Positions 1 to 39,910 of a DNA stretch of 39,910 nucleotides are shown here, piece after piece. The position numbers and the translations under genes are program-made. The DNA comes from an uncultured Alistipes sp. GTDB taxonomy: Bacteria; Bacteroidota; Bacteroidia; Bacteroidales; Rikenellaceae. Position 1 is the first letter of the stretch. Each line of letters opens with the position of its first letter. Below the pieces are notes generated by a model. That model saw only the letters and a program-made list of their open reading frames with translations. It made no database searches and had not been told where the DNA came from. The stretch covers positions 1 through 39,910 of the forward strand of contig CALUOX010000012.1 of NCBI GenBank assembly GCA_944322375.1, read 5' to 3'.

Positions 1-1260
<1,260 letters not shown>

Positions 1261-1305
1261 TCGGTCGATGCCTCAGCGTTTGACCGGGGCTGATTGATTA
1301 TATCG

Positions 1306-1360
1306 GAAGAAATGCCGGAAGCGGATGCAGTATTTGTCCGCTTCCGGCATTCTTCTTGAA
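1306..1360 (+). terminator. Rho-independent terminator of nifJ
   Basis: A long hairpin follows nifJ. The left arm 1311-1325 pairs with the right arm 1337-1351 over 15 bp around an 11-base loop. The stem extends by GAAG (1306-1309) against CTTC (1352-1355) with one bulged A. The 3' side runs into TTCTTCTTG, a moderate T tract. It separates nifJ from the next gene. Confidence 0.8.
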
Positions 1361-1393
1361 GAGAAGTTTAATTCGGATAAATTGAATACGAAG

Positions 1394-1906
1394 ATGAAAC
1401 AGTTTCTGTGTGCAGCTGCGGCATTGTTGCTGATGTCGGCCTGCGAAAGTTCGAAGCAGTGCCTTCCGCTGGAGGGTACGCAGTGGAAGTTGACCGAGAT
1501 GGAGGGTACGGCCAATCCGGCATTCTCGGCCGAAGCCGATACGTTCAACATTACGTTCGATGCGGAGAAGAAGATGGTTTACGGTGCCGGCGCCTGCAAT
1601 CGCCTTTTCGGCCCTTACGTCCTGACCGCGGAGGATGGGGTGGATATCGAGCGTCTGGCCGCAACGATGATGGCCTGTCCGAATCTCGATCTGGAGAATC
1701 GCTTCACGAAGTTGCTGGAAGAGGCCGACTCCTACAAGATCGACGGCGACGTGCTGACGCTGTTCGATGACGGACGTAAATTGCTTGTTTTCAAGGGGAC
1801 GGCAGCCGCGAGTGTTCCCGCGGAGGAGTTGACACCGGCGCAGCCGGTACCGGCGGCCGATTCGGTGAAAACAACCGAAGAGGCTGCTGCGCCTGCGACA
1901 AAATAG
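1394..1906 (+). CDS. META-domain (HslJ-like) lipoprotein
   Basis: 170-residue predicted lipoprotein. The ATG at 1394 is chosen because it starts a clean signal peptide (MKQFLCAAAALLLMSAC, lipid cysteine C17); a longer in-frame extension to 1325 adds non-signal residues and runs back into the nifJ terminator. Residues about 24-135 are a META domain: LEGTQWKLTEMEG at the start, a GAGACNRLFGPY core, then MMACPN and LFDDGRKLLVFKG. META proteins such as E. coli HslJ are small periplasmic or outer-membrane proteins linked to stress or novobiocin tolerance; the biochemical role is not established. The last 35 residues are an Ala/Pro/Glu/Thr-rich low-complexity tail. It appears monocistronic. Confidence 0.85.
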   Translation: MKQFLCAAAALLLMSACESSKQCLPLEGTQWKLTEMEGTANPAFSAEADTFNITFDAEKKMVYGAGACNRLFGPYVLTAEDGVDIERLAATMMACPNLDLENRFTKLLEEADSYKIDGDVLTLFDDGRKLLVFKGTAAASVPAEELTPAQPVPAADSVKTTEEAAAPATK

Positions 1907-1923
1907 CAGTGCGCGGACAACTG

Positions 1924-2007
1924 CTGTCGGTCGGGTTTCATCCTGCCGACAGAACGGCGGAGCGTTCTCCGAGGGTCCGGATCGGGCCTTTGGAGAACGC
2001 TCCGTTT
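1924..2007 (+). terminator. Two tandem hairpins, probable terminator of the META gene
   Basis: First hairpin: CTGTCGG (1924-1930) pairs with CCGACAG (1946-1952). Second and stronger: a 13-bp perfect stem, 1958-1970 against 1992-2004, followed by TTTA. The T tract is short, so termination is likely but not certain. The rest of the 371-base gap (1907-2277) shows only GC-rich sequence with several copies of CCCTCGGAG near 2090-2130, plus the opposing terminator at 2174-2205. Confidence 0.55.
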
Positions 2008-2173
2008 ATGGATCGGGACCGTTTCTCCTCGCTCTTCTCTCCGCATCCCTCGATGGGGAGGCTCGTCCTGTCCGTGATGCGGAGCTGAACCCTCGGAGTC
2101 GGACTCTCGGTTTCGGACCCTCGGAGCTGCGGGGATGGCTGGCGGCTTCGATGTTCGCCGGCCATGAAACATG

Positions 2174-2205
2174 AAAAAAGGGAACGGAGCAGATCCGTTC
2201 CCTTT
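2174..2205 (-). terminator. Rho-independent terminator of the minus-strand GDPD gene
   Basis: A 12-bp perfect stem (2177-2188 with 2194-2205) and 5-base loop. Read on the minus strand it is followed by a run of six T (complement of 2174-2179). It lies about 70 bases past the GDPD stop codon. On the plus strand the tail is only TTTG, so the minus-strand gene is the likely client. Confidence 0.85.
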
Positions 2206-2277
2206 GTCCGTTGTGCCGGAGTTATCCGTTCAGACCCGTCCCGCTGAATCGGGCGGTCTGTGGCTGCCGCGTGGGGA

Positions 2278-3105
2278 TCAATATTTCACCTTGATCCAGG
2301 GGGCCTTCTCCGCCAGGTAGTTCTTGACCTTGATGGGGACGTCGGTACACATGTAGTCGCATCCGAGGTAGGCTCCCAGCATAAAGTCCTCGACCGATTG
2401 TCCGGGCCATAGGCTGACGATCAGCCCCTCTTTATGGGCCTTTTTCACCGCCTTGCGGCTCGTTCCGTCCATCGTTGCACCCATGCGGTCGATTCCCATG
2501 GCCTTGCAGAGATCGATCGTCTCGTCGTTGCAGGGCTTCGAGGTGATGAGCAGCAGATCGACTCCCGGGTAGGTTGCCTGCAGGTAACGAAGGGCGCGAC
2601 AGTCGCTCGACGTGAAGACAAAGAGCGCATCTTCGGGCTGGATGGCCTTTACCGCCTTGTAGAGTTTGTCGCAGTATTCGTGAAGCCGGGCTTCGGGATA
2701 GAGCTTCTCGGGTTTGGTCTTCATCTCGAATTCGACGTAAAGACCCTTCTTACCCTTGAGAAACTCCAGCAGCTCGTCGAGGAACATCATCTTGTTTCCC
2801 TGTTTTGTGTTGAGTTTCCGGATCTCGGCTTCGGTCTTCTCCTCGACGGTTCCGGAGCCGTTGGTGGTCCGTTCGAGCGAGCTGTCGTGCGTGACGACGA
2901 GCGCACCGTCGGCCGTCATGCGAATGTCCGTTTCAAATCCGCGGTATCCGGCATCGTAGCTTGCCTGAAATGCCGAGAGTGTGTTTTCATCGTGTTCCAT
3001 GCGGCCGCCCCGGTGTGAGAAGAGGCGGATCTCCTGTTCCTGTGCGGCAACATCGAGTGCCGCAACGGCGCAGATGGCCAGTGCCATCAGTCGAATAGCT
3101 TTCAT
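2278..3105 (-). CDS. Secreted glycerophosphodiester phosphodiesterase
   Basis: 275-residue exported GDPD that would hydrolyse glycerophosphodiesters to glycerol-3-phosphate and an alcohol. After a signal peptide (MKAIRLMALAICAVAALDVAAQ) the TIM-barrel motifs appear in order: SHRGGRMEHDENTLSAF (catalytic His-Arg and the E-N pair), GFETDIRMTADG (metal-binding E and D), VVTHDSSLERTTNG (second catalytic His), then a C-terminal CTDVPIKVKNYL. The ATG at 3105 is preferred; an in-frame TTG nine bases upstream is the only alternative. It has its own promoter (3159-3189) and terminator, so it is a single-gene unit. No lipobox cysteine is present, so it is probably periplasmic or released. Confidence 0.93.
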   Translation of the reverse strand: MKAIRLMALAICAVAALDVAAQEQEIRLFSHRGGRMEHDENTLSAFQASYDAGYRGFETDIRMTADGALVVTHDSSLERTTNGSGTVEEKTEAEIRKLNTKQGNKMMFLDELLEFLKGKKGLYVEFEMKTKPEKLYPEARLHEYCDKLYKAVKAIQPEDALFVFTSSDCRALRYLQATYPGVDLLLITSKPCNDETIDLCKAMGIDRMGATMDGTSRKAVKKAHKEGLIVSLWPGQSVEDFMLGAYLGCDYMCTDVPIKVKNYLAEKAPWIKVKY

Positions 3106-3131
3106 TTGTTTCAATTCAGGTTATTTGTTAA

Positions 3132-3162
3132 TTTGTGAAGAAGCTTTTCCTTTCTTCACAAA
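3132..3162. repeat. 11-bp inverted repeat over the GDPD promoter start region
   Basis: TTTGTGAAGAA (3132-3142) is the exact reverse complement of TTCTTCACAAA (3152-3162), with a 9-base spacer. The outer arm overlaps the -7 box (3159-3166) and the spacer lies at the expected transcription start. It could be a repressor operator or a hairpin at the extreme 5' end of the mRNA. Confidence 0.7.
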
Positions 3163-3189
3163 GGTAACGCTTTTCTTCGATTTCACAAA
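3159..3189 (-). promoter_or_regulatory. Bacteroidota primary-sigma promoter of the GDPD gene
   Basis: On the minus strand, TTTG (3189-3186), exactly 19 bases, then TACCTTTG (3166-3159), matching the Bacteroides -33/-7 consensus TTTG / TAnnTTTG. The predicted start near 3152 gives a leader of about 47 bases to the ATG at 3105. Confidence 0.85.
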
Positions 3190-3349
3190 TGAGGTGTTCG
3201 ATCTTTTTCGTTTCCGGAGCGGTTTTCTTTCGAATCGTTTTGAGATGGGTGTGCCGCATCGATTTCCCCGCGAAGGCGGTTCGTCGTTCACGTGCGGGAA
3301 GCCCGGCGGAGGGAAAACGGACGGGATGAAACAGACGGAGCGAGAATAG

Positions 3350-3990
3350 ATGGGTGTAAGGCTGTGCGGAGGGTGCAGGTCGGAAAACGGGAAAATCGGT
3401 GAGTGAAAAACGGGCGGGATGGAACCGTCGGATGAAATTTTGTGTGCAAATGGGCGGGGTGGAAGTCTGCGGGAAAAAACAAACGGATGGAGATCGGTGG
3501 TTGAGGAGCGGCCGGACGAAATATGCAGCGTGAAAATAGACAAGAGAAAGGTTGTGGGGTGATATGACGCCGGTGTGAATCGAAGTGTGAAAGGCGGGTG
3601 GAAGAATTAAACTGAGTGAAAATAGTCAGGTGAAAGGCTGTATGGCGGGTGCAGGCCGGCGGAACACAGACCGTCAGATGAAACGCTGCGGGCGAAGTCG
3701 GCGGATGGAACTTTGTTTGCAAATGGGCGGGGTGGAAGTCTGCGGGAAAAACGGACGGATAGAGATCGGTGGTTGAGGAGTGGCCGGACGAAATACGCAG
3801 CGTGAAAATAGACAAGAGAAAGGTTGTGGGGTGATATGACGCCGGTGTGAATCGAAGTGTGAAAGGCGGGTGGAAGAATTAAACTGAGTGAAAATAGTCA
3901 GGTGAAAGGCTGTGTGACGGGTGCAGATCGGCGGGACACAGACCGTCGGATGAAACGCTGCGGGCGAAGTCTGCGGATGAAGAACCTGCG
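3350..3990. repeat. Two-copy 272-bp tandem repeat with a degenerate upstream remnant
   Basis: The 911-base gap 3106-4016 is mostly repeat. A unit beginning near 3445 recurs near 3718 with a period of 272-273 bp and only scattered substitutions; for example CAAGAGAAAGG is at 3541 and again at 3813. The second copy decays after about 3990. A more diverged, shortened copy precedes them (about 3350-3445). Each unit is itself built from short purine-rich phrases of the type GGATGAAA / GCGGGAAAAA / AGTGAAAATAG, so it probably grew by nested duplication. Minus-strand frames across it encode only low-complexity S/F/H/P-rich peptides that repeat with the DNA and are not called as genes. Confidence 0.85.
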
Positions 3991-4016
3991 GGCGAAAATT
4001 GGGTGGCGCCGGTCGC

Positions 4017-5258
4017 TCAGCGGGTGTTGTGACGACGTTTCTCCGCCCAGACCATGACGTTGGCGGGCGCGCGGTGGTGCATCAACTCCCCGCGCATGAA
4101 ATCCATGTAGGGTTCGACATGCCGGAAAAAACGAAGATAGCCCTTGCAGAGATAGTTGAGACCGCCTTCTCCCTCTCGCGTGCGTTCGAAACGGTTGCGG
4201 GGACACTCGCCGTTGCAGGCAAACAGGTAGCGGCAGCGGCGGCACTGTGCCGGCAGGGCGCGGAGTTTGGCATCGCCGAAGGCCGTCTGGCGCGGGCTGC
4301 GCATCAACTCTTCGAGCGGGGTCTCGAGGATATTGCCCAACCGGTATTCCGGGAATACGAAGTGGTCGCAGGCATAGAGATCTCCGTTGAACTCCATTGC
4401 CCCGGCATGACCGCAACTCTTCGAGAGCGTGCAGACGCCCGGGGCTTCACCGACCCAGTTGGCGAGCGTGGCATCGAACAGCTGTACGAAGATGCTGCCT
4501 ACATCCTTCCGGATCCATTCGTCGAATACCGCGCAGGTGAACCGTCCCCATTGTTCGGGCGTTACGGAGAATGGAGCCAGCGCCGCGCCGGTTTCGGACG
4601 CTGCGGCAAGCTGACGTCCGTCGTCGTGCGGCAGCAGACGTTCCACAACGGGTGTAAACTGCAGGTAGCGGCATCCGATGTCGCGGAAGAAGCGGTAAAA
4701 ACCGACGGGATCGTCGGCATTGTGCCGATTAACGACCGCCAGGGCGTTCCATTCGACGTTGTGTTTTTGCAGCAGTGCGATGCCGCGCATGACCGCGTCG
4801 AAGGTCGGGCCGTCGTGCAGGTCGCGCCGATAGCGGTCATGTCCCTCGCGCGGTCCGTCGATCGAGATTCCCACCAGCCAGCCGTTTTCGCGGAAGAAGG
4901 TGCACCAGGCATCGTCGAGCAGGACGCCGTTTGTCTGGATGCTGTTTGCGATCATGCGGCCGGCACCGTAAAGCCGCTGCAGGGCGATGACCCGTTCGTA
5001 GAAGGCGCGTGAGCGCAGCAGCGTCTCCCCGCCGTGCCAGGTAAACAGCACCTCCGGGCCGGGTTGCGCCGCGATGTAGTCGCGGATGAACCGTTCGAGC
5101 AGTTCATCGCTCATGAGCTGTTTGCCCTGTGGGTAGAGGTGGCTCTTTTCGAGATAATAACAATAGGTGCAGCGCAGATTGCAGCGGGCACCGGCCGGTT
5201 TGGCCATGACGTAGAGCGGTCGTACGTATTGCTGGTAGGAGAGGATCTCTTCTTGCAT
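4017..5258 (-). CDS. Anaerobic sulfatase-maturating enzyme (radical SAM, SPASM domain)
   Basis: 413-residue cytoplasmic enzyme that uses S-adenosylmethionine and [4Fe-4S] clusters to oxidise the active-site Cys or Ser of sulfatases to formylglycine without oxygen. The radical-SAM motif CNLRCTYC places C26, C30 and C33. TWHGGE, SIDGPREGHDRYR and the C-terminal SPASM cysteines (CTLSKSCGHAG, ACDH, CRRCRYLFACNGECP) follow in the usual order. The ATG at 5258 gives the family's usual length (about 414); an in-frame ATG at 5342 adds 28 atypical residues but sits one base from the predicted transcription start. The sulfatase just upstream on the same strand is the obvious client. Confidence 0.95.
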   Translation of the reverse strand: MQEEILSYQQYVRPLYVMAKPAGARCNLRCTYCYYLEKSHLYPQGKQLMSDELLERFIRDYIAAQPGPEVLFTWHGGETLLRSRAFYERVIALQRLYGAGRMIANSIQTNGVLLDDAWCTFFRENGWLVGISIDGPREGHDRYRRDLHDGPTFDAVMRGIALLQKHNVEWNALAVVNRHNADDPVGFYRFFRDIGCRYLQFTPVVERLLPHDDGRQLAAASETGAALAPFSVTPEQWGRFTCAVFDEWIRKDVGSIFVQLFDATLANWVGEAPGVCTLSKSCGHAGAMEFNGDLYACDHFVFPEYRLGNILETPLEELMRSPRQTAFGDAKLRALPAQCRRCRYLFACNGECPRNRFERTREGEGGLNYLCKGYLRFFRHVEPYMDFMRGELMHHRAPANVMVWAEKRRHNTR

Positions 5259-5349
5259 GATTTGTCGGATCTCGTGTTTCGGGAGGCCGTCGCATGCGTC
5301 GTGCACCCTTCCCCGCGGGGAGAGCACGGATTCGGCCGGCATTCCGTAA

Positions 5350-5380
5350 CAAAGATAGCATAAAAATGAATCGGAAGAAA
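5350..5380 (-). promoter_or_regulatory. Promoter of the sulfatase-maturase gene
   Basis: Minus strand TTTC (5380-5377), 19 bases, TATCTTTG (5357-5350): one mismatch to the TTTG / TAnnTTTG consensus with ideal spacing. Predicted start near 5343. The maturase can therefore be expressed independently of the sulfatase 600 bases upstream. Confidence 0.7.
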
Positions 5381-5614
5381 CTTGTCGGTTGTCATTCCGT
5401 CAGATTTCTTCCGATTCCGCAGTTTTCCATCCACCTCCGTATCGTGCTGCCGGCATCACAGGCGTTTCCGCTGTTTCGGTCCGCCGTATCCGGCAGGTCG
5501 CATGACGCACCCTCTCCGGAAGTGTGCATGTCTGGCGGATCGGACGTTTGCCGTGCAGGTTTTCCCGGCCTGCACACCTTGCCGACCCATCCTCTCATTG
5601 GCTTCCTGCATGCC

Positions 5615-5648
5615 GCACAATCAGGTTGTCTGCACAATCAGGTTGTCT
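5615..5648. repeat. 17-bp tandem duplication
   Basis: GCACAATCAGGTTGTCT occurs at 5615-5631 and again without a gap at 5632-5648. It is one of three unrelated small arrays in the 677-base gap between the maturase (start 5258) and the sulfatase (end 5936). Apart from these arrays and the maturase promoter nothing else was recognised in the gap. Confidence 0.85.
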
Positions 5649-5684
5649 GTATCACCGGAGTGTTCTTGCCGGGAGACATCCTGG

Positions 5685-5730
5685 CGGCTCTGTGCGGCTC
5701 TGTGCGGCTCTGTGCGGCTCTGGACGGCTC
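5685..5730. repeat. 10-bp tandem array, about 4.5 copies
   Basis: The unit TGTGCGGCTC is repeated at 5691, 5701 and 5711, preceded by a partial copy and followed by a variant at 5721 (TGGACGGCTC). It is unrelated in sequence to the neighbouring arrays. Confidence 0.85.
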
Positions 5731-5796
5731 CTGGCGCTCTCGTCCCGATGCGACTCTCCGGATGTCGGCGATGCCCCTTCCCGATATGCTCCGGTT

Positions 5797-5844
5797 GCGT
5801 TTTCTCGATCCGCTTCGGGTGCGCTTTCTCGACCCGGTTCGGTT
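5797..5844. repeat. 24-bp imperfect tandem duplication
   Basis: The segment 5797-5820 (starting GCGTTTTCTCGATCC) is repeated at 5821-5844 (starting GCGCTTTCTCGACCC) with about four substitutions. Noncoding context. Confidence 0.75.
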
Positions 5845-5935
5845 CTTCGGCTGTACGGCATGACCGGCGGAGTGGAAACCGGGTGCTGAGGTCCTCGATC
5901 TCTCCGAAGCGGTGGAGCAACCATTCGGAGCGGGC

Positions 5936-7492
5936 TCAATCGATCTTTTCCGGGATCGTAATCGTGGTCTGGAAAAGGGGATTCCCGATATCCGTATGCG
6001 ATGCGCGGATGAACTCCCACATCCGGGCGACGATGTCGGGGTGATCGGCTGCGACGTCATGTTCCTCCAGCAGGTCGTTCTTCACGTCGTACAGCTCCAT
6101 CCGCGTATTGCCCGTCGAAGCCTCGCGCAACAAACCTTTCCAGTCGCCCCATCGTACGGCAACCCATCCGTCTCCGCGCGGGAACTCCCAATAGAGATAT
6201 TCATGCTCCTGCTGCCGCTTTTCGTCGCCGCGGATGGTGGGCCAGATCGAGATGCCGTCGGTCGGCGGGGTGTCGATCCCCGCAATGTCGCACAAGGTGG
6301 GCATCATGTCGGGGAAGTAGCCGATGTGGTCGTTGACATGCGGAGCAATGCGGTCGCCCCAGGTCACGATAAAGGGCATGCGGATCCCGCCCTCGTGCAG
6401 CGACGACTTGCCCCAGCCCTTTCCGCTGCGGAAGGGGTGCGCACTCTGGAACCATTCGGTCGAGGAGCAGGAGTTCGATGCGGGTCCGTTGTCGCTCGTG
6501 AAGATGATGATGGTATCGTCCCAGATGCCGAGACGCTTGAGTTCGGCAACCAGTCCGCCCACCTGGCGGTCGAAGTAGGAGATCATTGCGGCATAGGTGG
6601 CGTGCGGCCAGCGCGACGGAAAATATTTCTTGCCCTCGATCGGTTCTTCATCCCCGAACTTTTCGACGTAATATTGCACCATCTCGTCGGGCGCCTGCAT
6701 CGGACTGTGGGGAATGGTGGTAGTCCACATCAGGAAGAAGGGCTGATCGCGGTTTTCATTGACGAACCGCAGAACCCGTTCGTACATCAGGTCGGGACTG
6801 TATTGCTTCTGCGTATATTTGTCGTAGCTGTGCGGGTCACGGGGATCGGCTCCTGCATCGAGCGGCGTGTTGGGCGGCAGCAGCTTGTTGTCCAGATAGA
6901 CCCGATGGTCATTCTCCCACAGGAACGGCGGATAGTAGCAGTGTGCCTGCCGCTGGCAGAGGTATCCGAAATATTCATCGAAACCCATCTTGTTGGGGGT
7001 GCTTTCCGACGTCGGACCTCCCAGACCCCATTTGCCGATCATTGCCGTGCGGTAGCCGCCGCGCTGCATCTCCGTGCCGAGGGTCCGCGTTCCCGCCTTC
7101 ATCGGGGCCTCGCCCTCGAGCGACGAGTCGCGCAGCATGGCTTCGTGGTTCCAGATGTCGCCGCGTTGTTCCAGTTCGTCGTTGGAGCGGACCTGGGCGT
7201 GTCCCATGTGCATGCCGGTGAGCAGCCCGCAGCGTGAAGGCGACGAGAGCGGTGCGGCCGCGTACATGTTTGTAAACCGGATGCCCCGGGCCGCCAGCGA
7301 ATCGATGTGGGGCGTTTCGATGCGTGTCTGTCCGTAGCAGCCGAAATCACCGTATCCGGCATCGTCCATCAGGATGAAGATGACATTGGGCTTGCGTTGC
7401 GGGCTCTTGTCTCCGTCACAGGAGACTGCGGTCATCGCGGGAACCGCAGCAGCGCCCAGCAGCAGTGCGGATCCGAGTTTGGATGTTTTCAT
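5936..7492 (-). CDS. Serine-type sulfatase, exported lipoprotein
   Basis: 518-residue arylsulfatase-family (S1) enzyme that cleaves sulfate esters, probably from a sulfated glycan or mucin-type substrate; the substrate cannot be read from sequence. The signal peptide ends at a lipobox (MTAVSC, C25). Metal-binding NVIFILMDDAGYGDFG follows at about residue 36. The maturation motif is S83-S-P-S-R with CGLLTG after it, so the residue converted to formylglycine is a serine and the anaerobic maturase next door is required. GKWGLG, FTSDNGPASNS and a C-terminal substrate-binding subdomain are present. Length is normal. It is downstream of and co-oriented with a LacI-type regulator, and an operator-like site lies about 110 bases upstream. 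Confidence 0.95.
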   Translation of the reverse strand: MKTSKLGSALLLGAAAVPAMTAVSCDGDKSPQRKPNVIFILMDDAGYGDFGCYGQTRIETPHIDSLAARGIRFTNMYAAAPLSSPSRCGLLTGMHMGHAQVRSNDELEQRGDIWNHEAMLRDSSLEGEAPMKAGTRTLGTEMQRGGYRTAMIGKWGLGGPTSESTPNKMGFDEYFGYLCQRQAHCYYPPFLWENDHRVYLDNKLLPPNTPLDAGADPRDPHSYDKYTQKQYSPDLMYERVLRFVNENRDQPFFLMWTTTIPHSPMQAPDEMVQYYVEKFGDEEPIEGKKYFPSRWPHATYAAMISYFDRQVGGLVAELKRLGIWDDTIIIFTSDNGPASNSCSSTEWFQSAHPFRSGKGWGKSSLHEGGIRMPFIVTWGDRIAPHVNDHIGYFPDMMPTLCDIAGIDTPPTDGISIWPTIRGDEKRQQEHEYLYWEFPRGDGWVAVRWGDWKGLLREASTGNTRMELYDVKNDLLEEHDVAADHPDIVARMWEFIRASHTDIGNPLFQTTITIPEKID

Positions 7493-7584
7493 GGTTCGGG
7501 TTCGTTTTGTATTGGTAACAATAATCTGTTCTGTTTATCTTGTGTGTCTTGCGCTCTTTCGTGCGGCCGCCCCTGCGGGTCCGG

Positions 7585-7624
7585 CGGTTTGTTGTGATTA
7601 AACGTTTCCAGCCGGTTTGTTGTG
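7585..7624 (-). promoter_or_regulatory. Candidate LacI-family operator and flanking direct repeats upstream of the sulfatase
   Basis: An AAACGTTT core (7600-7607), typical of LacI/PurR-family operators, sits in the 248-base gap between lacI and the sulfatase start. It is bracketed by two exact copies of CGGTTTGTTGTG (7585-7596 and 7613-7624), 28 bases apart. The same AAACGTTT core is in a perfect palindrome upstream of the regulator gene itself. No clear -33/-7 promoter was found in this gap. Confidence 0.5.
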
Positions 7625-7740
7625 CTTCAGTACAACAGGTCGGCTTGTGGCGGTCTATCGCGCCCCTCCCTTCTCCATTATCGAGGAATCTTGCCCGCGG
7701 AGTGGAAGAGCGCCGGCGGCATCTTGCCATGCCCTCTCCT

Positions 7741-8754
7741 TTAGTGCTCCAGCCGTTTGACCGAGCGGCAGGCAACGAGCGACGGCGCCAATCGCAGTTG
7801 ATCTCTTTCCGACGTGTCGCCGTTCATACGCCGCAAAAGGATCTCCATGGCCTGCGTCCCGATTTCGGCACTCGGCTGGCTGATGCGGGTGATGGCAGGG
7901 TCGAGGTAGTCGAGGTATTCATAGTTGTCGAACGACAGCAGCGAGATGTCCTCCGGGATCCGCAGCCGCAATTCGCGGATCGCCTTGAGCGACCCGAGCA
8001 GAATGGTATTGCTCAGGGCGAAGATTGCCGTGGGACGCCGCCGCACATGCAGGGCCCGCAGGGTCTGTTCGTAGCCGTTGCGGATCGAGAATCCGTCGCC
8101 CACGACCTGGGCCCATTGTTTGATCCCGTTCTCGGCGAGAGCCTGGCGGTAGCCCGCGACACGTTCGGTCGAAGGCATCGAATGGCGTACGCCCTGGATG
8201 CAGAGAATGCGTTCATGACCGTGGTCGATGAGGTATTGCGTGCCTTCGCGGCCACCCTGGAAATTGTCCGTAACGACGTATGGGAGTGTCGTCCGGGCAA
8301 AATAGCGGTCTATGCAGACGACGGGAGTCTGTTGCGCCACCGATTCGAGGAACGAGGGGTCGCCGCCGGCCGGTGCAATCAGGATCCCGTCAACCTTGCG
8401 TGAGACGAGCGAGCGCACACCCTCCTGTTCGTTGCGTTCGTCTTCGCTCGTATCGATAAGGATCACCGTATATCCGTGCGTGCGGGCCTTCTCCACGATG
8501 ATGCTGGCGACATGTGCGAAATAGGGGTTGTCGATGCTCGGCACCAGAAGTCCCAGCGTATTTGTCCGACTTGTTCGCAACCCCTTGGCAAGCAGACTCG
8601 GGGTAAAGTTGCAGCGTTCGGCCTCCTTCCTGATGAGTGCGACCGTTTTGTCGCTGATACGGTATTTGGCGGCCTGGCCGCTCAGAACGCGCGATACGGT
8701 CGATACGGAGAAACCGGTGCGTTCCGCGATGCTGACGAGCGTCTCTTTGAACAT
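7741..8754 (-). CDS. LacI/GalR-family transcriptional regulator
   Basis: 337-residue DNA-binding regulator. The N-terminal helix-turn-helix (residues about 6-26, SIAERTGFSVSTVSRVLSG) and hinge helix (SLLAKGLRTSRTNTLGLLVP) are canonical. The C-terminal two-lobed periplasmic-binding-protein-like sensor follows: SIDNPYF, DGILIAPAGG, VCIDRYF, HGHERILCIQG, GYRQAL, ISLLSFDN, ITRISQPSAEIG. Proteins of this type bind a sugar or sugar phosphate. The effector here is unknown; the co-oriented sulfatase suggests a sulfated sugar degradation product, while the divergent ribokinase at 9675 makes ribose or another pentose possible. A perfect palindrome about 100 bases upstream suggests autoregulation. Confidence 0.92.
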   Translation of the reverse strand: MFKETLVSIAERTGFSVSTVSRVLSGQAAKYRISDKTVALIRKEAERCNFTPSLLAKGLRTSRTNTLGLLVPSIDNPYFAHVASIIVEKARTHGYTVILIDTSEDERNEQEGVRSLVSRKVDGILIAPAGGDPSFLESVAQQTPVVCIDRYFARTTLPYVVTDNFQGGREGTQYLIDHGHERILCIQGVRHSMPSTERVAGYRQALAENGIKQWAQVVGDGFSIRNGYEQTLRALHVRRRPTAIFALSNTILLGSLKAIRELRLRIPEDISLLSFDNYEYLDYLDPAITRISQPSAEIGTQAMEILLRRMNGDTSERDQLRLAPSLVACRSVKRLEH

Positions 8755-8773
8755 GTCGAAGGATTATTTTGCA

Positions 8774-8781
8774 CAAAGTTA
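8774..8781 (-). promoter_or_regulatory. Candidate -7 element of the LacI-type regulator
   Basis: Minus strand TAACTTTG matches TAnnTTTG and lies 20 bases before the ATG at 8754. No TTTG is found at the expected -33 distance, so the promoter may be weak or activator-dependent. The start of transcription would be only about 12 bases from the start codon. Confidence 0.45.
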
Positions 8782-8851
8782 AAAAAAAGTGCGAAAAACG
8801 GATGTGGCGTTTTGTTTTTTTACAATTTATGTTTTATTTTTGTCAGGATTG

Positions 8852-8865
8852 CGCAAACGTTTGCG
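8852..8865. promoter_or_regulatory. Perfect 14-bp LacI-family operator-like palindrome
   Basis: CGCAAACGTTTGCG is its own reverse complement and contains the AAACGTTT core of LacI/PurR-type operators. It sits about 100 bases upstream of the regulator gene, in the divergent gap towards ribokinase (920 bases, 8755-9674). Confidence 0.65.
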
Positions 8866-9039
8866 TAGCCTTGTGCGCCGGTGGAGGGCTTCTTTGTCGG
8901 AGGAGAGCATTCGACGGCGGTGTCGGATCTTCCGGCAGGCTTTGAGGTGGTGCCGGAAGCTGGTGGAAGACCGTTCGTGCGAATAACGGATGGATAGCCT
9001 CCGGGCTGTGGGTCGCCCGGTTGTCGGGGGGGGAGAACG

Positions 9040-9540
9040 CACCCGGGAGAGTTCAGACCGGGGGACAGGAGAAACAGGAGAAAAGGAGGCGGAGGAGTTC
9101 AGGCAGAGCAGGAGGAGAAGGCGGTCTGGACCGTAAGACGGGAGAAAGGCTGCCGAGGCTTGGGTTGAACGGAAGGAGCCGGATGGATGAGGACAGGTGC
9201 TCGGTTTGGTCGGACAGAGACTTAGGCCGGGAAAGAGGTCCCGGAGTTTGAATCGATAAGTGGCAGAAAGCAGGCTCGAGAGGAAAGAGCCGACCGGGGG
9301 CTGGACCCCGAGTTTCGGGCCGAAAGACAAGGTCTCGGACCGAACCGGGAGAGCGAAGATCATACCGGAAGACAGAGACTCTGCCTCAGGGGGGGCAAAA
9401 GTTCGCGCAGAAAGACGGAAGTTCAGACAGAGAAAAAGGTAGAAATTCGGGCTGAAAGGCAGGCCCTCAGACCGAAAGGACGGAGCTCGGATCGGGAGGC
9501 AGGAGAAAAGAAGTTCGGATGGGAAGTGAATTCAAACGGA
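9040..9540. repeat. Purine-rich degenerate repeat region
   Basis: Most of the 8755-9674 gap is strongly G+A-rich on the plus strand. Between about 9320 and 9530 a degenerate 20-bp phrase of the type GAAAGRCRRRGYTCRGAYC recurs: GAAAGACAAGGTCTCGGACC, GAAAGACGGAAGTTCAGACA, GAAAGGCAGGCCCTCAGACC and GAAAGGACGGAGCTCGGATC, with irregular spacers. No convincing coding frame, promoter or RNA gene was recognised. Two AAACGGAAC copies lie just before the ribokinase start. Confidence 0.5.
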
Positions 9541-9674
9541 TGAGTTAAATAAAATGGCCCGGACAGAGGAGTGTCGGGCGACGGCGGAAAGTTGGCCGGC
9601 AGCGTCAAAATGCGCCGGAGCCGCAGCAGTCGGACGCGGCAAACGGAACAAAAGGAATTAAACGGAACGGAAAT

Positions 9675-10592
9675 ATGGGGAAAATCGTAGTGATCGGCAG
9701 CGCCAACACCGATCTGGTGGTACAGGTTTTACGGATGCCCGCACCGGGGGAAACGATTCTGGGCGGCAAATTCATGACGGCGGCCGGTGGCAAGGGCGCC
9801 AATCAGGCGGTCGCCGCAGCCCGTCTCGGCGGCAAGGTGACATTCGTGGCTCGTGTGGGTAACGATACCTTCGGCGAGGAGTCGCTGGCCGGTTATGTCG
9901 CGGCTGGGGTGGATGTACGGCACGTGGTGCGGGATGCCGAGGCGGCCTCGGGGGTTGCGCTTATCTGTGTCGATGCGGCGGCTGAAAATTCAATCGTGGT
10001 GGCGCCCGGTGCGAATGACCGGCTTTCGGTGGAGGATGTGGAGCGCGCCGAAGCGGAGATCGCGGCGGCCGATTTTGTCGTGTTGCAGCTTGAGGTGCCG
10101 ATCTCGACCGTTTGTCGCGCGGCGGAGGTCGCTCAGGCTCATGGCGTGAAGGTGATTCTCAATCCGGCGCCGGCCGCCGAGGTGCCCGACGAGTTGTTGC
10201 GCCGCTGTTATCTGCTGACTCCGAATCGCAACGAATGTGCCCGTCTGACGGGGCTGCCCGTGAACAATGCGGCCGATGCGAAGCATGCGGCCGACGCCTT
10301 GCGGCGCCGCGGAGTCCGGAATGTGGTGGTCACACTCGGGTCGGAGGGCTCGCTCATCTGTGGTGAGACCGTCTGCGAACGGGTGGCGGCGCGGCGTGTC
10401 GAGGCGGTCGATACGACGGCTGCCGGGGACGTTTACAACGGAGCACTGGCCGTGGCGCTTTCCGAAGGCCGGTCGCTTGTCGAAGCGGCCCGTTTCGCTA
10501 CGGCGGCTTCGGCCATTGCCGTGACACGGATGGGGGCGCAGACCTCCGTGCCGACACGGGCCGAAGTCGAGGCCCTGCTGGTCGAGGCCTGA
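9675..10592 (+). CDS. rbsK: Ribokinase (PfkB family)
   Basis: 305-residue cytoplasmic sugar kinase that phosphorylates ribose to ribose-5-phosphate with ATP. The PfkB signatures are present: an N-terminal GSANTDLVVQV, the glycine-rich GGKGANQAVAAARLGG (residues about 38-53), NPAPA and TPNRNE in the middle, and the C-terminal DTTAAGDVYNGALAVAL, in which A249-A250-G251 form the anion hole and D252 is the catalytic base. Length is typical. The gene stands alone between long repeat-rich gaps; no transporter, rbsD or nucleoside hydrolase is adjacent. The specificity call is by overall similarity; a related pentose or nucleoside kinase is possible but less likely. Confidence 0.88.
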   Translation: MGKIVVIGSANTDLVVQVLRMPAPGETILGGKFMTAAGGKGANQAVAAARLGGKVTFVARVGNDTFGEESLAGYVAAGVDVRHVVRDAEAASGVALICVDAAAENSIVVAPGANDRLSVEDVERAEAEIAAADFVVLQLEVPISTVCRAAEVAQAHGVKVILNPAPAAEVPDELLRRCYLLTPNRNECARLTGLPVNNAADAKHAADALRRRGVRNVVVTLGSEGSLICGETVCERVAARRVEAVDTTAAGDVYNGALAVALSEGRSLVEAARFATAASAIAVTRMGAQTSVPTRAEVEALLVEA

Positions 10593-10666
10593 GCGAAAGG
10601 CGGCTGTACATTGACTGAATGAGGTTTGAAAACCGCTCGTCCGGGCGGTTGTGCAACAGCGTGATC

Positions 10667-10700
10667 GGGGCACCTTCCTGCATGGGGTGCCCTTGTTTTT
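10667..10700 (+). terminator. Rho-independent terminator of rbsK
   Basis: GGGCACC (10668-10674) pairs with GGTGCCC (10686-10692) around an 11-base loop, followed by TTGTTTTT. It lies 75 bases after the rbsK stop. A weaker hairpin, AACCGC with GCGGTT (10631-10650), precedes it. Confidence 0.75.
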
Positions 10701-10790
10701 GATGGCGTACCGCTTGTTTTTGACGGGGCCGTTCCGGCCTCCGGTACGTCCGGATGCGTCCGTCTTCGGCGGACGGCAGTGGGTCGGGGC

Positions 10791-11105
10791 TCGCATGGTT
10801 GGCAGCTCCGGATCATTTGCCCTCGGGGGCACAGGCCATATTGTTGACGATGCTGGATTGTTTGCTCTTGGAGGCATGGCTGTATTGTTGGCAAAGCAGG
10901 ACCATTCACTCTCGGGGGCATTGGCTGTATTGTTGGCAAAGCAGGACCATTCACTCTCGGGGGCATTGGCTGTATTGTTGGCAAAGCAGGATCATTCATT
11001 CTCAGGGGCATTGGCCGTATTGTTGACAATGCTGGATCGTTTGCTCTCCGTGCCATCGTCTGTGTTGATGGCGATGCTGGATGTTTGACGGTGCCGGTCC
11101 GATTG
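10791..11105. repeat. 45-bp tandem repeat array, seven copies
   Basis: Units start at 10791, 10836, 10881, 10926, 10971, 11016 and 11061 with an unvarying 45-bp period. The units at 10881 and 10926 are identical and the one at 10971 is nearly so (core TGTATTGTTGGCAAAGCAGG); the outer units are progressively diverged. An eighth, insertion-bearing relative may start near 11106. Because 45 is a multiple of three and the unit lacks stops, a plus frame (15-residue repeat with LAKQDHSLSGA) and a minus frame (PPRVNGPALPTIQ) are both open. Neither has a signal, start context or non-repeat domain that supports a gene, so it is annotated as noncoding. Confidence 0.9.
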
Positions 11106-11602
11106 CTGTTCGGGTTATTGGCGCCGCGGATTATTCGTTGTTCGAGCCATTGGCGTATCGGATTAGTGATCTATCAGATTGTCTGTGCGCCGAGTCGTCG
11201 GTGTCCCGGAACATTGTCGCTGCGGGCTGTTCAGGCAAAGCGTCGGTTGGTGCGATATGTCTTTGCGGCAGGGGAGTCTTGTCTGTTGGGCGGCTTGTCT
11301 TGCAGGGGATTGTTCGGGGCGTTGGCGCGGATCCTCGGAGTCGGAGCCGTTCGGATCTTGGAATTGGCAGATGACGAAGCGTGTGATTACAAATCGCCGC
11401 AAATGCCGGCCGTTGATGGCGTGTCGAGGTGCGTGACTGCCGAAAAACACGGCGAGAGGTGTGTATGCGTGCGGTCTGCTGCCCTTACAATCTGTTCTTC
11501 ATGCGGCTCTCAAGGTGCCCGGATACCTTCCCTTTCGCCCCGAATCTTCATCCCGAAACGATATTTTCAAGTCCGAAAGCGACAATTTACAGATATTTCC
11601 CT
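11106..11602. other. Intergenic region between the 45-bp array and the arginine promoter
   Basis: About 500 bases with no supported gene. The first part (to about 11250) may contain heavily decayed relatives of the 45-bp unit. Nothing else was recognised until the -7 box at 11603. Confidence 0.4.
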
Positions 11603-11610
11603 TAACTTTG
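11603..11610 (+). promoter_or_regulatory. Candidate promoter (-7 box) of the arginine operon
   Basis: TAACTTTG matches TAnnTTTG, with an AT-rich ATTTACAGATATTT segment upstream but no exact TTTG at the -33 spacing. The predicted start near 11617 leaves a leader of about 60 bases to the first gene, including a short AACC/GGTT inverted repeat. No ArgR-type site could be identified with confidence. Confidence 0.55.
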
Positions 11611-11678
11611 CAAGCATAACCTGAAATCGGTTGGTTGGTTACAGACTTTTTATTTTTTATTTACCCTTTTAGCAAGAC

Positions 11679-12302
11679 ATGGGAATGAATTCGATTCACG
11701 TGGTCTTTGCCGATGCAAGTCATGCGAAGTATGCAGAGGAGATCTGCCGCCTGATCTATGAATCGGCATTGCAGCGTGGTACCGGCATCGCCAAGCGTTC
11801 GCCGGAGTACATTGCCTCGAAAATTACCGGAGGCAAGGCCGTGGTCGCCCTCGATGGCGAACGGCTCGTCGGATTTAGCTACATCGAGTGCTGGGAGCAC
11901 GGCGATTACGTAGCAACTTCAGGTCTGATCGTGCGACCCGAATACCGCCACATGGGTCTGGCGGCCCGGATCAAGGAGAAGACTTTCGAACTGGCCCGAC
12001 GACGATTCCCGTATGCCAAGATCTTCAGTATTACGACCTCTCTGCCGGTGATGAAGCTCAATTCCCGGCTGGGATACGTCCCCGTGACCTTCTCGGAGTT
12101 GACCGAAGACGAAACGTTCTGGAAGGGTTGCGAGGGGTGTTGCAACTACGATATCCTGCAGCGCAACAATCGACGCATGTGCCTCTGTACGGGCATGCTT
12201 TACGATCCGAAGGCGCCCCGACAGAAGCATTCGCGGCTGATGCCCTACCGCATGGTGTTCCGGAACTGGCTGAAAAAGATCTTCAGCCTCAAAACAAAGT
12301 AA
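11679..12302 (+). CDS. GNAT acyltransferase, candidate N-acyl(succinyl/acetyl)glutamate synthase of arginine synthesis
   Basis: 207-residue cytoplasmic GNAT-fold enzyme at the head of the arginine operon, where an N-acylglutamate synthase is needed and no classical argA or argJ is present. Acyl-CoA-binding features are SGLIVRPEYRHMGLAARIKEK (R-x-x-G-L-A loop at residues 90-95) and a C-terminal LNSRLGY. A cysteine-rich tail (C151, C154, C155, C168, C170; CEGCC and CLCTGMLYDP) goes beyond a minimal GNAT fold and could bind a metal. As I recall, the B. thetaiotaomicron orthologue has been linked by mutant fitness data to N-succinylglutamate synthesis; that is from memory. The donor, acetyl- or succinyl-CoA, is inferred from argF'. 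A second in-frame ATG lies at 11685. The gap to argG is 22 bases. Confidence 0.8.
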   Translation: MGMNSIHVVFADASHAKYAEEICRLIYESALQRGTGIAKRSPEYIASKITGGKAVVALDGERLVGFSYIECWEHGDYVATSGLIVRPEYRHMGLAARIKEKTFELARRRFPYAKIFSITTSLPVMKLNSRLGYVPVTFSELTEDETFWKGCEGCCNYDILQRNNRRMCLCTGMLYDPKAPRQKHSRLMPYRMVFRNWLKKIFSLKTK

Positions 12303-12324
12303 AATCAGAAAAAAGAATACGAAG

Positions 12325-13536
12325 ATGAAAAAGCAAAAGGTTGTACTGGCATTCAGCGGAGGTCTCGACACCTCGTTTTGTGTGAAATATCTCTCGGAGG
12401 AGAAGGGTTATGAGGTCCATACGGCCATCGCCAATACGGGCGGTTTTTCGGCCGAGGAGTTGAAGACGGTCGAGGAGAAGGCCTATCGGCTGGGTGCGGC
12501 GAGCCATGTCGCACTCAACATCGAACAGGAGTATTATTCCAAGAGTATCAGATACATGGTCTTCGGAAACATCCTGCGCAACGGCACCTACCCGATTTCG
12601 GTAAGCTCGGAGCGTATTTTCCAGGCCATCGCCATCATCGAATATGCCAAGAAGATCGGTGCCGACTATGTGGCACACGGTTCAACGGGCGCCGGAAACG
12701 ACCAGGTGCGTTTCGACCTGACGTTCCAGATCCTCGCACCGGAGATCGGCATCCTCACGCCGACGCGCGACATGACGCTGACGCGCGAATACGAGATCGA
12801 ATACCTCAAGAAACACGGTTATACGGCCGATTTCAAGAAGATGGAGTATTCGATCAACAAGGGACTCTGGGGAACGTCGATCGGCGGCAAGGAGACGCTG
12901 CATTCGGAGCAGACGCTGCCCGAGGAGGCTTATCCTTCGCAGGTGACGGCACACGACGAACGGACGCTGAAGATCACCTTCGAGAAGGGCGAAATTACGG
13001 CCGTTGACGGCAAGGTTTATACGGACAAGGTTGAGGCGATCCGCGCCGTCGAGGCGATCGGTTCGCAGTACGGTATCGGCCGCGACATGCACATTGGCGA
13101 TACGATCATCGGTATCAAGGGGCGTGTGGGCTTCGAGGCTGCCGCGCCGATGCTGATCATCTCCGCGCACAAGATGCTTGAGAAACATACGCTGACCAAG
13201 TGGCAGCTCTACTGGAAGGATCAGCTCTCGACGTGGTACGGGATGTTCCTCCATGAGGCGCAGTATCTCGAACCCGTGATGCGGGACATCGAGCGCTTCC
13301 TCGACCACTCGCAGCGCAACGTCTCGGGTACGGTCGAGCTGACGCTGCGTCCCTACTGCTATACGCTGGTGGGTGTCGATTCGCCCTTTGACCTGATGAA
13401 GACCGATTTCGGCGAGTACGGCGAGGTGAACAAGGCGTGGACGGCCGATGACGTGAAGGGCTTCACGAAGATTCTGGCCAACCAGATGAAGATCTACTAC
13501 AACGTACAGAAACGCAACGGGAAGGAGGAGGAATGA
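12325..13536 (+). CDS. argG: Argininosuccinate synthase
   Basis: 403 residues; condenses citrulline and aspartate with ATP to argininosuccinate in the cytoplasm. The N-terminal AFSGGLDTSFCVKYL (ATP-pyrophosphatase P-loop, residues about 9-23), HGSTGAGNDQVRFDLTF and the aspartate/citrulline-binding segments are all present. Length is normal. The 3' end overlaps the argC start by four bases in an ATGA arrangement, implying translational coupling. The position as second gene, ahead of the upstream pathway enzymes, follows the Bacteroides gene order. Confidence 0.97.
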   Translation: MKKQKVVLAFSGGLDTSFCVKYLSEEKGYEVHTAIANTGGFSAEELKTVEEKAYRLGAASHVALNIEQEYYSKSIRYMVFGNILRNGTYPISVSSERIFQAIAIIEYAKKIGADYVAHGSTGAGNDQVRFDLTFQILAPEIGILTPTRDMTLTREYEIEYLKKHGYTADFKKMEYSINKGLWGTSIGGKETLHSEQTLPEEAYPSQVTAHDERTLKITFEKGEITAVDGKVYTDKVEAIRAVEAIGSQYGIGRDMHIGDTIIGIKGRVGFEAAAPMLIISAHKMLEKHTLTKWQLYWKDQLSTWYGMFLHEAQYLEPVMRDIERFLDHSQRNVSGTVELTLRPYCYTLVGVDSPFDLMKTDFGEYGEVNKAWTADDVKGFTKILANQMKIYYNVQKRNGKEEE

Positions 13537-14492
13537 GAATCGGCATCATCGGCGGTGCCGGCTATACGGCCGGTGAGCTGCTGCGGCTGCTGGTGAACCA
13601 TCCTGCTGCCGAGATCGTCTTCGTGCACAGCGCAAGCAATGCCGGCAATGCCGTGTGCGACGTGCATGGCGGCCTGACGGGCGAGACGGATCTGCGTTTC
13701 GCTGCGGAGTACGACCTGCGGGCAATCGACCTGCTGTTTCTCTGCTCGGCACACGGCGAGAGCCGCAAGTTCCTCGAAGCGAACGAAATTCCGGCCGGTC
13801 TGCGAATCGTGGACCTGGCGCAGGATTTCCGCGACGAGTCGTGCGGATTCGTTTACGGACTGCCCGAGCTGAACCGCGAACGGCTGCGGGGTGCGCAGCG
13901 TGTGGCCAATCCCGGCTGTTTCGCTACGGCGATCCAGCTGGCACTGCTGCCGCTGGCGTCGCGCGGGCTGTTGCGTCACGAGGTGCATGTGACGGCCGTG
14001 ACGGGTTCGACGGGCGCCGGGGTGAAACCTTCGGCCACGACGCACTTCAGCTGGCGCACCGACAATCTCTCGGTTTACAAGGCCTTTACGCATCAGCATC
14101 TGCTGGAGATCGGGCGTACGCTCGGGGCCATGCAGGGCGGCGATGCCCCGCAGATCAACTTCGTGCCGATGCGCGGCGATTTTGCACGCGGCATTCTGGC
14201 CAGCGTCTATACGGATTGCGATCTGACGCAGGAGGAGGCTCTGGCGTTGTATCGGGACTACTATGCCGATGCGGCCTTTACGTTCGTGTCGGAGCGTCCG
14301 ATCGACCTCAAGCAGGTGGTCAATACCAACAAGGCGTTGGTGCAGCCGGCCAAGTACGGCAACAAGCTTCACATCGTGTCGGTGGTGGACAATCTGCTCA
14401 AGGGTGCGTCGGGACAGGCTGTGCAGAACATGAATCTGATGTTCGGTCTCGACGAACGCGAAGGGTTGCACCTCAAGGCGAGCGCTTTCTGA
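13533..14492 (+). CDS. argC: N-acyl-gamma-glutamyl-phosphate reductase
   Basis: 319 residues. Reduces N-acylglutamyl-5-phosphate to the semialdehyde with NADPH. The Rossmann start IGIIGGAGYTAGELLRLL, the active-site VANPGCFATAIQLALLPL (catalytic C129) and the TGSTGAGVKPSATTHFSWR segment are diagnostic. The start ATG overlaps the argG stop. In an operon with an N-succinylornithine transcarbamylase the natural substrate is probably the N-succinyl form; this is inferred, not visible in this protein. Confidence 0.95.
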   Translation: MRIGIIGGAGYTAGELLRLLVNHPAAEIVFVHSASNAGNAVCDVHGGLTGETDLRFAAEYDLRAIDLLFLCSAHGESRKFLEANEIPAGLRIVDLAQDFRDESCGFVYGLPELNRERLRGAQRVANPGCFATAIQLALLPLASRGLLRHEVHVTAVTGSTGAGVKPSATTHFSWRTDNLSVYKAFTHQHLLEIGRTLGAMQGGDAPQINFVPMRGDFARGILASVYTDCDLTQEEALALYRDYYADAAFTFVSERPIDLKQVVNTNKALVQPAKYGNKLHIVSVVDNLLKGASGQAVQNMNLMFGLDEREGLHLKASAF

Positions 14493-14591
14493 TCCGTCCG
14501 GCTGGCTCTTCGGCTGGACGGGCCGTCCGGCTGAGGACGGGGGCAAACGGGGCGGAGCAGGCGTGATCCCGCAAGGCACTCATGCATGTGT

Positions 14592-14615
14592 GGCTGCAAC
14601 GGGAGGGTTGCAGCC
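14592..14615 (+). other. Perfect 9-bp hairpin in the argC-argD gap
   Basis: GGCTGCAAC (14592-14600) and GTTGCAGCC (14607-14615) with a GGGAGG loop, about 100 bases after the argC stop. There is no T tract, so it is more likely an RNA-processing or stability element than a terminator. It lies in the 378-base gap 14493-14870. Confidence 0.6.
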
Positions 14616-14727
14616 TGCGCACGCGGCACGTAAGGATGCGGAGGATCGGAACGGAGGATCCAAAGCCTGAGGATACGATCCGAAAGTCGCGTTGTGGAGC
14701 GGAAGGCTGAAAAAGGAACGACGGATC

Positions 14728-14748
14728 GAAACCCGGGATCCGGGTTTC
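14728..14748 (+). other. Second perfect hairpin in the argC-argD gap
   Basis: GAAACCCGG (14728-14736) pairs with CCGGGTTTC (14740-14748) across a three-base loop (GAT). No T tract. Together with the hairpin at 14592 it gives the argC-argD spacer two stable stems. Confidence 0.6.
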
Positions 14749-14755
14749 AACAACC

Positions 14756-14786
14756 GGGGCCGCAAAGAGAGGGGCCGCAAAAGAGA
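14756..14786. repeat. 15/16-bp tandem duplication before argD
   Basis: GGGGCCGCAAAGAGA (14756-14770) is followed directly by GGGGCCGCAAAAGAGA (14771-14786); the copies differ by one A. The stretch then continues as purine-rich sequence to about 14815. Confidence 0.7.
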
Positions 14787-14870
14787 GGGAAGGGAAGGAG
14801 TAAGAAGGACCGGAAACTTCCCTCGGATACGTTCTCGTTTTTCAATATCAAATTAAAGCAAAAGAAGACA

Positions 14871-15995
14871 ATGGAGTTATTCGATGTCTATTCATTATAT
14901 CCGGTCGAACCGGTACGGGGCCGCGGCAGTTACGTTTATGATGCGGCCGGAACGGAGTACCTCGATCTCTATGGCGGCCATGCCGTCATCTCGATCGGTC
15001 ATGCCCATCCGCACTATGTGAAGCGGATTTCGGAGCAGGTAGCACGGCTGGGTTTCTATTCCAACTCGGTGGAAAATTCGCTGCAGCATGAACTCGCTGC
15101 CAAGCTGGGCAAGTTGTCGGACTATGACGACTACCGCCTTTTCCTCTGTAATTCGGGCGCCGAAGCCAATGAGAATGCCTTGAAACTGGCGTCGTTCCAT
15201 ACGGGGCGGGCGCGTGTGCTGGCCTTCGGCGGCGCCTTTCACGGCCGGACGTCGGGTGCCGTCGAGGTGACGGACAATCCGGCAATCCGTTCGCCGTTCA
15301 ATACGACGGAGTATGTGGAGTTCGTGCCGCTGAACGATATCGAGGCTGTCGAGCAGAAGCTCGCCTCGCGGGAGTTTGCCGCCGTGATCATCGAGGGCAT
15401 TCAGGGAGTGGCGGGAATCCGGTGTCCGGAACCGGCCTTCCTGCAGGCCTTGCGCGAGGTGACCGAACGGACGGGAACGGTGTTGATCCTCGACGAGATA
15501 CAGTCGGGTTACGGCCGTTCGGGCCGGTTCTTCGCCCACCAGTGGGCGGGCATCCGTCCCGATCTGATCACGATGGCCAAAGGCATGGGCAACGGATTCC
15601 CGATCGGCGGAGTGCTGATCGCACCGCAGTTCGAGGCCCGCAAGGGGATGCTGGGCACCACCTTCGGCGGCAACCATCTGGCTTGTGCGGCGGCGATTGC
15701 CGTTGCGGATGTGGTGGCTGAAGAGGGGCTGGTGGAGAATGCCCGTCGTGTGGGTGAACATCTCATGGAACGTCTGCACGAGATTCCGGCGCTGCATGAT
15801 GTGCGCGGTCGCGGTCTGATGATCGGCTTCGATGTCGAGGGTTCGGCCGCCGAGCTGCGCCGCCGGCTGGTCTTCGAACGTCACACCTTCACCGGCGGTG
15901 CCGGAGCGCATACGGTGCGTCTGCTGCCGGCGCTGGGATTGAGCGAGGCGCAGGCCGATACCTTCGTCGAGCGGCTCCGGAGTCTGGTGGAGTAG
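14871..15995 (+). CDS. argD: N-acylornithine aminotransferase
   Basis: 374-residue PLP-dependent class III aminotransferase that converts N-acylglutamate semialdehyde to N-acylornithine. The start at 14871 (MELFDVYSLYPVEPVRGRGS) matches the family; an open extension upstream is basic and low-complexity and crosses the hairpins, so it is rejected. Motifs are GHAHPHYV, SGAEANENALK (cofactor phosphate site), GAFHGRTSGA, LDEIQSGYGRSG and the PLP lysine K237 in MAKGMGNGFPIGG. The final 18 codons (LSEAQADTFVERLRSLVE) are the source sequence of a 100-bp tandem array that continues past the stop codon. Confidence 0.95.
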   Translation: MELFDVYSLYPVEPVRGRGSYVYDAAGTEYLDLYGGHAVISIGHAHPHYVKRISEQVARLGFYSNSVENSLQHELAAKLGKLSDYDDYRLFLCNSGAEANENALKLASFHTGRARVLAFGGAFHGRTSGAVEVTDNPAIRSPFNTTEYVEFVPLNDIEAVEQKLASREFAAVIIEGIQGVAGIRCPEPAFLQALREVTERTGTVLILDEIQSGYGRSGRFFAHQWAGIRPDLITMAKGMGNGFPIGGVLIAPQFEARKGMLGTTFGGNHLACAAAIAVADVVAEEGLVENARRVGEHLMERLHEIPALHDVRGRGLMIGFDVEGSAAELRRRLVFERHTFTGGAGAHTVRLLPALGLSEAQADTFVERLRSLVE

Positions 15996-16310
15996 CTTTT
16001 CGCCGGCGTGTCGGTGCTGCGGAATTTCGGCGCCGGGGTTGATCGAGGCGCAGAGCGATACCTTCGTCGAGCGGTCCCGGAGTCTGGTGGAGTAGCTTTT
16101 GGCCGGCGTGTCGGTGCTGCGGAGTTTCGGCGCCGGGGTTGATTGAAGCGCAGGCCGATACCTTCGTCGAGCGGTTCCGGAGTTTGGTGGAGTAGCTTTT
16201 GGCCGACGTGTCGGTGCTGCGGAATTCCGGCGCAGGGATTGATCGAAGCGCAGGGCGATACCTTCGTTGAACGGCTTCGGAGTTTGGTGGAGCAGTTTTG
16301 CCGGCGGCAC
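15927..16310. repeat. 100-bp tandem array derived from the 3' end of argD
   Basis: Four copies with an exact 100-bp period: the marker GATACCTTCGT is at 15957, 16057, 16157 and 16257. Copy 1 is the genuine end of argD including its TAG; copies 2-4 are downstream and noncoding. Copies 2 and 3 retain the argD-tail codons (LIEAQ-DTFVER-RSLVE) and the stop; copy 4 has lost the stop (TAG to CAG). Because 100 is not a multiple of three, the copies fall in rotating frames. The remainder of the argD-argF' spacer (16311-16559) shows no further feature. Confidence 0.95.
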
Positions 16311-16559
16311 CGGTTCTGCAGGGTGGTTTTGCCTTGAAGATCAATCCCGCGGGCGGACTTGGAGCGAAGTGCCGGAGTTCCCGCACGTTTATTGGCCGTA
16401 TCTCCCGAGAGGGTTGTTCTGTCCGGGTGCGGAGAGCTATGACGCTGCAGCTTGGAAAAATAAGACCGGAACCGGCCCGATTCGCGGCGTTACGGCCGGT
16501 TTGAAATGAAAATGAAATATGAAATGCGGGGGAGCGTCCCCGAATCAAACGATACGATT

Positions 16560-17513
16560 ATGCGGAAATTTACCTGTGTCGCCGATATCGGCGATCTGAA
16601 AGCGGCAGTAGCCGAAGCCTTGGAGGTCAAACGCGACCGTTTTGCCTGTCAGCATCTGGGACGCAACAAGACCCTGCTGATGCTCTTTTTCAACTCCAGC
16701 CTGCGGACACGGCTCTCGACGCAGAAGGCGGCAATGAATCTGGGTATGAATGTCATGGTGCTCGATGTCAATCAGGGCGCCTGGAAACTGGAGACCGAGC
16801 GCGGCGTGGTGATGGACGGCGACAAGGCCGAACATCTGCTGGAAGCGATTCCCGTGATGGGGTCCTATTGCGATCTGATCGGCGTGCGGTCGTTCGCACG
16901 CTTCCAGAACAAGGCCGAGGATTACGAGGAGCGCGTCCTCGAACAGTTCATCCGCTATTCGGGACGTCCGGTCTTCTCGATGGAGGCCGCGACGCGCCAT
17001 CCGTTGCAGAGCTTTGCCGATCTGATCACCATCGAGGAGTACAAGACCAGGGAGCGTCCGAAGGTGGTGATGACCTGGGCGCCGCATCCCAATGCGCTGC
17101 CGCAGGCCGTGCCCAACTCCTTTGCCGAGTGGATGAATGCGGCGGGGTACGACTTCGTGATTACCCATCCCGAAGGCTATGAGCTCGATCCGCGGTTCGT
17201 GGGTAACGCCCGTGTGGAGTATGACCAGCGTCGGGCGCTGGAGGGTGCCGACTTCGTCTATGCCAAGAACTGGGCAGCCTATGCCGATCCCAACTACGGC
17301 AAGGTGCTGAGCCGCGACCGCAGCTGGACGGTCGATACGGAGAAGATGGCGCTTACGAACAACGCCTATTTCATGCACTGCCTGCCCGTGCGGCGCAACA
17401 TGATCGTCACGGACGAGGTGATCGAGTCGCCGCGCAGTCTGGTGATTCTCGAAGCGGCCAACCGCGAGATTTCGGCACAGGTGGTGCTCAAACGCCTGCT
17501 GGAATCGCTTTGA
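16560..17513 (+). CDS. argF': N-succinyl(acetyl)-L-ornithine carbamoyltransferase
   Basis: 317-residue transcarbamylase acting on acylated ornithine rather than free ornithine. The start at 16560 (MRKFTCVADIGDLK) matches the Bacteroides fragilis enzyme as I recall it; an 18-codon upstream extension lacks support. Carbamoyl-phosphate binding SSLRTR (46-51), ATRHPLQ and HCLPVRRNMIVTDEV are present, and the distinctive WAPHPNALPQAVPNSFAEWM and THPEGYELDP mark the acylornithine subfamily. Residue 90 (GDKAEHLLEAIP) is alanine. The B. fragilis N-succinyl enzyme has Pro90, N-acetyl enzymes have Glu, and published substitution of that Glu by Pro, Ser, Val or Ala gives succinylornithine activity, so succinylornithine is the predicted substrate. 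It is separated from argD by the 100-bp array. Confidence 0.95.
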   Translation: MRKFTCVADIGDLKAAVAEALEVKRDRFACQHLGRNKTLLMLFFNSSLRTRLSTQKAAMNLGMNVMVLDVNQGAWKLETERGVVMDGDKAEHLLEAIPVMGSYCDLIGVRSFARFQNKAEDYEERVLEQFIRYSGRPVFSMEAATRHPLQSFADLITIEEYKTRERPKVVMTWAPHPNALPQAVPNSFAEWMNAAGYDFVITHPEGYELDPRFVGNARVEYDQRRALEGADFVYAKNWAAYADPNYGKVLSRDRSWTVDTEKMALTNNAYFMHCLPVRRNMIVTDEVIESPRSLVILEAANREISAQVVLKRLLESL

Positions 17514-17769
17514 CGCAGTCGGGGGGGGCGGCGGAAAATCTGTCACACGGTGCATCCACCCCTCGCCCCTGACGTTTTGGAGAGTGGAAGGGGTGGACGA
17601 AAACGGAAGAGTCGCGGTTCAGCCGCCGATGTTCCGAAATGGCGGACGTATTGGATCGCCGAAAGAGCGGCGGACAGCGGACGTGCAACCGGAAGATGGG
17701 TGAAGAGCCAAAGTCTGGGAACCTGTAACGGAAAAGACGAACAGTTTGGAAAGAGAGAAGCAGCAAACG

Positions 17770-18561
17770 ATGGCACAAAAGAGTAACGGAATGATTACGG
17801 TCGTAAAGATCGGCGGCAATGTGATCGACTCTCCCGAAGCGACGGCCCGTTTCGTGGCGGACTTCGCGGCACTCGAGGGTCCGAAGATCCTCATACATGG
17901 CGGCGGCAAGCTCGCTACGCGGCTCTCCGCGCAGTTGGGGATCGAGAGCCTCATGATCGACGGACGGCGCGTGACCGATCGCCAGACGCTCGACGTGGTG
18001 ACGATGGTCTATGCGGGACTGGTCAACAAGCAGCTTGTCGCGGCGTTGTCGGCGGCCGGATGCCGTTCGATCGGATTGTCGGGAGCCGACGGCGATGCCA
18101 TCACCTCGGTACGCCGTGCCGTCGGTGAGGTCGATTACGGCTATGTGGGCGACATCGCGCCCGACGGCGTGCGGAGCGATCTGCTTGCATCGCTGCTCGA
18201 TGCGGGACTGACGCCCGTCTTCTGTGCCATCACCTGCGACGGGCATGGCACGCTGCTCAATACGAATGCCGACAGCGTGGCTTCGGCCGTGGCTGTTGCG
18301 GCGGCGCGCATCGCACCGACACGTCTGGTCTTCTGTTTCGAGAAGCGCGGCGTGCTGCGTGATGTGGAGGACGAGGCGAGCGTCATCGCCGAGATCACCC
18401 CCGAATCGTATGCCGCGCTGCGGGCCGGAGGTGTCATCAACAAGGGCATGCTGCCCAAGATCGACGGTGCGTTCCGCGCCATCGACGGCGGCGTGTCGTG
18501 CGTGGTGATCAAGCGGGCCGACGAACTGCTCTCCGAGAGCGGCACCACGATCCGGAAGTAG
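17770..18561 (+). CDS. argB: N-acylglutamate kinase
   Basis: 263-residue amino-acid kinase that phosphorylates N-acetyl- or N-succinylglutamate. Motifs: VVKIGGNVID, ILIHGGGK, RVTDRQTLDVVTMVYAG, LSGADGD, NTNADSVASAVA and the C-terminal GGVINKGMLPKIDGAFRAIDGG. The ATG at 17770 is used; an in-frame TTG at 17746 is the only earlier choice. The 256-base spacer after argF' (17514-17769) shows no recognised element. Arginine feedback residues could not be assessed. Confidence 0.95.
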   Translation: MAQKSNGMITVVKIGGNVIDSPEATARFVADFAALEGPKILIHGGGKLATRLSAQLGIESLMIDGRRVTDRQTLDVVTMVYAGLVNKQLVAALSAAGCRSIGLSGADGDAITSVRRAVGEVDYGYVGDIAPDGVRSDLLASLLDAGLTPVFCAITCDGHGTLLNTNADSVASAVAVAAARIAPTRLVFCFEKRGVLRDVEDEASVIAEITPESYAALRAGGVINKGMLPKIDGAFRAIDGGVSCVVIKRADELLSESGTTIRK

Positions 18562-18659
18562 AGCCGATGCAGGGAGCGCGCCCGACCGGATGGCGATGGA
18601 AGATGCCGCTTGCGGAGTGATCGACTGTTGAAATCGAAAAAGAAACGGAATAAGGAGAG

Positions 18660-19736
18660 ATGCGGAAAATGGATCTGAAAACGCTGCAGGACGAGGCGGT
18701 GGCCTTGTTGGAGCGTCTGGTGGCGACGCCTTCGGTGTCGCGCGACGAGGGACGCACGGCCGATCTGCTCGCGGCCCATCTGGCCGCGCACGGCGTGACG
18801 GCCGAACGGCTCCATAACAACCTCCATGCGCGTTGCGCACATTTCGATCCCGCAAAGCCGACACTGCTGCTCAATTCGCATCACGATACGGTGCGCCCGG
18901 CCGCGACATGGACGCGCGAACCCTTCGCGGCAACGTGGGAGGGCGACCGTCTCTACGGTTTGGGGGCGAACGATGCCGGCGGATCGGTGGTCGCCCTGAC
19001 GGAGACGTTTCTGCACTATTATGACGTCGAGTTGCCGTTCAACCTTGTGCTGGCCCTTTCGGCCGAGGAGGAGTGCATGGGCGAACACGGCTCGCGGGCG
19101 CTGCTGCCCGTATTGGGGCCGATCGACATGGCGCTGGTGGGGGAGCCGACCCGCATGCAGGCCGCCGTCGGAGAACGGGGACTGGTGGTGCTGGACTGTA
19201 CGGCGCACGGCAAGGCCGGACATGCGGCCCGCGACGAGGGGATCAACGCCCTCTATCTGGCGCTTGACGACATTGCATGGCTGCGCGGGTATCGTTTCGA
19301 CCGCCAGTCGTCGCTGTTGGGGCCCATTCGCATGACGGCGACGCAGATCGAAGCCGGAACGCAGCACAATGTCGTGCCGGCGGAGTGCCGCTTCGTGGTG
19401 GATATCCGCACGACGGATGCCTATACGAACGAAGAGACGGTCGAGATTGTCCGCCGCCACATGCGTTCGGAGGTCGTGCCGCGTTCGACGCGCATCCGCG
19501 CCTCGGCTATTGACGAGAACCATCCGCTGGTGCGGGCCGCTGCGGCGCTCGGAATCGGATGCTTCGTCTCGCCCACGACGTCGGACATGGCCCTCATGCC
19601 CTTCCCGTCGCTCAAGATGGGGGTCGGCGATTCGGCACGCTCCCATACGGCCGACGAATATGTCGAACGGCAGGAGATCCGCGACGGCGTGGCAACCTAT
19701 ATCGAATACATTGCACAACTGGCCAAATATTTTTGA
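18660..19736 (+). CDS. argE: N-acyl-citrulline/ornithine deacylase (M20 family)
   Basis: 358-residue zinc-dependent M20 hydrolase. With a transcarbamylase that works on acylated ornithine, its expected substrate is N-succinyl- or N-acetylcitrulline, releasing citrulline for argG. Metal-site motifs are LLNSHHDTVRP, GLGANDAGGSVVAL and LSAEEECMGEHGS; dimerisation-domain KAGHAARDEG and C-terminal TSDMALM and GVGDSARSHTADEYV follow. AAGGAG lies just before the ATG at 18660; the ATG at 18669 is an alternative. The gap to argH is three bases. No argJ is present, so the pathway is linear and spends the acyl group. Confidence 0.9.
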   Translation: MRKMDLKTLQDEAVALLERLVATPSVSRDEGRTADLLAAHLAAHGVTAERLHNNLHARCAHFDPAKPTLLLNSHHDTVRPAATWTREPFAATWEGDRLYGLGANDAGGSVVALTETFLHYYDVELPFNLVLALSAEEECMGEHGSRALLPVLGPIDMALVGEPTRMQAAVGERGLVVLDCTAHGKAGHAARDEGINALYLALDDIAWLRGYRFDRQSSLLGPIRMTATQIEAGTQHNVVPAECRFVVDIRTTDAYTNEETVEIVRRHMRSEVVPRSTRIRASAIDENHPLVRAAAALGIGCFVSPTTSDMALMPFPSLKMGVGDSARSHTADEYVERQEIRDGVATYIEYIAQLAKYF

Positions 19737-19739
19737 GAA

Positions 19740-21044
19740 ATGGCGAACTTATGGGACAAGGGGTTTGAACCCGACGAAATGATCGAACGTTTTACGGTGG
19801 GCGACGACCGTCGTCTGGACATGCGGCTGGCACGCTACGATGTCGAGGGGTCGATGGCGCACATCCGGATGCTGGAGCATATCGGCCTGCTCACGGCCGA
19901 CGAACTGAAGACGCTGTTAGGCGGACTGGAGCAGATCCGCGACGAGATCGCCGCCGGCAAGTTCGAAATCGAGGAGGGGACGGAAGATGTCCATTCGCAG
20001 GTCGAACTGCTGCTTACGCGGCGGCTGGGTGAAGTGGGCAAGAAGATTCATGCCGGACGGTCGCGCAACGATCAGGTGCTGGTCGATCTGAAGCTCTTCC
20101 TGCGCGATGAACTGCGCAACCTGGCGCACGACGCGCGGCAGGTGTTCAATCGGCTGCAGGAGCTCAGCGACCGTTACCGCGACGTGTTGATGCCTGGATA
20201 TACGCATCTGCAGATTGCCATGCCGTCGTCGTTCGGACTGTGGTTCGGCGCCTATGCCGAGACGCTGGTCGATGACCTGCAGGTGATGGCTGCCGCCCAT
20301 GACATTGCCAACCAGAATCCGCTGGGTTCGGCCGCAGGGTACGGCTCGTCGTTCCCGCTCGACCGCACAATGACCACACGGCTGCTGGGCTTCGCCGACC
20401 TGAACTACAACGTCGTGGCGGCGCAGATGAGCCGCGGAAAGAGCGAGCGCGCCGCAGCATTCGGCATCGCGGCCGTGGCCGCTACGCTGGGCCGCTTTGC
20501 CATGGATGTATGTCTGTTCATGAGTCAGAACTTCGGCTTCGTGTCGTTCCCCGACGAGCTGACCACCGGATCGAGCATCATGCCGCACAAGAAGAATCCC
20601 GATGTCTTCGAGATCATGCGCGGCAAGTGCAACCGGCTGCAGTCTGTTCCCAACGAGATTGCACTGTTGACGACAAACCTTCCGTTGGGGTATCACCGCG
20701 ATCTGCAGCTGCTCAAGGATATTCTCTTCCCGGCGACGACGACCCTGCACGATTGTCTGACGATGTGCGACTTCATGTTGCAGCATATTCGTGTGCGCCG
20801 GGATATTCTTGACGATGCGCGTTATGACTACCTCTTTACGGTGGAGGATGTCAACCGGCTGGTTTTGCAGGGCGTTCCGTTCCGTGAGGCCTATCGCCTT
20901 GTGGGACGGCAGGTGCAGGAGGGCAGCTATCGGCCGACGCGCGAGGTGCATCATACGCATGAAGGCAGCATCGGCAACCTCTGCAATGACCGTATCCGCG
21001 CCAAGATGGATCGTGTGATGGCCCGTTTCGACCCGAAACAGTGA
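19740..21044 (+). CDS. argH: Argininosuccinate lyase
   Basis: 434 residues; splits argininosuccinate into arginine and fumarate, the last step of the operon. Conserved segments are EDVHSQVE, KIHAGRSRNDQVLVDLKLFLR, PGYTHLQIAMPSSFG, the superfamily signature GSSIMPHKKNPDVFEIMRGK and HHTHEGSIGN. Length is slightly short of the E. coli enzyme (457) but usual for Bacteroidota. It follows argE after three bases and is followed 63 bases later by a strong terminator, marking the end of the operon. Confidence 0.96.
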   Translation: MANLWDKGFEPDEMIERFTVGDDRRLDMRLARYDVEGSMAHIRMLEHIGLLTADELKTLLGGLEQIRDEIAAGKFEIEEGTEDVHSQVELLLTRRLGEVGKKIHAGRSRNDQVLVDLKLFLRDELRNLAHDARQVFNRLQELSDRYRDVLMPGYTHLQIAMPSSFGLWFGAYAETLVDDLQVMAAAHDIANQNPLGSAAGYGSSFPLDRTMTTRLLGFADLNYNVVAAQMSRGKSERAAAFGIAAVAATLGRFAMDVCLFMSQNFGFVSFPDELTTGSSIMPHKKNPDVFEIMRGKCNRLQSVPNEIALLTTNLPLGYHRDLQLLKDILFPATTTLHDCLTMCDFMLQHIRVRRDILDDARYDYLFTVEDVNRLVLQGVPFREAYRLVGRQVQEGSYRPTREVHHTHEGSIGNLCNDRIRAKMDRVMARFDPKQ

Positions 21045-21106
21045 CGCTCCCGCCAGTGATGGCGGTCATGACCAACCTCCCGCAGAGAGGCAGGAAGATG
21101 AAAACA

Positions 21107-21146
21107 GGCGGCGATCTCCCGTGGGGAGGTCGCCGCTTGTCTTTTG
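21107..21146 (+). terminator. Rho-independent terminator of the arginine operon
   Basis: A 13-bp stem (21108-21120 with 21124-21136, one G-T wobble) with a three-base loop, followed by TTGTCTTTTG. It lies 63 bases after the argH stop. Confidence 0.85.
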
Positions 21147-21161
21147 TCCACGGTCGGAGAG

Positions 21162-21216
21162 TTTTGGCCGGGTTTTGGCCGGGTTCTGGATGGGTCTTGG
21201 TTGGGCTTTGGTTGGA
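21162..21216. repeat. 11-bp tandem array, five copies
   Basis: TTTTGGCCGGG at 21162 and 21173, then TTCTGGATGGG, TCTTGGTTGGG and CTTTGGTTGGA at 21184, 21195 and 21206. Copies decay in one direction. The rest of the 437-base gap (21217-21481) shows no recognised feature until TATCTTGCGG at about 21466-21475, a loose match to the -7 box very close to the next start codon. Confidence 0.75.
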
Positions 21217-21481
21217 ACCGGTTGTGATCGGTAAGACTGACAGGACCGGTGCGGCGGTGGAGAGCGGGATGGATGTACGACTGCCGCCGGATTGGAATTT
21301 GTCGATCGGTACGCTCGGCAGGACTGGTTCCCGTGGCGGATCTCAACGTGTCGGGGTTTCTTCCGGTCGAAATTTTCCATGCGGCAGGGTGCGTCGATGA
21401 TTGAGCGGGACCCTGTCATTCTGTTCGGAATCGTCGCCGGAGCACGCTCCGTATTCCGATTTTTCGTATCTTGCGGATGCA

Positions 21482-21886
21482 ATGAATGACGATCGAACAA
21501 CTCCCGACTGGATTGAGACGCTGGCCCCCGACGAAATATTCGTCTTCGGCAGCAATCTTCAGGGCCTGCATGGCGGTGGCGCCGCACGACTTGCCCACAG
21601 GGCGTTTGGTGCCCGATGGGGCGTCGGGGTCGGCCCGACAGGCCGTTGTTATGCCATCCCGACCATGCAGGGCGGAGTGGAGACCATCCGCCCTTATGTC
21701 GAAGACTTTATCGACTATGCCGCCCGACATCCGGAGAGCCGTTTCCTGGTAACTGAAATCGGCTGCGGCATCGCAGGTTTTACCCCTTGTCAGATCGCGC
21801 CTCTGTTCCGTCGTGCAGCGGCAATGCGGAATGTCTCTCTGCCGCGTCGTTTCCGCGACGAGCTGGAGCGGAGCGACAGGCAGTGA
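21482..21886 (+). CDS. Conserved protein of unknown function, FGSN...GCGIAGF type
   Basis: 134 residues, no signal peptide or membrane segment. The ATG at 21482 is preferred; an upstream extension to 21401 adds residues without family character. The recognisable pattern is DEIFVFGSNLQGLHGGGAA near the N-terminus, GRCYAIPTMQGG in the middle and VTEIGCGIAGFTPCQIAPLF near the C-terminus. Glycine-rich loops of this kind resemble nucleotide or ADP-ribose-binding macro-type folds. I recall homologues carrying a phage tail-sheath (A1S_2505) label, which does not fit a 134-residue protein here with no phage neighbours. Function is not assigned. It stands alone between the arginine terminator and the minus-strand AraC gene. 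Confidence 0.75.
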   Translation: MNDDRTTPDWIETLAPDEIFVFGSNLQGLHGGGAARLAHRAFGARWGVGVGPTGRCYAIPTMQGGVETIRPYVEDFIDYAARHPESRFLVTEIGCGIAGFTPCQIAPLFRRAAAMRNVSLPRRFRDELERSDRQ

Positions 21887-22121
21887 AGTATGCGGCGGCA
21901 GGAGACCGTGCCAGGTGAGAAGATGCGGCAAACGGCAAGCTGCAGGTAACAGGTAACGGGAAATGCGGGCGGACCTGTTGATTGGAGAACCTCCGAAGGC
22001 GGGTTTGAAAAGCGGGGCCGGAGGTGCCGGCTCTTGCTTTGCAGCGGCATGGATGGAAGGGAAGAGGGTCCCTTCTCTTCGGTCATGCAGCATGTCCACC
22101 GTCCGTATCGGCGTCGAAGTA

Positions 22122-23042
22122 TCAGAGCGTCAGCGTGTCGGGAATCTCGGTCAACCGGCCCTGCGTCAGATCCCGATATTGATTGGGCGTGATTCCCGTC
22201 TTTTTCTTGAAGACGATGTTGAAGTGTGAGGCGTATTCGAATCCGCTCTCGAAAGCGATCTCCTGGCATGTGAGGGCGGTGTTGGTCAGCAACTCCTTGC
22301 TCCGGTTTATTTTCAGCTCCAGCAGGTATTGTGCCGGAGCAAATCCCGCATATTGGCGGAACAGCCGGCGGAACCGCGAGTAACTCATGCAGATGCGTGC
22401 GGCGACCTCCTGGCATGACAGGTTTCTGTTGAAGTTGTCCTGCATGATGATTTTAGCCTTGTTGAGCTGTTCGGCGACCTGCATGTCCTCCAATGTGGTC
22501 TGTTTGTGCTCGGCATAGGCGAAGCCCAGCAGGAGGTTGACGATTCCTGCCAGAATCTGTTGAAAGCCCGTTTCCTGCCGGTGAGCGGTCTCCAGCGCCA
22601 GTTTGTAGAGATTGATGATCTCTTCGTGGTAGCCGACATTGAAGAGCGGGCGCCGGGGATTGAGAAAGCCCGCTTCGACCTTGCGATCGATGTCGGGACC
22701 CCGGAATCCGATCCAGTATTCGTGCCAGCCGGTGCGTTGGGAGGGGTGGTAGCTGTGCCATTCGCCCGGGAAAAGCAGCATGAACTTCCCGCCGCCCGTG
22801 AAGGAGATCTCACGTTGGGATTCCGAAATGAACGATCCGTCACCCCGTGAGATGTAGATGAGCTGATATTCGTTCAGTCGCCGTCCCTTTTCGATTGAAA
22901 AGAGATAACGCACCGGATGGTTCGAGGGCGGATAGGGGGCATGCGGTTCGATGAACTGATGTCCGGTCGTTGTGACGACCAGGCCCCAACGATTGTCCTG
23001 TTCATTGGCAAACAGGTATTTGATGTGCGTGGCAGATTCCAT
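22122..23042 (-). CDS. AraC-family transcriptional regulator
   Basis: 306 residues. An N-terminal cupin-like sensor (about residues 20-150; LIYISRGDGSFISE, FMLLFPGEWHSYHP) is followed by a C-terminal double helix-turn-helix (about 205-300; LSCQEVAARICMSYSRFRRLFRQYAGFAPAQYLLELKI and CQEIAFESGFEYASHFNIVFKKKTGITPNQYR). This is the architecture of sugar- or glycan-responsive AraC activators. It is transcribed away from glpABC across a 552-base gap with a promoter in each direction, so glpABC is its most obvious candidate target, but no binding site was identified. The 235-base gap to the preceding gene shows no feature. Confidence 0.92.
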   Translation of the reverse strand: MESATHIKYLFANEQDNRWGLVVTTTGHQFIEPHAPYPPSNHPVRYLFSIEKGRRLNEYQLIYISRGDGSFISESQREISFTGGGKFMLLFPGEWHSYHPSQRTGWHEYWIGFRGPDIDRKVEAGFLNPRRPLFNVGYHEEIINLYKLALETAHRQETGFQQILAGIVNLLLGFAYAEHKQTTLEDMQVAEQLNKAKIIMQDNFNRNLSCQEVAARICMSYSRFRRLFRQYAGFAPAQYLLELKINRSKELLTNTALTCQEIAFESGFEYASHFNIVFKKKTGITPNQYRDLTQGRLTEIPDTLTL

Positions 23043-23227
23043 TGTCTCTGTTGTTTGCAGCAGCGTCCGTCCGTATTCTGACCCGGTTGTGATACGGGTG
23101 TTTCGGTGCGGATTGTCGTGTGTGGCTGACGGTCCGGGCCGGTCTTTCCACCGTTCTTTTTCCTTTTCCGCCCGCCGGTATCGGCAGGCGGAAAGATCCG
23201 TAATCTCTCCGCCTCCGATCCTGACAC

Positions 23228-23258
23228 CAAAGATAATAATATAAATTTAAGGAAAAAA
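23228..23258 (-). promoter_or_regulatory. Promoter of the AraC-family gene
   Basis: Minus strand TATCTTTG (23235-23228) matches TAnnTTTG; a TTTTTT tract (23258-23253) lies 17 bases upstream at about -33. The start near 23221 would give a leader of about 180 bases. Confidence 0.6.
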
Positions 23259-23458
23259 GATCGACGCGCAGATCGGCTGGCGTTTGATCGATTCTCCGCC
23301 CCTCCCCTTATTGATTGAGTATCGTTGTCGCAGGTCGTTTGCGGAGAATTTCCGGAGTCTTTTCCCTGCGGTTCGAACTTGTTGTCGGACCTTGTGTTGT
23401 TTCGTGATCTTTCGTTTTGAGGCAAATATGTTTTATGGTGAAATTTTTGCGGTTTTAT

Positions 23459-23489
23459 TTTGAAATCTTCGGGTTTATGCGTTCCTTTG
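23459..23489 (+). promoter_or_regulatory. Promoter of glpABC
   Basis: TTTG (23459-23462), 19 bases, TTCCTTTG (23482-23489): one mismatch to TAnnTTTG with ideal spacing. The start near 23497 gives a leader of about 100 bases to the glpA ATG. The 23043-23594 gap holds this and the divergent araC promoter; no operator was recognised. Confidence 0.7.
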
Positions 23490-23594
23490 CATCGATGATT
23501 GGCACTTTTGTCCGATGAAGTACTCCCCGGACAGGGATCTCGGACCGGATGCCAATATGCAGTGCGCTATAAATCAACGAAATACTCCTCATAT

Positions 23595-25205
23595 ATGACT
23601 AAACAATTCGATGTGATCATCATCGGTGGCGGCGCTACCGGAGCCGGTGTGGCGCGTGACTGTTCGTTGCGCGGCATCCGGGCCCTGCTGCTCGAACGCT
23701 CCGATATCGCTACCGGCGCTACGGGCCGTAATCACGGCCTGCTGCACAGCGGTGCCCGTTACGCCGTTACCGACCGCGAATCGGCCGAAGAGTGTATCAA
23801 GGAGAACATGATCCTCCGCCGGATCGCAAGCCACTGTGTCGATGAAACCGACGGACTGTTCCTCAGCCTGCCCGAAGACGGACTGGAATTCCAGTCGAAA
23901 TTCGTCGATGCGTGCCGCGCTGCGGGAATTCGTGCCGAGGTGATCGATCTCAAAGAGGCGCTGCGACTCGAACCGTCGGCCAATCCGGCCCTGATCGGTG
24001 CCGTGCGTGTCCCCGACGGCTCGGTAGATCCTTTCCGCCTGACCATGGCGAACATCATCGATGCGCGGGCGCACGGTGCCGAGATCCTGACTTATCATGA
24101 GGTGCTGGATTTCATCCGCGAGCAGAACCGTATCGAAGGGGTCGTGGTGCTCAACCGCAAGACGGGCGAGAAGTGCGAATATCGTGCTCCGGTTGTCGTC
24201 AATGCCTGCGGTATCTGGGGCCACGAGATCGCCCGCAAGGCCGGTGTAACGGTCAACATGCTTCCCGCCAAGGGGTCGCTGCTGATCTTCGGCCATCGCG
24301 TCAACAACATCGTATTGAATCGTTGCCGCAAGCCTGCCGATGCCGATATTCTGGTGCCGGGCGATACGATCTCGCTCATCGGCACCACGTCGAGCAAGGT
24401 GCCCTTCGACGAGGTGGACAACATGTATGTCACGGCCGATGAAGTCGATCTGCTGCTGCGCGAGGGTATGAAACTTGCGCCGTCGCTGGCTCATACGCGC
24501 ATCCTGCGTGCCTACGCCGGTGTGCGGCCGCTGGTGGCCTCGGACGACGATCCGAGCGGCCGCAGCGTGAGCCGTGGTATCGTGGTGCTCGACCACGCCA
24601 CGCGCGACGGGCTGGAGGGCTTCATTACCATTACGGGCGGCAAGTTGATGACCTATCGTCTGATGGCCGAATGGACGACCGATCTGGTCTGCAAGAAGCT
24701 CTCGCTCACGGCACGTTGTACGACCGCCGAGGAGAAGCTGCCCGGTTCGCGCGAACCCGAGGCCGAGGTGAGCCGGCGGATGATCTCCGTTCCGGTGGCA
24801 CAGCGCGAATCGTCGATCTATCGTCACGGCGACATGGCCGAAAAACTGCCGAACGGCGATGCGGCCCGGCGTTCGCTCGTCTGCGAATGCGAAGAGGTGT
24901 CGGTCGGCGAGGTGGAATATGCGCTCAAGGAGCTGGATGTGAACAATCTGGTCGATCTGCGCCGCCGCACCCGTGTGGGGATGGGTACGTGTCAGGGCGA
25001 GTTGTGCGCCTGCCGTGCCGCCGGCGTGATGGCCGGTGCAGGCAAGTATTGCGTGCAGCGCGCCAAGGAGGATCTGGTGCAGTTCCTCAACGAGCGCTGG
25101 AAGGGCATGGCTCCCGTAGCATGGGGCGACACGTTGCGTGAAAGTGAATTCACGATGTGGATCTATGCGGGGGTATGCGGTTTGTCGAATCAAAAAACGG
25201 AATAA
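23595..25205 (+). CDS. glpA: Anaerobic glycerol-3-phosphate dehydrogenase, subunit A (FAD)
   Basis: 536-residue catalytic flavoprotein that oxidises glycerol-3-phosphate to dihydroxyacetone phosphate as part of the membrane-associated GlpABC complex. The ATG at 23595 directly precedes the FAD-binding fold (FDVIIIGGGATGAGVARDC); a 32-codon upstream extension is unsupported. GRNHGLLHSGARYAV and TITGGKLMTYRLMAEW are typical of GlpA/GlpD. The C-terminal BFD-like [2Fe-2S] domain (about residues 428-475) has CECEEVSVGEV and MGTCQGELCACR. Length matches E. coli GlpA (542). glpB follows after four bases. Confidence 0.95.
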   Translation: MTKQFDVIIIGGGATGAGVARDCSLRGIRALLLERSDIATGATGRNHGLLHSGARYAVTDRESAEECIKENMILRRIASHCVDETDGLFLSLPEDGLEFQSKFVDACRAAGIRAEVIDLKEALRLEPSANPALIGAVRVPDGSVDPFRLTMANIIDARAHGAEILTYHEVLDFIREQNRIEGVVVLNRKTGEKCEYRAPVVVNACGIWGHEIARKAGVTVNMLPAKGSLLIFGHRVNNIVLNRCRKPADADILVPGDTISLIGTTSSKVPFDEVDNMYVTADEVDLLLREGMKLAPSLAHTRILRAYAGVRPLVASDDDPSGRSVSRGIVVLDHATRDGLEGFITITGGKLMTYRLMAEWTTDLVCKKLSLTARCTTAEEKLPGSREPEAEVSRRMISVPVAQRESSIYRHGDMAEKLPNGDAARRSLVCECEEVSVGEVEYALKELDVNNLVDLRRRTRVGMGTCQGELCACRAAGVMAGAGKYCVQRAKEDLVQFLNERWKGMAPVAWGDTLRESEFTMWIYAGVCGLSNQKTE

Positions 25206-25209
25206 CGAT

Positions 25210-26466
25210 ATGAAATTCGATAGTGTGATTGTCGGCGGCGGTCTTGCGGGACTCGTCTGCGGTATCCGGCTGGCGCGTGCCGGTCGGCGGTGCGCCATCG
25301 TTTCGTCGGGACAGAGCGCCCTGCACTTCTCGTCGGGGTCGTTCGACCTGCTCAACGCCCTGCCTGACGGTACGGCCGTGACGAATCCGGTCGAAGCGGT
25401 GGCGGAGACGATCCGTCAGGTTCCCGAACATCCGTATGCAAGGATCGGGGCGGAACGTTTCGCAACGCTGGCTGATGAGGCTGCGGCGCTGTTGTCCGAA
25501 ACGGGCGTGGCGACCGAAGGTGCGGCAACGCGGAACCATTACCGCGTCACGCCGATGGGCGAGTTGAAACCCACGTGGCTGACATTGAAAGGTTATGTGT
25601 ACAGCGCGGATGCCGCGACGCTGTCTTGGCGCAACGTGGCGCTTTTCAATGCGGAGGGATTCCTTGATTTCTATACGAAGTTCCTTGCCGACGGATTCCA
25701 GCGCATGGGGGTTGCGTGCGAGGTGCATACGTTCAACCTCCCGGCCATCGAGACGATCCGGAAGAATCCCAGCGAGATGCGTTCGGCGAATATCGCCCGC
25801 GTCTTCGATCGCGAAGAGAACCTGCAGGCTCTGGCGGAGATTCTCCGCAGGGAGACGGGTACGTGCGAAGCGGTCCTGCTGCCTGCCGTATTGGGTATCG
25901 ACCGGTACGATGCGGTGGAGCGGCTCTCGGAGGCGCTCGGGCGTCCGGTTGCCGTGGTGGCCACGCTGCCGCCCTCGGTTCCCGGTATCCAGACCCAGAT
26001 CCGGCTGCGTCGCTGTTTCCAGCAGGCAGGCGGCACCTACATGCTGGGTGATACGGCCGTGCGCTGCGAGATGCAGGGTGATCGCATTGCGGCACTTTAT
26101 ACGAACAATCACGGCGATATCGCCTTCGAGGCAAAGGATTACATCCTTGCTACGGGCAGCTATTTCAGTCAGGGACTCGTTGCCTCGATGGAGGGGGTAT
26201 GCGAACCGTTGTTCGGACTGGATGTGGCTTGTGCGGCCGATCGCGGCGCGTGGTATGACCGCGACCTCTTCGCGGCACAGCCCTTCGAAACGTTCGGCGT
26301 CAGGACCGACGATGCGCTGCATGGTCTGCGTGAAGGCCGTCCGGTGGAGAACCTGCGTGTCATCGGTGCCGGACTGGCCGGTTTCAACCCCGTGAAGGAG
26401 GGGTGCGGTGCCGGTGTGTCGATGCTGACGGCTCTCGAAGCCGCACGGCGCATCCTGGAGAAATAA
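25210..26466 (+). CDS. glpB: Anaerobic glycerol-3-phosphate dehydrogenase, subunit B
   Basis: 418 residues, matching E. coli GlpB (419). Second flavin-binding subunit, thought to pass electrons from GlpA towards GlpC. The N-terminal dinucleotide fold is MKFDSVIVGGGLAGLVCG, followed by HFSSGSFDLLNALPDG; the C-terminal GAGLAGFNPVKEGCGAGVS closes the flavin site. The ATG at 25210, four bases after the glpA stop, is chosen over an upstream frame that overlaps glpA by 68 bases. A 129-base spacer to glpC contains no recognised element. Confidence 0.95.
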   Translation: MKFDSVIVGGGLAGLVCGIRLARAGRRCAIVSSGQSALHFSSGSFDLLNALPDGTAVTNPVEAVAETIRQVPEHPYARIGAERFATLADEAAALLSETGVATEGAATRNHYRVTPMGELKPTWLTLKGYVYSADAATLSWRNVALFNAEGFLDFYTKFLADGFQRMGVACEVHTFNLPAIETIRKNPSEMRSANIARVFDREENLQALAEILRRETGTCEAVLLPAVLGIDRYDAVERLSEALGRPVAVVATLPPSVPGIQTQIRLRRCFQQAGGTYMLGDTAVRCEMQGDRIAALYTNNHGDIAFEAKDYILATGSYFSQGLVASMEGVCEPLFGLDVACAADRGAWYDRDLFAAQPFETFGVRTDDALHGLREGRPVENLRVIGAGLAGFNPVKEGCGAGVSMLTALEAARRILEK

Positions 26467-26595
26467 CCCGCAAGGGCCGTCGAAGCGTATCCCCGCAGCG
26501 TCCCGGTACGGACGGATGCCGGTCGCAAGACCGGAGCAGAGAGACGGACGGCGGAATGAACAATTGTAATATCGTAAACTCACATACAGCGAAGT

Positions 26596-27807
26596 ATGAT
26601 GACGGAACAAAGTGAAAATAATTTCGAACAGTGCATCAAGTGCACGATCTGTACGGTTTACTGCCCTGCGGCAGCCGCAAATCCGCTCTTCCCGGGGCCG
26701 AAACAGGCGGGACCCGACGGTGAGCGGCTGCGTCTGAAACGTCCGGAGTTCTACGACGAAGCGCTCAAGTATTGCCTCAACTGCAAACGCTGCGAGGTGG
26801 CCTGTCCGTCGAATGTCCGCATCGGCGACATCATCCAGTCGGCGCGTATCAAGTTCAGCAAGAAGAGACCCGGACTGCGGGAGTTCGTCCTGGCGAATAC
26901 CGATCTGGTGGGATCGCTCTCGACGCCGCTGGCTCCGGTGGTCAACGCGACGGTAGCGTGGAAACCCGTGAAGATGATCATGGACAAGGTGATGCGTATC
27001 GATCATCGGCGCACCTTCCCCAAATATGCCTTCGGAACCTTCGAAAGCTGGATGCGCAAGCAGCGTGCCGTGCAGGCCGCCTTCCCGAAGCAGGTAAGCT
27101 ACTTCCACGGCTGCTATGTCAACTACAACAATCCGCCGCTGGGCAAGGATTTCGTCAAGGTGATGAATGCCCTCGGCTACGGCGTGCAGCTGCTGAGCAA
27201 GGAGAAGTGCTGCGGCGTGGCACTGATCTCCAACGGTCTGATCGAACAGGCGAAACGTCAGGCAAAGGTCAACGTCGCCTCGATCCGGGAGGCCGTGATC
27301 GAGCGGAATATGCCGGTTCTGGGAACCTCCTCGACCTGCACCTTCACTCTGCGCGACGAATATCCCCATCTGCTGGATATCGATACGTCGGACGTGCGTG
27401 ACCATGTGGAACTGGCCACACGTTTCATCTATCGGCTGCTGTCGTCGGGCAAGGCTTCGCTGCGCTTCCGCAAGGATGCTCCGAAACTGCGCGTGGCCTA
27501 CCATACGCCCTGCCACATGGAGAAACTCGGCTGGTCGTACTATTCGATCGAGCTGTTGAAGATGATCCCTTCGGTGGAGTTGACCGTACTCGATTCGCAG
27601 TGCTGCGGTATTGCCGGTACGTACGGCTTCAAAAAGGAGAACTACGAAACTTCGCAGCGTATCGGCGAGGGACTGTTCCGTCAGATCGAGGCATCGGGCT
27701 GCGACCTGGTGGCTACCGATTGCGAAACCTGCAAGTGGCAGATCGAAATGTCCACGTCGAAACGTGTCGAGCATCCGTTGTCGATTCTTGCAGCGGTTCT
27801 GGAGTAG
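26596..27807 (+). CDS. glpC: Anaerobic glycerol-3-phosphate dehydrogenase, subunit C (iron-sulfur)
   Basis: 403 residues; the iron-sulfur subunit that anchors GlpAB to the membrane and delivers electrons to the quinone pool. Two [4Fe-4S] motifs lie near the N-terminus: CIKCTICTVYCP (C13, C16, C19, C23) and CLNCKRCEVACP (C60, C63, C66, C70). Two cysteine-rich CCG domains follow (FHGCYVNYNNPPLG with KCCGVAL; HTPCHMEKLG with SQCCGIAGTYGF). It starts ATGATG; the first ATG is used. No glpK, glpF or glpT is next to it in this window, so the source of glycerol-3-phosphate may be phosphodiesters. A strong terminator follows about 110 bases on. Confidence 0.95.
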   Translation: MMTEQSENNFEQCIKCTICTVYCPAAAANPLFPGPKQAGPDGERLRLKRPEFYDEALKYCLNCKRCEVACPSNVRIGDIIQSARIKFSKKRPGLREFVLANTDLVGSLSTPLAPVVNATVAWKPVKMIMDKVMRIDHRRTFPKYAFGTFESWMRKQRAVQAAFPKQVSYFHGCYVNYNNPPLGKDFVKVMNALGYGVQLLSKEKCCGVALISNGLIEQAKRQAKVNVASIREAVIERNMPVLGTSSTCTFTLRDEYPHLLDIDTSDVRDHVELATRFIYRLLSSGKASLRFRKDAPKLRVAYHTPCHMEKLGWSYYSIELLKMIPSVELTVLDSQCCGIAGTYGFKKENYETSQRIGEGLFRQIEASGCDLVATDCETCKWQIEMSTSKRVEHPLSILAAVLE

Positions 27808-27915
27808 CCGTCACAAGGGGAGGGGAGAAACGGCCGGGAAGTCGGAATGACTGCTTTTCCGTGATGCTCCCCGCGGCTCTTCGGGTGGTGATTCCGTAGA
27901 GATAAATATCCCGCA

Positions 27916-27957
27916 GCGGGGACGATTCATTGCGAATCGTCCCCGCTTTTCGTTTTG
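27916..27957 (+). terminator. Strong rho-independent terminator of glpABC
   Basis: A 13-bp perfect stem (27916-27928 with 27934-27946) and 5-base loop, then TTTTCGTTTTG. It lies in the 374-base gap 27808-28181 ahead of fecR. Confidence 0.92.
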
Positions 27958-28045
27958 TCCGGATGCGGCCGGTGTCCGTTGACGGCTCTTCCGACGGAAA
28001 GAGGCGGAAACAGCGGATTTTGTATGGTGTCGGCGGAAAAGCAAT

Positions 28046-28061
28046 GTTTTTTCGAAAAAAC
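28046..28061. promoter_or_regulatory. 16-bp palindrome upstream of fecR
   Basis: GTTTTTTCGAAAAAAC is a perfect palindrome about 120 bases before the fecR start. A second, TTCGAATTCGAA (28151-28162), lies 20 bases before the start; both contain a central TTCGAA or tandem TTCGAA. No TAnnTTTG box was found here, so fecR may use another sigma factor. Regulatory function is only a possibility. Confidence 0.35.
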
Positions 28062-28181
28062 GAATCGAGCGTTACGCAACAAAGGTGGGCGGTGCGTATA
28101 TGTAGAAAAGCGACGGACCCGAAAAGCAGAAAATGATCTCCGTTGCCTGGTTCGAATTCGAAAATATAAAAACCTGTCATA

Positions 28182-29156
28182 ATGGAAGAGCCGAAGATCC
28201 GTGAACTGTTCGAAGGCGATGGAACGTCGAATGATGCACGGGAAGCAGGCCGGTGGCTTGCGGAACATGCCGGGAGCCGGGAGGCCGACGATTTGCTGTA
28301 TGCCGTATTGAAACGTACCGCAGCGGCAGATGCCGATACGGACGGTGCGTTCCGCCGGGTGTGTCGCCGTCTGGGGCTGCGTCCCCGCACGACGATATGG
28401 AGTACGGCCGTGCGCTGGTCGGTGCGTGTGGCCGCCTGTCTGTTTGTGCCGGTCGTTGCGGCGTTGTTTTATCTCTATGGCGAGGCGCAGCGCCCTTCGC
28501 AGTGGTTCGAAGCCTATGCCCCGTATGGAAAGACGCTGCGCGTGGAGCTGCCCGACCACTCGATCGTTCTCCTCAACTCCGGTTCCAAACTGATCTATCC
28601 CGACCGTTTCGCTCCCGATTGCCGGCAGGTATTCCTGGCCGGAGAGGGCTATGCCTCGATCGAAAAGGATCCGGAACGTCCCTTTGTCATGTCGGCCGGT
28701 GAGGTCGATGTGCGGGTGCTCGGCACGAAGTTCAACCTGAAGTCGTATGCCGAGGATTCCGAGGTCGAGGTAACCCTGCTCGAAGGCAGCGTGGAGATGG
28801 CTACGAAACTCGGCGCGAACGATCGCGTGGTGCGGCTTCGTCCGGGCGAACTCGTAAAACTCGACAAGGAGTCCGGAGCGACCGAAACGTTCGAGGTGCC
28901 GGTGTCCGATTACAAACCCGTGGTTCTTGGCGGCGGGCTCTTCTTCATGGACAAACGGTTCGATGAGATCGCCGCCTATTTCGAGAAGCGTTTCGACGTG
29001 AAGATCAATATCTATGATCCGGCGCTGGGCGAGAAACGTTTCATCGCCTCGTTCGTCAACGACGAATCACTCGACGAGATGCTGGCGACGTTCAATACCG
29101 ACGGAGAGATGCGCATCAACCGGAAAGGACGTGTCATCAATATTACCAAACGATAA
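28182..29156 (+). CDS. FecR-family anti-sigma factor
   Basis: 324-residue inner-membrane regulator that normally holds an ECF sigma factor in check until a TonB-dependent receptor signals. A cytoplasmic N-terminal region (1-77) is followed by a single membrane span (about 78-99, RVAACLFVPVVAALFYLYG), then the periplasmic FecR domain (YGKTLRVELPDHSIVLLNSGSKLIYP, GEVDVRVLGTKFNLKSYAEDSEVEVTLLEGSVEM) and a C-terminal DUF4974-like domain (FDEIAAYFEKRFDVKINIYD). It precedes an STN-domain SusC, the usual signalling partner. Its ECF sigma gene is not immediately upstream; the only one in the window is at 38679-39263 at the other end of the locus. Confidence 0.93.
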   Translation: MEEPKIRELFEGDGTSNDAREAGRWLAEHAGSREADDLLYAVLKRTAAADADTDGAFRRVCRRLGLRPRTTIWSTAVRWSVRVAACLFVPVVAALFYLYGEAQRPSQWFEAYAPYGKTLRVELPDHSIVLLNSGSKLIYPDRFAPDCRQVFLAGEGYASIEKDPERPFVMSAGEVDVRVLGTKFNLKSYAEDSEVEVTLLEGSVEMATKLGANDRVVRLRPGELVKLDKESGATETFEVPVSDYKPVVLGGGLFFMDKRFDEIAAYFEKRFDVKINIYDPALGEKRFIASFVNDESLDEMLATFNTDGEMRINRKGRVINITKR

Positions 29157-29208
29157 CCAACCAAAAAGCACTGAATATGAAGAGAAACGAATGATCCGAA
29201 CAAAAAAG

Positions 29209-29237
29209 GGACGGAGATATTCGCACTATCTCCGTCC
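29209..29237. other. 11-bp hairpin between fecR and susC
   Basis: GGACGGAGATA (29209-29219) and TATCTCCGTCC (29227-29237) with a 7-base loop. On the plus strand no T tract follows; on the minus strand the stem is followed by CTTTTTTG, so it would terminate antisense transcription. On the fecR-susC message it may act as a processing or stability element. Confidence 0.6.
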
Positions 29238-29296
29238 GGGCAGTTCCGGTCGAGGGCTGTCAGAATCCGAGCACAGAACCAAAACTTAACAAAAGT

Positions 29297-32200
29297 ATGA
29301 AAAAACCAACAAATTTACTAACGATTGCAGGGATAAAATCGATCTGCCTGAGTCTGTTCGCCCTTGCGGCAATGCTGTTTCCGGCGATCGCTTCTGCGGA
29401 GAACGTCACCCTGCACCTGAAAAACGTAACCGTAAAACAGGCCATCGTCGCACTGCAGCAGTCGCAATATTCATTGACGGTGGATGCCAGCCAGATCGAT
29501 ATGGACCGCAAGGTGAGCGTCGAAGCCGACGATCTGCCGATCGAGGAGGTCCTTGCACAGATCTTTTCCGGACAGGATGTCTCGTATGAAGTAAAGGGAT
29601 ACAGCATCATCGTTTCGCAGCCGCAGCGTACGGTCGCAGCGGCGCAACAGTCCGTATCGCGTGTCCTGAAGGGCGTGGTGCGGGACGACAAGGGCGCGAC
29701 GATCATCGGCGCCACGGTGGTCGTCAAGGGGACGACGACCGGCGTGACGACCGGCGTGGACGGCAGCTATTCGTTGCGCGTTACGACCCCGGATCCCGTT
29801 CTGCAGGTGTCGTTCGTGGGGTATGACATGGCCGAGATCGCCGTTGCTCCCACACAGACGATCATTGACGTGACGTTGCGCACGGCAGCCATCAATGTCG
29901 ATGAGGTCGTTGTCGTGGGTTACGGCACGCAGTCGCGGCATACGCTGACGACGGCCGTGTCGAAGATCGCCGGCGAGTCGATCTCCGAAGCTCCCGTCAC
30001 CTCGCTGGGCGACGCGCTCAAGGGGAAGGTTGCGGGCATGCAGATTTCGACGACCAACTCGCTGCCGGGTGAGCTTCCGGCGTTCCTCATTCGCGGCGGA
30101 TCGTCGATCAACCAGTCCAATGCCCCGATCGTGATCGTCGATGGGGTCACGCGCGAGATGACCGATCTCAACCCCAACGACATCGAATCGATCGAGGTGC
30201 TGAAAGATGCCGCTGCAGCGGGTATCTACGGTTCGCGGGCCTCGAACGGCGTGATTCTCGTCACGACGAAGAAAGGCACGATAGGCCGCGGCCCGGAGAT
30301 TGTCTTCGAGGCGCAGATCGGACACGAATCTCCCTCCCGGAAGTGGGATTTCATGAATGCCCGAGAGTTTCTGTCGTTCGTGCGTCCCGCCATTGCCGAG
30401 TCCTACAACGGAGCCTCGGTGCTGACGTCGGCGACGGCTGCCGGTACGGGCAACGGCGACAATTCGATCCATACGACCCGTTTCCTGGGTGACGGCGAGT
30501 CTGTTCCGGCCGGTTGGCAAAGCATGGTCGATCCGGTAACGGGCCGCACGCTGGTCTTCACCGATACCGACGAGCAGGGGCATTGGCTGCGCAACTCCAT
30601 GTGGGGCAAGGCCTATGTCGGGGTTTCGGGCGGCAACGAGAATGTGAAGTATGCCGCATCGGTGAGCTATGCCAAAGACGGCGGTGTGGTTGCCATGACC
30701 GACTATTCGGTCTTCACGATGCACGGAGCGGCGGATTTCCGGATCTCGAAGCGTTTGTCGGCCTCGACGACCTTCGACCTGTCGCGTTCGATCCGCCATC
30801 CGCTTATCGACAACTATTTCAACAGCCTCGGACGCGGTTTGCTGATCGCACCGACGCACCGCGACTACGATTCCGACGGCAACCTGCTGCGCGGCGGCGA
30901 CAACAAGGCCTGCCATACGGCGATGTGGTACGAGACCTACTACGACCGCGAGTGCGCGGACAAGCGGGCGACGGGTAACTTCAACCTCAAATGGGAGATT
31001 ATCGACGGCCTGACGGCTACGGCACAATACGCCATGCACGACCACAACTACAGGGGCAGTTACTACTATCACGGCAACTCGCTCGAACAGACCCGCAACA
31101 CGACCGAAACGCGTACCGAGACCCTGCGGGATCAGTTTACGACCTACCTGAATTTCGACCGCACCTTTGCGCGCCATCATCTGGGCGTGACGGCCGGATA
31201 CGACTACATGTCGCAGCGCTACCGCTACCTGACGGCCAACTCGACCTATGCGCCGTCGGACAAGGTGCCGGTGCTGCAGTCGGGCAGCAACTTCACGGCC
31301 AGCAACAAAGACACCAAGGAGGTGCTGATCTCCTATTTCGGGCGTGTGAACTACGACTATGACAAACGTTATATCTTTTCGTTCACGGCGCGTGCCGACG
31401 GATCGTCGAAATTCGCCAAGGGCAACAAGTGGGGCTTCTTCCCGGCCGGATCCGCCGCGTGGAACATCTCGGACGAAAAGTTCTGGGATGTGCGGCAGAT
31501 CAACAACCTCAAGCTGCGTCTGAGTTACGGTATGACGGGTAACAACGGTATCGGACTCTACGACGCCTACGGCGCCTACGATACGAGCAACAACTATGCG
31601 GGATACTCGACGACGATCGCTTCGGCGATGGCCAACAGCGCGCTGTGCTGGGAGACGACGACCCAGTTCGACGTCGGGTTCGACCTGGGCATGTTCAACA
31701 ACCGTCTGCGCATCGTGGCCGACTACTACAACAAACGCACCGACAACATGATCTTCTCGATTACGCTGCCCGATACCTCGGCCTATTCGTCGGTGAAGGC
31801 CAACGTCGGCAGCGCCCGTTTCTACGGCTTCGAGTTCGAACTGCACTCGGTCAACATCCAGAAGAAGAACTTCTCGTGGACGACTGATTTCACCTACTCC
31901 TACAACCGGAACAAGGTGCTGTCGCTGCCCGAGGAGTATGCCTATGCCGAGGTGGACGAATACGGCAACCCGACCGGAAAAACCGCCTGGCGGATCGGCG
32001 GTTACACGATGTCGGAGAGCGGTTACCGTTTCGGCGGCACGGCCGTCGGCGAGCCGCTGGGCCGCATCTACGGCTACAAGATCGCCGGCATCATCCAGAC
32101 GCAGGCCGAAGCCGATGCGGCGCTTTACGACAGCCAGTCGCACGGCTACCGCCGTTCGGACGGCATGTCGGAGAATACCGATGCCAAATACAAGGGCCGC

Positions 32201-32851
32201 AAGGATATCGGCGACTACGAATGGTGCAACCGCATCGGGTCGGCGCGTCTGGCCGACGGCCGCGAACAGATTTCGACGGAAGACTTTTTCTATCTCGGAT
32301 CGGTGATTCCCCATTCGGTGGGCGGACTGGAGAATACCTTCACTTACAAGAACATCTCGTTGTCGATCTATCTCGACTATGCGTTGGGACACTCGATCTA
32401 CAACTACATGAAATCGCGCGTATTCCAGAACGGAATGGGCAGCAACAATGCCAATATCGACAAGATGGTCTATGACTGCTGGCGCTATCCGGGCGATACG
32501 GAGGCGAAATATGCGCGCTTCTATGCCAACGACCCCGACTACGGCAACCGCAACTTCTCCCGCGTTTCGAATTTCAACGTCGAGCGGGCCGACTATCTCT
32601 GCATCCGCGACGTGACGCTCAGCTACGATCTCCCGTCGCGCTGGATCCAGAAACTGGGCATGAAGAAACTCACGGTAAGCGTTTCGGGCAATACGCTCTA
32701 TTACTTCACGAAGGTTTCGGGCTCGATCTGCCCCGAAAGCGGCGCAGGTGCCGACGGCAACCTCTACAAGAGCACATCGACGGGCGATGCGACGGGCAAT
32801 ATCGCTCCGAATGCCCGCAAGGTGCTCTTCTCGCTCAGGTGCGTATTCTGA
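29297..32851 (+). CDS. SusC/RagA-type TonB-dependent receptor with STN signalling domain
   Basis: 1,184-residue outer-membrane transporter. The order is: signal peptide (1-34, ends AIASA), STN/secretin-N domain (about 37-108, LHLKNVTVKQAIVALQQ) that contacts FecR, carboxypeptidase-D-like regulatory domain (about 123-195, LKGVVRDDKGATIIGATV), TonB-box-like DEVVVVGYGTQ, plug (ALKGKVAGMQIS, FLIRGGSSIN, DIESIEVLKDAAAAGIYGSRASNGVILVTTKKG), then a beta-barrel ending in a C-terminal aromatic (LRCVF). It imports an oligomer or small ligand captured by the SusD partner. The substrate is not identifiable; downstream phosphodiesterases suggest a phosphodiester-containing compound. susD follows after 39 bases. 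Confidence 0.96.
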   Translation: MKKPTNLLTIAGIKSICLSLFALAAMLFPAIASAENVTLHLKNVTVKQAIVALQQSQYSLTVDASQIDMDRKVSVEADDLPIEEVLAQIFSGQDVSYEVKGYSIIVSQPQRTVAAAQQSVSRVLKGVVRDDKGATIIGATVVVKGTTTGVTTGVDGSYSLRVTTPDPVLQVSFVGYDMAEIAVAPTQTIIDVTLRTAAINVDEVVVVGYGTQSRHTLTTAVSKIAGESISEAPVTSLGDALKGKVAGMQISTTNSLPGELPAFLIRGGSSINQSNAPIVIVDGVTREMTDLNPNDIESIEVLKDAAAAGIYGSRASNGVILVTTKKGTIGRGPEIVFEAQIGHESPSRKWDFMNAREFLSFVRPAIAESYNGASVLTSATAAGTGNGDNSIHTTRFLGDGESVPAGWQSMVDPVTGRTLVFTDTDEQGHWLRNSMWGKAYVGVSGGNENVKYAASVSYAKDGGVVAMTDYSVFTMHGAADFRISKRLSASTTFDLSRSIRHPLIDNYFNSLGRGLLIAPTHRDYDSDGNLLRGGDNKACHTAMWYETYYDRECADKRATGNFNLKWEIIDGLTATAQYAMHDHNYRGSYYYHGNSLEQTRNTTETRTETLRDQFTTYLNFDRTFARHHLGVTAGYDYMSQRYRYLTANSTYAPSDKVPVLQSGSNFTASNKDTKEVLISYFGRVNYDYDKRYIFSFTARADGSSKFAKGNKWGFFPAGSAAWNISDEKFWDVRQINNLKLRLSYGMTGNNGIGLYDAYGAYDTSNNYAGYSTTIASAMANSALCWETTTQFDVGFDLGMFNNRLRIVADYYNKRTDNMIFSITLPDTSAYSSVKANVGSARFYGFEFELHSVNIQKKNFSWTTDFTYSYNRNKVLSLPEEYAYAEVDEYGNPTGKTAWRIGGYTMSESGYRFGGTAVGEPLGRIYGYKIAGIIQTQAEADAALYDSQSHGYRRSDGMSENTDAKYKGRKDIGDYEWCNRIGSARLADGREQISTEDFFYLGSVIPHSVGGLENTFTYKNISLSIYLDYALGHSIYNYMKSRVFQNGMGSNNANIDKMVYDCWRYPGDTEAKYARFYANDPDYGNRNFSRVSNFNVERADYLCIRDVTLSYDLPSRWIQKLGMKKLTVSVSGNTLYYFTKVSGSICPESGAGADGNLYKSTSTGDATGNIAPNARKVLFSLRCVF

Positions 32852-32890
32852 TGATCATCCCATTTTTTTCAACATACAGAGTCAACGATT

Positions 32891-34387
32891 ATGAAACGAT
32901 ATAGACTGATGTTCCTGACAGCGGCCTGTGCCGCACTCTTCGCCACCTCCTGTCACGGCGATCTGGACATCATACAGGACAACCAACTTTCGGCAAGCAA
33001 CATGTGGACCGAGTCGAGCGACGTCACCACTTCGGCCTACGGCATCTACTATCTGATGCGTTCGAACTTCGTGCAGGACAAGATCAACGTCTTCTACTGG
33101 GGCGAAGCGCGCGTGGGGGAATACATGTGGGGTGCAGGTTCGTGGCGCACGGGACACGACAACGACATGTACGGCGTGCAGAACAGCACGATGAACGATT
33201 CGAACACCTCGACGGGCTGGACGCGGCTCTATACGGCGATCAATGCGGCCAATGCCGTGTTGAAGTATGCGCCGCAGGTCCCGATGACCGATACCGACCG
33301 CAACTGGGCGATCGGCCAGGCGGCTTTCGCCCGTGCCTATCTCTACTTCTGGGCTGCGCGCCTGTGGGGCGATGTGCCCTTGCTGCTGAATCCGATCGAA
33401 TCGGTCGAGATGGAGGAGTGCTATCCCGAACGTTCGCCCAAGGCGCTCGTCTATGAGCAGATCGGAAAGGATATAGAGACGGCCGTAACCTATGTATCCG
33501 GTACGGAGAAATATGTCGCGACGCCCGATGCCGCGAACATGCTCAAGGCCGAGTATGCGCTGTGGATGTACTCGACGCAGGCGGGCGGCGATTCCTACCT
33601 TACGATGGCCGAGGAGGCGCTGCAGGCCATCGGCATCTCGTCGTCGCGCCTGTTGGACGACTATGCGTCGATCTTCTCGGTGGACAACAAGTGCAACGCC
33701 GAGGTGATTTTCGCACTGAACAACAACCAGACCGAAAAGCTCACGGGGGGTTACTACTGGTATTACTACTGGCCGAGCAGCAATGTCGCTCCCGCCTACC
33801 AGATGAATCCGGTGCCGATCTACACGACGCAGTGGTGGAACTATTCCGATACCTTCATCGAGGTGCTCAAGCAGAGCAAGGCCCGCAACAACGACCGCCG
33901 TGTGGACTGCAACTACCTCGAAGGTCCCTACGGCTCTTCGTCCGAAGGGGTGATGAATATCATATCGTGCCCCAACAAGTTCAAGGGCGACTGCTCGACG
34001 TCGATGATGATCCTCGATTGCGACCTGCTCTATTACCGCTATGCGCAGGCGGTCATGATGGATGCTGAACTGAAGTACTACAAACGGGATTATGAAGGGG
34101 CCCTCAAATCGCTCAACCTCATAGCCAAACGTGCATACGGCGTGGAGAACTTCTACACCGATGCGTCGAAAGAGGCGGTGCTGCAGGCGCTGTGCGACGA
34201 GTCGTTCCTCGAATTCCCCTGCGAGGGTGTCATCTGGTGGACGCTCATCCGTCTGGACAAGATCTGGGACTACAATCCTTCGCTGGCCGAACGGCGTGCG
34301 CAGAACCCCAACATCCTGCTGTGGCCCATTTCGGCATCGGCACGCAACAAGAACAGCAAGCTGCGTCAGACCGAGGGCTGGAGCTGA
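32891..34387 (+). CDS. SusD/RagB-type outer-membrane lipoprotein
   Basis: 498-residue surface ligand-binding lipoprotein that forms the lid of the SusC transporter. The signal peptide ends with the lipobox FATSC (C21). SusD features are the N-terminal helical repeats (TGWTRLYTAINAANAVL, IGQAAFARAYLYFWAARLWGDVPLLL), the YERSPKA-like region and a C-terminal FEFPCEGVIWWTLIR-type segment. The aromatic-rich stretch GGYYWYYYWPSSN may line the binding site. It is slightly shorter than glycan-type SusDs. It lies directly after susC and 40 bases before the next lipoprotein gene. Confidence 0.94.
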   Translation: MKRYRLMFLTAACAALFATSCHGDLDIIQDNQLSASNMWTESSDVTTSAYGIYYLMRSNFVQDKINVFYWGEARVGEYMWGAGSWRTGHDNDMYGVQNSTMNDSNTSTGWTRLYTAINAANAVLKYAPQVPMTDTDRNWAIGQAAFARAYLYFWAARLWGDVPLLLNPIESVEMEECYPERSPKALVYEQIGKDIETAVTYVSGTEKYVATPDAANMLKAEYALWMYSTQAGGDSYLTMAEEALQAIGISSSRLLDDYASIFSVDNKCNAEVIFALNNNQTEKLTGGYYWYYYWPSSNVAPAYQMNPVPIYTTQWWNYSDTFIEVLKQSKARNNDRRVDCNYLEGPYGSSSEGVMNIISCPNKFKGDCSTSMMILDCDLLYYRYAQAVMMDAELKYYKRDYEGALKSLNLIAKRAYGVENFYTDASKEAVLQALCDESFLEFPCEGVIWWTLIRLDKIWDYNPSLAERRAQNPNILLWPISASARNKNSKLRQTEGWS

Positions 34388-34427
34388 TGGATTGCGATCG
34401 AGTATGAATCACAAAAACGAGAAATCT

Positions 34428-36494
34428 ATGAAAACAAGAATATTGAGCATTTTTTCGGTTGCGGCACTGCTCTTTGCGGGGTGCTACGAGGATGCCGGAG
34501 AGACGGGCATCGACGAATCGACCCGCATCTCGCTGTCGCCGTCTGAGATCAGCTTTACGCCCGACGGCACCACGACGGACGGCGAGGTCTCCTATGTGGG
34601 TGTGGTGCAGATCATGCCTTTTGCCAAGAGCAACTTCACCTGGACGGTGCAGGGCGATGTGGAGTGGGCTACGGTGACCGAGACGACGGTCGATGAGACT
34701 TTCGAGGAGACCTGGACGGATGGCGTGACGACGACGGCGCACAAGGCTGTCGAGATCATGGTAACGCCCAATACGGAGTATCGTCGGTCGGGAACGCTGA
34801 CCGTGACGGCGCAGGACGGCACCGTGCAGACCTTCCCGATCGAGCAGACGGGACTCAAGGCCGATGCGGAGGTGACCTGCGAGGCGGCCGAGAGCGGGCT
34901 GGAGTTCGCGTCAGCCGGCGAGAGCCTGACGGTTCTCTATACGACCAACATGGGCGATGTTTACGATTACAGCGCAACCTATGACGGGGAGAGCTCCGGG
35001 GAGTGGCTTTCGTGGAGCGACGAGGGTGCGGGCCAGGTGGTGCTGACCGCATCGGAGTGGACCTCGAAGGATCAGGACCGCACGGCGGTCTTCACGATTC
35101 ATGTCGGCACACCGGATACGAGCGAGGCTTCGGTCGAGATCGCCGTCCGGCAGCTGCGCGTGGATGACTACTACTACCTCTACGGCGTTTCGGTTCCGCG
35201 CTATGCGACGATCGACCTGTCGGCGCAGATGAACAAGAAGGAGCAGGATATCTATGCGTTCGACACCTACTTTGCGGCGGAGGGCAATAATCCCGTCCTG
35301 CTCAACAAGAACAGCCGGACACTGGCTTATCCGTACTATGCGTTGGCGGCGGGCGGAACAATCGCAACGATTGCGTCGGAAGCCGACGCACTGCCGGCAG
35401 GCCCGCAGATCGACATCGACGGCATGCGGACCCTGACGGTGGACTTCAAGCAGATGACATGGTCGTGGGAACGCATTACAACGGTCAACTGTATGCCCGA
35501 CGATGAGTTGAGCAATTACAAGACCAAGGCTTTCGTGGCCCGTGACGGAAGCATGAAGACTTGGATGGTCGAGTTCGTGCGTTGGGACGGTGGTGACATC
35601 TATCCGAAACTGGGTTCGCTGATGGTGCCCTCCGCTACGGGGGCCAATGCCGACGGATCGGGTGGATATGCAGCCGGCAGTTTCCCGACATCGTGGAACG
35701 ATCCGAATATGAATCCGAACTATGAAACGACCGAGATCGGCGGTAATTTGGTCGGTACGAGTGAACATGGTCGAATCTATCACTTCAACGAAGTTGTTAC
35801 GGGCAATCCGCGCTTTGGTATCGGCTATGCGCGTTACGAGGCACTGCCTGACAATTGGATGGAGGGCAAGACGATCGTCGATGCCATTGGCCGGAGCTTC
35901 ACGGTTGAGTATATCAACCATTCTGCGGCCGGAACATTTACGGGAGACAATGCTGCCGATGAAAAGGCACACCCCATGTTGACCATGCAGGTGCAGGGGA
36001 TCTGTCCTTACGGCTGGCATGTGGCTAATGCATCTGACTGGCTCGATCTGGCTTATGCGGCAAGTCAGGCTTCGGCAGGACATACCTTCCCCGTTAACGA
36101 GAGCCGAGTTACCTACAAGCAGTTCACAACGGTATCGGGTTCGACGTCGCAGGTGGACAATCCCGATTCTCCTCGCGGCATCGGTAACTTCGCTCCATGG
36201 CTGAGAAATTCAGGCTGGGGATCAAATGCCTATGTATCGGACGGTGCCGATGAATTCGGTTTCAACTACTATCCGCTCGGATTCCGTTACATGACGCAGG
36301 GATACCAGTGCGCAGGATCGCGTTGCCAGACTTTCGTGCCGTTGTGTTACAATAATACGAAAAATCCCGGCACGGCCCTGTTCCGTATCAATGTAATCAT
36401 CAACAACAAGGTTACTTCCGCCGAGATGACAAATCTCGATAATGGACAGGCGATCTTCCCGTTCCGTTGCGTGAAGAACTACGATGTAGAGTAG
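34428..36494 (+). CDS. Surface lipoprotein with BACON-like domains and a Fibrobacter-paralogue C-terminus
   Basis: 688 residues. The ATG at 34428 opens a lipoprotein signal (MKTRILSIFSVAALLFAGC, C19); an ATG at 34404 is possible. Two Ig-like BACON-type domains follow (about 30-150, ISLSPSEISFTPDG to FPIEQTG; about 150-255, ending VEIAVRQL). A middle region of unknown fold leads to a C-terminal domain (about 524-688) with CPYGWHVANASDWLDLAY, DEFGFNYYPLGFRY and a final FPFRCVKN, the pattern of the Fibrobacter succinogenes major paralogous domain. Its place after susCD is that of a surface ligand-binding protein; no catalytic motif is visible. Confidence 0.82.
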   Translation: MKTRILSIFSVAALLFAGCYEDAGETGIDESTRISLSPSEISFTPDGTTTDGEVSYVGVVQIMPFAKSNFTWTVQGDVEWATVTETTVDETFEETWTDGVTTTAHKAVEIMVTPNTEYRRSGTLTVTAQDGTVQTFPIEQTGLKADAEVTCEAAESGLEFASAGESLTVLYTTNMGDVYDYSATYDGESSGEWLSWSDEGAGQVVLTASEWTSKDQDRTAVFTIHVGTPDTSEASVEIAVRQLRVDDYYYLYGVSVPRYATIDLSAQMNKKEQDIYAFDTYFAAEGNNPVLLNKNSRTLAYPYYALAAGGTIATIASEADALPAGPQIDIDGMRTLTVDFKQMTWSWERITTVNCMPDDELSNYKTKAFVARDGSMKTWMVEFVRWDGGDIYPKLGSLMVPSATGANADGSGGYAAGSFPTSWNDPNMNPNYETTEIGGNLVGTSEHGRIYHFNEVVTGNPRFGIGYARYEALPDNWMEGKTIVDAIGRSFTVEYINHSAAGTFTGDNAADEKAHPMLTMQVQGICPYGWHVANASDWLDLAYAASQASAGHTFPVNESRVTYKQFTTVSGSTSQVDNPDSPRGIGNFAPWLRNSGWGSNAYVSDGADEFGFNYYPLGFRYMTQGYQCAGSRCQTFVPLCYNNTKNPGTALFRINVIINNKVTSAEMTNLDNGQAIFPFRCVKNYDVE

Positions 36495-36515
36495 ATGAAA
36501 TTGTGGTCGCTATGG

Positions 36516-36551
36516 CGGGAGACGGAGTTTGGGGAGGGGCTTCGTCTCCCG
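36516..36551 (+). other. Hairpin after the surface lipoprotein gene
   Basis: CGGGAGACG (36516-36524) pairs with CGTCTCCCG (36543-36551), 9 bp with an 18-base loop, 20 bases after the stop codon. There is no T tract, so read-through into the next gene is likely. The remainder of this 213-base gap shows nothing further. Confidence 0.5.
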
Positions 36552-36707
36552 TGCAGCGGCCGATGGTCGGACGGAAAGATGCGGTTGCGGCGACGGCGAT
36601 ATTTCGTGGCGTGATGTGCGGCGGGTGCTCTCTTCTCAGCCCGGCATCGGGTGCTGCGGCGACTGTTTTCCGAAGTGGAATATACAAAAGATTTACTGTT
36701 TAATACC

Positions 36708-37616
36708 ATGAAAATGAAATGTGTACGCCTGCTGGCACTCGGTGCGATGGCGCTCGTGGCGGCCTGTTCGGAGGATCCGCGCGGTTTTGATACGGCACCC
36801 GATACGCCCTCGGGTGGCGGGGAGGATTCCTATGCCTCGCCGACGAACCCCTTGGGGAGTATCGTCGTCGCCCATCGCGGCGGCGCTGCGGAGTCGGGAC
36901 TGCCCGACAATTCGCTGGCCGGATTGAAGTATGCCCTCGACCAGATGGTCTATGCCGTCGAGTGCGATATCTATGCTACGGCCGACAACCGGGTCATCGT
37001 GGCCCATGCTACGGACGGCTGCCTGATCAACGGCCTGAAGCCCTGGGAACATACCTATGCCGAGCTTTGCGCTGCCGGAACCCTCTCGAACGGGGAACAG
37101 ATTCCCCTGCTGGAGACCTTTATCGAAGAGACGATGAAGGCCGGAACGTCGAAACTGTGGCTCGATGTCAAGAACATCCTTGTCAATGGCTCTTCGAGCG
37201 GTTATACGGGTTTTTCGGCCCGCTCCTGCCAGTTGGCCTGCAAGATCATCGAACAGATGAAGGCCCGCAACTTCGTGGAGTTTATCGTCACGAGCAACAG
37301 GACGGTCTGGACGCTCAGCTATTCGGCTACGCAGCAGATCGGCGTACATGCCGGTTGGGCGGCCTATCTTTCGCCGGCGGAGTACGGCACCTACATCGAT
37401 CCTTGGGCCAATATCGATGCCTCGAACATCTACATCAACGGGAAACCCGGTACGGGCCAATGGGGAATCGACGACTATGTCTCCGCCGGGGTGGACATCA
37501 GCGTATTCTCGATCGATACGGATGCCGACATCGCATATTATGCCGCTTACAAGGATAAATTGTATGCCATCACGACAAACTATCCGAAAAAACTGATCGG
37601 CACATTCAAAAAATGA
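36708..37616 (+). CDS. Glycerophosphodiester phosphodiesterase-family lipoprotein
   Basis: 302 residues. The signal peptide ends at a lipobox (MALVAAC, C20), followed by an acidic Gly/Pro/Ser linker, so it is anchored at the cell surface or in the periplasm. GDPD catalytic features are AHRGG (H56, R57), PDNSLAGLKYAL in place of the usual PENT, VECDIYATAD (metal ligands E85, D87) and VIVAHATDG (second catalytic H100; the usual Asp after His is Ala). The core residues are kept but the sequence is diverged from the GDPD at 2278-3105, so the substrate may differ. It is the first enzyme after the susCD and lipoprotein block. Confidence 0.85.
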   Translation: MKMKCVRLLALGAMALVAACSEDPRGFDTAPDTPSGGGEDSYASPTNPLGSIVVAHRGGAAESGLPDNSLAGLKYALDQMVYAVECDIYATADNRVIVAHATDGCLINGLKPWEHTYAELCAAGTLSNGEQIPLLETFIEETMKAGTSKLWLDVKNILVNGSSSGYTGFSARSCQLACKIIEQMKARNFVEFIVTSNRTVWTLSYSATQQIGVHAGWAAYLSPAEYGTYIDPWANIDASNIYINGKPGTGQWGIDDYVSAGVDISVFSIDTDADIAYYAAYKDKLYAITTNYPKKLIGTFKK

Positions 37617-37650
37617 TCTCCGGAAATGGAGGGTTTCTGAACGAAAATCG

Positions 37651-37658
37651 TATATTTG
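37651..37658 (+). promoter_or_regulatory. Candidate -7 box of the S1/P1-type gene
   Basis: TATATTTG matches TAnnTTTG and lies 82 bases before the ATG at 37740, 35 bases after the GDPD lipoprotein stop. No exact TTTG at -33; TTTC at 37634 is too close. The gene could have its own start of transcription as well as read-through. Confidence 0.45.
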
Positions 37659-37739
37659 CAGGGAAGCGGTACCGGCAGCGGGTCGAACGGCTGTTTGCAT
37701 CCCGTTGCCGGTTTCGGCTGCACCAAAACAATCAACCGA

Positions 37740-38567
37740 ATGAAGAGACTGACATTTATTCTGACGCTCGCGGCCGTGTGTTCGTTGCAGGGCGTCTCCG
37801 CATGGGGCCGTCTGGGCCATGCTACGGTCGCCTACATGGCCGAACAACACCTTACGGAACAGGCCAGGGCCAATCTGGACAAGTGGCTCGACGGCAAATC
37901 GATCGTCTATTATGCGTCGTGGCTCGATGATTACAAGCCTCAGATGCTCGTCGATCTGGGCTATGATCCCGACGGTGACGACCGGATGCATCAGCTGCCG
38001 CACACCTTCTCGGTGGATGAGAATGGCGATGTGGTTCCCGGCAACCACTGGCCCGGTACAAAGAAGTATCTCGCCAACTGCATCCACTACATCGAGGAGT
38101 CGGCCGAAATGTTGAAGAACCACATCGCGGAGCTGGACGACTCGACGCGGCTGGCGCGGATTCAGCTGATTGTCCATTGTGTGGGTGACATGCATTGTCC
38201 GGGCCATATCCGCTATCCGGGCAATACGACGATCGGGTATTACAAGGTGGTCCTTTTCGGCGAGGAGATCCGTTACCATACGATCTGGGACACGAATATC
38301 CTGCAGCGTCCTCATCCCTGGAGTTTCTCCGATCTGGCTTGGCTGCTCGACCGCTATACGGCTGAAGAGCAGGCCGAGATTACCTCCGGAACACCGTATG
38401 ACTGGGGCCGCGAGTCTGCCGCGGCGTCGCGCTGCATCTACGATGTCAAGGCGGGCGACAAGCTCGACAACAACTTTATCAAGACCTACAAGCCGCTGGC
38501 CGAGACACAGCTGGCCAAAGCGGGCTATCGCCTGGCGGCGGTTCTGAATGCAATTTTCGACAAGTAG
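37740..38567 (+). CDS. Secreted S1/P1 nuclease / phospholipase-C-superfamily zinc enzyme
   Basis: 275 residues. Signal peptidase cleavage after VSA (residue 21) exposes Trp22, the N-terminal metal ligand of this superfamily. Further predicted Zn ligands are H27 (WGRLGH), D63 (ASWLDDYK), H84 or H88 (MHQLPHTF), H146, D150 and H156 (VHCVGDMHCPGH), and H180 and D184 (YHTIWDT). S1/P1 enzymes cleave single-stranded nucleic acids and 3'-nucleotides; the same fold serves zinc phospholipases C. The usual GDIHQPLH is changed to GDMHCPGH, and the ASWAD motif to ASWLD, so specificity may be altered. It sits next to a GDPD lipoprotein; a shared phosphodiester substrate is inferred. A strong terminator follows. 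Confidence 0.88.
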   Translation: MKRLTFILTLAAVCSLQGVSAWGRLGHATVAYMAEQHLTEQARANLDKWLDGKSIVYYASWLDDYKPQMLVDLGYDPDGDDRMHQLPHTFSVDENGDVVPGNHWPGTKKYLANCIHYIEESAEMLKNHIAELDDSTRLARIQLIVHCVGDMHCPGHIRYPGNTTIGYYKVVLFGEEIRYHTIWDTNILQRPHPWSFSDLAWLLDRYTAEEQAEITSGTPYDWGRESAAASRCIYDVKAGDKLDNNFIKTYKPLAETQLAKAGYRLAAVLNAIFDK

Positions 38568-38588
38568 GTTTCTGCAACACAATTTTAT

Positions 38589-38627
38589 GGCGGAGCAACT
38601 CGAGGGTTGTTCCGCCTTTTTCATTTT
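38589..38627 (+). terminator. Rho-independent terminator ending the SusCD-phosphodiesterase locus
   Basis: An 11-bp stem (38589-38599 with 38606-38616, one G-T pair) with a 6-base loop, followed by TTTTTCATTTT. It lies 22 bases after the S1/P1-type stop codon and separates it from the convergent sigma gene. Confidence 0.92.
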
Positions 38628-38678
38628 CCTGTCCGGTGGGGCCGGGAGGGACTTCCGCCGTTCCATTGCCCGCGTGAT

Positions 38679-39263
38679 TCAGTGCAGCAGCAGAAAGGCA
38701 AGCAGTATAAACTGGTAATCTTTCAGATGAATGCGCAGCTCGCGCAGCGCCAGTTCGAGATGTTTGTCAACGGTGCGGACCGACAGCCCGAGGCGTTCCG
38801 CGATCTCCTGACGGGAGAGGTTCTCGTCGCGGCTCATGACGAAGATGCGTTGTCGTTGCGGCGGCATGCCGGCGACCCGTCTGGCTATGGTCTGACGCAT
38901 CGTTTCAGCGTCGATCTCCAGCGTGGATTCCTCGCCGGCCTCCATTTTCTCCGTGATGGGCTGTTGCACCGTTCCGATGTTGTACATGCGGCGGAAGTGG
39001 TCGTAGATGCGGTGTTTGGTCATCGTGAAGAGCAGGTTGTAGATCGACCGGTGCTCGTCGAGCCTTTCGCGGTAGATCCACAGCCGCATGAAGATCTCCT
39101 GCATGATGTCTTCTGCCGCGGCGCGTTCCTTGACAAACCCCTGTGTGAATGCGAGAAAGAGGTTGTAGTATTTATGAAAAAGCAACTCATAGCTCTTCAG
39201 ATCATTCCGTTTGAGGCGGATGACCAGCTCGCGGTCGGAGATATCGGGCAGAGGCTTCTTCAT
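38679..39263 (-). CDS. ECF-type RNA polymerase sigma factor
   Basis: 194 residues. The ATG at 39263 (MKKPLPDISDRELVIRLKRND) is preferred; an extension to 39290 lacks family similarity. Region 2 is seen as LFHKYYNLFLAFTQGFVKERAAAEDIMQEIFMRLWIYR and region 4 as RQRIFVMSRDENLSRQEIAERLGLSVRTVDKHLELALREL. This is the Bacteroidota FecI/EcfO-like group that pairs with FecR anti-sigma factors. The only FecR in the window is at 28182-29156, 9.5 kb away, with this gene convergent to that locus. A consensus promoter lies upstream at the edge of a large repeat array. Confidence 0.94.
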   Translation of the reverse strand: MKKPLPDISDRELVIRLKRNDLKSYELLFHKYYNLFLAFTQGFVKERAAAEDIMQEIFMRLWIYRERLDEHRSIYNLLFTMTKHRIYDHFRRMYNIGTVQQPITEKMEAGEESTLEIDAETMRQTIARRVAGMPPQRQRIFVMSRDENLSRQEIAERLGLSVRTVDKHLELALRELRIHLKDYQFILLAFLLLH

Positions 39264-39334
39264 TGTTGTTCGGCTCCAGTACCCTCTCACAATCCGGTGT
39301 TCCGGTCAGAGGTGGAGACGCTGAATCCATTACC

Positions 39335-39365
39335 CAAAGTTAACAAATTCTTTTTGAACTTCAAA
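39335..39365 (-). promoter_or_regulatory. Consensus promoter of the ECF sigma gene, partly inside the repeat array
   Basis: Minus strand TTTG (39365-39362), exactly 19 bases, TAACTTTG (39342-39335): a full match to the Bacteroides -33/-7 consensus. Start near 39328, leader about 65 bases. The -33 box falls inside the terminal unit of the 96-bp repeat array, in the repeated phrase GGAATATTTGAAGTTC. Confidence 0.85.
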
Positions 39366-39910
39366 TATTCCTGCGGGGTCGATTGTTCGACGACTGGAAG
39401 GATGACCGGGCAACCCCTTTCAGGTGATTTGTCGATGTGGAATTTCTTTTTGAGCTTCAAGTTCTCCCGCATGGTTGATTGTTTGACGATTTTGAGGACG
39501 GGCGTGCAATCATTTTCGGGTGATTTGCATGTGCGCAATTCCTTTTGAACCTCAATATTCCTGCGGGGTTGCTTTGTCCGACGATGTGAGGGGTGGCAGA
39601 ACAACACTGCTCCGGAGCGTTTTGTCGGTGCGTAATTTTTTTAGAACTTCAAATATTCCGCCGGGTTGATTGTTCGACGACAGGAAGGATGGCAGGGCAG
39701 CCCTTTTCAGGTGATTTGTCGATGTGGAATTTCTTTTTGAGCTTCAAGTTCTCCCGCGGGGTTGATTGTTTGACGATTTTGAGGACGGGCGTGCAATCAT
39801 TTTCGGGTGATTTGCCGGTGCGCAATTCCTTTTGAATCTCAATATTCCTGCGGGGTTGCTTTGTCCGACGATGCGAGGGGTGGCAGAACAACACTGCTCT
39901 TGAGCGTTTT
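39356..39910. repeat. Higher-order tandem array: 96-bp units in 288-bp sets
   Basis: Six related units start at 39356, 39452, 39547, 39645, 39739 and 39834 (spacing 94-98). Units 1, 2 and 3 are each most similar to units 4, 5 and 6, so the array is a 287-289-bp three-unit set present twice, and it continues past the window end. Unit heads are of the type GARCTTCAARTTCTCCYGCGGGGTTGATTG. Minus frames across it give a 32-residue repeat (for example KKKFHIDKSPERGC) and one plus frame is also open; with no independent coding evidence it is annotated as noncoding. It fills the region upstream of the sigma-factor gene. Confidence 0.92.

Follow-up and report, generated by a model that had tools for sequence, protein, structure and literature searches.

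A SusCD locus of Alistipes with a divergent GDPD-family lipoprotein: a candidate acquisition system for polyol phosphodiesters

The window analysed here, a stretch of 39,910 nucleotides from an uncultured Alistipes sp. (contig 12 of its genome), contains a SusCD locus in which a phosphodiesterase-family enzyme takes the place of a glycoside hydrolase. Judging from gene content, we consider with moderate confidence that polyol phosphodiesters of the glycerol-phosphate and/or mannitol-phosphate type are acquired at the outer membrane by the Sus-type system encoded here; its substrate may be a teichoic-acid-like polymer, deacylated phospholipid head groups or a polyol-phosphate-decorated glycan. 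A Sus-like phosphodiester system had been proposed in the first-pass annotation of this DNA, and its GDPD part is upheld by synteny with SusCD in 27 other genomes, whereas the part assigned to an S1/P1 nuclease is not. Glycan use is the role usually assigned to SusCD loci. Here the core of a SusCD unit that is both conserved and regulated is a predicted surface phosphodiesterase, and part of the copies have glycerol- and mannitol-phosphate genes nearby; this points to a nutrient that gut Bacteroidales obtain beyond the reach of CAZymes, and it offers a class of substrates that can be tested where SusCD loci lack CAZymes.

Gene products and regulation of the locus

Scans with Pfam and TIGR profiles confirmed the genes and gene order previously given for 28182-39263, as well as the further GDPD noted elsewhere in the window. 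The features are as follows (window coordinates):

2278..3114, minus strand: canonical GDPD with a signal peptide read by eye (Pfam 117.3 bits)
23595..27807, plus strand: glpABC, anaerobic glycerol-3-phosphate dehydrogenase (equivalog matches over the cut-off for each of GlpA, GlpB and GlpC)
27915..27947, plus strand: terminator-like hairpin between glpC and fecR (14-pair stem and T-rich tail)
28182..29156, plus strand: FecR-type anti-sigma regulator (Pfam FecR 54.5 bits, FecR_C 44.8 bits)
29297..32851, plus strand: SusC/RagA TonB-dependent importer with an N-terminal STN signalling domain (TIGR04056 778.6 bits, STN 37.7 bits)
32891..34387, plus strand: SusD-family substrate-binding lipoprotein (Pfam SusD-like_3, SusD_RagB)
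about 34425..36494, plus strand: lipoprotein with two BACON (Ig-like) stretches and a FISUMP domain (Pfam)
36708..37616, plus strand: GDPD-family lipoprotein of a divergent subfamily (Pfam GDPD, alignment, AlphaFold model, conserved catalytic residues)
37651..37658, plus strand: TATATTTG, a hit for the -7 promoter motif of Bacteroidetes in a motif scan, ahead of the S1/P1 gene
37740..38567, plus strand: S1/P1-nuclease family enzyme, predicted secreted, outside the conserved unit (Pfam S1-P1_nuclease 111.5 bits)
38589..38616, plus strand: terminator-like hairpin after the S1/P1 gene (12 pairs)
38679..39263 (or to 39290), minus strand: ECF sigma factor, Bacteroidetes family (TIGR02985 146.6 bits)

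A SusC/RagA TonB-dependent protein directly followed by SusD places the locus among the SusCD outer-membrane acquisition systems. It is not a glycan PUL in the CAZy sense, as Pfam found neither a glycoside hydrolase nor a polysaccharide lyase in the locus proteins; the claimed absence of glycoside hydrolases was borne out by 0 matches in eight window proteins (seven from 28182-39290 and the GDPD at 2278).

The GDPD lipoprotein scores 25.4 bits against the Pfam GDPD profile (cut-off 23.6), over profile positions 1-94 of 244 only. Its AlphaFold model (pLDDT 82) matches GDPD structures, including GlpQ of Bacillus subtilis (5t9b), and phage central-spike domains are also among the structure matches; for the best PDB match, 7ww4, a literature search gave no paper describing the structure. 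His56, Arg57, Glu85, Asp87, His100, Asp153 and Lys155 are kept in 87-89 of 90 alignment rows, which include duplicate copies of some loci. Profile match, structure match and conserved residues together assign the protein to the GDPD family (PF03009), in which, by its sequence, it is a separate subfamily with the predicted catalytic residues retained. Fold and catalytic core are shared with GlpQ, which cleaves teichoic acid. Compared with the canonical and GlpQ motifs, the protein has PDNS for PENT, HA for HD and DxK for ExK, together with TNYP; unlike GlpQ it is a Bacteroidales lipoprotein tied to SusCD. A lipobox followed by acidic residues (CSEDP), both read by eye, predicts that it resides on the cell surface. 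The fold search with the model of the BACON/FISUMP lipoprotein (pLDDT 77) returned Ig-like and similar repeats with low TM-scores, and no catalytic fold among the matches listed.

Because the hairpin at 27915-27947 separates glpC from fecR, glpABC and the SusCD locus are probably separate transcription units, co-transcription of the two being made unlikely; terminator-like sites in the window number 13, against 10.3 expected in shuffles. The ECF sigma-factor gene was not named in the first-pass annotation, even though it occupies the end of the interval. It is possibly the partner of FecR despite lying at the far end of the locus: among L064-L120, FecR was seen in 18 loci, and 13 of these have an ECF gene adjoining it. 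Regulation of the ECF/FecR/STN kind is of the substrate-sensing type.

Conservation of the SusCD-lipoprotein-GDPD unit

SusD, lipoprotein and GDPD are encoded on one strand in 29 of 61 database loci, with the unit present in 27 other Bacteroidales metagenome-assembled genomes, and one further such unit (L126) occurs in a genome from another family of the same order. This recurrence is more than chance. Distances between SusD proteins correlate with those between the GDPD proteins (r = 0.87 over 26 loci, a value that still contains species phylogeny), and 0 of 2000 permutations gave an r as high; these 26 are what length filters left of the 29 loci, with L120 excluded (its GDPD runs over two frames) and the sister locus L064 set aside beforehand. 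The place of the BACON/FISUMP lipoprotein between SusD and GDPD is filled in the 29 loci, in several relatives by a shorter version of roughly 145 aa (with BACON in the one scanned), and FISUMP-GDPD fusion proteins were seen in L061. Many copies of the unit have FecR/STN-type regulation.

The distribution of the unit across the genus is patchy. A GDPD match at E <= 1e-40 was found in 13 of 121 sampled genomes of the genus, and at E up to 1e-30 the subfamily was detected in 3 of 393 sampled genomes of the order, the own genome being included in both counts. At 1e-16 the matches in the order rise to 45 of 393 genomes, all at no more than 119 bits except for the own genome and G488.

Both enzymes had been anticipated to show synteny with SusCD, which holds for the GDPD only. 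Membership of the neighbouring enzyme in the S1/P1 nuclease family (PF02265) is supported, besides the profile, by a structure match to 8qjl (E 1.9e-14). Its gene is next to GDPD nowhere but in the window and in the sister species, within a near-identical block common to the two; in the other 26 genomes no S1/P1 gene stands near GDPD, save one case (G530, about 4 kb, other strand), the only additional S1/P1 match with a SusCD-GDPD unit less than 10 kb away, even though 23 of the 28 unit-bearing genomes possess the family. The gene may also have a promoter of its own, marked by the promoter-like motif at 37651..37658; the -7 motif matches the window 12 times against 6.6 expected, and 6 of 100 shuffles reached as many. 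On synteny, a role as an integral second enzyme is rejected despite the shared block, and S1/P1 is here most likely carried along as a passenger. Scavenging of nucleic acids or of phosphodiesters in general by GDPD and S1/P1 jointly, the alternative offered by the earlier annotation, is suggested by the S1/P1 gene directly downstream and by its place inside the near-identical block, but is very improbable because S1/P1 is rarely found beside GDPD and is preceded by the promoter-like motif.

Polyol-phosphate genes near the units

In part of the genomes the neighbours of the unit point to polyol-phosphate catabolism. We compared 31 units (G535 contig 36, which ends at a contig break with SusCD adjacency not seen, was left out) with 149 other SusD genes. 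These controls come from 13 of the 28 genomes, chosen in most cases for a linkage seen in them: 150 of the 221 SusD matches there were taken, and one was then dropped because a GDPD unit lay within 15 kb of it. Within 10 kb, mannitol-1-phosphate dehydrogenase (MtlD) occurs near 6/31 units and 0/149 controls, GlpT-type antiporters near 7/31 and 4/149, and a glycerol-1-phosphate-dehydrogenase-like (G1PDH-like) gene near 4/31 and 2/149. Any of these or glpA is present in 11/31 against 6/149 (p = 4.4e-6, optimistic like the other neighbour p-values because many species are related and the families, glpA apart, were picked only after their recurrence had been seen in the same loci). Counting was run both with GlpT rows of at least 288 bits (83 of 115) and MtlD rows of at least 492 bits (27 of 35) and with all rows; the 10 kb counts were the same, and at 15 kb the alternative row choice gave 7/31 vs 7/149 for GlpT (p = 0.0034) and 12/31 vs 9/149 for any of the four families (p = 9.1e-6). 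None of these genes lies within 15 kb of 19 of the 31 units, and MtlD-GlpT and G1PDH-GlpT pairs occur also away from any SusCD-GDPD unit.

In L120/L135 a single strand encodes SusC, SusD, BACON, GDPD, BACON, a G1PDH-like protein, GlpT, a second GDPD and a mannitol PTS. The canonical GDPD at 2278..3114 of the window is 63% identical to this second GDPD. Contig 2 of the own genome carries on one strand genes for a mannitol PTS, enzyme I, a hydrolase, MtlD and a GDPD.

The only family named beforehand was glpA. The sister species (L129) has glpABC-FecR-SusC in the order of the window, and glpA stands beside SusCD-GDPD in two further genomes, collinear in L076/L130 and divergent in L102. Against the controls the link is weak: 2/31 units vs 1/149 other SusD genes within 10 kb (p = 0.077) and 3/31 vs 2/149 within 15 kb (p = 0.037), the sister's glpA remaining uncounted owing to a contig break between glpA and GDPD. 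GlpABC is a possible downstream pathway of the SusCD-GDPD locus. No glpT adjoins glpABC, in agreement with the first-pass annotation; the genome's four GlpT-family matches are on contigs 51, 35, 36 and 30.

The recurrence of polyol-phosphate genes bears on the reading of the locus as a glycan utilisation system, in which the sugar backbone of a polysaccharide (capsule, wall or host glycan) would be the food, broken down by enzymes from other loci, and GDPD would do no more than remove its glycerol- or polyol-phosphate decorations. Oligosaccharides are the normal cargo of SusCD systems, and BACON domains are common beside glycan enzymes; in addition, SusD weakly matches the NanU model (139 bits, cut-off 425), and the L076 neighbours include one with a CHB_HEX_C_1 domain, named from hexosaminidases. 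We nevertheless regard this reading as unlikely, given those recurrent genes and the lack of any glycoside-hydrolase match in the eight window proteins or in the scanned minority of the relatives' neighbours.

Proposed route and known systems

For a polyol-phosphodiester system, a polymer or head group with phosphodiester links may be held by SusD and the BACON/FISUMP protein and would be cut by the predicted surface GDPD, and SusC would take the cleaved pieces in. Secreted canonical GDPDs could complete the cleavage, GlpT-type antiporters or the mannitol PTS could carry the products inward, and their oxidation would fall to GlpABC, the G1P-dehydrogenase-like enzyme or mannitol-1-phosphate dehydrogenase. 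Tentatively, and with low confidence, we suggest as food the polyol-phosphate polymers of other cells, for example glycerol- or mannitol-phosphate teichoic-acid-like chains of Gram-positive neighbours. Cutting by the surface GDPD and import by SusCD would then yield glycerol-1- or glycerol-3-phosphate and mannitol(-phosphate), which might enter glycolysis via G1P dehydrogenase, GlpABC, mannitol PTS and MtlD.

The starch utilisation system and glycan PULs likewise comprise SusC, SusD, a further lipoprotein and a surface enzyme (here a predicted one), some under FecR/ECF control; the locus differs from them in lacking a glycoside hydrolase or polysaccharide lyase by Pfam. Among the papers examined for SusCD joined with GDPD, two gave comparisons (PMC8115612, PMC10434189). 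In Bacteroides thetaiotaomicron, BT4724-BT4725 (TonB receptor and SusD) occur with the GDPD-family BT4727 and are listed among the genes lowered in an iron study (PMC10434189); the likeness is a SusCD pair close to a GDPD-family gene in a gut member of the Bacteroidales.

The closest known system among those compared is the set of phosphate-utilisation SusCD clusters of Flavobacterium (Lidbury et al., PMC8115612). In F. johnsoniae a SusCD-like pair (PusCD) is co-located with phosphodiesterases or phosphatases (calcineurin-type, PI-PLC-type and PhoA) in place of carbohydrate enzymes, is induced by phosphate depletion, and was proposed to scavenge phosphodiesters, lipid head groups and nucleic acids among them; the main text does not use the term GDPD, and gut isolates had, per the paper, not been scrutinised (PMC8115612). 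SusCD co-located with a phosphodiesterase or phosphomonoesterase, the hallmark of these clusters, is found here too, by family membership only. The locus departs from them in its GDPD and BACON/FISUMP lipoprotein, in FecR/ECF and in the polyol-phosphate dehydrogenases near part of the units. A system that gains phosphate from phospholipid head groups, as in Flavobacterium, and for which the polyols are incidental, appears to us quite unlikely: the regulation looks like the ECF/FecR/STN type, and the loci repeatedly have dehydrogenases for the carbon part as neighbours, against which stand the phosphate-responsive PusCD clusters themselves and the calcineurin-type phosphoesterases encoded beside SusD genes in L132 and L069.

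Layout and conservation of the SusCD-GDPD unit

The genome carrying the window (contig 12, bases 1-39910) comprises 2.5 Mb in 139 contigs, with 10 GDPD and 5 S1/P1 family matches. Among named genomes, the closest is the MAG of an uncultured Alistipes (database locus L064), with 97% identity in the GDPD. The locus is organized as follows:

from 28182, + strand: FecR, STN-SusC, SusD, lipoprotein, GDPD-family lipoprotein and S1/P1-family enzyme, in this order
after the S1/P1-family gene, - strand: ECF sigma-factor gene

The lipoprotein between SusD and GDPD contains two BACON stretches and one FISUMP domain, and glpABC lies directly upstream of the FecR-SusCD locus, with a terminator-like hairpin between them. 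Beside the ECF gene, at the right end of the window (39346-39910), a ~95-base unit is repeated in tandem in six diverged copies. Minus-strand genes at 4017-7492 include an anaerobic sulfatase maturase, strongly matched, and near it a sulfatase-like gene that scores below the cut-off.

A single search of the named genome collection with a 15-row GDPD alignment (A1) retrieved 61 loci, almost all from Bacteroidales MAGs, many of which are named for animal gut or rumen samples. An HMM-based synteny check, together with a count of same-strand SusD-lipoprotein-GDPD triplets, identified the triplet in 29 of these loci, from 27 genomes besides that of the window, which bears out the first-pass annotation's association of the GDPD with SusCD. 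Two of the 29 (L087 and L092) have an extra gene between lipoprotein and GDPD, and the same triplet occurs in genome G488 (L126), from a different family of the order. FecR is visible in 18 triplet loci and adjoined by an ECF gene in 13 of the 18, in a sample where several contigs end before the region upstream of SusC; at least three loci (L073, L076 and L118) have genes other than FecR immediately upstream of SusC. Many of the other 32 loci encode proteins of ~640 aa (in L052, one beside recJ) or of ~1150 aa with a C-terminal GDPD; one, L115 (which coincides with L061), has a pair of FISUMP-GDPD fusions, and some are fragments. In L061 (7682-13511), from the same genus, GDPD and FISUMP regions are fused within each of two adjacent proteins. 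The spread is patchy: of 121 genomes sampled from the genus, 13 (our own counted) have a match to the GDPD at E <=1e-40. SusD and GDPD distances correlate at r = 0.87 over 26 loci (0 of 2000 permutations as high), a value that still includes the species phylogeny.

The GDPD subfamily

The Pfam GDPD profile matches the window protein (36708-37616, +) barely above its cut-off (25.4 vs 23.6) and over its first 94 positions only. The subfamily profile identified the GDPD structure 3no3 (8.3e-23) and, in 7ww4, the GDPD-like portion (2.5e-28), and the AlphaFold model (pLDDT 82) matches GDPDs including B. subtilis GlpQ, as well as phage central-spike domains. His56, Arg57, Glu85, Asp87, His100, Asp153 and Lys155 are retained in 87-89 of the 90 rows aligned, a set in which some loci are represented more than once. 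The subfamily signature consists of PDNS, H-A after the second histidine, D-x-K in place of E-x-K, and TNYP. At the position of this H-A (residue 101 of the window protein), the GDPD of P. furiosus (7e0v) reads H-D. The same D to A change is present in 7e2a, titled a mutant, and the sequence of 7e2b is identical to that of 7e2a. A lipobox followed by acidic residues (CSEDP in the window GDPD, read by eye) suggests that the enzyme is displayed on the cell surface.

The S1/P1 gene and a near-identical block

The window S1/P1 protein is a good family member, with a signal peptide that ends just before a tryptophan, as is typical of the family. The S1/P1 family is present in 23 of the 28 genomes compared; the gene adjoins the GDPD solely in the window and its sister species (G067/G518), and beyond these only a single match falls within 10 kb of a SusCD-GDPD unit (G530, ~4 kb away, opposite strand). 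The S1/P1 enzyme, initially paired with the GDPD, is thus not a conserved partner. The start of the S1/P1 gene is preceded, at a distance of 81 bases, by a TATATTTG box; the window contains 12 such boxes vs 6.6 expected by chance. A block of ~9 kb from SusC to S1/P1 (29400-38567) shows 96-100% DNA identity to the sister species in most 500-base bins, with lower values of 87 and 94% where the GDPD begins (36.5-37.5 kb), while the flanking bins, FecR and the ECF gene included, show 69-95%. The block looks like a recently exchanged cassette, and since S1/P1 is inside it, this gene may have travelled together with SusCD-GDPD, which speaks against discarding it altogether.

Polyol-phosphate genes and the putative function of the locus

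Genes of polyol-phosphate metabolism recur near the units: GlpT/UhpT-type antiporters (7 loci), mannitol-1-phosphate 5-dehydrogenase (MtlD, 6), a glycerol-1-phosphate-dehydrogenase-like enzyme (G1PDH-like, 4) and glpA (3, including the window). In L120/L135 one strand encodes SusC, SusD, BACON, GDPD (split over two frames), BACON, G1PDH-like, GlpT, a second GDPD (63% identical to the window GDPD at 2278-3114) and mannitol PTS IIC, with a PTS enzyme I gene ~3 kb further on, past three other genes. In our own genome, contig 2 (L131, 8810-16035) encodes on one strand a mannitol PTS, enzyme I, an alpha/beta hydrolase, MtlD and a canonical GDPD. On contig 51 (L132, 405-11849), SusD and two related lipoproteins, of which the first is a calcineurin-type phosphoesterase by domain scan, are separated by some kb from a G1PDH-like-GlpT pair; L132 is perhaps a second phosphoesterase-SusCD locus.

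We compared 31 units in 28 whole genomes with 149 other SusD genes from 13 of those genomes. Within 10 kb, MtlD was found at 6/31 units vs 0/149 controls (p = 1.7e-5), GlpT at 7/31 vs 4/149 (p = 4.8e-4; weaker within 15 kb with all GlpT rows counted, 7/31 vs 7/149, p = 0.0034), G1PDH-like at 4/31 vs 2/149 (p = 0.0086) and any of these or glpA at 11/31 vs 6/149 (p = 4.4e-6), p-values that are optimistic because all families except glpA were picked after their recurrence was seen and many species are related. None of the four lies within 15 kb of 19 of the 31 units.

The proposed partnership with glpABC finds some backing: the sister species (L129) keeps the order glpA-glpB-glpC-FecR-SusC, in UBA1745 (L076/L130, with glpA near the unit) glpC ends 191 bases ahead of SusC on the same strand, and in a further Alistipes (L102) glpA and FecR are transcribed divergently, but the excess of glpA is weak within 10 kb (2/31 vs 1/149, p = 0.077; within 15 kb, 3/31 vs 2/149, p = 0.037). 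The tie is suggestive, not strong.

We lean towards regarding the locus as a Sus-type system that cleaves and imports polyol phosphodiesters. From the observed gene content, synteny, catalytic residues and neighbours we infer all its working steps: SusD and the BACON/FISUMP protein would bind the phosphodiester, the GDPD would cleave it on the surface, and SusC would import it, with its passage sensed by STN-FecR-ECF. Secreted canonical GDPDs could complete the cleavage, and the product would enter the cell by an antiporter or PTS and be oxidized by GlpABC, the G1PDH-like enzyme or MtlD. The co-occurrence of genes for glycerol-phosphate with genes for mannitol(-phosphate) points to a polyol-phosphate substrate broader than phospholipid head groups; the boldest reading would be a teichoic-acid-like polymer.

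PMC8115612 describes phosphate utilization systems (PUS) of Flavobacterium, in which SusCD occurs with phosphodiesterases and is induced by phosphate depletion, and places gut isolates outside its scope. Table rows of PMC10434189 list B. thetaiotaomicron BT4724/25 (TonB receptor and SusD) and BT4727 (GDPD family), which resemble the window in having SusCD near a GDPD-family gene. This proximity is therefore already known in annotation and, at that level, not new in itself. For the conserved GDPD subfamily, its BACON/FISUMP partner and the polyol-phosphate context, we met no description in the literature searched, mostly at the level of listings. In several Alistipes genomes, an MtlD-family gene is also found a few kb from the ~640 aa GDPD proteins (L052, 3920-10559, and similar loci).
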